Of a stretch of 64,000 nucleotides of DNA, positions 1 to 64,000 are shown in pieces (the stretch's first letter is position 1; each line of letters starts with the position of its first letter). The notes beneath the pieces are model-generated. The model worked only from the letters and a program-made list of their open reading frames with translations, made no database searches and had not been told where the DNA came from. The stretch is from Sialis fuliginosa. Taxonomy: Eukaryota > Arthropoda > Insecta > Megaloptera > Sialidae. Made by a program: the position numbers and the translations under genes. The DNA lies in the NCBI GenBank assembly GCA_961205875.1, contig OY540810.1:28396001-28460000 (forward strand). Direction: 5' to 3'.

Positions 1-330
1 ATTATAATTATTACATCCAAGTCGCTGCGGTAAATGTAATACGCCACCTCTATTTTCATTTGCAATTAAAATATTTAGAAACTAATTTTAAAAAAAATGT
101 GTACCTACATGTTGCCGTAGCTAGTTTAATAGGTCAATTTACCCCAGCAAAAAGGAATATTTTAAATCTATGTAGTAAAATTAGTTATAGAATAAACAAT
201 ATTAGCAATGCGATTTGCATTTACTCCATTTCATCCTACAAAGATTTTTTTTTTAAATAATTGAAAAAAATTCAAATTGAAATAATATTTAAAATTAATT
301 TTTTCATACGATGGACTTTTATTCTTTTAG

Positions 331-3300
331 GATCCAGAACTCATAAAATGTATTTTGGTCAAAGATTTCAACCATTTCATTGACAGAGGTATTGATATAG
401 ACACCAAAAAGGAACCCCGTATTGAGAGTTTGTTTGTCGTGAAGGGGGAAACATGGAAACATCTGAGGACGAAACTGTCGCCGACTTTTACTTCGGGAAA
501 AATAAAAAACATGTTCTCAACAATCAGAGATTGTGGTGTGGAGCTGCAGAAGGCTTTACAGCCCTTAGCCGATGATAACGCCGATATCGAGGTAAAAAAT
601 ATAACGTTGAAAATCGATTTACAATTATTCTATTCTTCTCTAAAAAAAAATACTTTTTTGTAAATCAAATTTCCATTATACTGACATTTTTCTTAAGTTT
701 TCTGTGAGTATAATTTGTCAAAGTTAGTTCTATTCTGTCTAAAGTAAGAAACAATCAGACTGATCGAAACAAAGTTTTCGTTTTGATCACATAATAATAA
801 ATATAGTTTTCACAATGGTGTAAAACAACAAATAAATATAGTCCTTTTTAACCCTTTCACTTCGAAAAAATTTAAAAAAAAAATTCGGCGCCCCTCCCAC
901 CATGTATGAGTGATGACCTTTTTTATCATCCCCTTTCAGCTGAATTTTTTGCCACCCTAGACCTTGCACCCCTAGCGGGAACCGGTTTCACCAACCCATA
1001 GCTACACCACTGATGTGAGCTAAAATTGTAATATCAAATACATTATTTATTTAACAGTAAATTTTTTTAGAAAAATCTATTACCTACTACATGGTTCGAA
1101 ATGGAGAAGTAACTTCTTTCTTTAAAATATACATATTTCTTGTCTCTTGTATATTTATATTTGTTATTTATATAGAAAAATATAGTTTCTTTGGGAATTA
1201 TTTATTACCTCAACCAGCTATACCCTAAGCTGAAAAACAGCACTGATTATATCAAATAGTTTACAAGTAGACCCACTCTTTCTATTTGTATTACCAAATT
1301 ATTTTTGTTAAATATGTTATTACAGATCAAAGATTTTGTGGCACGATACACAACCGACATAATATCATCTGTCGCATTCGGGATAGAGACAAAATCCGTC
1401 CACAATCCCGATTCGGAGTTCAGAGAGTTTAGTAAAAGAGTGTTAAACGTTACCCGATACAAATCTATAGTCCAGGGTCTTCTGTTCCTTGCACCTTCTG
1501 TAGTTAAGTTTTTAAGGTTGAAATACATTGATTACTCTACTTTGAATTTCTTTTCAAATGCTTTGTCAGAAACGGTCCATTATAGGGAAAAAAATGAAAT
1601 AGTAAGAAACGACTTCTTACAGTTGTTGATTGAACTGAAGAATAAAGGACATATCGATTCCGAAGAAGAGAATTCCATTAAGAAAGGTATTTATATTATT
1701 GTAATATGTGATCTATTCTAGTGTTTCCAGAATTTTGTGGATAAAGTTTAAAAGCAAATGTTTTTTCATAAAACATATTGATTCTGACATCTCTATTTGA
1801 TGTGCTAATGAAACAAGTAGGTAGTTTATACTTGCAATATTCTGAAACACAATAAAATCAACAATTATGTCCGGTATCATAAAGGACCTAACAAATTTGT
1901 TAGCTAGCAAGCACTTTCAACTGAGATATCAAACTTATATGACAGTTCTTTTGGAGTTTGTTGATGACTTTGACAAGTTTCGCGCACGCGTTGTAGATAA
2001 ATAAAAATGGTATTAAAACAGTGGTGATGTTATGAAAATTATTTTGTACGGTCAAAGATGTCAACTGTGTTACAATTAGTTGAAGTGTCACTGCTCTAAA
2101 TTCCATAACTAATCCATAGATACTAGTACAGAATTAATACCCCATTTGAAAGTAATTGCTAGCTAACAAATTTTGTTAGCTCCTTTATAATACCGGACAT
2201 TAGCAATTCTATTTTATATATGTATATGTATATTATTGTATATAGCAGACATAAAGACAGAAGATTACTTAACAATGTACCAGTTGATAGCTCAGTGCTA
2301 CTTATTCTTCATTGCTGGGTTTGAGACGTCTTCTTCAGCTATGTCTTTCTGTTTATATGAGCTAGCTATAAATCCAGAAATTCAAGTAAAACTTCACCAT
2401 GAGATTGATCAAGTTTTATTAAAACATGAAGAAAAAATAACGTATGATTCTATAAATGATATGGAATATTTGGACAATGTTTTATCAGGTAAACTTAATA
2501 TTATATATGTAGCTATTAATTAATAATTTATTAGGATAGGTACTATTTTAATTTTACCAACTACCAATGGTTTAGACTCGAGTGGAATGTTATAGTTCTG
2601 AGCCCCAAAAATTGTTTGAAGAGTAAAAAAAAGGTCTTCAATGTATTTAAACAAAAATTAAGAATGTTTACATTTGCCACACTAATTTACCTTGCCACCC
2701 GAGGCTCCCTTTAGCATCTGGAGTCGACACCCCCCTTCATAGTCTGTATACAATATTTTTTGTCTAAAATACATACTATTTTGTGTTAAATTTCGCGTTA
2801 AATGAAACTTACATATGCGCCGATCAAAATTATTTTATTATGTAAAATGTACCTAATGTCAATAATTTTAGTTTTAAAGTAATTTTCAATGTTTCATTCA
2901 TTTAATTGACGAAAATTTGTGAAGCGTTTCTGTATTTGGAAATTTTATTTCCTATAAGACCATAGACATAAAGCATGGACCGCGTATTCTGTATTAACAT
3001 AATGGTGTAACATTTCTTCAAAACAGTGAGAGAGATGTGGTGGCGTTTGGAATATATTCATCTATTTAGTTACACTCCTGTTTAATTAAGAACAAATATA
3101 TCCCAAATCATTTTCTATCTCTTTCTTTTGACACAACTCTGTTTTCGAGTCAGTTGTGTGATCCATTCTCTATAATGTCCGATATTATAAAGAAGCTAGC
3201 CAGTAATAGGGTGACCAGGTCTCAGGTTTTGACCTGGAGTCTCAGGGTTTGCATGCTGGTTCTCCGGGCTCAGGGTTTCGGTGCAATTTCTCTGGGTTTT

Positions 3301-6300
3301 GCAAAAAATAATGACAACTAAAAAAAATAGAGCAGAAGGCGCAAAAGTGCAGATTAGTGTAATAAATTTTATGAAAATAGAAATAAAAAGAATAAAATAA
3401 AAATAAAAAGGAAAAAATAAAATAAAAAAAGAGGTGTTTATTTTCATGTCAGGGTTTACAAGAACTAAAATCTGGTCACCCTAGCCAGCAAGCACTTTGA
3501 AATAAGGTTTCTAACCTATCTGATAGTTCTCCCTTAGTTTCATGAAATGTTTGACAATTTTCGCGGACACGTGGTATGTAAACACCAACAATATTAAAAC
3601 AGCGGCGATATTATGAAAATTATTTTGTACGGTCAGAGTCGCCAACTGTGTTACGAGTACAATACGTTGAAGAATTACTGCTCTAAATTTCATAGTTAAT
3701 CCAACTTTACTAGCTCCTTTATAATACCGGACATAAGACTAATTTTTTGTCGATTGTTTGCAAATTGATTTTGGCTTCTACTTACCACGGTTGCTTAAAG
3801 CAAAATTATATATGATAATTTTTTACCTTATAAAATTGATCATAACTGTAATTGTTTTTTAGAATTGACGTAATAACTTATTAACAATGTATTTTATGAT
3901 TTTCAGAAACACTGAGGAAGTATCCTGTACTAGACATTATGATAAAGGTCTGTACAAAAAAATACCAAATACCAGATACGGGCATAAAATTAGAAGAAGG
4001 AACATATGTGATAATACCTACAAAAGCCTTACATACAGATCCAAAACATTTCCCAAATCCACACAAATTTGATCCTGATAGGTTCCTTCCCGAAAATAAG
4101 AAATGGAATCCATACAGCTATTTACCATTTAGTAAAGGTCCCAGAAATTGTATAGGTAATTTAAAAAAATACTAGTAATGGACTAGTGTCACTTAAGTAA
4201 TTTTAGATCAGAGTTGGTTCCAAAAATATTGAACTTTAAAATAATACTAATAAAAATGTTTTAGTTACTATTTTGCAATATTTTTTTATAATTATTTTGG
4301 CTAGTGAGAATTCAATAAAGTGTGATCAAATAAATAAATAAAATAAATATTAATAATAAATAACGATAAAATATATGGAGATGTTTCGTGTGTAGCAGAT
4401 CAGAACTAAGGCCAAAATTGTGTGGATAAAGCATTGGAATCTTAGAGAACGGTGTCCGTCACCGCTACGACTTTACTAAATCTATTATATGCGATTCCAA
4501 TACAAGTGGCACTTTACAATCCGTCATAACGCAACGGCGTTTCTAAAAAAAAAACGCGTTCCTGGCACCTTAGAGAAACGGATGACACGACGTCGCTCAT
4601 TCAAAGCTGTACAAATCAATTAGACTGTGACTTTACAAAAAACGGTGACCTCCGAATCCGAAAGATTTGATTTTATGTAAATTTTTTGCACTCGATAACC
4701 TGTCGTAATTATTCAATACACAATTCATTATACATTTTTAGATTAGTAACTAATAACTAATATCACAATACAATTATTTTTATTATTTACATATTTAATT
4801 TTATTAGAAAAGAGTAATTATACACAACAAATACATGCCTTAGTTTATTACCTATACCATTTATTTAATTTAAATTGTTGATTTAATTATATCGATCAAC
4901 ATTACTACAAACTTCGATTTTTCTATTCAATATTTTATTTAAAAAAATATTAATTTTAAATTCTTATATACCTACCTAATAAAACCATTGTAACACGCAA
5001 AAGTACAAAATCTTTACAGCTGATTCAACTGTGTTGCGTGTATGTTGTATTGTGATCATATATACCAAATATACCTATATAGTCAACCGAGAGAGAAGTT
5101 CAGATACAACACTCTATAGTGCAGACGTGGTGCAGACAATCTTTTCTCACTCGCACAGAAATAGTCGCGCGCGCGTCTTTCTGTGCATACTCGTGTTAAC
5201 CATTCCATGCCAAAACATTACGAGCATATTTTCTGATTAATAAGTTCTTTTTTTCTGATTAATAAGGCGAATTGAAATATATATATATATAATTGTGATA
5301 GTCGTTCTTTTTTATTTTAATTAAATCTGAAATTAACAATTAATCAATTGTTAATTGTGATAATTCGCAATTACAAATAACTATATTATTAATCGTTAGT
5401 TTTAAATAAGAAATGCAGTTTATTTGTTAATTTTTATTTGTTTTTACGATTGAATGCCCAACTCTGATATGTATGATGTACTCGTATGTATGTATATGAT
5501 GTGTATAATACATATATGTACAAAAATACCGATATGTTCGAAGCTTGATACGTTATTTTGAAATTTTATATAATTGTACTGTGAATTTCACATTTTAAAA
5601 ATTACAAGTGCGACCATTATGTAAAATAATATTTAACCTTGTACATAAAGCTTACATTGCAAATTAACATTAACAGAACTAGATTTATTAGAAAATAGAT
5701 TAATTCGAAATAAAATATATGTACAATTGTAATTTAATAAAAAATCTAGCCTGTATAAAACATTACATCGTTTATATTCAATTTTTAAGTCATATTTAAT
5801 AAAAAGTAAACTAAGAACGTCGAAATATAAATTATATACTATACTTTGTTTTTAATTAATTGTTTTTTCAAACAATATAAATAATAATATGAATAATAAT
5901 TACAAGCCAAATCATGGAAACACGAAATAAATTTTTTCTGTATTATTTATTTGGTGCACTACATGTATTATTTATTTGGTCGACACTCACGTACTGCCAG
6001 CCGGGTTTGTTTATAAAAATTCACAATAGATATTTTTCTCAAGGCAAAAAAAAACTGTGGCGGACTCCGTCGAAACGGTGACGGATTCCGCTACCGTCCG
6101 TAGTTTCTAAGATTCCAATGCTTAAAAATTATTATTTTTGAGCTTAGATTGTACAGCTTGGGGAGAGGTTTCGAATGTTCATACGCGTATTTTTTATTAT
6201 TCGTTATAGGAAGGGACGGGGGGGATATTTGGACTAAAATAGATTAAATTTTGTATAATAATCTATTTTCAAGTAATAAAAAACCGCTTAAGTTACATAT

Positions 6301-7001
6301 GTATTGATTGATTAGGAACAATTCTAAAATTTTAATTTGCAATTTTTGATAATTTTATGTATATTTTGATTTTTGTATTTTCCTTCTAAAGGATCAACAT
6401 TCAGAAAAATTTGCAAATTATTAAAAGTGTTTAGAATCAGCCAAAAAATACGAAAAAAAAACATTTTTAGATTTTTTGTGACATTTTTTAGTTTCTTGGT
6501 TCAACAGTTTTTTTTTTAATTAAAAAAATTAATGAAAAATTATAAAAATATTTTTTTAATATTCTTTAACTGCTTCTAAGCACTTTTTACAATTTGCTAT
6601 TTTTTATGTTTGAATCATTTTGTGCGATTTTTTATTACTTTAAAAAACGCCCACCGGTATTGAAAACTCTCACCCTAAGCTACAATTTAAACCCCAAAAA
6701 TAATAACTCTTATCCACACAATTTTTGCCCCTATGTCCAATACTAGTTTTCTTATTTATATATATTTTTAAACATTGTTTGAAAAATATTAGACTAACAA
6801 ATATAATCTTAATATTTTATTGTTTCAGGAGCAAGAATGGGAAAAATACAAACAAAAGTCGGATTAATATCAATTCTACAAAAGTACACTGTCAGTGTAT
6901 GTTCAAAAACACAAATTCCATTATTATTTTCCAAACAACATATTATATTAACAACTGAAAAGGAAATAATACTGAAACTCATAAACAGAACAAATAAATA
7001 A
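331..7001 (+). CDS. Cytochrome P450, CYP6-like (5' end outside window)
   Basis: Microsomal haem monooxygenase of the insect CYP3 clan; best match by eye is CYP6. Exons: 331-591, 1326-1686, 2249-2488, 3907-4155, 6829-7001. All junctions are GT-AG and the phases join in one frame, giving about 414 residues. The N-terminal exon with the membrane anchor (about 80-90 residues) is missing and probably lies left of base 1. Motifs seen: helix C WKHLR, I-helix AGFETS (canonical acid-alcohol pair), ExxR as ETLR, FDPDRF, and haem loop FSKGPRNCIG with the Cys ligand, split by the last intron. The last exon (ARMGKIQTKVG...) ends with TAA at 6999-7001. Intron 4 is enlarged by a 1.7 kb transposon and introns 2 and 3 by MITEs. 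The frame is open throughout, so it looks functional. Substrate cannot be told from sequence. Confidence 0.88.
820..1015. repeat. Dispersed repeat fragment related to 25495-25765
   Basis: A GC-richer patch inside intron 1 of the CYP6-like gene. It contains the string ACCGGTTTCACCAACC followed by TACACCACTG, closely matching the right half of the repeat at 25495-25765. Probably a remnant of an old dispersed element; no terminal duplication found. Confidence 0.45.
1868..2199. mobile_element. TGTCCGG MITE, copy 1 (Harbinger-like)
   Basis: 332 bp non-autonomous element in intron 2 of the CYP6-like gene. It has terminal inverted repeats starting TGTCCGGTATCATAAAGGA and ending ...TATAATACCGGACA, flanked by the 3-bp target duplication TTA. 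Exactly the same length as the copy at 55166-55497. A TTA/TAA target suggests PIF/Harbinger; no coding capacity. Confidence 0.85.
3176..3733. mobile_element. TGTCCGG MITE, copy 2, split by a nested insert
   Basis: Same family as 1868-2199, with TAA target duplication on both sides, in intron 3 of the CYP6-like gene. It is interrupted by a second transposon at 3207-3483. Without the insert and its duplicated target the element is about 273 bp, so it is also internally shortened. Confidence 0.8.
3207..3483. mobile_element. hAT-like MITE nested in the TGTCCGG MITE
   Basis: 277 bp with terminal inverted repeats TAGGGTGACCAG / CTGGTCACCCTA. It is flanked by 8-bp target duplications that differ at one base (GCCAGTAA and GCCAGCAA), as expected for an aged hAT insertion. 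The interior is A-rich with no coding capacity. Confidence 0.75.
4430..6122. mobile_element. 1.69 kb AGCATTGGAATC transposon (Harbinger-like TSD)
   Basis: Occupies most of intron 4 of the CYP6-like gene. The ends are AGCATTGGAATCTTAGA and its inverse, flanked by TAA on both sides (4427-4429 and 6123-6125). Subterminal blocks around CCGTCACCGCT and AATCTATTATATG relate it to the short palindromic elements at 16877-17055 and 30797-30963. Open frames inside (for example 5031-5240) show no recognisable protein. Confidence 0.7.
6993..6998 (+). terminator. Polyadenylation signal of the CYP6-like gene
   Basis: AATAAA overlaps the stop codon of the CYP6-like gene, with a second A-rich AATAAAA-type run directly after it. 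Cleavage would be expected 10-30 nt downstream. Confidence 0.4.
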
Positions 7002-7436
7002 AATCAATTATTTTCAATATAAAATTAATACATTTTAATGTATAGTAATAGTTATACATATTGTATAATATAGTAACAAAAATTCACAACAATTATATTT
7101 AAAACAATATAATTACTTTCATTATATACTCATATACAGTAAACTCTAAATATACAGGCACAAATAACTTAAAAAAATTCGTTAATGTAGACTTGCAGTT
7201 TAAAATATTTATCTTAAGCTGTAAATATAATTTTAAGTCGTATACAGAATTTACTGTGTGTATAAAATATTATGAACCATTTCATTTAGTAATAAAGCCT
7301 ACGTAGCCTAAATATTATATTTTACAGTGTAGATTACTTGTATATTACATTATGTAACAAGCATAATGTATAATATATGATATTGTAACGTTATGAACAG
7401 TGACGTAAAAAAATTCTAATAAACATATTTTTAAAC

Positions 7437-7871
7437 CTAAACCTCAGCCTCATTTAATAACATATTAGGAATACCTTCGGATATAGGAAACACTCTGCCT
7501 GTTTCTGGACAAACTAATTCACCAGTTACTACATCTATTTCTAATAACACATGATGTGCCTTCTTTAAGAATTCTCCGTTGTTTTCGTAATCGTCTGCTA
7601 CTTTATCAGGTAATCCTTCGTTATGGCCAATACTTTCTGCAGCAGTGTATAAAACACTCCAATCAAGTTTTGGTATGATTTTCGATATAAAATCTGGATT
7701 ATAGTTTACTTCCACAAGGTTTACTTCTTTCGCCTACAAAATACATACAATTATTTTGAATATGTCTAGCATAACCTCAAATGTATTATTTACCGTGATT
7801 GCAAGTGGATATCCAACTGTTACTCCTTTAAGACATTGTGATGTAAGCATATTATGAGTTATCAGCTTCAT
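7437..7871 (-). CDS. Trmt112: TRMT112, methyltransferase activator subunit
   Basis: Small zinc-ribbon-type protein that binds and stabilises several methyltransferases acting on tRNA, rRNA and release factors (TRM11, ALKBH8, BUD23 and HEMK2 orthologs). Two exons: 7794-7871 (ATG at 7871) and 7437-7733 (TAG at 7437-7439), joined in phase 0, give 124 residues, matching the usual ~125. The start MKLITHNMLTS and the C-terminal block with CPETGRVFPISEGIPNMLL are diagnostic of the Trm112 family. As in other animals, the C-terminal half keeps the CPxxG signature but not a full four-cysteine zinc site. It is divergently arranged with the zinc-finger gene at 8077. No in-frame defects. Confidence 0.95.
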
Positions 7872-8076
7872 TTTTGAAGTATTATGAGAATAAATGAATA
7901 TAATTTAGTAATATGAGATCTAAAAAACAGATACTTGAGATCCAGCACGTTTTTATATGTCAAAAAACAATAATGTCAAAAATTGGTAGCATAAAAATCA
8001 TAGACAAAAATTACATTTTGAGGTTAAGTTATAATTGAAAATAATTTTTGTGCACTTATCAACTTTTATAAATAAA
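7872..8076. promoter_or_regulatory. Bidirectional promoter region, TRMT112 / zinc-finger gene
   Basis: Only 205 bp separate the two divergent start codons, so both transcripts must initiate within or close to this AT-rich interval. No clear TATA box is placed for either gene. Inference from gene arrangement. Confidence 0.55.
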
Positions 8077-10182
8077 ATGGATAAAAATAATTTCATACAT
8101 ATTAACGATGGCTACAATAGTAGCTATACAAAACCAAATTGTTCACAAATCGAAGACCAAAATAATTATTTTTCTTACAGTAACACTGTTTACAACCAAA
8201 CTACATCTTTCTATATGTTCAACTCCCAGCCAATATACACAAATCAAAGTTGTTACCCAACTGCACCATCATTAGATGTTCCTCCCACAGACAAAAGTTG
8301 TAACGATACATCACACACTTGCTGCGGGACGCAGTTAGACAACAGTTACCGTAATGTAGAACCATGGCTATATGGTTCTAGTTACAATACTAAAAAATAC
8401 AACGATTTTCCTTCTTGTCAAAAACAAAGTATGCCGCAGATGCCTGTGTTTAATAAGTATTTAGTCGATAATTATAATACAAATAATTTTAATCCATGTA
8501 CAGAAGATAGAAACTATCAGAAAACTTATTCAAGCTGTCGAGTAATAAATGATTGCGATGGATTACAGAATATATGCAATAATGATATGTTCAATGATAT
8601 TTCGTATGTTGATTTGTATAAACTACCAAAAATCAGTTCAAAAACTACAAGTTGTGCTGAGAGTGATATAATTGTTGAAGAATCTGGCGATGATTCTTCA
8701 GATATTGATTGCGAACTCACACTGGCATGTATTATATGTCAAAAATCATCAACAACAGAAAGATTATCATATTTTCAAATTTCTGCATTGAAAACAAACA
8801 CTTCGCAGATCCCGATAATGGAAAAGTTAATTCAAGTTACTAAAATTAATTTTCCGAATTCAAAAGACGATCATATATGTATTTTATGTTTGAATCTTAT
8901 CAATGTAATTGACTCTTTAGAATCCGAATTAACTGAAATGAGAAAAAAGTTGTGTAATATGTGCCAAAAGCCTTGTGATATATCTTGTAATGATAATGTA
9001 ACTTCAAATGAAAGTATCACTTGCTTTGATAAAGAAAATGTAAAACAAAATGAAAGTGTTATCGATCATTTCACAGTTAAAGAAAATATCGAAAATAAAA
9101 TAACAGAAAAAGATACAGTAAATAATTCATATCTTTCTGATACACTAAATGATGAAAATGTAAAGCAAAAAGATCGTATTTGTAAAATATGCAATAAATA
9201 CTTCTCCCAAGCAGATATAGATAAACACAAGCAACTTCATGCTGATCAAATAAATTTCAAATGTACAATCTGTCACAGAAGTTTTACGATGAAACGGTTA
9301 TTGGATAATCACATGAAAAAACATAATGGTCAGAAAGATTTCCTTTGTGATCGCTGTGGCCAGACATATCTCAAACGCTACAGTTTAGAAATACATTTAC
9401 GTAGACACAACAAGCTTTATAGAGCATACTGCAAACTGTGTAAAAAAGGTTTTGTATGTGTATCATCATTAAAGGCTCATCAACAGTCTCACATTGACAT
9501 AAAACCTTTCACTTGTAAATATTGCAATAAAAGTTTCAAGACAAATCTGAATGAACATATAAAAGTATGTTCAGGTGATTTACCATTTTCTTGTGATAAA
9601 TGCAGTAAGAAATTTGTTAGCATAAATAAATTAAACAATCATGTATTGTTGATACATGAGAAAAATTATAAATTTCAATGTGAAACATGTATGAAAGGAT
9701 ATATTAAAGAATCAGAATATAAAGTTCATTTATTAACGCATTCGGATAAAAAATTATTCAATTGTGATATCTGCAATAGTTCATATAAAACAATTGGTAA
9801 TCTTAACCATCATAAGAAGACCCATCAACAATCTTTACCTTACAACTGTGAAGATTGCGGTAAAGGATTTAAAAGAAAAGAGAATTTTGAGGCTCATAAA
9901 AATAAACATATTGGGTTTACACCGTTTTTGTGTAATATATGTAATAAAAAATTTGCAGCACAAAAACATCTGAATGCACATTTAAAAATACATAATCGAA
10001 CTACAGAGAAGAAATCATGCACAATTTGTGGAAAACAATTAGTTCACAGTCTTGAGGAACATATGAAATTACATTCAGGTACTAGACCTTTCCAATGTGA
10101 TAAATGTTCAGCAAATTTTATTACCAAAAGTGCATTAAAGAAACATCTACTTCGAAAACATAATTCAATTCATGCTTTATAG
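8077..10182 (+). CDS. ZAD-type C2H2 zinc-finger protein (12 fingers)
   Basis: Probable DNA-binding transcription factor. Single exon of 701 residues. The ATG at 8077 (AAAATGG context) is chosen because the frame upstream of it has only a TTG start. Residues 1-210 are low-complexity and rich in Asn, Tyr and Ser. About residues 216-290 form a ZAD-like module with CIIC at 218-221 and CILC at 268-271. A Lys/Glu/Asn-rich linker follows. From about residue 368 to the end are 12 consecutive zinc fingers; the first has short C-to-H spacing, the fifth is C2HC-like, and the linkers are mostly non-TGEKP. The ZAD plus C2H2 layout is the large insect ZAD-ZNF class, in which ZAD mediates dimerisation. The target is unknown. 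Polyadenylation signal AATAAA at 10230-10235. Confidence 0.92.
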   Translation: MDKNNFIHINDGYNSSYTKPNCSQIEDQNNYFSYSNTVYNQTTSFYMFNSQPIYTNQSCYPTAPSLDVPPTDKSCNDTSHTCCGTQLDNSYRNVEPWLYGSSYNTKKYNDFPSCQKQSMPQMPVFNKYLVDNYNTNNFNPCTEDRNYQKTYSSCRVINDCDGLQNICNNDMFNDISYVDLYKLPKISSKTTSCAESDIIVEESGDDSSDIDCELTLACIICQKSSTTERLSYFQISALKTNTSQIPIMEKLIQVTKINFPNSKDDHICILCLNLINVIDSLESELTEMRKKLCNMCQKPCDISCNDNVTSNESITCFDKENVKQNESVIDHFTVKENIENKITEKDTVNNSYLSDTLNDENVKQKDRICKICNKYFSQADIDKHKQLHADQINFKCTICHRSFTMKRLLDNHMKKHNGQKDFLCDRCGQTYLKRYSLEIHLRRHNKLYRAYCKLCKKGFVCVSSLKAHQQSHIDIKPFTCKYCNKSFKTNLNEHIKVCSGDLPFSCDKCSKKFVSINKLNNHVLLIHEKNYKFQCETCMKGYIKESEYKVHLLTHSDKKLFNCDICNSSYKTIGNLNHHKKTHQQSLPYNCEDCGKGFKRKENFEAHKNKHIGFTPFLCNICNKKFAAQKHLNAHLKIHNRTTEKKSCTICGKQLVHSLEEHMKLHSGTRPFQCDKCSANFITKSALKKHLLRKHNSIHAL

Positions 10183-10229
10183 TTAATAAATTTGTTATTC
10201 ATTAATTAATTATATATTTTATATGAAAA

Positions 10230-10235
10230 AATAAA
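10230..10235 (+). terminator. Polyadenylation signal of the zinc-finger gene
   Basis: AATAAA 48 nt after the stop codon of the zinc-finger gene, in A/T-rich DNA. The next gene starts at 10581. Confidence 0.5.
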
Positions 10236-10580
10236 AACATCTTTAAAAATTGTTAATTTTAATTATTCTACCAAATATCAGTTTTCATTATTGATTTCAT
10301 GTACATATTACGAAAACTTTGTCGGTTATTGTTGCGATAACAATAAAATATTCCTGGAAATATGAATACCAAATATTGCTACCATTTTCATTTTTCCCTA
10401 CCATTTTACAGATCAGTTTTATGTTGGCATTGATGTGACGTATTTGGACACACGTCAGAAAATAAACTAGTGTCATTGAATATAATTAAATATTGCATTA
10501 TCATGTTCATTAGATTATAAATGATAAAGTATTAACTTAAATTGATTTACAAGATTATGTAAAGTACAAACAACCTAAAA

Positions 10581-11046
10581 ATGCCGTACGTAGCACCAGG
10601 TAATTAATAACTTGTACATACATTATTATTTTTAACAGAAGTATATTTATGTCAATGTTCTAATTATTTTTAGACGGAACGATCCATGAGCAAGCCCCAT
10701 GGGGAATTTCGAGGCTAGTAAATATATTTTGGGGTGCTATTGCCTTTGTAAAGATGTTGTAAGTATTTTGAAAAATAAAAAAATTTACATATTTTATCTC
10801 ACTAAATCGTCCACAGTTTCCAAACATTAATACCAGGATTAGCTGAATTAACTGATGGTAGTAGAAATTCACGGTCAGGAGGTCCAGGGGGTCCTGGATC
10901 AGGGCCAGGAACAGGGTAAGTGATTATTGTTTCAGATTATGTACAAACTATATAAAATGTTTTGTTATTTTAGACCAAGACGGCGATTCGGTGGTGTAAC
11001 AACGTTATCCGATTGTTCTATACCTGGAGGTGGATGAGCCCGTTAA
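10581..11046 (+). CDS. SelK: Selenoprotein K with in-frame UGA (Sec)
   Basis: ER-membrane selenoprotein linked in animals to ER-associated degradation and DHHC6 palmitoylation. Four coding exons: 10581-10599, 10674-10758, 10817-10915 and 10974-11046, all GT-AG and phase-consistent, 276 nt = 91 residues if UGA is read through. Family features in order: short lumenal N-terminus starting MPYVAPDG, the EQAPWGISRLVNIFWG block leading into one hydrophobic membrane segment (about 17-42), then a Gly/Pro/Arg-rich cytosolic tail. The tail ends GGG-UGA-GCC-CGT-TAA, that is GGG-Sec-Ala-Arg-stop, closely matching the GGGUGR end of animal SelK. Sec would be residue 89 (codon 11035-11037). A SECIS-like hairpin lies in the 3' UTR. 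The alternative, ending at UGA after 88 residues, leaves the conserved A-R-stop and the hairpin unexplained. Confidence 0.92.
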
Positions 11047-11198
11047 AGTCCCTCTAACAAGGGACTGTTCTTTGCCTGGTTGTAATGAATAACATATTTA
11101 ATACTCAAACACTTATAGAAACTTACAATTTAAAATAGATAAATTAAATAATATCCGGCAGTTATTCATTCAACACAAATAATTAAATAGGTTTTATG

Positions 11199-11265
11199 GA
11201 TTTATTCCGTGTATGATATTTAACCCGTAAACCGTAAAGGTGGGGTTGAATTGAAGAATAAAATC
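11199..11265 (+). promoter_or_regulatory. SECIS element (type II), SelK 3' UTR
   Basis: Hairpin read by eye. The 5' core UGAU (11214-11217, preceded by A) lies opposite the 3' core UGAA (11252-11255), giving the tandem sheared G-A/A-G quartet. Helix 2 is ATTTAACCC (11218-11226) with GGGTTGAAT (11243-11251): nine pairs, one G-U. A GTAA bulge (11227-11230) supplies the unpaired AA. A mini-stem ACC/GGT (11231-11233 / 11239-11241) closes on GTAAA, the type II form. Lower helix: GATTTATTC (11199-11207) with GAATAAAATC (11256-11265), one bulged A. It is 176 nt from the UGA codon, a workable distance. It should recruit SBP2 and eEFSec to recode UGA. Confidence 0.85.
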
Positions 11266-11472
11266 TAATATTTATTTGGGGCAGAGAGTTGTATCAATAT
11301 CATTTTATTTAAGACAAAAAAATATACATATGCCAAATTTGTTCAATTGAATTAAATTTTTATGATTACATTGTTAGAAAAAATTGACCTATACCACTTT
11401 TAAAATAAATATTGTATTTCCTATTTAATTTTTCTATTGTATTAGTGAAATTACATTGTATTAATTATATTT

Positions 11473-11478
11473 AATAAA
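11473..11478 (+). terminator. Candidate polyadenylation signal of SelK
   Basis: AATAAA in an A/T-rich stretch beyond the SECIS. An earlier AATAAA at 11257-11262 falls inside the SECIS lower helix, so this later one would keep the SECIS in the mRNA with margin. Confidence 0.3.
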
Positions 11479-11527
11479 ATAATTGGTATTCATCTATAAA
11501 TGTCTTGTTTCTATTTTAGTCAATTTA

Positions 11528-11786
11528 TGTCTGGTATATTTATAAAGAATTTAGTCTAGACTCTAGCCCAAAACCAAACTAATTTCTGCAAGGTATTAAA
11601 TCATGAATTAATTTAGTATAGATTTTAGAGCAGTGGTAATAAATTTATGATATACTGCTATCCGTTCACCATTGCTTGTAGATTATTATTAAATTAATAC
11701 CATGCAACTGTTATTAAAATGTAATATCCTACAAACAGCATTTGGCTAGGTTTTGGTTTAGACTGAATTCTTAATAACACCTGACA
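11528..11786. mobile_element. TGTC-end MITE with TTA duplication
   Basis: 259 bp. Ends TGTCTGGTATATTTATAAAG and, inverted, TGTCAGGTGTTATTAAGAAT, flanked by TTA at 11525-11527 and 11787-11789. Non-coding. The TTA target fits a Harbinger-type element. Confidence 0.65.
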
Positions 11787-11789
11787 TTA

Positions 11790-13097
11790 TAAAATAAAAG
11801 ATCAGTGAGAGTAAATATTACAAATTTTATGATTTATATTATTTTATTTTTATCTAATATGTTATACATATTTCTTAAATTAATTTCTACTAAATGGAAT
11901 AATATTTACTTTCATTAATTTGGTTTACCCTAACTAATGATAACTTTTATATAGCATTATTGTCAACCACTTTACCGAACCAACCAAAATATTGAAAATA
12001 AATATTAAATAATTTTTTCAATCAATATTCAATTGACCCATTATTTTCTTCTAGTATATTTTTATTAAAAAGTATTGAAACAATTCATTTTTAAAAATGT
12101 ATTTGTGCGATAGTAAAAAATAAAACCAATTTTAGAGACTTCAAAATGATTCTCAATATTATTGAACAAAAATCAACAAGAAATGTATAATTAATTAACT
12201 AATATTAATATATCAATGAAATAACATAATTTAAAAATAAAAATATTTACAAATATGAGTATGATATTTTGTCATTAAAATCTAATAATTCATTTTCATT
12301 TAAAATAAAACTTTTCAATTGAATTTAATACAATTTTTCTTTTTTCAAAATCAGATCTTTTCTCTGTTTTGTTACTGAAAAATAAATAATTGATAAATAT
12401 AAAAAAACATTTTTTATACCACAATAGTGCCTAAAATTAAATATAAATGTATAATAATATCTCAAAATAGGGCGTCAAAAGCTGACTAGGGGTTCAAAAC
12501 AAAATATACCTTTTTGTTTCCCCTTTCTATAGCCCTGATAATAATAAAAGGACGTATATGACACAATTAAAATAAAATTATCTTTTAAAATATACAATTA
12601 TTAAATTAGATTTTATCTATACTGATTGACAGTATATTATGATATATCTGTACAAGAAAACATTCCTATATTTCTTATAAAAATATTTCAAACGAATTTC
12701 ACAATCTACCACAACGAGCATTTTTATAATTGAATTTCATCAAGTCTTTGTAATTAATAAATTATTCCGTATTCCACCATTTTATATTATTAATTATTTC
12801 CAATATGTAAATATTTTTTCTCGCAGAATTTTCTATACAGATATATTTAAATCAAAATAAAACTACCTATTTCTCTAATTACAGCGGAATTATCATCTCA
12901 CTTTATGAATTGGCAAATATACGATTTAATTTTTCTTTCAATACACTTTTATTCCCCAGTTAGATATTTAAGGCATTCATAAATAATCCCCCAATCGATA
13001 GTCCTTAATATAGGTACCCTTGTTAATTTATCGAAAACATAAAGTTTATTTGCCATGCTCATCAATTGATTCTACTATATATCTACGTCTACATAAT
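11790..13097. other. Intergenic spacer, SelK to glutamate carrier
   Basis: AT-rich, no convincing coding potential on either strand. It holds the 3' flank of the glutamate carrier (transcribed toward it) and a short GC-richer patch near 12470-12540. Confidence 0.5.
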
Positions 13098-16000
13098 TTA
13101 GGCTTTTTTAATACCCATTAGTGCTTCAGCAACACCTAAGAAATAAACCATTTGCGCGATTCCAAACAAGGGAGCTATGACGATCATCCTGCAAGCACCT
13201 CCTTTGAAAAATGCTCGAATTCCTTCATGTTTATATGTTTTCCTATAAGTATATAATTATATATAAAAACCATTTGATATTCATTACACTTACAAGAGAA
13301 CCTTTTCAAGTGAAAAAATCGTATCGAATTCAAATTTTGTATATAGCTAGAGGAGGTCAAGGGTAGTAAGAAAAAAATTATTTTAGCTGCGGTAAAACGG
13401 TTCAAGGCGGTGATATACCCTTCTGAAAATGTGAAAAATAATCGTACATTTCAAATAACTTTGAAACTAATGAAGATATAAAAAAATCTATAGTACAAAT
13501 TTTTCATAATTTTTTATACAGTCGAAATTCAAAAACGTGAAACCGTTCACCCCCACCTCCCACCCACCTCATTATTTTTTACGATTTTTTTTTTATTTAC
13601 TCAATTTAATTGTATTGTACAATAGTAATTATTACGTTAGCGATAAGAAAAGTTTGACTATAATTAAAAAGTTACCAATTTAAAAGAATATTTACATTTC
13701 AAGAGATCTAGAAACCAGTAAAAAGATTTTTAGCGCAAATTAGTCAAGAAAATAGCCGGTTAAAAATTGCCAATTGATACGTTTGTTTCTTGCATTAATT
13801 CAATGAAAAATTACTTTATGTTACTGTTATAATATTTAATCCGTGCTTCAGTTTAAAATATTTCCCCACCTCTGGGCTAGATAGACCGACAGGCAGCAGA
13901 CACACTAATCAACGGTTTCACGTTTTCGAATTTCTATTGTTGCCATTCGAACGAGTACAAAAAATTATGAAAATTTTGTATTATACATATTTTTATATCT
14001 TTATTAGGTTCAAAGTTATTTGAAAAATACGATTATTTTATACATTTTCATAGAGGTATTTCATCCCCTTAAACCATTTTACCGGACGAAATTGTATACA
14101 CGAAAATTCCGGAATCAACTGAAAATATTAGTACGTTATTTATTTTTCAATTGTACTTACACAAACGCATCTGTTATCCCCGTGAAGGACATTTCTCCCT
14201 CAACTTTACTCAAGGCCTGAAGACGCGTTTTGACGACGTCAAACGGATTGACAGTCAAAGCTGCTAGAGATCCGGCGGCGCATCCTGATAGAAAAGAGCA
14301 CCAAAATACTGCTTCGCCTGGAACAAAACGACAAAGTATAATAACAAAACGCGATTATCCCACTTTCTTCAAATACATGTTCATTCAACAATATCGAAAT
14401 TAATGATACTTTACCTGACCCATCATTTCTTCTTGGTCCCAACCCATTTAGAGTAGCAAATAACGGAAAATACACAACAGAAAATGACACATCTCTCAGC
14501 ATTGTTGCCGCCGTACCTTTATAAAGACCAATAATACCATGGCTTCTGAATAATTGTAGAGCTATTTTTGTCGCAGTCACTTTAGGGACGGTTTTACCAG
14601 CTGGAATTTAAAAAAACAATTTTTTAATGCACTTTTTAAAATATACCATTAAAATTTAAATGTGTTATATAAATGTATAAACAAAATGGTATAATATGGA
14701 AGTACAGTGAAACTTCTCAAACCAATCGTACTTTCTACACGATCCATTCCTTAAACGACCAGTATTTAATGGAGTTATTTATATTTTTGATATAACTTTT
14801 TAGTGACGCATACAGTATGCAGGCAATTGCTTAAGGCCCCAAGGCGACGCAAAAGGGTGCCCCAAACTTGGCTGAAGAGTAATAAAATGGTCTTCAGTTA
14901 TTGAATGAAATTTTTTTAATTAAAAAAAATATTTTTTTTATTCTTCCTGAGGCCCCCGACTATCATAACACGCCGCTGATCATAACCACAAATGGCCATT
15001 TTATTTTAACCGTAGCTGGTTGGTTTGAAAAAGTTTTTACTAATATAATTTATAAAAATTAATATTTTATTTTATTTTATTTTTTGCTGAAAATACAAAA
15101 CACATCTTTAATGACAACCTTGTTGAGCTGCTGCTGCGATTCTCCCAGCATCCTGCATCTGTATCTTCAATAGTTCCATAGGTGTTGTGATCACTATTTG
15201 ACAAAAACCCGCCATTCCTCCGGCAGCCATCTGCCGTGTGATTGGCAAAGAGCTATAAGCGAATTATAGTTCAAATGACAAATCAATTAAGACGTAATTT
15301 TCATCATAAAAGAATGGTGCATAAGTCGCATTATATAATAGAAAAAATATCTATTGAAATTTATTTTATTCGACTATTGACTATTGACTTCAATGTCAAT
15401 TTTTCGTAAACAAATTCACAGAGTCGTTTTTATATAGTATAATAATAATAAATCTTCAACAATAGTTACTAAGAAGACAAAACAAAGATCAATATGAGAC
15501 TAAAACTGTTTAATAGAGTTTTCCTTAAATTTTTCTTCTCGATACTTCCCTTTTAAAATCAAACACAATAAATATAAGTGGAGCATGATTTCCATTTATC
15601 AAAAAAATATAATAGTTCAGACTTTAGTGACATTGTTAGCGAAGAAGACCAAACCGTCTAAAATTTTGACCGAGACGATAAAAACTGTATTTATAAGTAT
15701 CTTCAAGAGTCTCGGATTTATAGCATTACAATTAAAGAATACATGATATCAATAATTTTATGGTCTCGGTTAGGAGTCATTCATAAATTACGTCACACGT
15801 TGTGTGGCATGGTGTGACAAAGGGGGTAGGAGTCACAAGCTTCGTGACGTCGCATCTAAAAATCAAAACAATGAATTTTATATAAATTCTTAGGAGCAAA
15901 AATTTGAGGAAAAATTACCATGTTATTAGTAACTCGAGACCGGTGAAGAGATTTTAAAAAATTTTCAAACTTTTTATTAAACAAAAATATTTTATATAAA

Positions 16001-19000
16001 TAAAAATAATATTAACAGCCAAGGACAATTAAAAAATATTTCTTTTGTTTTTTTTTCGTTGATTTTGAGTACCTACTTGTTTCGAAAATTGTGTGATGTC
16101 ACAACAGAGGGGAGGGCACAGGAATGTGACAAGGTGGGGAGGGGGAGGGGGGTAAAAAATCATGAAATGTGTGTGACGTAATTTATGGATGGTCCCTTAC
16201 GTGTATATAGGAGATGAGATCGGTTATTTTTTTAGAAACGAAATGTCTTCAATTTTTACGAGACGAAATCGGTATGAGAGTATCAATTGTAAAATTCGCG
16301 ACTAAGACAAGATTTCAGAACATTTCGTTGTTCATATTTATAAGTTAAGAATTGATTCAAGATCAGTACGACGTTTTCCCTGAAAGTACTTAATGAAAAA
16401 TGAAATATTTCCAAGTTTTAGCCTCCCATATCCCTTCCTTTTATGAGTAATATATACGTATATTATTGTATATGCCTTGTTTTATTCGTAGTAAACATGA
16501 ATTTCAAAGTGACTTATGGGCCATTATTGGTGTATATTATGTATATATTATCTAAAATACTAAATAAAATTCTACTGTTAATTGAAAAATTTAGCGTTAG
16601 TATTTATTTTTTATATTTCAATCCAATTTACTTACCCATTTTTATAATTTCATATAAAATAAAAAAGGAAATGTTGTATTGTATATATGTACATAATAAA
16701 TACTGCAGCTACATAACAATAAGTAGTCAATATTTTTCGTAAATTTGTTATACAGAATAAATTCATAATAGAACAAAACTACAAAGTACTGAAGAATAAT
16801 TTTTAAATCATTCCAAACAGTAGTGGGCAGTGAGAAAAAAATTGTCTCAAAACTGACTTTCTCTCCTCATTTCAGCCTTGGCACTTTACAGAAACGGTCT
16901 CCGCCACCGCTTCGATCTTGCAAATCTATTATATGTGATTCAATACAAGTGACATGTAAGCTGCGTCGAAACAGCACTGCGTTTTGACGCAGCTAACATG
17001 TAATAGATTTGAAAGGTCGAAGCGGTGACGGAGACAGTTTCTGTAAAGTGCCAAGACTTTAAGTTCACAATCAGCTACGTCATGTCTCCTATGAAGTTGG
17101 GTTACTAACCGTGTATTGTGAGTAAACTAAAGGCCTCTATACACCATCCAATCTGCAGGGCCGATTTGGCGAGAGGTAGAGTGGAGGTACTGCAGATTTG
17201 CCTATACACAACCCAATCTGCAGTACCCCCACTCTACCTCCCGATAAATCGGCCCTACAAATTGGATGGTGTATAGAGGCCTTAATACTCACCACTCATA
17301 AATAAATAAGCGAAATAGAAGCATGCATTTTCTTTTGTTTTAAGCAATTTTCTAAAAGATATATAAACAAACTAAATGCAAATTACCACACACTAATACA
17401 TACATAAAATAATAAAACTATTTTCAACTTCATTCTGGCCAATCAGTGATACCAATTTTGTAATGATAAATAAATTTGAAATTTGGTTTTTCTGTAAGGA
17501 GCATTAATCAAATAAATTTTATGCACAATACAACTTAAAATATAATAACATAAATACTTAATACTATTGCAATTTACATTAACAATAGCTATTTATTTTG
17601 ATATATTTTTGCTCTATTTGGATTTAAAAACAAAAATATAATAAGCTTTTTTGACAACATATATTTTTCATTTTTATTAAAAATAAATATTTTACTTACC
17701 CATCTTTCGCCTTAAAATGATATCTAAAGAAATCGTTTGCCGCTAATTTAATAGCTTTCTCTGGAGTTATCAATAAAATGTTTACTGCAGAACCTTTGTA
17801 CATTCCAAAATACCCTTCTGCTCTGTAGGTTTTTCGAAAACAGTCCAGCCTTTAAAATAAAATAAAAAATTATTGGACAAAAATTAAAGAGTAGAAAATT
17901 CTCTATAAGGTGTGTCATTCAGATATATTAAAAAATCAGATTTAATCACATTTAGTAGAACTACACACGTAGCGATTTATGAAAAATTACCATTCCTGTC
18001 CAATTTTGTGCTCAAAATCTATACCTAAGCTTTTGCAGAGTTATTTAATGGTTCTACTAAAATAAGCTTTGAACATATTGAGTAGAAAAGAGAGATAATT
18101 GTGCTATAATGACCTTCATTTAACAATAGGTACGACAAAAATTAAAAAATTGAAAAAAAATTTATTTAATTATAAATTGCACCCTGTTTAATGTTTTATG
18201 TGTACTTATGTTAAAAATATGACTAAACACTAAAAAATATATATTTATAGGCTACAAACATGTTTTTTATTATTTTTTCACTAAAAAAATTCTATTCGTA
18301 CTAGGGCAGGATCTCTTGATAGCTTCTATCGAATATATATTCGTCATAAAATTTAGAATAATAAGCAATAAATTATTTTTTACTAAATTATATATTTTCC
18401 GTGTAATTGAAAGTCAAAATCAATGTAATGTAATTTGTTCTCTAAGGTTTCTGGCATTATCCAATGATCTTCACAAAAATCAGTGTTTTTATATATATTG
18501 TGTATAGGGAGTAGTTAAAGGGGTAGAATTAGTTCTTTCAGGGGTATTTTATGTTTGAATCGTCGATATTATTGGTAATTAATTAATTCCCACTATTTAA
18601 TATACAGGATAGTTCGGTTTGGGATACAGATATTTTAGGAGCTGATTCCCTAGATCATTGTGAGTAAAAAATTGTAATGAATAGGAGGAACTATCTTCAA
18701 CACCCTCTGAGCTACAGGGTATTGAAAAAATTCGTTCAGAGTAGTATTTACAAACAAAGATTATTTCATAACTTCTAAAGTAATGTAACTAGAGCAACAA
18801 CAATGAGTCAGTTTCATAAGTAATTAACTCACATATTTTTCAGTATCACCGTTATTGCTAGCCGTGTTTCCAGTTCAGAGTTATTGCTCATCAAAGTCAA
18901 AAAATATATTTATTTTTTTGAAAATTTTTATGAAAATGACATTTTTCTCCAAAAGTACATATAATATGTGGTATTTTTTATCATTATTTTGGTGTGTAAT

Positions 19001-22000
19001 AATGTTACCTACAAATTCACTATATCAAGTTTGAACCTGGGTCTTACAATTTTTCAGTTATAAATTTATCTAAATAATCCACAAAGTAACTATTTTACTA
19101 CCTACCGTATTAAATGAAACAATCATACATTTTTTTTGTTTATAATTACATAATTTTATTGTTAATGTTAATTTACATAATTTATGTAATAAATAATAAT
19201 TATGTAATTATAAACAACAAAAATGTATGATTGTTTCATTTAATAGGGTAGGTAGCAAAATAGTCACTTTGTGGATTATTTAGATAAATTTATAACTAGA
19301 AAACTGTAAGACCCAGGTCCAAACTTGATATAGTGAATTTGTGGATAACATTATCACACACCAAAAAAATGATAAAAAATATCACAGATTATAGGTACTT
19401 TTGGGAAAAAATATCATTTTCATAAAAATTAAAAAAATATATATATATATTTCGACTTTTTGAACTCTGAACTGGAAAGACTGGAAACACAGGTATAGCA
19501 ATAACGCTAATACTGAAAAATACGTTAGTTAATTGCCTATGAAACTGACTCATTGTGGTTGCTCTAGTTACGTTACTTTGGAAGTTATGAGATAATCTTT
19601 GTTTGTAGTTTGTAAGTACTATTCTGAAGGAAGTTTTTAAACACCTGTAGCTCAGAGTTGAAGATAGACCCCATACCTTCCCGTACAATTTTTTACTCAC
19701 AATGATCCAAAGAATCAGCTATTAAAATATCTGTATCCCAAACCGGAACACCCTGTATATAAAAAAAATACTTTACAGCAAATATATATTTGCTTTTTTA
19801 AAAGGTGAACGCTATTACCCCTTCTCAACCGCCAATGGTTTTTAATTGAAACAATATCATTAAAAATTATTTCTTATAAAACTATTGTTATATATTTATC
19901 AATACCGATTATTGCAATGTTGTTTATAAAAAATCAAGATTTAATCATATATACATATATATCATTAAGAATGGACTTATCAAAGATATACGCACGTATA
20001 TATCAATGTGCTATGTTTATAATGAATAGGATAATCTCCTTGAAAGTTATTTTTATACAATGCCTATAAACATTTTTATCTTAATCTGGCGAACGCACAT
20101 GTTGTCAAAAATAAACTCAATTATTTCATGATTTCATCCAATATTCCTATCTAAATATATCATTTGACGTACATACTCCGCATATACTCGTACCTTAATG
20201 CATAATATGATCTGTAAACGTAGAATGATATGACTCGATTTCTTGCTTAAAATATAATAACTTGAATAAGTATGTGTTTTTACATTAAAAAAAATGTTTT
20301 TTTTAAGTTTGTATTTATTTGATATGATTTTTTTTTAAATTGGATATTATTATTTATTTAAATATAAAAGGCAAAAAAATGTAACGCAATCTGAATTTTT
20401 TCAAATATTTTTTCTACGAATTAAAAAAAAAAGATTTTTACCAAAAATCTCTACATTTTGATGTTTTCTAAAAAATCATACTCACTTTCAATTTAAATTA
20501 GAACTTTCGTTTAATTATAATATGCAGACCTACTATTATAAAAATAGATTATTAATAGGTAATCTATACTCAATTAATTAATGCTGCAATTTTTTGTAAA
20601 GGTACTATATTTATTTTATATGTATTAACTTACATAGACGTGTACATAGGTCTGCCATCTGCACCAGGTCGGGTATTTTGTAGCCTAGTTTTTACAAGAT
20701 CCAAGGGGAACACGCATGTTACTCCTATAATTCCCGCAATTCCTCCATTTATAATTTTTGGTAACAATCTGTAAGTAAAATCACATTTTTAATATAAATG
20801 TATTCATTTTTATTACACCAAATAGAAAAGTAAGTCGTACAGAAGTCAAAATACTTGCACTTAATATGTACGTTTCAGTGGCGTCGGAGCCAGCAGGCAG
20901 GGAAACATATGCCCTCCCCCCCCCCCCCCCAAAAAACAACTTTCAGTGGGTAGTTATGACTACTTTTTGCCCCCTCAAAATTTGGATCCTGTTTTTTAGG
21001 GTGAGTTTGAAAAAACGTGCAATTATAAAAATATGTTTTCTGTAATTTCATTATTCTTAAAATTTCTTTATAATTTTTGTAAGCTCACAAACAAATTATA
21101 AAATGTAACCACGAGTCTAGTCAGAGACAAAGAAAAATAAAATGTGAGTACAGTGAAACCTCGTTAGTACGTTTTTTTTCTTTTTTTAGGTCCCGACATT
21201 CTTCCATAACACCCCATGTTAAAATATTACGTTAGGACGTTTTTTTTCGTTAGTACGTGTTTTCTTTCAGTCCCTTTAAAAACGTACTAACGAGGTCCCA
21301 CTGTATTTCTAATTATTTTATTAACAAATAGTAGGTACGACATTAATCAAGCCAAAGAAAATTGAAGTTAATTTTGAATTTAATGAACGCCACGTAAAGT
21401 TGGGTCAAGTTAATTTTTGATGTTCGTCCTGCAAATATAAATATATTTTCATCTATCTACTTTTAAATTAGCCAATCGAAAAAAATGGGATATAAGTCAA
21501 ATTGGCAACAATACCTATATAAGTCCTAAAAATTGATGCAACTATTTAAAATATCAAGCAATCAAAAATGAATGAAAATAATATTCTTAAAAAAATGTGT
21601 ACTTATAACATTGGGGTAGGTTAGTTTTTCATTAAAAAATTAATATGATACCATATACATATATTAATATCTTTTTAAGTAAACTTGTGATTATAGTATC
21701 AGTTATAATTTCATATCAAATATTTATTTAATATATATATGCAATACTTGAATAACCAGTGTTATAAATACTACTATTTGTTAAAAATAACAATCTTATA
21801 TAACAGTTCAATACTCAAGGGCACTTATATATTGTATGATAACCAATTTTGTAAACATTTTTTAATAAGTCGTGGTGTCAACAAAAATACATAGTTTTAA
21901 CGACGATAAAATATTTTTTATAATTTACAATCTAGACTAAAATATATTCTCATTATACTGATTTTTTTAGAGAATATATGTATTAATATAAATTACATAT

Positions 22001-22352
22001 ACAAAAAAATATAAATGTGAATCGAATGCTTTCTGTACATTTTTTCTTCAATAAATTTATGACGTTTAGATAATAAAGATATCATTATTATTACATGTGT
22101 ACATTGTACATAATATATGTAATATGTATATTGCATATATGTATGTATATATTATATTTATCTTTTAATCAAATATCTTAATAGTTTCTAGTTATCTTTT
22201 TAAGTTAATAAACTAAATAAGGATGTAGTTTTAATATGCACAAAAATATGTAGGTATTATACTTACATTAAATCTCAATATTAAAAATTAAATTACTTAC
22301 GCAAATTGTTGTTGTTTTTCAGCCATTTTATTATAATTTATTTGGAATGTTT
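13098..22352 (-). CDS. Mitochondrial glutamate carrier (SLC25A22/18-like)
   Basis: Inner-membrane carrier importing glutamate with a proton. Coding exons in transcript order: 22301-22326 (ATG; this exon extends as 5' UTR to 22352), 20634-20768, 17700-17849, 15119-15252, 14415-14600, 14161-14317, 13098-13242 (TAA at 13098-13100). All are GT-AG with consistent phases; 933 nt = 310 residues, the usual carrier length. Three mitochondrial-carrier repeats are visible, with P-x-D/E-x-x-K/R signatures [16 protein letters not shown] and PFDVVKTR. The second half ([20 protein letters not shown]) and IPFS-like [13 protein letters not shown] are typical of the glutamate-carrier subfamily. Introns hold several MITEs and a 1.2 kb foldback. 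No defects. Confidence 0.93.
13390..14084. repeat. Inverted-repeat element in a carrier intron
   Basis: Ends CGGTAAAACGGTTCAAGG and, inverted, CGGTAAAATGGTTTAAGG. The arms (about 13390-13560 and 13910-14084) are imperfect inverted copies around a unique centre. It lies in the last intron of the glutamate carrier, ending 77 bp from an exon. Non-coding. Confidence 0.6.
14703..15042. repeat. Probable MITE, CAGTGAAAC ends
   Basis: Left end TACAGTGAAACTTCTCAAACC is inverted near 15020-15042 (GGTTTGAAAAAGTTTTTACTA). The interior contains a C-rich patch of the CAGTGGCGTA-type repeat. Imperfect, so boundaries are approximate. Confidence 0.4.
15773..16196. mobile_element. MITE with ATAAATTACGTCACA ends
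   Basis: Terminal inverted repeats GGAGTCATTCATAAATTACG and, inverted, GGGACCATCCATAAATTACG. About 424 bp with a G-rich interior near the right end. It sits in a glutamate-carrier intron. Non-coding; the host-target duplication is unclear. Confidence 0.6.
16877..17055. mobile_element. Palindromic MITE (GTGACGGAGAC family)
   Basis: 179 bp near-palindrome. CTTGGCACTTTACAGAAAC and its inverse form the ends, followed inward by CACCGCTTCGA / TCGAAGCGGTG and AATCTATTATATG. Related copies: 30797-30963 and the subterminal parts of 4430-6122. Confidence 0.75.
17131..17282. mobile_element. 152 bp Tourist-like MITE with TAA duplication
   Basis: A strong hairpin: AGGCCTCTATACACCATCCA at the left is exactly inverted at the right end, and the arms continue through the centre with few mismatches. 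It is flanked by TAA (17128-17130 and 17283-17285), the PIF/Harbinger target. Confidence 0.85.
18601..19760. repeat. 1.16 kb foldback (long inverted repeat) in a carrier intron
   Basis: The whole segment is one inverted repeat. TATACAGGATAGTTCGG at the left matches the inverse of CCGGAACACCCTGTATA at the right. Arms of over 500 bp meet near 19140-19200 around TTATGTAATAAATAATAATT. It lies between carrier exons at 17849 and 20634, so the pre-mRNA would contain a long hairpin. Open frames in the arms mirror each other and are not genes. Confidence 0.8.
20874..20990. repeat. CAGTGGCGT repeat fragment with a C run
   Basis: Starts CAGTGGCGTCGGAGCCAGC and contains a run of about 18 C. It resembles other GC-rich fragments in the window (near 2690-2745, 14838-14990, 25495-25765, 45500-45660). 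Probably the end of an old DNA transposon. Confidence 0.4.
21151..21303. mobile_element. 153 bp mariner/pogo-type MITE
   Basis: Ends CAGTGAAACCTCGTTAGTACG and, inverted, CAGTGGGACCTCGTTAGTACG, flanked by TA on both sides. The CAGTG start and TA target are typical of Tc1/mariner-pogo MITEs. In the second carrier intron. Confidence 0.8.
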
Positions 22353-22716
22353 CTGAAATAATTACAATTTATTAAGTAGACATATAAAATACATATTTCT
22401 TATTAAAATTAATATGAAAATTTGCATAATATCATTGATAATTTATAGATATTTACTATTATCCACAAATTTGTCTATTAATATTTAAATTTACCGGTTA
22501 AATATTGCCATGGTTACATTAAACATATGTATTTTTGACATTTCTCTATATGTACTATTATTCTCATCTCTTTTAAATTATTTTATAAACAAAATGAAAT
22601 ATAAATCAATGTAAATTACCTAAGTATCTTTATTTAATACCATATTTTACATGTAAAAAATCAAATTTGTGATTTTTTATATGAAACTAGTCAAATATTT
22701 AAAATTATATACTTAC

Positions 22717-22760
22717 CAGTATAAAAAGACTAGATAGGTACAATTTTCGCTATAATATTA
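22717..22760 (-). other. Possible 5' non-coding exon of the glutamate carrier
   Basis: A strong donor (CTG|GTAAGTATAT at 22716-22717) lies upstream of the ATG exon, which itself begins with a good acceptor (TTATTTCAG at 22353). This suggests a leader exon ending at 22717. The 5' limit is a guess. Confidence 0.4.
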
Positions 22761-23245
22761 TTAATTTATTTTTATTAATATTAACTTATTTAAATATTTT
22801 ACAATAGAGCCTCGTCGTCTACAAATATAGAGACGCGACTAGTTTCATTGTGTAAAAGCATACGTCAAATATTGCATGCATGTGCCTATCTTCACATATG
22901 ATTTTGACAAGCTGCAATGTAATATTACATCAAAAAGTGAGACAGATATATTAAATTATATTGTTTGTATATCGTCGATCCCTTTTTATAATACAATATT
23001 ATACAGGTTTCAGAATCAATACCTTGGTTTCCTTTTGACACTAGCAAAAAAGTTGTACACTGTAAAAAAATTAATTTAATTATAATTTTTTTTATTTATA
23101 GTAATTTGTAACTAATTCCATTAAAAAAATACAATCAATTAAAATGTAGAAAATATCGTGAATCTTTTTCTTCTAGATAATTCCAGTGCTGTGCTGTGTA
23201 AACAAAAGGATAAATAAAAGAAACAAATTATTATAAAAGAAAAAC

Positions 23246-23251
23246 TTTATT
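23246..23251 (-). terminator. Polyadenylation signal of the SLC5 gene
   Basis: AATAAA (TTTATT on the + strand) about 27 nt after the stop codon, followed by a T-rich stretch. Confidence 0.55.
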
Positions 23252-23277
23252 AAAAACTTAAAATATTTATTCTAATC

Positions 23278-26200
23278 TTAGGCTGATGCAGGCGATTTTA
23301 TTTTTTGAATTTCTATATGGTGGGGAGCCATATCAAGCTTCATCAATGGGCGCTGAAACAAATAAATAATAATAACCATATATGCCAAAATAATAATTAA
23401 TAACTTATATAAAAATATAACATATACAGGCTGTCGTAACTTCGAAGGAACAGTTATTTCTTCGAAAACAAAAGCTAAAATAAATGTAATTTTTCATGGT
23501 TGTTTGCCCAATAGATATAAATTACGCATCTGATTCGAAAACAGAGTCCTCACAAAGAAAGAGATAGAACTTAATAAGTGTCTAAACTTTATTTAAACAT
23601 GAGTGTAAGTTTATAGGATAAACGATGTAACCTTGACAATACTCTATCTCTCTCAGTCCATACTTTATGTCTAGGGTTTACCCTACTTTTGAATATAGGT
23701 ATGATTCTTTTTGTGACGTTGAACAGGACCCACAGCAATAAACGAGATAACCTTGACAATACTCTATCTCTTTCAGTCCATATTTTATGTCTAAGGTTTG
23801 CCCTACTTTTGAATATAGGTATGATTATTTTTGTGGCGTTGAATATGACCCACAGCAAGAGCAACTGGTTTTTTTTTTCAAATTGCACTTGATTATTTTT
23901 TACACATCCTAGGAAAGCATATTTTATGCTGAATATAATTGTCCGTATGAAATATTTTCTCCAATTTTTATAAAAAATGATGTCGATTAAAAATAAATTC
24001 GAAATAAAATAATAGTAGAGTATTTAAAAAAAATACAGTCATTCTTCCTGCCGCCCCTGTTAAACGCCACAAAAAAATACGTCATGAAAAAAGGGCCAAA
24101 AACCATTAAAAATAACCTTTGTTGCAATCTTTAAATATAGCCATTTACGAAAAACTACCTGGTCCTTGAAAGTTTAGACACTCTGTATAAGGTATAAGGG
24201 AGTTCCGAATAATCTGAAGTACCTAATCCTATAACATATTAGGTAAATTAGAAATACTAAAAAAAAGTTCTATGATGTAATTCTATAATAATAAATATAA
24301 TAATCAAATATAATAGTGTCCTAGCATAAAAAAATAAAAACCAAGTTCTCTAAACATATAATAGCTGTCTAAAGGAACCATACGGTTATTTATCAGTATA
24401 ACTTCGAAAAAAAATATTTGGAAAATATCAAAATTAATTAAAATTAAAAATAAAACACTTTTCTTGGTACAAATTAAATGTTTTTATATAAATTACTTTA
24501 CTTTATAACACAAAATTAGTTAAGATTCCTCTACTCTTTCCGTTTTACACACAGGTAGGTTAGAGATTTAAAAATAGTTTTATTACCTGGCATCATAGAT
24601 GTTTTTAAAACCTACAAATGGATATGTACTAAACTGTCTAAATATTCGTAGTTGATTATTTATTTTAATTCTAACATTTGAAAGTTGAAAAACTAAATAG
24701 TTTTTTTTTAAATGTGTTAAATTAAAATTAGCATGTGATTTAAGTTCGTAGTAGTAATTCCAATTTTTTAAAAAGTAGATGATAATCATTCATATTTAAA
24801 AACATAAATAAAAACATGGATAAATAAAAGCATTATATCTTATTTGACGACATACTTTGGAATTATAATTAAATCGCAAAAACATCGAAATAGTCAATAA
24901 TTTCGATTATATATTTTATTACAGTCCTTTCAGACCCTTAAAATTGAATAGAAAACGTAAATTCTTTTGTAAGTTTTATGCCAGGAAAGAAATATTGAAT
25001 AAGTGCCAAATAACTGCCAATATGTTAAATAATAGGTTGTTAACAGAGGGCGCGACGTGGACGTTAACGTGTTAATAAAATACACACCTGGCTGTAAGCA
25101 TCAATAATATCATCGGGACTCTCTGGTTCCCTGAGGAACTTCCTGGGCTTAATAAATCTCCTGATCAAAGGTGATAACAGTGTCTTGTCCACGTCTCTAG
25201 GATCATTCCAATCGCATGCTCGCGCGACCAGCAGTCCCACAAATATGGTTACCATCGTGCCGAGCATCGTGTACCACATGTATGATATTTGGAATAATGC
25301 GAATACTTCTCCTCTGGAAAAATGTTTTATTATTAGTTAATGTTAGTCTTAAAAATAAAGACTTAAGAATGACTACAAATTACTATAGTTAGTAAAAAAC
25401 ATTATTAGAACATTTATAAAGGTAACATTTAAAATAGTTATTGATATAATATAATATATATATTAATTTTTTTTTAATATTCCGTACAAACAGAATCGTA
25501 GTTAGAGGTGCTGCACCCCCGGCGAAAACCGTAAAAAGCATCCCCCAGTGTTATTGAAGACTTTCTTTTTTTCCGTTATTATGTTAATTTTAACGCCCTA
25601 AAACTAACTTTTGCGCCCTCCAAGAATAAATGAAAACCTTTTTTAATTCTCACGTCACTTTTTATGTCTCATAAAACTCTTATATCTCATTCTACAACCC
25701 CCCACCCTGGACCTTTCACCCTGACGGGAGAGCCGGTTTCGCCAACCTCTAAGTACGCCACTGCATATAAAGATACATTCTAAAACTAAAATGGATAACC
25801 CTTCATTTAATGCATCTATCACTTTTAAATCATATTTTTCTTTCAAATGATGAAATGTCTACTATATTTCAAAATATATCAATTCTTATATTATAATTTA
25901 TTCATTATTGATACAAAAATGTTATTATAATTTTTTTATTTCACGTAAATTCGTCTTTATATGTTATTATGAAACTTACTCTGGTTCTTCCGATGTTGTT
26001 CCGTTCATCAGAAGATGCTCCAGCTGCAGATTCATGACCGGGGGTGAAGTAGGAGTGAATATATAGTCACATCCCTCCGTACTTACGGGTTTAGGCTGGA
26101 ATTTGATATGACCGCTAGTTATAGCATGCTGAGTGTTAACGATCAACCATGTCATGAAAGAAAGGCCGCTTATTCCACCAATTAAAGCTCCCTGCAAAAT

Positions 26201-29200
26201 AAAAATAAGACAAATTAAAGAAAATTTTTATAAGAATGTGAAATGTTTTTTTAAGACTCTGTAAGTTTAGTCTGTTTAAATTTTAACTAAACTAACAAAA
26301 ATTAGAAATGTGCCATATACATATGTAGCTAAAAATATACTAAAGTTTTTTATAAGTACGTATATATGGAGTGTTAAAATGTAGGTCTTCATGTTATTTA
26401 CTAACTTCATTTTTTTCTAATTCAAAAAAGATACCAGTAAGAGACTCAAAACAGCCATTTTACTTCCTGGCCAATATCAATAGTACTGGTTCAAAAATTC
26501 TGAACAATTCCTACAGAACCTTAATAGCTTGCACCCGAATATGCATTGGCTATTTAGTACGGGGTGGGGTTTTTCTGTGATTTTAATAGAAATACAAGTA
26601 AAAAGTTTAATGTTTTATTTTTATTGAAGATTTTCAGTGATTTTTTATTATAAAACTCTTACCTTTGTACCAATCCAGGGTAGCATCAGTCCCATTATAA
26701 ATATTCCTAGGGATGGTCCATTTGTAATAGCACTGAGACTCATTGATAACTAAAATTTAAAAAAATGTATACATTATGATTCATTTTAATGCATATTTAA
26801 ATCAGTCAAGCACTTGATAAGTAAATTTGTATATTTCAGTAAATACAAATTGTTAAATACCTCACTTATTTATAAAAAATAGAACCATTTTGAATCATCT
26901 ACTTTAGTCGCTCTGGTTTTTCATTCAATTTCTATTTAATAAATAAATATTATATTGTAATCCAGTTTTTTACCTGTAAAACTTGTCCCATTTTCTCAAC
27001 GACAAACGCCAAAGCCACTGCCGATATTCCTATAACTACTACCACAGTTTTCATCAGCATATCAGTCTGAGTTGCAGTCAACTTTTTGTTTGAGTAAGGT
27101 TTCCAGAAGTCCTCCAAGACTATGGCAGCCATTGAGTTGAGGCCTGTGGATAAGGAACTCAAAGCTGCACTGAAAACGCCAGCTACAAATAGGCCTGGCA
27201 GACCTGGGAAGTTTCCTAAAGTCTTCATTACCAATAGTGGAAGAAGTTGGTCTTTAGCTTTTGCTAACTAAAAAATATTTGCATTTAATTATAAATATAT
27301 CACCTACAATGTACATGCCATTTATGTTAAGAGTGTTGTATATGTAAATGGAATTCGGTACGTAAAAAATAGAACATTGAACAGTGGTAAATGTAATGTT
27401 AAAAAACTGACAGTATTTAAAATGTAACGAAAAATGGGACTGTCCCGAAAAATGCGGAACGAATGGTCAGCCTATGTTTAGGTCATTTTTATCTGTTTAT
27501 AAATTCGACCAATTTTATTATGATACTTTTCATAACAGTCCATGAAGATATTTTGGCGAAATGAAAAAAATATTTTTAAGAACCCCGTGGAAAATTAAAA
27601 TTACAACTAATTATTCTTTACTTGTTCATCGTTTTACCTTTTTATAATTACAGACTAATTGTCTATAAATTTTTTATTGATACTAATTTATATTCTATTA
27701 CATTAGTAATTAATAATATTTACTTTAATAATTCAAAATACCTTTGTCGTTAATGGATCACAATCATGGAATGTAGCATAGATCAAAAGACCCGAATAAC
27801 AGCAACAAATGAGTATTGAAGTAATTCCAAGAATAAATATTATAAGCGCCCTAAAACCGTATTAAATTAATTATAGTTTATACCACCACCCTATTATCAA
27901 ATCATCTTAAAAGTAAAATAAATAGAAAGAAAATACATTTGCCATTACCTACATTACCATTTCTACCAAACCAAGAAGAAAATGTGCAGTGCATGCAAAA
28001 AGTGAACTTTTTAATACAAAAGTTAATAAAGTAAACATGATATAAACATATTAAATATTAATCATAGCTAGTATAGTACAGTGGTAAACTACATATTAAT
28101 TGTCAAAAAGGTGCTTTTCATTTAGGGTGACCATACCTATAATAGATTTTTTTTCAAACGTATTTTATTGCACCCTCTCCAGAAATAAACGATATTTGCA
28201 TCCTTTAAAACCTTATTTATTATAGGACGAAGAAAGCACCACATCCCCCTTGTGAGATGGTTAGAAACTCATTTATCTACATTTGTTATCAAAATAGGTA
28301 CCTTATATTTTATCAGAAATTTAATTTAGGGTCAATTGGTAAATTGGTTGTATTGCATTTACAACAAAATATTAAACTGTTTCTCAATGTCAGTGATTTT
28401 AATTATTACTGGTACCTTCAAAAAAGAACAAGATATTTTATGTCAAGAAGCCAAAAGATCCTTTTCTCAGTCTTATCTTGTTTAGTTGAACGAAGCTGAA
28501 TTAAATTTTGATGATACGAGATTGATACGTTACCAGTTATATTTAGAAGTCTCTTCAAGAGAATTAATTTTGAGAGTGTCAATAATTACTAATTTAACAT
28601 TATTCTAGGTTTCTTGAATACTGTAAGACGAGTGTTGCACGCTCAGTCTGGTATCAGTTCAGTCCACGGCCTTCATCGTAAATAGACTGATGGCAAACTG
28701 ATGAATGATATTACACGATCAGTCGAGACTGACATCAGTCTTCTCGAGAACGCTGTTAAAACAAGATGTCTTCGGAAAAACGATGGATTGTTATAAGGAA
28801 AAAGTTTGTATTGCAATAATACTAGCATTGGCTACAGAAAAACGTGTTAAAAGCGAAGAATGGACTAAAGTATGGCTACAAATAAGAGATCATTGTGTAC
28901 ACACATTTGAATTTATTAAATGAAATAAGAGACTCGAAGAGGACTACGAAAATTATTATTGAATGAAAAATGCCTGTTTTGATAAATTGTTGAAAATAGT
29001 TAAGCCATACTTGTGTCAGTCGTATCGAGACTGATGAAAAATATTTAAATATTAAAAAAAAATCCGTCAGTTCAGTCGATCAATCTGCCAGTCAATGCAT
29101 TACACGATCAGTTTGACGTCAGTTTGATATCAATCATAGACTGACCTGATGCCAAACTGAGCGTGTAACACCCGTTAAAAGAATATTTGAATGTATAAAA

Positions 29201-32200
29201 GTAAGATATATATAAGTTGAAACTCGCTGTTGCAAAGTCCCAAATCGAAATGTGTCTCGACCCGTCACGTTTGAAACCTTATTGGGGGGGGGATTCAGCT
29301 TTAAATATCAAATGAGTATTTGAGGTCACCCTACTTCCAAGTATACCCAATAAATGATATTCACCATCAATGTACAAGCATGCACAATGCACATTCTTTT
29401 TACTTACGCTTGGGCATGTTTTCTCGTAGGCAATGACAAATATCTTTGTTGCATCGTTTGGTCGATGGCCGTGTACAGCCAACAAAAAAACCCGCCGAAT
29501 ATCTGCGACCACAGAATGTGTCGCTTGGTCACGTCAAACGTCAAACTGAAAAATAACAACTTACTGTGTTGTGTGTTTTCTAGATGGTAATGCTAGGTAT
29601 CTTTGTAGCATGGATTGGTTGCATGCGTTTGTTTGTAGCCAAAAAAAGAATCCGCCAAATACAAGACCCCAAATTGTGTGCCTTGTTCTTGGATCAAAAT
29701 TTAAGCTAGAAAAGTCCAATTGGTTAAATTTTGTTTTGAATTATTGTTATTGTATATGAAAGAATACAATAAAAAACGCTATCTACATAATAAAAACTAT
29801 TATTTTTATCATATAAAAATCTAAATATATGTATAAGTCAGATTTTTTAAGTAGTATAAATCTAACTTATATAATTTTAATCAATTTAATTTATAAAAAA
29901 AATTGTGTAGGTACTAGTTAAATCAGAAATGAACGGAAAAAAATAATACAAATATTTATTATTGGACTTATAGGTACCACTTTTAAAAATAATGACTCAT
30001 AAATATATAAGTATTTTAAAATTGCTGACTCTAAAAATCTTCTGTGCATATTTGTCGTAAAAAATTAAAATTTAAAAATATTAGTATTTTAAATTTTGTT
30101 TATAAAATATTATAGTTACTTGTTGTGTTGCAGTATATTCGTAAATGATATAGTAGAGGGAATACTTACTCTGGTGGTTCAATCCTACCACTCTCCATGT
30201 TCCTATTCCAAACAACAGAAACACCTCCAACATCGTAAGTGCCCTTGACCATGATGAGGATGATTGATCCAAACATCGCTATAGTTTGAATTACATCAGT
30301 CCAAATAACAGCTTTGATACCTCCCTAGAACAGAAGTAAATAAATTATTTCAAAAGAAGAATTGGAAATACAAACTTTAAAGCTTTCGCAGTAGTTTTTC
30401 AATGTTTTTAAATTTGTTTCGCTATACTCGTGTATTTCAGTAAGCATATCCAAAGAATTTGTTTAATTCAAAATGTTACCAAAATTGAAGAGCATAAAAA
30501 AAACTTTTTAGATAGCGAGCCAAATGAAATAGTTTTGAATCAAGATTGAACCGTCCAGTTTTTTCGTACATATTTTTTTTCATTTTATCTCAACAAGTTA
30601 AAAAAAGTCGCAGAAAGAATTTTGAAACTGAACATTTAAGCTTTAAAATGGTACCAAGAAAAATTATATACATCACATTTTTCAAAACCCCATACATACT
30701 ATCAAAAGAAAAAAAAATCTGACTTTCTTATAACTTTGTAGAAATTGAGATTTAGGAAATAAAAATAGAAATTTCGAATTAAAAAACGCTTTGCTCTTAA
30801 GCTTTGGCTGATCTCCGTCGCCGCTTCGACCTTGCAAATCTATTATATGTGATTCAATACAAGTGGCATGTTAGCTGCGTCGAAACGGCGCTGAGTTTTA
30901 ACGCAGCTAACACATAATAGACAAGCGATGACGGAGATCGTTTCTGTAAAGTGCCGAGACTTTATTTTGTTAATTTTTACCAAAAAACTGAAGATATTTT
31001 ATTCGTATTTTTTATTGAATATAAAATTAATTTAAATTAAACTAAAATTACTACCACGTAAATGTAAGTTTATATTGCAAATATCTTATTTAAAATACAA
31101 GTAAAAATACAATGGTTTCACGGGTCAGGGGTTGCCAACCGCTGGATTACAACCATAAACTAGGAATCAAGATATCGTCGCGGTTGGTAGAAACGTTAAG
31201 AATATTCGATTTAAGAACTCATTGCTCATACTTACAACACATGTGTAGAAAATGCAAACTAGACAAACGGCAGGTGTAATGATATGTATATTTATACCGG
31301 TAACTGAAAACAAAACAAAAATATTTGTAATTCACGTATCTATGTATTTTAAGTAACAAATAAGATATTAAAGAGCCCGCGCACACTACAGACTTTAGAT
31401 TAGGAAATACTATGGATACAATAACAACCAATACTAGTTCGTATACGAAACTGTTACCAAAACTTAATGGTGGCTATCTTTCATCAGTTGTCATTTCCAT
31501 GAAAAAATATCAAAGGCGTCAGTTGAAAATTTATAATATGCAAATATGCTTTAAATTACAATTGAATTTGTTCTGTAAGAGAGACAATGGTTACAAACAG
31601 ACATTTCTCTATTATTGATTTATCACTTAAATACTTTTAAACACAATATAAAATATTTATTAATAATTAATTGTATAATTTCAAACAATTGATATTTATT
31701 TTAAAATCCGAATGATACACCAATGACTTGTGGAGCGATATGGTAACAACGCTAGGTAATGTGCTATGAATCCTATATCTTTCCTTGTCTCAACTACAGA
31801 CTTTTCGTCGACCGATAGTTTAAGCGATTTGGCAGTAGGTATGGAGATATATGAAAGTGCACACTTACCCATTAAAAATCGACCGAATAAATAATCAAAA
31901 AGGTTGGGTCAACTATCGGTCGACTGGCAATCAGTATGACGTGCTATATGTATGTGCACCTACCACCAACATAGTATCGTACCGAAAGGGAGTATTTACC
32001 CTGGGCGGGAATTTGTTAAGGACCGTAAATTTAAGGTAGCATTAAAAAAAAGGTCATCAAAATTACTAGAAAGCGTAATTAATTATGGATTGCCTGCAGG
32101 AAATTCGAAAAAAAGGTATTCAATTTTCATATTTAGCATATTTAGCATACAGAGCAAATTTGCCATCTGCCCCAGCTGGCAGAAAACTACATTACACCAC

Positions 32201-34014
32201 TACACCAACAAAACTATTCAGTCTGCAGCTCGAACCCGATAAAACTATCTGCCGATTAAAAATCTGTAGTATGCACGGGCTCTAAACGTCCTAATTAATG
32301 CATGGCGAAAAGTTCGTCAAACCACTAAATATCTTATAATTTACCTTGATTAAACGCTAAAGCAGGTACAAAAATTACGATTGGTAACCAAAATATCTGA
32401 AACAAATAAAAATTATATTTTCATCGTATTCTAAATTGTACAGAGCGATTGAATTTTAACTGTAGGAGATTTTTTTGATAAAATTATATATTTTAAATAT
32501 GTATATACTCACAATGCCTATTGAAAATAAAATTGAACCAAAAAGTCTTAACTTTTTATCGAATCGTCTTTCCAAGTACTAAAAATAAAAATAAATATAA
32601 ATGAAATGGTAAAGTGACATTACAAATTTATTAATCAACAGTGGTTGGTGGTTTAACTTTGAAGGAAGTATTATTACATATTAACCAAGAAAGTTAGGCC
32701 ACAAGTCACCGCTTCTGTTAAGCCGCGTTTACACTATGTAGCAAAACCTGCTATATAACAAATGTTATATAACTTTTGCTATAAGTACGAAAACGGAAAA
32801 ATGTCAAATGTTACATGTAGCAGTTTTTGGTGCTACATATAGCAAAATCTGCTACATATAGCAAGATTTATGTTTTCCATCCAGAGTAGGTAAAGATCAA
32901 AGAAAAATAAGCTACATGTAACTTTTGCTATATGTAGCAAGTATTACAAGTAGTTTTGGTTCTCTAGCATCTGCTACATGTAGCAGTTTCTATCATTCGA
33001 GTTCAAGCGGTGATATTTATATGTCTTATGTGTCTATGTCTACAACGGTTTTTTCATTTTTAATAAAGCTTTCATAATGGAAAAATCATGCAAGGTCATC
33101 TGCATTTAAGTCTTTCAGCAAATCACTTCCACTGTATTTTTCTCTAGCTAATAACGACGGCCGAACCCAAAACCTACGTTTCCTTCTATGACATGCCAAA
33201 AATATCGTAATAGCTGCCGCTAGCATTAAGTCTTTCCTCCTCGACATCTTCAATCAGACTGGATGTTATATAACTTTTGCTACATGTAACACAGTATCAT
33301 TTGAGTACAATTTGAAAAATATAGCAAATGTTTTATAACATTTGCTATATATAGCACTGCTACATATAGCAAATGTTATATAGCAGATTTTACTACATAG
33401 TGTAAATGCGGCTTTAGAAATAATATTAAAAATCTGAAATAAAAAATACCTCATATGTTGAAATTAGTTTTAAATCATGAAATACTGGTAAAAAACAGGT
33501 TCCTTTAACAATTCCCATTATGTATATTCCTATCATAATGTACATGTATTGCATCCCATAAATATACATCTCTGTCGGCGTCCCCAATAACGTTATACCA
33601 GATATAAAACTAGAAGAAGAATATACGTTATTAATACGTTATACAGTGCTAGCTAACTTCAGAGGAAACAGTATAAAAGAACGAGTTTAAGCGAGCATTA
33701 ATCGTTCGGTGAATATTGGGTAGCCAAAGAACAAATATTCGGTGATTATGGTACATGAAAATCATAATAATCAGTTACCTCCTCTGAAGTTAGAACAAAT
33801 AAACGTACCTTGCAATCAATGACATAGCCACAGGAAATACTTTCATTGTTCTGCCACCAACTAAATATTCTTGTGAATTTTTTGATGCGTGAAAGAATCC
33901 AAAATAAATACCAATTATTATACATATTAGTAACATCAACAGAAATACAATGTAGTCGAAAACAGAAAATGTTGTCACCATTCCACCGACTTCGTTAACA
34001 ATATCTGTAGCCAT
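23278..34014 (-). CDS. SLC5 sodium/solute symporter (SMVT/SMCT-like), alternative exons
   Basis: Plasma-membrane Na+-coupled symporter of the SLC5 family, nearest by eye to multivitamin/monocarboxylate transporters. Exons in transcript order: 33809-34014 (ATG), 33450-33609, 32513-32578, 32345-32396, 31236-31303, 30170-30324, then either 29565-29705 (A) or 29408-29545 (B), 27742-27850, 26974-27267, 26663-26749, 25980-26191, 25088-25313, 23278-23352 (TAA). Every junction is GT-AG and phase-consistent: 616 residues with A, 615 with B. Family signatures: YLVGGRTM, LLGTPTEMYIYG, YLERRF, GGIKAVIWTD, FGGFF...QRYL, LPGLFVAGVFSAALSSLSTGLNS; about 13 membrane segments. The exact substrate cannot be assigned. 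Introns hold several MITEs. A poly(A) signal follows the stop. Confidence 0.93.
23426..24187. repeat. Inverted-end element in the last SLC5 intron
   Basis: Left end TACAGGCTGTCGTAACTTCG is imperfectly inverted at the right (TACAGAGTGTCTAAACTTTC read from the other strand). It contains the 120-bp tandem duplication at 23621-23860. No intact coding. Confidence 0.5.
23621..23860. repeat. Two-copy 120-bp tandem repeat
   Basis: 23621-23740 and 23741-23860 align without gaps with roughly ten substitutions. Shared strings include CCTTGACAATACTCTATCTC and CCTACTTTTGAATATAGGTA. The mirror-image open frames here are artefacts of the repeat. Confidence 0.85.
25495..25765. repeat. GC-rich dispersed repeat, CAGTGGCGTA end
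   Basis: The minus strand starts CAGTGGCGTACTTAGAGGTT; the opposite end has TTAGAGGTGCTGCACCCCC. It is related to 820-1015. It sits in an SLC5 intron. Probably a transposon remnant. Confidence 0.5.
28627..29175. mobile_element. Harbinger-derived element with transposase remnant
   Basis: 549 bp. Ends ACGAGTGTTGCACGCTCAGT and, inverted, ACGGGTGTTACACGCTCAGT, with TAA flanks (28624-28626 and 29176-29178). Inside, the + strand frame from ATG 28783 to TGA 28923 (46 residues) has the pattern W-x-x-x-W-L-x-x-R seen at the start of PIF/Harbinger transposases. The catalytic domain is gone. Lies in an SLC5 intron. Confidence 0.7.
29408..29545 (-). other. SLC5 alternative exon B
   Basis: 138 nt; acceptor ATTTTTCAG, donor AAGC|GTAAGT, same phases as exon A. 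It encodes LTFDVTKRHILW, then IFGGFFCWLYTAIDQTM, QQRYLSLPTRKHAQ. It aligns with exon A along its whole length, with one residue fewer in the membrane helix (LYTAIDQ against LQTNACNQ). The open frame and both splice sites are intact, so it is not a decayed duplicate. Confidence 0.88.
29565..29705 (-). other. SLC5 alternative exon A
   Basis: 141 nt; acceptor TTTTCTAG, donor ACA|GTAAGT. It begins one base into a codon and ends two bases into one. It encodes a segment starting LNFDPRTRHTIW, then VFGGFFFWLQTNACNQSM, LQRYLALPSRKHTT. It is the upstream member of a tandem homologous pair. Its donor is 19 nt from the acceptor of exon B. Confidence 0.88.
30797..30963. mobile_element. Palindromic MITE, second copy of the 16877 family
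   Basis: Shares ATCTCCGTCGCCGCTTCGA, AATCTATTATATGTGATTCA and the GCTGCGTCGAAAC core with 16877-17055. The left arm is shortened relative to the right. In an SLC5 intron. Confidence 0.65.
31373..32282. mobile_element. 910 bp DNA transposon relic, GAGCCCG ends
   Basis: Ends GAGCCCGCGCACACTACAGA and, inverted, GAGCCCGTGCATACTACAGA, with TAAA on both sides. Frames in the interior are fragmented and show no recognised domain. In an SLC5 intron. Confidence 0.65.
32721..33413. mobile_element. Harbinger-derived element rich in GCTACATGTAGC
   Basis: 693 bp. Ends AGCCGCGTTTACACTATGTA and, inverted, AGCCGCATTTACACTATGTA, with TTA target duplication (32718-32720 and 33414-33416). The subterminal zones are packed with short palindromes of the type TGCTACATGTAGCA. 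It carries the transposase-start remnant at 33086-33247. In an SLC5 intron. Confidence 0.8.
33086..33247 (-). pseudogene. Harbinger transposase N-terminal remnant
   Basis: 53-residue frame from ATG 33247 to TGA 33086-33088. Residues MSRRKDLMLAAA are followed by RRKRRFWVRPSLLARE, matching the R-x-x-x-x-W-V-R-P motif that opens PIF/Harbinger transposases. The DDE catalytic part is absent, so it is an internally deleted element. Confidence 0.65.
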
Positions 34015-36411
34015 TTTGTTCTGTTTATGGGTATATTTTTAGTTACCTGTTAAAATTTGCATTTATCTATTAAAAATATAAATATTCATACATCAATAAA
34101 TAAATCAAAAAATTAATTTAAAAAATATATACCAAATTATGTACATATGTATATAAATCAATAACGAATTGAAATTTAAAGTTTATAAATGGGTCTTCAG
34201 AAGATTTGAATTTGTTACTCAAATTCTTTATAGAAAAAAATATAGTATCAATTTATTTAAAAACAAAAATTATGTAAGAATGTACTCTTACTAAACTGCA
34301 TTTAACGTAGCGGTCTAACTACCCAAAAGTTATTTTTTAAATCCAAGCAAACATTGTACTCCCCCACAGAAAGAAAAATTATAATTCACATCAGTTTTCT
34401 AATATTAAGAACAGTAAACATAACTAACTAAAACTATTTAGTTAGTTATGTTCATTCACAAAATTTACGCAAAAATAAATAAAAATCACAATTAAAATTA
34501 ACAAAATATTTTTCACTTTCACTTACAATAAATACTAACAATAATAATACATTGACAATTATATATCATAGAAATTATCAAATACCAATTAATAATTTTT
34601 ATGCATAAAATTCCAACAATACTCTTAATGTCATAACTAAATAAAATGGGACATTACCAACTTGTGTCGGGCACTTGAAAGAAGAAAATGGAGCATTGTT
34701 TAAAATAATTTATAAACGTTCTTCTAAAACGTCACTCTTGTACAAATAGTAACTGTTATACATATTTATTATCTAGTTTTGTTTGTTAGTCGTGCTTCGT
34801 TTATGGAAAATTATGAAATTTATTGTAAATAAATTGTATATTCGTCACAAATCTAGGTAATATACTAACTTTGTTCTATTAATAAGCATATTTCGTTAAA
34901 ATTATGTATTTATTTAGACTTATGACTAAAGATAAGGTACCTGTATATTTTAACCTTTTTCTCATCGAGAGCACAAAAGATCACCGGTAAAATAAAATAA
35001 TTTATTTAAAAACACATACTTACATTAAATATGTATATTAACTAACATAAAATAATTTTAAAAAATGATTAAAATATTTTGCGAAAGAAAATAAAAGTTC
35101 TGAAATTGCTTTAAAAAGATAGAGATTACATTTTTACAAGAATAATAACTATAAAATAATATATTTAATTAAATAAAAATAAGAATTTCACCCGAGAAAT
35201 TCTGTAATCTTAAATTTTTTTTAATAAATTTTAATTGAATAACTTATAAAATAAAATAAAAACTTAAAAATCTAAAAATAAACACAACAAAAAAAATATG
35301 AAGTAAACTTAAAAAATATAAAAAAATTGTACTATTTTATGACAAATCACCTGTCAAAAGTTAATAGGAAGCGTAATGAACTGCCAAAAAAGTAATTTAA
35401 AAAAATAAATTAATTTACTTTTTTTAAATTTTCTTGTTAATGTTGTCAAGTAATTTATTGTTTTGTAAATGATTTTTTAGTTTGTTGTTGTAGGATATTA
35501 AGTTAAAATCTGTAAATCCATAAAGAAAAATTGTTTTTAACAAAGTTTACGCATTCAATACCTAATGTATATACGAGTATGCTACATAAAAAATGTTGTA
35601 GATCTGAACTATGACTTATGTATTCTGATTCTATTAGACTCATTTTTGTATTTACAAAACAATATCACATACATACTTTATATTGGAATAAATATATAAA
35701 AAAAGATTTATTTAATTCTAAATCCTTTTTTTTTTAGAAATTGTATTCATTTTCTGCAGAGATATGGGATTATAAATCAAACAAAAAATATGTCTTTGTG
35801 ATATTTCCGAAGAAAAAAATTAATTAAATTTAAAAAAATATGTTTTGAAAATGAACTATTCATTTTTCAATTATGTGATAGATTTAATTTTCATTCATAA
35901 GGACTACAAAAAATGTCACAATTTTAGTTCTCAACTTTTTATAAATTAAGTAATTTAATTAAATAAATTAAATATATAAACAATAAAACAACTTACTTAA
36001 ACAAATCCAGATAGAAAATAAATAAACACTATAAAAACATATCACAGTTAACCATACATTGTTGATAGTTCCATTGTTGCAGTACAAAAGTGATCATGTT
36101 ATTTTTAACTTGGCCTATATATTAGCAATGTTTGCATCGCAGGGACGACAGGATGGTGTCTTCCATAACGGATGTTCGATATTAATAAGGTCTCCTATAA
36201 AAGCACGCTTACAATGTACAAATTAAATAACTGCAATAACCTACAATTAGATTTCTGTGGCAGTTTCATTATGAATTGATTTTATTAATTGTTTGTAGTG
36301 AGGGTTCTACCTAAATGAATCAGTTGCAAATGTGACTAAATCGACTTTTTATCAATTTACTAAACTTGGTACCAAATTATATATGATTAGTGTAATGGTG
36401 CGTCTTGACTT
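34015..36411. other. 5' flank of the SLC5 gene, no gene seen
   Basis: Very AT-rich. A possible acceptor (TTTTAACAG) just upstream of the SLC5 ATG hints at a leader exon somewhere here, not located. No coding frame is convincing. Confidence 0.4.
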
Positions 36412-36855
36412 GGACATTTTACTCAGAACGAACAGAAGAAGCACGCAGAATATTTCCCAAAGCTTGTCAGTAAAACATAAAAGATTAAAGAAATAATTTG
36501 CTCGCTGTTTTCAGGTGTATATATTAAAGAACAGAATGGGTTAAGTTTATTTTACTAGATGAATATGAGAAATATCCTTTGCTTTGGAATTCTCAAAACA
36601 TGGATTATATGTATTATCATAAATAAATAAAAATTATACATGAGAAAATGGTTTACGTTACTAAACATTCTTTGTATTTTTTTGTATTTCCTGCCAGTGC
36701 ATACAATATTAAAACAATGAGCTGTTGTCATTCATTCATTTTTTTACTCAAGACAATTGTTGGAACAGGCCGAGCACAACGAGCGTGGTGAATCTTTTTC
36801 TCAGATTGTTCGCTGAAAATTGCTCTGCGTGCTCGGTTCGTTTGTAGTAAAATGT
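36412..36855. repeat. Probable MITE, ACATTTTACT ends
   Basis: ACATTTTACTCAGAACGAAC at the left is imperfectly inverted at the right as ACATTTTACTACAAACGAAC. Both are followed inward by GCACGCAGA. The interior is non-coding. Confidence 0.55.
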
Positions 36856-37949
36856 ATTTAAAAAAAACCTTAAATATCGATAGATAAAATTATGAGTTTG
36901 ACTTTCTTAATGTACAGAATTATACGTATACTGTTATCTTTGTATTTTTCACTAAAAATTCATAGTGAATAAATATTTTTTTCTAGATGCTGCATTTATA
37001 AAAATAGAAGTATGCATTACAAAATCCTAGCAGAAGACATAGGACATATTTATTATCTATAATGGATATTTAAATATAATTATATAAGATTGTTTCTTAT
37101 CGAAATATAAATATATTTTGCCATATGTAAATAGAACTTTAACATATGTATATTCAATATACTATTATTACCATTTATTTTACTAAAACTGTTATTTCTA
37201 TTATTTTTATTGTTGTTGTTTTAACCCTTGCTTTCCATTTATGATTCGACTCGACTTTTTGATAACAGATAATCAAATAAATGCAGAAACGTTTTATTTT
37301 TTTATTAATTGTCTCAATGAAATAAATAAATAAATGTGTCAACAAACTATTGTAAATATAATGATAATAAGCTACAGTTGCAACAAAAGATTAAACACTT
37401 ATTTCTTTTAATCTTTAGAACGTATGTATTTTATTTTTCATAATTTCTTTTAAATATTCAATAAAAAATTCCCTTAAACCGTATAACATATCATGCTTAA
37501 GAAGTAACTCCACTTGATTCATTTGTATCTAATTTTTAGGAGACAATAAAAATTGATTTATTTATTTCTTAGAATTATGAAATAGATTAATGAATTTATA
37601 GTAAAAAATTACTTCTTATTATATTATTTTTTTATTTGGCACTTTTTCATACGTAAATTTCATAGTTTCAATACAATAAACAATCTATGAACATCTTAAT
37701 ACAAATTAATACCTGGTAAAAAGTAAAAAGGGTTGAACTACAACCTGGTTATACTTATAAGTATTCTCTATAATAAGTTAACAACTTCAATGAATTCAAT
37801 CAACTTTGGTTATATACTTACTTATAATTTTTTTTAATGATGTTGTTGACTTTAGTATTTGTCGTTGGTAGTCTCACCAAAGCTTCATTACCAATTTTTT
37901 AAGATTTCTGGAGTCAGTAGTTACCGCTAGTGGGGGGAGGGGAAATAAA

Positions 37950-38195
37950 TTACTGCTTGGAGCCCCCTGCAGGCACCATTTTTTAGTTAGAAAAAAAATA
38001 GGGTCAAATTCTATTGATTGAGATCTACATTTCGATACCCCACACGTCTTGGTATATAATTTTTTTAATTTGCTTTAGAACCTCCTGCAGGCGCCATTTT
38101 TGATTTAGAAAAAAAATAAGAATAAGGTTCAAATTCCACTGGTTTGGTTATACATTTTGATGTGCCACATACCTTGGTATAAAAAAAAATTTGTC
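37950..38195. repeat. Two-copy ~118-bp tandem repeat
   Basis: CCTGCAGGCACCATTTTTTA and CCTGCAGGCGCCATTTTTGA recur 118 bp apart, followed by alignable sequence with small indels. A third, partial start is visible near 38195. Confidence 0.65.
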
Positions 38196-39043
38196 TTGCT
38201 TTAGCCCCTTCACGCCCCCTCTGAAAAAATATTTTTTCAAAAAATATGTACATATTTTATTAAGAGGACTTAATTTTACATGTTCAATAAAAATTTCATA
38301 TTTCTAGCTTTGACTGAAAAGGTCGGACGACAAAATGAGATTAATAAGGTTTCTTCGGAACCCTAAAAATCATTCTTGATGAGAAATAGAGTATTTTACA
38401 TTTTCGAACTCTGAAATTTATAAATACTATTGTAAATAGATAGTAAAATATTTGTATGTTTTATCGATATAACACTTAATACGTTGCAGAATCATCAAAA
38501 TTGTAAATACTTATCTAGATTTTTAGTTATCTAGTTATCACTAGGTTACTCTAGTAAAGAATTGTTTAAATAGAACAATTTTTCTAGTATAGTGTAAACA
38601 CACTTTAAGATTGGTAAAATAAACAATGGACAATGAGCATGCTAATATTAATAGTTTTAATACAGTTAAATATAACGGACCTTGTGATTGATCAAATTAA
38701 AATTGCACGTGAATACGAGTTAGTTTCTTCAATAGAATAATTGGAAATGTTAGTCTAAGGTCGCTATAACTCACTAATACTTACACTGTTGTTCTTCAGA
38801 ATCAATTATCCCATAATCCAAAGCGTAATTCTTAACACTAAATAATATACGGATGTTAGCTATAATTTATCATACTTATGTCTATCGCTTTCAAAATCTA
38901 CAACTTGGTGTACGAAATTTTTGATATAAAATGTTTATACATACAGAATGATTTACAATGAATGTAAAAAAAAACTTTAACAGTGGATCGAGGATGTTAT
39001 TTTAATAACAAACAACAGACAAAACCTATGGTTATGTATGACT

Positions 39044-39118
39044 TATCAAATACAAATCCCCTAACCATAAAATTGTAAGAATTTAGTTTTACACGTGTTA
39101 GGGGATTTGTATTTGATA
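39044..39118. repeat. Perfect 22-bp hairpin
   Basis: TATCAAATACAAATCCCCTA plus AC (39044-39065) is exactly inverted at 39097-39118 around a 31-nt loop. Likely a tiny MITE remnant or a hairpin-forming site. Confidence 0.7.
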
Positions 39119-42100
39119 TGTTATTTTAATAGTAATTCTTCTTGGAGGGGTTACAGTCCGTCAAAAGTTATTAGTTTTTATTTAATACCAGAAGAAACAT
39201 TTGTGATACAGTGATGAAATTTGATAATAGAATTAAAATTAATAAGTTTTATTGATTTTTAGTATCAATCAATAATTATTTAGTCCAGGGGTATAAGGGG
39301 TAATCGAGCCCATCAATTTTTATCTTGTATTTTTTTGTTCTTTATTTACCTCATATATGTATATACATCCCTGTGCTATCGATACTGAAAATCGATAACA
39401 CTAATAAAAAACACTAATAAAAAATAATCTTGGATGGTGGGGGGGGGATGTAGCTGCCACATAGTGAGAACTGGGAACAAATACAAAAATTAATGTTAAA
39501 AAATCACTGCAATTTTTATCCGATCAAGATAATAAAATAATTGTTAATTTTGAAAATACCTATCGAGTCCGATTTTGCAAAAAGGTTGCCAATTTTTTAA
39601 TGTGAGTAACAATACTGTTAGTATTTTTTTTGTCTCCTGGTCGTTTTTATTGCTTATAATAATGTTCGCTTGTAGAACCATTAATACAGATACCCTTCTT
39701 ATATTGTTTTGCGATTACCGTTTTTTTGGGTTCGGATCTCGATCGGTTACTATCGTCAATTTCCGTTACCACATTGCTTGTAAAAAGGTAAATGATATGA
39801 ATGGGTGTCTGTATGACTCCTAGCAGTAATTTTTTGTAGACTTTTTTTTAATGAATAATCTTCCATATTTACAAAATTTAAATTTTCTCGACGATTTATA
39901 AAAGTAATCATTTTAGGTTCTGAAAAGCTCCTAAATTTTTAACAGTGTATTTACAATTGTATATTAAATAATTGACAAAATATATAATTGAGCTCAATTG
40001 CACAGGTATTAAGCAAGTTTCTCATCACGAAATACGATGTGCTGTCTGCACCATCCACAATTCACTGCTGAAAAATATATTATTAATTTATTTTGTTTTT
40101 ATTTATTACATTACTTGTATCAACGATGTACAATATACATATTTTGTAAAAAAGTAAAGCTACATGTTTTCAGATTGAATTATATATTTGTTTTACAATT
40201 CACATTAAAAAATATAGGTATGTATTGTGAAGCCGATTTTTTTCGAAATCCGGAATTTAATTATTTTCGCCATGATATCTGTGTGCCTGTCTGTTTGTCT
40301 TTCGGTCTGTAACTCTAATACGACAAATCGTATAAGGGTGAAATTTTATATTTAAGATTAATTTTTGTCTGGGAAAAAAACCTCGTATTTTTGAAAACGA
40401 TCTTTCAACCGAATACGGATGTTACCTGACGTCGATTTTTGAGTTTTTTTAATTCCTTTAAAACAGTTCGCATTAGAGAAAAATAGTCAAATTTTTTTGA
40501 AAAAAAAAATTAAATGGTCATAACAATGAAGAAATCTATAGTTTATGTCCCATTATTAGTTTTTCAGAAATATGTTTTAATAAAATAAGAATCACGTAAG
40601 TACACTGTCCACTGCCAGGATTACGTATAATAAAGTCCCATGGTTCCCATGACAGATATTTTCTGTTGTAGTAGAGGACCACCCTAGCTATCAATTTTGG
40701 TAGGTTTCATTTATTCAAATTTTTTTCTGATTAAAATTTTAATATGATTGATTTATTCCTCATAAAATCTGTTGTAAAATTATATTTCAAATAATGAATA
40801 TGTAAATTCGTTTACAATATTTACCTTTGTTTCATAACTTCTAAATCTTGACTATTTTTAGCTTCGTCAAATACAAATATTTCATTATGTATTATATTAG
40901 TGTCAAAATTGTTAAAAATATGACATGACGTGCATACACTAATGACTTTGAGACATTTTATCTAAACTCAAACAAAGCATCAGATACAGTAATGGTTTAG
41001 TGTAAAACAATAAAACCTTGGGAAGATTAAAATAATATATATACATAGGTATCTAGACGTACACTTATAATTTATTAAGGAGACCAAACAATGGAACCTT
41101 CCCCCTTTAAAAGATATTATTACAAATATTCAAATTAGGAACTAGCAGTACTAGAGCAGGGCGCGGATTGTGAATTTTTTGGGTTACACCGTGACCCGAC
41201 GTGAACGTCAGCAATTTTGAAATCTTGGATCGTGAGCGTACGTGTTCGTGATATTTTTTCTATAAAAAGGGCGTGAATAAAAATCACCCAGTACATAAAC
41301 ATAAACGGATAATTTTTCATCACATATAATATACACATAAGTAGAGTCACCTGTAGAAGTGGTCGACCAGTTTTATTTCATATCCGCTTATCACAAACTT
41401 AGTAGGCTCCTCCCATTTGATTATTATAATATTTAAATCATTTCATATATTTCGATTTTTAGTATTTAAATATGGTAAACTTGATATAAAATTAATTAAT
41501 GAAATGGGCGTATATTTGTGTTTTTATTTAAAATGATATAACTATATAAGCTCCGCCCTATAATAAAAGATAACCGATGATGTTTGTCTAAATATTTTAT
41601 TTTCGAATCTGTTGTAAGCGATTATGACTTTTACCCTGGCAGATGACTTATGAAGTCCATAGTACTCGTACATATCTTTTAAAATGAGTATTGGATTTTA
41701 AATTACATTATATTACAATACTGAAATAGGGAAAGGTTCTATCCGACGTGCCTAGATTTTGTTAACAAAGAATAATATGGGATAAAATCTGTGAATAAAA
41801 CTAAACAATGATATGCATTTCACTGCGAAAATAATTTTAATGTAATTATGTTTGTTTTTTTAAACCAGAAAAGCTATTTAGTCTTACTATTAATAAAGAA
41901 GAAAATACAAAGTAAACTATTAAATGAGTATGTAAATAATAGTAACTAAACTACATACATTTGTATTATATTATAATTAAGTATTTAAAAAAGTTACATC
42001 AAATATAATTTAAAAATTTCGACTATCATTTGATATCTAAAAATATCCTTTTATTAACCCCCCCCCCACACACACACACCCATCTCTATAATTTTTTGTG

Positions 42101-42679
42101 TTAATATATGTGGCCAAATCCAAATCTACCTGAATTCGACCAATGTGGACAACAAGAAAAAATAGGGTCACAAAATAAATATCTTTATTTATTTATTTTT
42201 TTGTAAAACAGGTACTTTTAAATTTTTTTCTATTTTTGTATTTTATCTATTTTCTAGATATTTGTATTTTTCTGTGGCAAGTATCAACAATAACATATTA
42301 TATTATTAGTCATCAAATGTTATAGAATAAAATTTGTTCGGTTTGCAATCAAGTGTAATGATTAATAATGAGACATATCGAATATCGTATTTTTAAAACA
42401 AGCAGTCGTCAAACAATGGTTTAAAATAATAGGTTTTATAATTTGAAAATAATATTGTTATCAAAAAATAAATTCTATTATATGAAGATATGGAATTTTC
42501 AAACATTAATTCAGAACTGAAGAATCGCGATCATCACTTACCGACAAACCGCTTTAACCGAGTGTTAAAAATTTGAATGAAATTTTAAGGGCGTTTAAAA
42601 CAAAATCTAATCAACATGGGTCCGCGATTCCCAGATTTGTTAAATTACATCAATGTTTATATTTACTCTGATAATCATT

Positions 42680-43043
42680 GGCCACGTTCACGACTGACCA
42701 GAAACAGTGAACAACGAGCTTTAATTGGTTGATTTATGGAATTTCTGGTGGATTGTACCAGAAATTTAAAGATTGTCATTTTTTAAGCGTGTAAGGAAGT
42801 GAGACAGAAGTAACCATAAAGAGATAGAAACTAGTGTTCTGACAGAAACCCTCAACATGAAGTGAACATAAACGTTATTTGGTTAGCCTGGTCACTAGTT
42901 TCTATCTATATCTAGTTACTTCTTTCGCACTTCCTTACACGCTTAAAAAATGACATTCTTTAAATTTCTGGTACATTCCATCAGAAATTCCATGAATCAA
43001 CCAATCAAAGCTCGTTATTCACTGGTCAGTCGTGAACGTGACC
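42680..43043. mobile_element. 364 bp inverted-repeat MITE
   Basis: GGCCACGTTCACGACTGACC at the left is inverted at the right as GGTCACGTTCACGACTGACC, and the arms pair for most of the element length. ATT occurs on both flanks. Non-coding. Confidence 0.75.
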
Positions 43044-45162
43044 ATTGACTTATTTATCATAAACTGGAAAAGTTGGGTTTTTCAGACCCATACTAGTTGG
43101 TCCTTAAAAATTACTTTTATAGTAATTGGGTTTATTTTTAATATCCAACATTTTACAATATAACTAAATTATTGTTTCTACAGTTAGTTATTTGAAGATT
43201 TATTTGTTGTTTATAATATTAGGTATCTATATTTTTATCCAATAATGAGTTTAGGTAATTTAAATCATCGTTTATGCTATAAAATAAATAAATTACCATA
43301 CTTTACTTCTTACTAGTATTATCGAAAGTCTCCTATTCTTCTATAATATCTGGTATGTGCATTATTACTTGCTTATAGTTTCGATTCGCTCAACTTGACC
43401 TTGACAAGTAGAGTATTATAAAGATTCTCAACTAATGGCATACAAAAATACTTGTATTTAAAGCCTTGATGTGATGTACACATATGTACAGGTAGCCCTC
43501 GATTTTCATATAGGTATAATTAAACGTAGAAAATTTATTTTATAATATTTATTTTACAATTGAAATATAAGGTAGTATATTATAATATCTAATAGTGCAA
43601 AAGATAAATATAAAACTATATACTGGAAAACAGAGAAACCGGTTTCTTAGTCACTTAAACTAAATATACATCTGAGCAACAAAAAAACCAATGTCACCAG
43701 ACACGTGTTTCGACTTCACACGAAGTCCTCATCTGGAGCGTAATAGTTTTAGACTAGTTACTGAAAGGTTAACAGTAATTTAATTTAATAATAAATAGTT
43801 ATAGTTAAATCTAAGCCTATGAATATATATTTTGAAATATATAATTAGTACAACCTCTCTTTAAATATACTCCCTAAACGTGTAAACTTCTCTTAAGGTA
43901 TAAAATTAACTTCCGTCCTTGTATTCTTCAACCATCATGTAAGTCTTTATTAGTAACACTTGTCTATTTTTCTAATTATAAAATAGCACCATTCTGTATA
44001 AGTACTGGTTCAAAAAATAATAATTCAATCAATTGATAAAAGAATTTTTTTAAATAAAGTAGCGAAAATTTTCATTTTAATATCTTGCACCTATTTCTAA
44101 ATCGTTACTGATTTTTTTAACAATAGTTTTTACATTCGCATAAAATAGCATACACCTGCATTGACTGGGTTTTTTTTTCATAGAGATAATATAACATAGA
44201 GAGGATGTGACATAGAACTTCAAATAAGTGGAAGCAATACCTAAATAATAAGAGAAAGGAAACACATTCGTTTTCAAGTGGGAATAAGAAGGAAGTATAT
44301 CCGCGTGAACGCGAACTGCACACTGAACATGTGTTTAACAAAGATGTAATAGGTTACCATCCTTTATTTATTTATCTTTCTACTGAAGATTCGCTTTTTC
44401 GATTGCTTCACCTATTCTATGTTAAATTATCTTTATATTGTTTACTCATTTTAACAACTACTATATAATTTCCCAACATTATTTAACACAATTTTTTTAA
44501 TCAAAAACTTTTTTACGTAATTATATATAAACTGACAATAAGTAGGTAACAAAACTTCTGAATTTTCTATCCATTATTTTTTTTTCATAAAAGCTGCAAA
44601 TTGAATATAACTATTTATTTTTTGCCTATACATAGTATTTAAAACTATGAAATTTCTCTATACGTAAAGTTTGAGAAGCACTGATTTTTATGCATTTTAT
44701 ATGGTTTCATTCTTATAAGAGTAAAGTAAAATATTATGTTACCTTGGTTGTAGTTTCCTTACAGTTTTTAATTATAGATACCGGTTCAGTATGCTTTAAT
44801 GCAATATAACATAATATAATATAATACAATATTACTATTTAAAATAAAATTTATTTACAAATTTGATGTCGGCAGGTCCAAGCCTCATTCATTAGTATTT
44901 GTAAGGGTGTATGTGTGAGTGTGGTTTTTAAAATTACTATTATGTAGATTCAAGAGAAGTGGAAACACTAAATTGAATTTATAATATAGTCCATGTTTTC
45001 TTAGTTTAGATAAGAGGTGTTCTAAACTGTAATATTAATTAAATAAAGTATTTAGATAAGTTTAAATGTGATACAAAGTATTTTAAATGAAAGATTTATT
45101 ATTTTGATGAATCTTTAAGACTATAAACAATAGTGTGGTTAAAAAAAAGTGTTAGTTCAAAT

Positions 45163-45316
45163 ATGACGGATTTGAGTGAAAAACTACCATTAATTAACAG
45201 TAGTGTAGAAATTAATAAAAAGCATGGGTTGTCTGTGTTCTTTGCCACTTTGTGTTTCATTGATGTTTTTGGAGTCTTCCCGCTCATAACACTACCTAGG
45301 GCTATAATACGATGTG
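45163..45316 (+). CDS. First exon of a probable amino-acid-type transporter
   Basis: ATG at 45163, 51 codons plus one base, then a good donor (TGTG|GTAAGT at 45317). It encodes an acidic dileucine-like start (MTDLSEKLPLI) followed by GLSVFFATLCFIDVFG and LPRAIIRCG. The GLS-V...LP-x-A-I-x-x-x-G pattern resembles transmembrane helix 1 of the amino acid/auxin permease (AAAP; SLC32/36/38) family. This is a weak family call from one exon. No following exon could be recognised on the + strand before the CYP9 genes, so either the first intron is very long or this is an orphan fragment. Confidence 0.5.
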
Positions 45317-47383
45317 GTAAGTAAGAAAACAAATACTTCTCTCTCTGTTGCATACATTTCGGATGTCAAAGCGATCAACTTTATAACACAAAAGAGTCAA
45401 TTTTGAAAGATAACAACATTTAAGGGTAAAATATAAATATTCTAATATATACACTAACCATTGTACTTGTATATTAAAGTAGTAGAGTAGTTAGTTGATT
45501 ATTTTTTTTGGGGGGGGGGGAGGGTTACAAAAATTCCCTTTATTTAAAAAAAATACGAATTGTTAAAATGTCCTTTTTTTGTTCTGCATTTATCAAAAAT
45601 GTTCAATATTTTAAAGTTTCCAAATATTAGGATGCCTACACCACTGTACACCTCCGCCTGGTTAATCGTATTTGCTTCTGAGTAGCTATTTAGTAAAATT
45701 AAACATTTTTATTATTTTTATATATTTTTTTATAATATACTTTGCTTGTTAAAATCAAGTATTAATTTCAAGTATTATGAAAATGTACTCGAAGTATTAA
45801 CTACTTCAGCTATTTTTAATTGTAACTACTTCAAGTATTTTACTTGTTAAAGGGAAACACCACTGTGACGACATTTTTCAAACTGGTGCATGCGATAGTT
45901 CGAGGAATCATAATTTTTTTTAACGAAAATTTTTGTAATCACAGTAGCTAGGTCTATGCGTAGCCGTTTTTTGAAATTTTGAAAACGACTTTTTTTAGGT
46001 AACTTAAATGAACAATAACTATAAAAAAATTGAAATTTTTTGTTTAGTACCACCATTTTATCAAAAATAAATTTTTATAAACGGCTACGTTGTACTTTAT
46101 GGTCCCGCGGTATATAAGACCGGCGCTATGGTACATATTTTGTTATTTCATGAATTTTCCTTACCATTGACGCATCTGGAATAGGGAATGAGAAGATTGA
46201 TGTAGTTATTATGTGTACGAGTGTATGTATGAAATTAACAACAGTAATTTTCTTAACAATAATTAATTTATCGAAAATTCATCAATTTAATAATCAATAT
46301 TTGAAAAAAACACTTAAATAATAGTCTGAAATAAAATATATAGGTAGATGTTGAATTTTAGGTAAAGCATTCAGTTTAAAAAATAAAATTTTATCAATGT
46401 ATACGAAAGTAAATGTTCTAGGTAAACCAGTTATTTAGTTGGATTTTTTTACAACTTATAAATAATTTGGAATTAAATATTGATATTGATCTTTTTATCC
46501 ATAATGTTTTTCTAATAGATACGGTTATTATTCGCTAATATATATATAATTTTAAACAAAATTTAACCGGTTCCACCTGTTCTTTTAGCATATTTGATTT
46601 TAATAGAAGATATTAGTTATTTAATATTATCAATACTTTTATTTTGCATATCGTTTCTTATAAGGCAAAGTAGAGTAAGCAACATTTTTCTAATTTTACA
46701 GAAGGCACAAAAAACATAATAGTATGACCCCAGATGATATAATTTTATTAATTTTCTTTAATAATATGTACTTTGATACTTTTGACCTAACCGTTAAGTA
46801 GGAATTGAAAAACAATGATGATTTATCAATAAAATGGCGCTTAAGATATTTTATAGTCCCCAATTTCACTGGCATATAAGATGCTTTTAATTGGAGGTTT
46901 AAGATATGTAACAGTACACTGTACCTGTTTCATATACATATATAATGTGTACAAAATTGTACTACCAATGATAGTTGATTTATTGAATAAACAAGCAATA
47001 ATAAAATTCACAATTAAGAGGTACGATATTTTTAAATATCTTAAGTGCCATAACGATACAATATCATAGTCGATTACGATAGTTTGTAAAGTAGATATCG
47101 GTGCTTATGATATTTTGTTTGGTCATTACGATTCTTATATGTAATGAACTCACATATAGGTATATTTATTTAATAAGGAACATTTATAAAAATAAGAATG
47201 GCAATTATAAGTCGTTTGCTATAAAAACCTAAAGGAATGAAAAAACGTTGTATTGTTTTATAAAATAAATACTTTTTCAACTCTCCATAAAAATTAAAAT
47301 TAAAGTTAAATAATTTTTTATTATTATTTCGATTCAATATTTGAAACATTCTGAATCTACATGAGATATTTATGCAGCAACGT
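45317..47383. other. Spacer or intron, no gene seen
   Basis: Begins with a splice donor, so it may be intron 1 of the gene at 45163. It contains a G run near 45510, a repeat patch to about 45660 and otherwise AT-rich DNA. The end of this interval is the 3' flank of the first CYP9-like gene, which is transcribed toward it. Confidence 0.45.
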
Positions 47384-50300
47384 TTATTTTTTCCTTGGCT
47401 GCAATCCTAAATGAAAACCTTTCTCAGCTGTTACTTTCCCGAATACTCTCATTTGTTTTAATGGGACTTGAGTTTTCTTCGTCACCACAATATTAAAGTC
47501 TTTCAATAAGTTAGCTATCGCCAATTTACCTTCCAATAGTACAAACCGAAAACCTAAAAACGAATAAAATTTTATATTAACAATACTCACGCATGACACC
47601 CGTTTAGAAGTAAAATAAGGTCAGTTGGGGTATCTGGGCCATGATTTTACAACGTGAGCGGGTAATTTCTGACTTTATACTTGCTTGAGAACCACTAATA
47701 AGTTATATTAAAATCTAAAATATTTTTTATTTATAATACAATATGCAATCTTAAAATATATAATAGTAGAATATAATTTTCTTTACATTTTTATTGAAAA
47801 AAAAAAAACAAAAAAAACAGTCTGATGGGTCCAGTTACCTCTATAAATTGGGGTAACTGGACCATAAGGGTCTTGGTTTCATACAAATTATTGTTATTTG
47901 AATTGGAGTAAGTGGGCCTGTTGGCAAACATGTAAACCCCTTAAAAAAATTACAACAAGTCATTTGAACCACACCATAGTCGAGTTATCGACGATGCAAG
48001 AGAATTCCTACATAACGAATGGGTATGTAATTAATTCAAATTTTTGAATAACACAACTTTTATTGAGGAACAAGAGGTGCAATTATAAGTACAAGTAAAT
48101 ATTATATAGATAGTTAACAAAATGTTCAATAAGTCACTCAAATTATTAGTGAAGCTGATCATATCTTTGAATCTAGCAGAGCTGCTTTTAAGGGGCTTTG
48201 ACAGCTTTCTTACTACATCTTTTCTGGCAACGTAGGATTCTTCTTCTGTTTCCACAAACTTCATTATTTGGTAATGACGTTTTAAAAACATGACATTATA
48301 CCCAGTATTCGTTTGATTTGTCACTTTTGCTATGTACAACCTGAAATTTTCTTTTGATTTTCCATAAACTTTTACAACACAATATTTATATAACTGGGCT
48401 CGAGGCGGACCCAGATACCCCAAGCATATGGCCCACTTACCCCATTTTTGAAAGATTTTGGGGGTAACTGGGCCATCCCCTCAAGCTTATAACCTAAAAG
48501 AGAACACGTACTAGTAGTAACATTTTAAGGTTCTATTATGCTTCTAATTTATGCTAAATCAACTGTTATGTTGATAATACTTACAGTGAACCTGTAGATA
48601 TTTTATAAAATCAAGTTGACACCACGTTGTTTTGGAAAACTTGCACTACAAAATTCAAAAAATTGCTAGACGAAAGCCACAACACTTAGAGACATAAAAC
48701 TAGTTGTTGAAGGGAGACGTCATTGTCCTTCAATGTTGCCAACCGCTTGAAATGAAATTACCCTCACAAATTACATAGAAAAAACCCATGGCCCAGTTAC
48801 CCCCTGGGCCCAGATACCCCAACTGACCTTAAATGAAGTATAAAATAAGCCATCGAGAAAATAAATATTATATTTTCATTAACTTTTCGTAATTGGTTTT
48901 CACGAAAGCACTAATTAATTATAAGTAGATACCTACTTATAATCATGCCTACTTTACCTATGCACACTCTAGGACCAACTCCAAATGGCATGTATGTCAT
49001 TGGGTTGATATTGGGCTTATTTTCGTCACTGAACCTTTCAGGATCAAACTTATAAGGATCTGAGAAATATTTAGGGTCCTTGTGCAATCCTTCGATGGGA
49101 ATCGCGATAGTAGTTCCTTTTTCAATGGTCACTTCTTCACCGTCGCTACATGTGTAAGTGAATGTCTTCGTACAAATTCTATCAACCATACTAGATAGTG
49201 TGTTTTTTCTTAACGATTCTACAGCAAAGAAATTTAAACGATTAAAATGTAAAAGTTTAATAAAACACATTAAAATGCATATGAAATAAGTACCAGAGAA
49301 AATCATATCCATATATTTCATTTTCTGGACTCCCTCGTAAGTGAACTGTCCGTTATTTTCTTCCCACGTTGCATCAACTTCATCCTGGAGCCTTTTCTGA
49401 ATGTCAGGATTCACAGCAAGCTCATGAAGTATAAAGCACATTGCTATAGCTGTGTTTTCAAAACCAGCGACGAAAAATATAATCGCTTGTGCTATGATGT
49501 CTTCGTTTGTCAATTCTAAAAATGTAAAGACGTTTGTAGGCAGGGCCGTAACTACCACCGGGGCAGCCGGGGCAGTGCCCCGGGGCCCCCGAGTATAGGG
49601 GGCCCCCGAACAAGGAATGTACTTTTTTTTACGAAATCGAATTAAAAAAAGTTTTGAGTTAAACTCATTTTGATTCAACACGGACAAATTTTTTCAAAAA
49701 CAAATACCCAAAAAAAAACTATTTTCAATACATTTATAGAATTATCTTCAGTGCCATCGCATAGTACATAAAAATCTACAAAAAAAATGTTCCTCTAGCA
49801 TTTGTTGCCCACAAGATATTTTTTATTTTTTAATGTGTTTTTTAGCCGTTTTGATTTGGAACTTGTCACAATTACTTATTTATAATCATAAGGAATATCT
49901 TTTCTCAAAATTTTATTAAAATCGCTTTACTATTGGTCGTTGTAAAACAAAGTACTTTACGTTCGTAATAAAATTATGAGATTTTAAAAAATTTAGTTTT
50001 ATAGGGAAATTCATAACAAATTTTAAAATGATTTTTTTATTTTTGCAATCCGGCCAATAGAATTAATTTTTAAAAAAAACGTGCACGAAAAACCATAAAA
50101 ATGATAGTTTTTTCAAAAAGGTACAAAAAATTTCGCTAATATGACTCCACTATAAATCGAATTTTATGCAGCTCGATATGAGAAATTATTGTTTGTTTTT
50201 TTCAAAAAAATTATTTACTGGTTTAATTGTCATTGTTTACAAAAAATATTAATAATTAAAATTTGAAAGCAATCACATTTTTATTAAAAAACTTATTTTT

Positions 50301-51851
50301 TTCAAAAATAGTCACATACTTCAAAAGTGTTTAAAAAAAATTTATAAGGGGGGCCCCCTGGATCACTTGCTGCCCCGGGGCCCCCGAGCCTCTAGTTACG
50401 GCCCTGTTTGTAGGTATCTAAATTGTAGTGAAATTGTTGACATAATGTTAATGTAAATTATAATACTAAGGATTCTTCCAATTATACTCCTTTTTGATCC
50501 TGTTCGATTACATATATAGCAAATTTTAATGTTTATAAGTGAATATTTTAGAAATGATAAATAAATAAAAATCAAATATATTAAATTTCATTAATACCAG
50601 CTTTTTCAGTGTATTTTTCTTCAGAAGCATCTTCAGATGACGCAAAATGCGATTCATTATCTTCTTCATCTTCTTCATGTTTCAATGAGCCTTTCTTTGC
50701 TTCCAGAAGTAGATGGATCATGTCAGGTCGGATAATCCCTAATGATTCTCTTGTTTTGATTGCTTCTAAAACGATATTACTGAAGTAGTTTGTTATATAT
50801 TTTGAGAATAAACCTTCGCCAAATATCTAGAATAAAGTGTTCCCAATTAATAAATTGTTTTTGCGGTTAATTCTTTAGAATTCACAAGAATAATAATCAA
50901 TAAAAGTGAGAATTGATTTAATGAAGTAAAAATGAAATTATTATTTTCTGTTTTTAGATACATAGAACAAAATAACAATAATAGTATATCACCTTCATAA
51001 TAAAAGGCACTATATTAACTGCTATAAATCTCCATGATTTGATATCGGATATCTCGAGGCCCATCTTGTAAAAATCGTTGTTTTTATCTTTCAACGAGTT
51101 GCATTTTATTCCAAAAGCACAAGTAGCAATAACATCATTGGTGTAACAGGTCAGGACATCCTTCATATCAACTTCGACGATATTATTTGGCCAGTTTTTA
51201 CTGTCCTCTAATAAGTAATGATTCAGTTCTTTACCACATTCTGACATGAATTGAAACATTCCCCTCATTTTGCGTCCAGTAAACGCTGGACTTAATGTTG
51301 CACGCATTTTTTTCCATTTTTGACCTAAAAAATAGTTAAATATTTTTTTGTAATTTTTATTAATTGAATTTTGTCAATCAACGAAAATATTACCTGTTAA
51401 TGCAAACACATTTTTTGATAGTAGAGGATCCAAATCTTTCTTGAAAAACTGAGGTGAATGATCCACAAAATGGTCAAACTCCTTTATAGTAATAGCCTTT
51501 AATAACTCTAAATCTTTCACAAGTAAATTCGGGTGGGAGAATAAGAAAAACCCATAATATCTGAAATAAAATAATTATATCATTACTATTTACTTTAATG
51601 TGTTTATTAAATCTAATTTTATTTGAATTAAGAAATATATTTTGTATCTACTTGTCATTTGGGAAAGCATTGTAAATATCTTTAACTTCATCGTTCATGC
51701 ACTTGTAATGTAAAATTGACCCCGCCATGTTACCCAGAAATGGTACAGGAGTAATATAAGGTACACCTCTTTCCTTCCAGTATTGCATAGGTTTCCATAC
51801 ATAATAGTAAATGGCGAGACAAATTACCAACAGTCCAATGTAGAAGAACAT
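47384..51851 (-). CDS. Cytochrome P450, CYP9-like, paralog 1
   Basis: ER-bound monooxygenase of the CYP3 clan. Seven exons in transcript order: 51652-51851 (ATG), 51394-51560, 50993-51324, 50598-50826, 49294-49515, 48958-49218, 47384-47553 (TAA). All GT-AG, 1581 nt = 526 residues, full length. N-terminal anchor MFFYIGLLVICLAIYYYVW, proline hinge PYITPVPFLGN, helix C WKKMR, I-helix AGFENT (Asn where the catalytic Thr is usual), ExxR as ESLR, FDPERF, haem loop FGVGPRVCIG with the Cys ligand. An acidic loop (EEDEEDNE) lies before the I-helix. The DPKYFSDPYKFDPERF run and FGVGPR loop favour CYP9. Intron 4 holds a hAT element and intron 6 a pogo-like element. Substrate unknown. Confidence 0.92.
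47618..48829. mobile_element. Pogo-like DNA transposon in CYP9 paralog 1, intron 6
   Basis: 1212 bp. Ends AGGTCAGTTGGGGTATCTGG and its exact inverse, flanked by TA (47616-47617 and 48830-48831). The motif GGCCCAGTTACCCC recurs inside. Paralog 2 has the empty site AAAATAGATG at the same intron position. TA target and size suggest the Tc1/mariner-pogo superfamily; deletion derivative. Confidence 0.85.
48031..48423 (-). pseudogene. C-terminal remnant of a transposase-like ORF
   Basis: About 90 residues of plausible coding within the pogo-like element: KYCVVKVYGKSKENFRLYIA, then MKFVETEEESYVARKDVV and SARFKDMISF. It resembles the small C-terminal region found in insect pogo/jerky-type transposase ORFs, a call from memory of the pattern. 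The DDE region is not present. Confidence 0.5.
49541..50406. mobile_element. hAT element (non-autonomous) in CYP9 paralog 1, intron 4
   Basis: 866 bp. Ends CAGGGCCGTAACTA and TAGTTACGGCCCTG, with perfect 8-bp target duplication TTTGTAGG (49533-49540 and 50407-50414). GC-rich subterminal blocks such as GCCCCGGGGCCCCCGAG are inverted at the two ends. No transposase frame. Paralog 2 has the intact empty site near 60103-60111. Confidence 0.92.
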
Positions 51852-52154
51852 GATTTTCTATCAAAAATAAATTAAGAATAATTAAAATCAAGTAAATTAC
51901 AATAATTGATATTAAATAAAATGTACATACTACAATAATGGTAAACCTCCAAACACTTCACAATAATTACTCTAATTTTTTATCTTATTTTATCAGAAAG
52001 ATAAGAAAAGATAATACAGTGTGTTCACCGGAAATAGTGTACTTATTTGTTTAGTCGCCATTTTGGTAAATATTTATTTTGGTAGTTCATATTTGGCAAT
52101 CATCAGGGACGTATTTTTAAATTTTACGCCCTGAGTGAATATTATCGGCCGCCG

Positions 52155-54363
52155 CACAGTGGGTCTAAATCGTACTTTTTTGCGCGAAATTTCGCTTCAA
52201 GCCAATTTTCAACCAATTTTAATAAAGTCAGTGGCATTTGAAAGGTAAATAGTTGTAGTTTCTGAAAATTACCCCAAGAATAGTCAATTCACCCTCTTAA
52301 TTATTGTTTCATCCCCTTAAATCTGAAAATTCGATTAAACGATAAATTCATAAATTAATAAATCGAATAAGATAATATATTCTGCACAAATATAAATATC
52401 TATTTGTTAGTACTATTATATAGTATGTGTAAACATGTGTGAACATATTTTAATATATACAGGGTGAGTCATAAGTTCGTATTTCTTCGATATCTCCTCT
52501 GTTAATAATTAGAGAAAAATTTTAATTTTGAATGATATTATAAGTAATAATACACATCTAAACTTATATTAAAATATATAGTGTGACCCCGAAAAAGGTG
52601 TATCATTACAGGGTGAGTTGATAGTGCGTGTATCTTCAATATCTCCTCTCTTTTACAAGATACAAAAAAAATTCAAATATTAGATAATACTAAAAGTATA
52701 AATGTACATTATAAGAATGTATTGAAATATACAGTGTGGCCCCGAAATAAGGTGTATCACAAATATAATGTTTTTTTAAATGGGATGACCCATTTATTTC
52801 TACCTTATGTAACTCTTGTTTAGAAGATCTATACAGTGGTACAATATTTTTTAAAAACATTGAGGGGAAGGGGTATGATATAATTTTTTTTAATTGGCGT
52901 TTTCAAACATTGTTTTGAAAAATCATTTTCGTTTTGGTGTGGCATTAGTTTAACCTAGACACCACTAGTAATCCATTAGAAATTTGTTTTATACAAGGTG
53001 CTCCTGAAAAAACTACAATTATTCAAAAATTATATGTTACAAAACTATTTTTTAATGGAACAAAATATTTTTTTGTCATTAAGTATGTAATATTCGGTAC
53101 ACTACAACTTTTCACGGCAGGTAAATCCTGCACCTAAAATAAATAAATATACTAAAAACGCTTATTACTTACATTACATGAAACATTTATGAAAAAAAAA
53201 CTATTAGATTTTATGCTTAAAAATAAACACTTCGTGTCTTAAAAAATTTTTCTCTAAACTTGCAGAATTTAGACTAAATTTTTGAAAAAACTTTAAAAAT
53301 CTCTATTGAATTAAAAACTTATAAAAGGTTCTTTAAAAATATCAAACAAAAATTGTTTTGTTTAGTTTAAACAACAATTGTACAATATGAAATATGTTTA
53401 TCTTAAAATTGACCTCCAAATGCCCTTGAAGCCCTTCATTAGACATAAATAAATAATTTTTGAATATTTCCAATTTTTTTCAGGGACACCTTGTATAAAA
53501 CAATTAAATTTCAAATGGATTACAAGCGGTGTTGAGGTTAAGCTAATGCCACACCAAAACACTAGAATATATCTTCAAAATTAAGCCCTAAATGATTTAT
53601 TAAAACAATGTTTGAAAACGCCAATTAAAAAAAATTATATCATACCCCTTCCCCTCAATGTTTTTAAAAAATATTGTACCACTGTATAGATCTTCTAAAC
53701 AAGAGTTACATAAGGTAGAAATAAATTGGTCATCCCATTTAAAAATACATTATATTTGTGATACAACTTATTTCGGGGCCACACTGTATATTTCAATACA
53801 TTCTTATAATGTACATTTATACTTTTAGTATTATCTAATATTTGAATTTTTTCTGTATCTTGTAAAAGAGAGGAGATATCGAAGATACACGCACTATCAA
53901 CTCACCCTGTAATGATACACCTTTTTCGGGGTCACACTATATATTTTAATATAAGTTTAGATGTGTATTATTACTTATAATATCATTCAAAATTAAAATT
54001 TTTCTCTAATTATTAACAGAGGAGATATCGAAGAAATACGAACTTATGACTCACCCTGTATATATTAAAATATGTTCACACATGTTTACACATACTATAT
54101 AATAGTACTAACAAATAGATATTTATATTTGTGCAGAATATATTATCTTATTCGATTTATTAATTTATGAATTTATCGTTTAATCGAATTTTCAGATTTA
54201 AGGGGATGAAACAATAATTAAGAGGGTGAATTGACTATTCTTGGGGTAATTTTCATAAACTACAACTATTTACCTTTCAAATGCCACTGACTTTATTAAA
54301 ATTGGTTGAAAATTGGCTTGAAGCGAAATTTCGCGCAAAAAAGTACGATTTAGACCCACTGTG
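52155..54363. repeat. 2.2 kb foldback with ~1 kb inverted arms
   Basis: Starts CACAGTGGGTCTAAATCGTA and ends with its exact inverse, flanked by CGCCG on both sides (52150-52154 and 54364-54368). The outer ~300 bp of the arms are nearly identical. Mid-arms carry paired ACAGGGTGAGT motifs (52457 and 54058; 52608 and 53914). The centre near 53220-53300 is more diverged. It sits about 300 bp upstream of the CYP9 paralog 1 start codon. No coding. Confidence 0.9.
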
Positions 54364-55165
54364 CGCCGTACAGTTTTTTTTTAATACCAAAAATTTAGTA
54401 TAAACAAAAGTTTAGCAATTAATGAATCTAGGATAAATTATTTAAAGATTGAATTATTAAAAATAGGATAGTTCACGTGATTATTTTGCTGAGAGATTTT
54501 ATGGGTGTATTGTAATTAGCATTAATAAATATTCTGATTTCAAAGCTCTAGTTTTATGTGAACTGTCATCCACGGCCAGAATCGAGGTGTGACGGATTTT
54601 TGACGGAATTTTTTATTACATTAGGCGAAATTTTAAAATTATATTTGACAACACTGACGTATATAGTACGCAGCCAGGGGTACTATGCTCGAATTCGTTC
54701 GAGATAATTTAGAATTCGAGGCTTTCGTTCAATCCCCAAGTTCTATTACTTCATCCAGCAAATTAAAAATCAAATTGATGGCATGAATAAATACCATCTT
54801 TTTTATGCCAAACAGCTATAAAAAACTAATAATTTTAAGCAAAGAAAAAAGTTGGATCTGTTGGCACTTAAAATACAAGATCGAGATATTTATTTGTATT
54901 TATGCATATTAAAACATAAGCAAACAAATACAAAAGTCGAGCGTGATTTATAATCTTGCATGCAGATTTTTCATTTGACATTTTACGAACGAAAAGTCGA
55001 ATCAAGATTCAAGAATACGCTATTTTCGTTGCGTTCGAAATTTTAGGTAATAACTTAACCCAGTGCCTACTTACACACTTTTATCTAACTCGTATCATAA
55101 AAATTTTAAACGTATAATAAACAGAGTGTTGGAAACATTGTTCCAACAGTAGCTAAGTAGCCTTA

Positions 55166-55497
55166 TGTCCGGTATCATAAAGGACCTAACAAATTTGTTA
55201 GCTAACAAACACTTTCAACTGAGGTATCAAACATATATGACAGTTCTTTTGGAGTTTGTTGATGACTTTGACAAGTTTCGCGCACGCGTTGAAGGTAAAT
55301 ACAAACGGTATTAAAACAGTGGTGATGTTATGAAAATTATTTTGTACGGTCAAAGATGCCAACTGTGTTACAATTAATTGAAGTGTCACTGCTCTAAATT
55401 CCACAACTAATCCATAGATACTAGTACAGTATTAATACCCCATATGAATGTAATTGCTAGCTAACAAATTTTGTTAGGTCCTTTATAATACCGGGCA
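55166..55497. mobile_element. TGTCCGG MITE, copy 3
   Basis: 332 bp, TTA on both sides, nearly identical to the copy at 1868-2199 across its whole length. The similarity suggests fairly recent activity of this family. Confidence 0.85.
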
Positions 55498-57101
55498 TTA
55501 GCAAAATAAAATATGTAAGTTTGCTTTGCAAAACAAAAACAATACAATAAAAATTTTATATATTAAAACAACACAATTGTGTCAGTGCATTTTTTATATA
55601 TTAAAAATATCTTCAATTGAAGAATTAAATACAAATGTTTATAATAACATTTGCTCTCAATTGAGAAAAGAACATTTGTTGTCAACAATACTTACAGTGT
55701 CAATAACTGCGCTGTAGTAACATTTGGTCAACAATACTTGCAGTGATAAAACTGAACCAGCGACAAAAACTTGAAAAACCGTGTTGATGCATTTGCACTA
55801 ACACAGAGTTGTGTGATTTTATTGTAACAAAATATTTTTTTATACCCCGAGCGATCGACCCCTACGCCCTTAGGTAAATACGTCACTGGCAATCGTGAAG
55901 TATAAACGTAACAAATTTATTATCGAAAAATATTCGATAAACCGACATGTTTTAATCATAAAATTTTTTATCAAAAGCAATCGTTTTTTGTGACTAAAAA
56001 ATTATCTGCAGAAAATCATGTGCACCTTGTTAATAGAATTAACTTTTTGAAAGAAAACGCAAAAAAATGGAGAAAATCTAACCTACCCACCATTTTTTCA
56101 AGATGGCGATGGTAGCACAGCTCTGATCAACTCGAAACTTTTTAAGATATGCATGTATATTCAAGGACGTAAGTAAAACGTAAATATGCGAAAAATTAAT
56201 TTAGATCCGAATTGATTTCCGGTTGAAGTATAATATGACTGGACTTATATTATTATATATCAAATATATATTATATAAATATTTCAAATAAACATTAATT
56301 CGAATATTTTATATGAATACTAATTACATTAAAAAAAATTATAGTCTACTTTTTTAAATAATAAAAAAAACCTGATAGGTACAAGGTAATATAACATTGT
56401 TATTAATAATTTTGATTATCGAAACTCTTCTGTAATCTAAATTAATAAAAAATAAACACATGTTTACATACCTAAATGTTATAGTAACAAAAATTACAAA
56501 CTCCGCAAAATTACAGCAAAGAAAATAAATTTTTATTTATACAATACTAAAGACACATTTTTATAGATTAATAACGAATTTTCATACAATAAGAATATTA
56601 TTTTTGTGACTACAGACAACTAAAACGATTGAAATATCTAAATAAATTGAAACCAATTGCCAGGCACGTCACATTAAAACCATTTCATGAATACTGAAGG
56701 ACATATTTTTTTATTGTGAAACGTATTATAGGCAGCGCTGAAAGAAACAGACCGAATAAAAAACGAGTAATTCTTTTTCTTTTTGTTTCTTGGATTGGCA
56801 ATTATACACTATTATTTTCTTGCACATATCTAGGGAGGTTAGGTTATAATGTATTTAAATTAAATTAAGAACAGTGCTCTTTTACGACGATTTATGTATT
56901 TAACATTAATTATATGCATAATGATAATATAAGTTTTTGTAAAATATATGCATATCATGTAACGCTTTTTTATATAAACAAAAATATTTAGCCGTTTGTA
57001 ATTTAGAAATAATGTGTTATTTATTCATACTTATTAGTTGAAGAATAATACAATTCATAAATACATAGTTCTTGTAGGTATGGTGAAATTAATTTTAAAA
57101 A

Positions 57102-57346
57102 ACATATCCATATATTTCATTTTCTGGACACCCTCAATGAGGGTCCCTCATACGTTAACTGTTCGTTATTTTCTTCCAACGTGGCATCAACCTCATCCTG
57201 GAGTCTATTCTGAATGTCAGGATTGACAGCAAGTTCATGAAGAACAAAGCACATCGCTGTAGCTGTGTTTTCAAAACCAGTCACGAAGAATATCATAGTT
57301 TTTTTATTAACAAATGAAGACATCATAATGTCTTCATTTGTTAATT
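57102..57346 (-). pseudogene. Fragment of a third CYP9-like P450 (exon 5)
   Basis: Matches exon 5 of the two intact paralogs, including GFENTATAMCFVLHELAVNP and the retained acceptor (TTCTAG). It is broken by an inserted inverted copy of its own start (palindrome 57306-57345) and by a ~14-base insertion near 57131-57146 that shifts the frame before the end of the exon. No neighbouring exon 4 or 6 in place. Non-functional. Confidence 0.85.
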
Positions 57347-57695
57347 CTAGAAAATAAGGAATGTTTGCATGTATTAGAAAAATAATTGACTTTATACAAT
57401 TGTTATTACCTAGGGTGTTTCAAAAAGAACACAGCCTAGAAGATAAGATAGTAGAACTCTGGCATAATATATGTCAGATTTTACTATTGTACCAAAAGTT
57501 AACCGCCTCTAGCGATTGAAATGAACTTATGATTTTCCAAAGATGTATTTTTATTTGATTGATGACACTCCAACTAGTGATAATAATTTTCTGAGATTTT
57601 TTTGGTGAACGAATTTATAATTGAGACTGGGCTTATTCGATTCTGAACAGATCCAGTATCATGAAATATTGATAGAGATATTGCTTACATTTCGG

Positions 57696-57755
57696 CATGT
57701 CCTCATATCGGTTATTTTAAGGCCCATCTTGTAAAAATCACTGTTTTTATCTTTG
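57696..57755 (-). pseudogene. Fragment of a third CYP9-like P450 (exon 3)
   Basis: About 60 bp matching the 3' half of exon 3 (around AAGGCCCATCTTGTAAAAAT on the + strand) with substitutions. It runs straight into sequence matching the 3' flank of the CYP9 genes at about 57756. The junction marks a deletion or unequal-exchange breakpoint. Confidence 0.75.
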
Positions 57756-57901
57756 TATTATTTTATAAAATAAAAACTTTTTTTGTCCCCCCCCCCCCTA
57801 TAAAAAATAAAATTAAAGTTAAATAAAATTATTATTTTTTATTATTTCAATTCAATATTTAAAACATTCTAAATCTACATGAGATATTTTTGCAGCAACG
57901 T

Positions 57902-60900
57902 TTATTTTTTCCTTGGCTGCAATCCTAAATGAAAGCCTTTCTCAGCTGTTACTTTCCCGAATACTTTCATTTGTTTTAATGGGACTTGAGTTTTGTTCGT
58001 TACCACAATATTAAAGTCTTTTAATAAGTGAGCTATCGCCAGTTTACCTTCCAATAGTACAAACCGAAAACCTGAAAACAAATAAAATATATTAACAATA
58101 TTCACGCATTAACGCCCGTTTAAAAGTAAAATAGATGAACTATACAAAATAAATAATCGATAAAATAAATATTTTCATTAACTTCTCGTAATCGGTTTTC
58201 TCGAAAGCACTAATTAATTAACACTAGTCAACAGCCATTTTGCTGCAGGGTAGACAACTTTTAAAGGGTAATTTGGGCACGCTGAAAAATGACCATCATT
58301 TTGTTCAATCAGCTCTTGTTTTTTCGATATGCAAACATTCAAATTCGTACTTCAACCAAAGATCATTTTTAATGTAGCTATGGATCCTAAATGAACTAGA
58401 AAATCTTAAATTATACATATTCATAAAGTTATTTCCTTCGAAAACCATGTTTTAAACGAAAAAAAATCGAATTTTTGGCCAAAATTCGGAAATTTACAAA
58501 ATTGTTAGTGCTGTTACACAAACAATTTTTGTCCAATTTTAATGCAATTTACAAAATTTGCAGCTTTATAAATCTTCTTTATTTTAACGTAATCGAATCA
58601 AAATTGGCGAAATGGTACTAAAATCAACCACACGTGTAAAAATTGGTAGTTACGGTCATTTCTGGTCCTGGCGAATTTATGACTAGTTAAATAAATTCTG
58701 TGAAGCAGGGCTGAATAAATTTTTATTTAGGTAATTAATATTTTTTTAAAAACAATAGTTATAACTTATAATGTCAAGAAAATCGCTGAAAAGAAGTTTC
58801 TCTTAGACAGAATGATTTTCTTTAATTTATGGGTAAGAACGTTTTGTATAATTTTTTTAATTTTATAAAACAGTGCCATTGTTTTTCGTTTTGAAACTCG
58901 AAAAAAAACATCTCAATTCATTATTCTGATCACAGAATTTATTTAAGTAGTCATACATACGCCAGGTGCGGAAATGAACGTAACTACCAAGTTTGATACG
59001 CGCGGTTGATTTTAGTACCATTTCGTCAATTTTCATTCGATTACATTAAAATTTTAACACAATAAAGAAGATAGATAAAGCTAACAATTTAATAAATGGC
59101 ATTAAAATAGGATATCTATTGTTTGTGTAACAGCACTATGAATTTTTAAAATTGCCGAATTTTGGCCTAAAATTAAATTTTTTTTGTTTAAAACATGATT
59201 TTTGATAGTAATATCTGTATGAATGTGTATAATTTAAGGTTTTCTAGTTCAATGAGGATCTACAGCTACATTAAAAATGATATTTGGTTAAAGTATTTAA
59301 TTTAAAAAATATATATACGAATTTGAATGTTTGTATATCAAAAAAAAACGTATTTTTTTGCAATATCGTAAAAACAAGAGCTGATTGAGCAAAATGTTGG
59401 TCATTTTCGGATTCAGTGTGCCCAATTTAACCTTAAAGAGTTTGTTAAATTCCCTACAGCAAACACAATTTTTTGTTTGTCGGCCAGTGTTATAAGTTGA
59501 TACCTACTTATAATCATGCCTACTTTACCTATGCACACTCTAGGACCAACTCCAAAAGGCATGTACGTCATTGGGTTGATATTGGGCTTATTTTCATCAT
59601 TGAACCTTTCAGGATCAAACTTATAAGGATCTGGGAAATATTTAGGGTCCTTGTGCAATCCTTCGATGGGAATCGCGATAGTAGTTCCTTTTTCAATGGT
59701 CACTTCTTCACCGTCGCTACATGTGTAAGTGAATGTCTTCGTACAAGTTCTATCAACCATACTAGATAGTGTATATTTTCTTAATGATTCTAAAGGAAAG
59801 AAATTTAAACAATTAAAATCAAAATACATAATAAAACACATTAAAATGCATATGAAATTAGTACCAGCGAAAATCATATCAATATATTTCATTTTCTGGA
59901 CTCCCTCGTAAGTGAACTGTCCGTTATTTTCTTCCCACGTTGCATCAACTTCATCCTGGAGCCTTTTCTGAATGTCGGGATTGACAGCAAGTTCATGAAG
60001 AAGAAAGCACATCGCTGTAGCAGTATTTTCAAAACCAGCCAAGAAGAATATAACCGCTTGTGCTATGATGTCTTCATTTGTCAATTCTAAAAATATAAAG
60101 ATATTTGTAGGTAAAATATTTTACCTAATGTAAATGTTAATATACATTTCTAGTAGTTTTTGCTCCCAATTTTTTTTCTCAAAGTACATATCAAAAAAAC
60201 ATGGTTCCCAAAATCTTTGTCTTATTTTCCAAAAAAACGCTATATTCACACCCTTAAAACTTTTTTTTCCATACTTTTTTTGCACCAATTGCACCAAATA
60301 TCTGCTATATCCTTAAAACAATCTTCAAAAAATATGTTTTCATATTGAGTTCCTAAGTGAGATATAATTTTTATAAAACACCTAATTACTCGTGTATTAA
60401 AGATAAAAATTTACAGGAATTTTCAGTGTTTCTGATAATCGAATAAAAAATATCCCATTTAATTCGTTATGAAATTCCCTATAAATCTACATAAGTTTAT
60501 TTTTTTAGATTCATTAAAAAATTTATAAGAAAATCTAAGCGAGCTAATCTTAAAAGGGGCGGGGGGAAATGATTTTGGGAAATATGTTTTTTTGAAATGT
60601 ACTTTGAGAAAAAAAAATTAGGAGAAAAATAGGTGACATACGAGCGCCCTGTTTTTTAATAAACTACTGGAAATACTCATATATGTATAACATACATATA
60701 TGTATATATTAATAAGAAATTATAATAATAAGAATTCTCCCAATTACAACTCTTTTTGATCCTGTTAGATTATATAGTAAATTTTAATGTTTATAATAAT
60801 TTTAGAAATGATAATAAAAATGAAATATATCCATTATTACCAGCTTTTTCACTGTATTTTTCTTCAGAAGAATCTCCAGATGTCGCAAAATGCGATTCCT

Positions 60901-62136
60901 TATCTTCTTCATCTTCTTCATGCTTCAATGAGCCTTTCTTTGCTTCCAGAAGTAGATGGATCATGTCAGGTCGGATAATCCTTAATGATTCTCTTTTTTT
61001 GATTGTATCCAGCACGATAGCACTAAAGTAATTTGTTATATATTTTGAGAATAAACCTTCTCCAAATATCTAAAATAAAGTGTTTCAAATTATTTAATTG
61101 TTGTTGCGGTTTAATTCACAATAATAATAATAATAAATTATATAATAAATATATTTATTATATTATTAATTAACAATAATAATAATAAATAAAGTTTAGG
61201 ATTAAATAAACGAAGTGAAAATGAAATTATGTATTATTTTCTATTTCTAGTAAAAAATAACAACAATAGTGTATTACCCTCATAATAAAAGGTACTATAT
61301 TAATTGCTATAAATCTCCATGTCCTGAGATTGGATATCTCAAGGCCCATCTTGTAAAAATCGTTATTTTTATCTTTCAACGAGTTGCATTTTATTCCAAA
61401 AGCACAAGTAGCAATAACATCATTGGTATAGCGTGTCAGAACATCCTTCATATCAACTTCGACGATATTATTTGGCCAGTTTTTACTGTCTTCTAATAAG
61501 TAATTACTCAGTTCTTTACCGCATTCCGACATGAATTGAAACATTCCCCTCATTTTGCGTCCAGTAAACGCTGGACTTAATGTTGCACGCATTTTTTTCC
61601 ATTTTTGACCTAAAAAATAGTGAAATATTTTTTTGTAAATTTTTTTAATTGATTTTTGTCAATTAACGAAAATATCACCCGTTAATGCAAAAACATTTTT
61701 TGCTAGTAGAGGATCCAAATCTTTCTTGAGAAACTGATGTGAATGATCCATAAAATGGTCAAACTCCTTTATAGTAATAGCCTTCAATAATTCTAAATCT
61801 TTTACAACTAAATTTGGGTAGGAGAATAAGAAAAACCCATAATATCTTAAATAAAATAATCATATCATTACTATTAACTTTAATGTGTTTATTCAATTTT
61901 ATTTTATTTGAATTATGAAATATATTTTGTATTTACTTGTCATTTGGGAAAGCATTGTACAAATCTCTAACTTCATCGTTCATGCACTTGTAACGTAAAA
62001 TCGACCCCGCCGAGTTACCCAGAAATGGTACAGGAGTAATATAAGGTACACCTCTTTCCTTCCAGTATTGCGTAGGTTTCCATACATAATAGTAAATGAC
62101 GAGACAAATTACCAACAATCCAATGTAGAAGAACAT
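57902..62136 (-). CDS. Cytochrome P450, CYP9-like, paralog 2
   Basis: Tandem duplicate of the gene at 47384-51851, same strand and identical exon structure: 61937-62136 (ATG), 61679-61845, 61278-61609, 60841-61069, 59865-60086, 59529-59789, 57902-58071 (TAA). Exon lengths are identical to paralog 1 (200, 167, 332, 229, 222, 261, 170), giving 526 residues. Same motifs: MFFYIGLLVICLVIYYYVW anchor, WKKMR, AGFENT, ESLR, FDPERF, FGVGPRVCIG. Differences are scattered substitutions, several in the acidic loop (EEDEEDKESHFATSGDSSEE) and exon 6. Intact and probably expressed. Introns 4 and 6 each carry a foldback element absent from paralog 1. Confidence 0.92.
58222..59489. mobile_element. 1.27 kb foldback transposon in CYP9 paralog 2, intron 6
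   Basis: Ends CACTAGTCAACAGCC and, inverted, CACTGGCCGACAAAC. Inner arms (for example CAATCAGCTCTTGTTTTT) are inverted over several hundred bases each side. Paralog 1 has the contiguous host sequence at this place (TTAATTATAAGTAGATACC), so this is an insertion after the duplication. Target probably TTAA/TTAT. Class unassigned. Confidence 0.75.
60147..60675. repeat. Foldback element in CYP9 paralog 2, intron 4
   Basis: TCTCAAAGTACATATCAAAA near 60177 is inverted as TTTTGAAATGTACTTTGAGA near 60591, and the flanking TAGTAGTTT / AAACTACTG ends pair imperfectly. Missing from the corresponding intron of paralog 1. Non-coding. Confidence 0.6.
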
Positions 62137-62690
62137 GATATTCTATCAAAAATAAATTAAGAAAAAATAAAATCAAGTAAATTACAATAACTGATATTAA
62201 ATAAAATTTACATACTACAGTATTGGTAAACCTCCAAACATTTCACAATAATTAGTCTAATTTTTTATCTTATTTTATCGGAAAGATAATAAAAGATAAT
62301 AAATATATTATGTACAACAAAATACCATATGTACAACTGAATTACATATATTATTTTCTTCTTCTTCTTCTTCATCCGCTGACTTGGCCTTTTCAAACAG
62401 CTCCTTCGTGATTGATTTTTGAAGTATGTGTAGTGCGTGTATTTGTGAGAGTATATGTATGTTAGGGAACACAAGGACACCAGATGGAATGAGAAGTTGC
62501 TGATGGGCCAATCATCGTAAGTTTCAACGAACAGGGTGGTCTAAATTATAGGAATTATGTAAGGTGTCGCTGAGGTTATTTACATAGAACATATATAGGA
62601 TTTTTATTTTTATTTTGAAATTTCGTAGAAATTTAATTATGTAAAAATAGTGAACTTTGTTTTCTAATAATTCTTTCATTGTTTGTATGG
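62137..62690. other. 5' flank of CYP9 paralog 2
   Basis: The first ~150 bp match the flank of paralog 1 (51852-52015), so the duplicated promoter region is retained. Beyond about 62300 the two diverge. A (CTT) run at 62355-62374 yields a Glu/Lys-rich minus-strand frame that I do not believe is a gene. Confidence 0.5.
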
Positions 62691-63480
62691 TTTTTCCTTA
62701 AATATTTTCACGCAATTTTGTTCTTTCCTGGTTATATTTAGGACATTTCAATATAATGTGGTTAATGTCACATATGGTGAGGTTGTTACAGTTGCATAAA
62801 GAATCATCCAATGCATTGTCTTGTAGAGATAATGTGGAGTATATGCGTAATTTAGTCGTAGACGAATTACTGGGGTTGAATGCTCTTGTAGAACTTTCCT
62901 TTCCTAAATGTGTTTCTATCATATTTGGTCTGCCACTTTTCTTCGACTTGTTTAGTTATGTGTGATCATATGTCTGTATGAGGGATTAGTATCTTAGATT
63001 CGTTTTGTAGTTTAGTAGCTTCGTTAGCTAAATCATCCGTTTTCTCGTTTCCTAGCATGACTTTTACACCATACAAAAAATACCTCCTTTTGGAGTTTTT
63101 CCTAGAGGTCGACAAATTGAATGACCTCAATGATGACGTAGTTATTTTCCTTTTTTGGAGATTTTAGGCTAGACAAGACGCTCATAGAGTCACTAACGAT
63201 AACGACTTGTTTTTTTTTCGATATTAATGTAGTCTTCTAATACTTTTTTGATAGCTGATGCATCGGCTGTGTATATCGAATTATGATTATTGAGTCTTCT
63301 AATCATTGAACTTTTTGAGTGCATATCAAAGTAAGCCATTCCTACATTTCCATCTGTTGATTTGGATCCGTCGGTAAATATGAATGTTATGTTCGCATAT
63401 GATGGAATTCTCTTGGCTTGTTTTCTACATATACAATAGGGTTGATATGCATTAGTTTTGGATCATAATCGTACATCATG
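62690..63480 (-). pseudogene. Degenerate non-LTR retrotransposon, RNase H region
   Basis: Read on the minus strand, a ribonuclease H-like stretch FTDGSKSTDGNVGMAYFD, later IYTADASAIKKVLE, then after a frameshift VVIVSDSMSVLSSL. Further on is the typical C-terminal C-x-x-C-x-N-x-x-x-x-D-x-x-H-x-x-x-x-C zinc-knuckle-like tail ending LKCPKYNQER. This order is characteristic of RNase H-bearing LINEs (I/Jockey-type). Reverse transcriptase is not seen. Inactive. Confidence 0.7.
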
Positions 63481-63847
63481 TCGTTATAATATTTATGGAT
63501 TTGAACATTTCATTCTGAATAGAATTCCATCCACCCTTCAACTAAACAAGGCATTGGATTTTTATATCATATATTTTAATAATTCATACCGCCAACTTTA
63601 AAAAAAAATGGCTAGCGAGTAATATTTTTTAACAGTTTTTCATTTTATACAGAATATTTTTAAAATATCCTAAATAGGCAGGCCTTCATAATTTGCATAG
63701 TTCTGTATAAAAAACAGCGTATTTTTTTTTTAAATCGACATTTTGAAAAACGCTATTTAGTAGCAAGGAGGCCAGTTTCTGGAAAAAACGAGAACAATCA
63801 AGGATACTCAGGTAAAAGTTCGTTGGAAGTTAGGGAATTTTTCGTAA

Positions 63848-64000
63848 ATATATCACCACTGTTTTAATACCGTTGGTGTTTAATTACAACACGTGCGCGA
63901 AACTTGTCAAACACTTCCTTAAACCCCAAGAGAACTGTCGTATAAGTTTAAATATCCCATTTGAAAATGCTTGCATGCTAGAAAGTTTTGTTAGCTAGGC
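63848..64000. mobile_element. TGTCCGG MITE, partial copy, runs off the window
   Basis: In inverted orientation relative to copy 1: CACCACTGTTTTAATACCG, then CGCGAAACTTGTCAA and TTTTGTTAGCTAG match the same family. More diverged than the other copies; its end lies beyond base 64000. Confidence 0.65.

Follow-up and report, generated by a model that had tools for sequence, protein, structure and literature searches.

The window analysed (the whole stretch of DNA, 64 kb) contains an SLC5-type gene on the minus strand that extends from 34014 to ~25064. The gene comprises 12 coding exons, with exon 7 present twice (exons 7A and 7B, hereafter A and B) and with GT/AG at each internal junction. Its features are as follows.

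33809..34014, minus strand: exon 1, coding, begins at the ATG at 34014
33450..33609, minus strand: exon 2
32513..32578, minus strand: exon 3
32345..32396, minus strand: exon 4
31236..31303, minus strand: exon 5
30170..30324, minus strand: exon 6 (E6), 155 nt, donor GTAAGT, the upstream partner common to A and B
29565..29705, minus strand: exon 7A, 141 nt, phase 2/2, LNFDPRTRHTIWGLVFGGFFFWLQTNACNQSMLQRYLALPSRKHTTQ
29546..29564, minus strand: spacer, 19 nt, GTAAGTTGTTATTTTTCAG, which doubles as the donor of A and the acceptor of B
29408..29545, minus strand: exon 7B, 138 nt, phase 2/2, LTFDVTKRHILWSQIFGGFFCWLYTAIDQTMQQRYLSLPTRKHAQA
27742..27850, minus strand: exon 8 (E8), 109 nt, the downstream partner common to A and B
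26974..27267, minus strand: exon 9
26663..26749, minus strand: exon 10
25980..26191, minus strand: exon 11
25064..25313, minus strand: exon 12, stop at 25064, AATAAA at 24920

Exon 12 is probably the terminal exon, and a potential donor after 25088 could lead to a further exon instead. Up to that possible donor the open frame encodes 592 residues for E6-A-E8 and 591 for E6-B-E8; reading through it adds seven residues before the stop at 25064. Pfam profile SSF (PF00474) matches both isoforms over its full length, with 154 bits for isoform A and 148.9 for isoform B against a cut-off of 22.8, and TIGR00813 gives 296.1 bits against a cut-off of 184 (isoform B only). By these profile criteria, the gene is a member of the SLC5 / sodium:solute symporter family. 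The nearest solved relatives of isoform A by sequence are SMCT1 (379.9 bits, compared with 367.7 for isoform B), NIS (327.2 bits) and SMVT (310.7 bits). A tblastn search with isoform A over 64 kb rejects a second SLC5 gene or additional exon copies in the window; the match that it returned elsewhere (13909-14145, plus strand, isoform A residues 65-140, 24% identity, 28.1 bits, E 0.041) is probably due to chance.

Repeats and other coding sequences occur within and around the gene. Intron 2 contains an inverted-repeat element (32720-33414) with 51-nt arms (32720-32770 and 33364-33414) that are 88% complementary; it has many internal GCTACATGTAGC-like repeats and a MITE-like look. A second inverted-repeat element, with 37-nt arms that are 86% complementary, occupies 28628-29175, within the intron that separates exon B from exon 8. 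Downstream of the gene, an ORF at 23589-24023 has two copies of a short direct repeat, LLLWVxFNxTKxIIPIFKSR...RHKxWTERDRVLSRL (by eye). Two similar gene copies that apparently represent a recent duplication (48911-51857 and 57117-62142, from the ORF list, by eye) are ones that we take to be cytochrome P450-like, as we do further exons at 331-4175. Near-identical ORFs in opposite orientation, ~700 nt apart, at 52617-52902 and 53616-53901 (by eye) may represent a transposon's long inverted repeats.

Exon A has acceptor TTTTCTAG and exon B has acceptor TTTTTCAG; both have the donor GTAAGT, and both share the same phases (2 in, 2 out) with AG/GT sites on each. The original prediction had described two exons of 141 and 138 nt, 19 nt apart, with these acceptors and donors and with equal phases, and each of these particulars, coordinates included, is borne out, as is the dual role of the spacer as A's donor and B's acceptor at once. 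The whole-gene frame stays open with either E6-A-E8 or E6-B-E8. It is also kept when both exons are skipped or, as had been foreseen, when A is joined to B; if the 19-nt spacer is left unspliced, CAG TAA places a stop directly after A. The available text of PMC3228551 recognizes mutually exclusive exons by homology, similar length and conservation of splice sites and frame; A and B are homologous neighbouring internal exons of similar length, with compatible sites and a common frame.

The two exons are versions of the same segment, as had been proposed. At the protein level 26/44 residues are identical with E 3e-19, which rules out chance likeness, and at the DNA level 63/88 positions are identical in the best stretch. 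When A and B are compared with the 64 kb by tblastn, their mutual match scores 57.8 bits and everything else ≤18.5 bits, with no third copy of exon 7 within the 64-kb window. The Nei-Gojobori comparison gives pS 0.85 (~25/29 silent sites differ) and pN 0.25 (26/106 replacement sites), and differences at codon positions 1/2/3 number 14/11/26; the codon alignment on which these values rest has its gap after B residue 25, with five other placements giving similar results. A simple neutral change up to the observed number of differences was simulated in 20,000 runs each from A and B, of which 3,063 (from A) and 1,976 (from B) were free of stops. Identity of at least 26/45 without a stop arose in 0 runs from either exon; one run from A reached 26 identities, but with a stop. 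Saturation of silent sites with conservation of replacement sites implies that the duplication is old and that both copies were long under selection, and prolonged neutrality of B is ruled out by the substitution pattern and the simulation. Judged from these patterns, A and B have been under protein-level selection during most of a long period, a result compatible with one copy having fallen out of use recently. Third-position GC differs strongly between A (0.28) and B (0.60), although they lie 19 nt apart.

By comparison with SGLT1 and NIS, exon 7 encodes helix M6, which includes the substrate site and inner gate. According to the available text of PMC9616851, M6 of SGLT1 has T287 and W291 in contact with the ligand of the sugar site, and its Y290 and D294 belong to the inner gate; the SGLT1 numbering from L288 to Q295 was verified on the chain. 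In NIS, W255, L256, Y259, N262, Q263 and Q265 are assigned to a modelled ion pocket (PMC7034854, text available in part). The sole length change between A and B falls here, as originally predicted, with LQTNACNQ in A and LYTAIDQ, one residue shorter, in B. The accompanying claim that the pair differs exactly there was too strong; 19/45 aligned residues differ, spread along the entire exon. The further suggestion of altered substrate or ion coupling is upheld as to place, because the switched helix holds the equivalents of SGLT1 T287/W291 and Y290/D294 and NIS W255/Y259; that B differs in gating, coupling or substrate is what we infer from that location.

Counted from GG to the motif QR, A matches SMCT1 and NIS in length in the alignments shown. 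A aligns without gaps at M6 to the three chains shown, and B aligns with a one-residue gap to four eukaryotic chains; a fifth chain, a bacterial symporter, aligns irregularly. A contig scan with isoform A as query matched 569 stretches and yielded 565 relatives, from which the best 80 were taken; a viral contig scan gave four pattern matches and 0 relatives. The best 80 of the 565 relatives are bacterial, with best segments 26-31% identical, and are useful only for counts of M6 length and residues. Forty-four of them, mostly Fibrobacter, share a residue at several variable columns, and the 80 contain 56 distinct segments; having been picked with isoform A and being mostly Fibrobacter, they yield counts that reflect few independent lineages. 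Among these best 80 of 565, the GG-to-QR length equals that of A in 75 and is one residue longer in five; none is shorter, whereas B is one shorter.

The inner-gate position (NIS N262 / SGLT1 D294, equated through the D/N-Q-x-x-x-Q-R motif that they share) is Asn in A and Asp in B. SMCT1, NIS and SMVT (SLC5A8, A5 and A6) have Asn there, so isoform A resembles them in Asn-Gln and also has an M6 as long as that of the chains shown, unlike isoform B, which has one M6 residue fewer and Asp-Gln. In the best 80 of 565 bacterial relatives the residue is Asp in 79 and Asn in one. Q263, Q267 and R268 (NIS numbering) are kept by A and B and are invariant in those 80. B shares with SGLT1 (SLC5A1) the Asp at the D294 place. 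Its Tyr falls on Y290 if B is read without gaps from the right; BLAST, HMMER and MAFFT set the gap to the right of this Tyr and align it with W289, not Y290. The SGLT-like gate of B is no more than a lead. Measured over the exon, A outscores B against 73 of the best 80 of 565 relatives, B outscores A against six and one is tied, and mean identities over 47 columns are 13.4 for B and 11.6 for A. Scores with SGLT1 are 57.3-58.0 bits for A and 56.6-57.8 for B, and those with SGLT2 are 70.3 for A and 68.2-68.3 for B; B does not exceed A against either chain, and these comparisons give no evidence of sugar transport.

Reported minima for splicing in flies are ~35 nt between the 5' splice site and the branch point, and 15 nt between the branch point and the 3' splice site (PMC5762160, as far as its text is available), and a 50-nt threshold is in use for human exon pairs in the accessible parts of PMC5740500 and PMC7969005. 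Steric interference is expected where A's donor is <50 nt from B's branch point; the whole spacer measures 19 nt. Counted back from the 3' end of the spacer, its adenines lie at 16, 15, 8 and 1 nt, and none meets the donor distance of 35 nt together with the acceptor distance of 15 nt. Given these positions, a branch point for B that is at least 15 nt from the acceptor would lie in A's donor or upstream. Joining of A to B should be ruled out by this topology besides crowding. Exon anatomy, past selection and a spacer below the fly minima (PMC5762160, in the text available) together lend strong support to the mutually exclusive use originally predicted, and A and B are probably spliced in this way. 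The steric limit put forward with that prediction would account for exclusivity; it does not account for which exon is chosen, and B's acceptor has no good branch site.

Exclusivity might instead arise mainly from competing RNA structures or a tissue-specific repressor, in which case the short spacer would be a bystander. Such structures have been reported for other fly genes, one of them the SLC5 gene CG42235, in its 3' variable regions (PMC9013439, available in part). The 19-nt spacer offers scant room for a selector sequence, however, and one local fold leaves A's donor mostly unpaired (0.78 versus a mean of 0.40). This explanation is unlikely, although it overlaps with steric exclusion and the odds on the two are not exclusive.

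Branch sites were scored with a heuristic YTNAY matrix on sites 10-60 nt upstream only. The best branch-like pentamer for B scores 2.62 and lies inside exon A, 42 nt away; this is the lowest value of the 12 acceptors in the gene, and the other 11 score from 4.10 to 6.20. A's candidate, TTAAC, lies 18 nt upstream and scores 5.84. Competing AGs occur 14 and 18 nt ahead of B's acceptor AG, nearer to the branch in exon A, and pyrimidine content gives B no advantage (9/14 at the acceptors of both A and B). B's acceptor may be poor on these sequence features. The weak branch site can be read as a sign that A is the default and B is regulated, and it likewise provides the strongest case that B might be dying or dead, a former alternative exon that fell out of use for want of a branch site at its acceptor, so that A alone is spliced. 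The AGs nearer to the branch and the one-residue deletion, found in 0/80 relatives (best 80 of 565), point in the same direction, and profile scores below those of A would suit a copy whose decay is recent. Against this, B retains an open frame and intact splice sites and phases, its silent sites are saturated with replacement sites conserved, and it keeps the invariant Q, Q and R and has Asp at a position where 79/80 of those relatives have it. Loss of B is accordingly improbable, somewhat more so than control by RNA structure or a repressor.

An assembly artefact that placed the exon of a paralog beside A is very improbable, given that phases and splice sites are compatible on either side and that B's donor is in frame with exon 8. 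A LeuT-fold transporter should not tolerate M6 twice, which argues against a protein with the segment in duplicate. Such a product, from A and B in series with the 19 nt removed as an ultra-short intron, is hardly credible even with an open joined frame, because 19 nt is far under the ~50 nt fly minimum (PMC5762160, in its available text) and no spacer adenine satisfies the 35-nt and 15-nt distances together.

Under mutually exclusive splicing, exon 7 of the SLC5 gene would have been duplicated in tandem long ago and its copies would now be alternatives. U1 at A's donor and U2/U2AF at B's acceptor would compete for the same 19 nt. E6-A-E8 would result where U1 wins, and E6-B-E8, with A skipped, where B's acceptor wins. 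A branch point of B, whether 2-3 nt into A's donor or ahead of A's cut (in exon A or beyond), would be unable to serve A's cut. The choice would exchange core helix M6 of the transporter. Isoform A would carry the family M6 length and the Asn-Gln of SMCT/NIS/SMVT type, and isoform B would be shorter by one residue in the stretch that separates the substrate-site Trp from the inner gate, with Asp-Gln as in SGLT1. A is the expected default and B would be regulated, with altered gating, coupling or substrate. A stronger version is doubtful. It would make the 19 nt a two-way switch, with A's donor hexamer or exon A as B's branch region and a binary choice of U1 or U2 that needs no other factor; A would then be SMCT/NIS-like, and B would combine a shortened M6 with an inner gate that is acidic as in SGLT (Asp, perhaps also Tyr) and changed coupling or substrate. 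This version appears weakened by the alignments, which do not put B's Tyr at the gate Tyr of SGLT1.

An exon pair of alpha-tropomyosin is reportedly kept apart by steric interference. That steric hindrance can enforce mutually exclusive use is established for human OGDH exons 4a/4b (available text of PMC7969005), and 57 human clusters (9%) fall under 50 nt according to the accessible part of PMC5740500. Like A and B, OGDH 4a/4b are tandem homologous exons with a donor-branch distance of less than ~50 nt that are not joined to each other. The OGDH intron is 118-131 nt long in birds and mammals, and in humans its branch points lie within it, 25-41 nt past the donor, whereas the whole A/B intron has 19 nt (OGDH values from the same part of PMC7969005). 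B's branch point would have to sit in A's donor or upstream, unlike that of OGDH.

Drosophila kumpel (CG42235) belongs to the SLC5A genes and has five predicted isoforms (PMC8790523, seen in partial text). Like the present gene, it is an insect SLC5 gene with duplicated coding exons used alternatively, as described in the available portions of PMC8790523, PMC9013439 and PMC3228551. In kumpel whole 3' exon groups are alternative and, in those portions, only the first two exons are common to all isoforms, whereas here a single internal exon is duplicated. No duplicated 3' exon groups of the CG42235 type were found by the isoform A tblastn over 64 kb, which recovers each other exon once and exon 7 twice. 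Among the literature matches listed, a set that does not cover supplements and RefSeq isoform annotations, there is no internal mutually exclusive SLC5 pair, and PMC3303723 and PMC3923563 contain none of the words symporter, transporter and SLC in their main text as available. The mechanism appears to be known already in kind, and this case appears to be undescribed among the matches listed.

The distinctive traits of the A/B pair are its 19-nt spacing and the helix that is exchanged. If mutually exclusive use is true, the locus would be a compact natural test of the minimum donor-acceptor distance that allows alternate use. It would also represent a natural domain-swap in the substrate/gate helix of an SLC5 transporter. 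The two proteins would differ only in ~46 residues, and how M6 relates to coupling or selectivity could then be tested directly within one gene.
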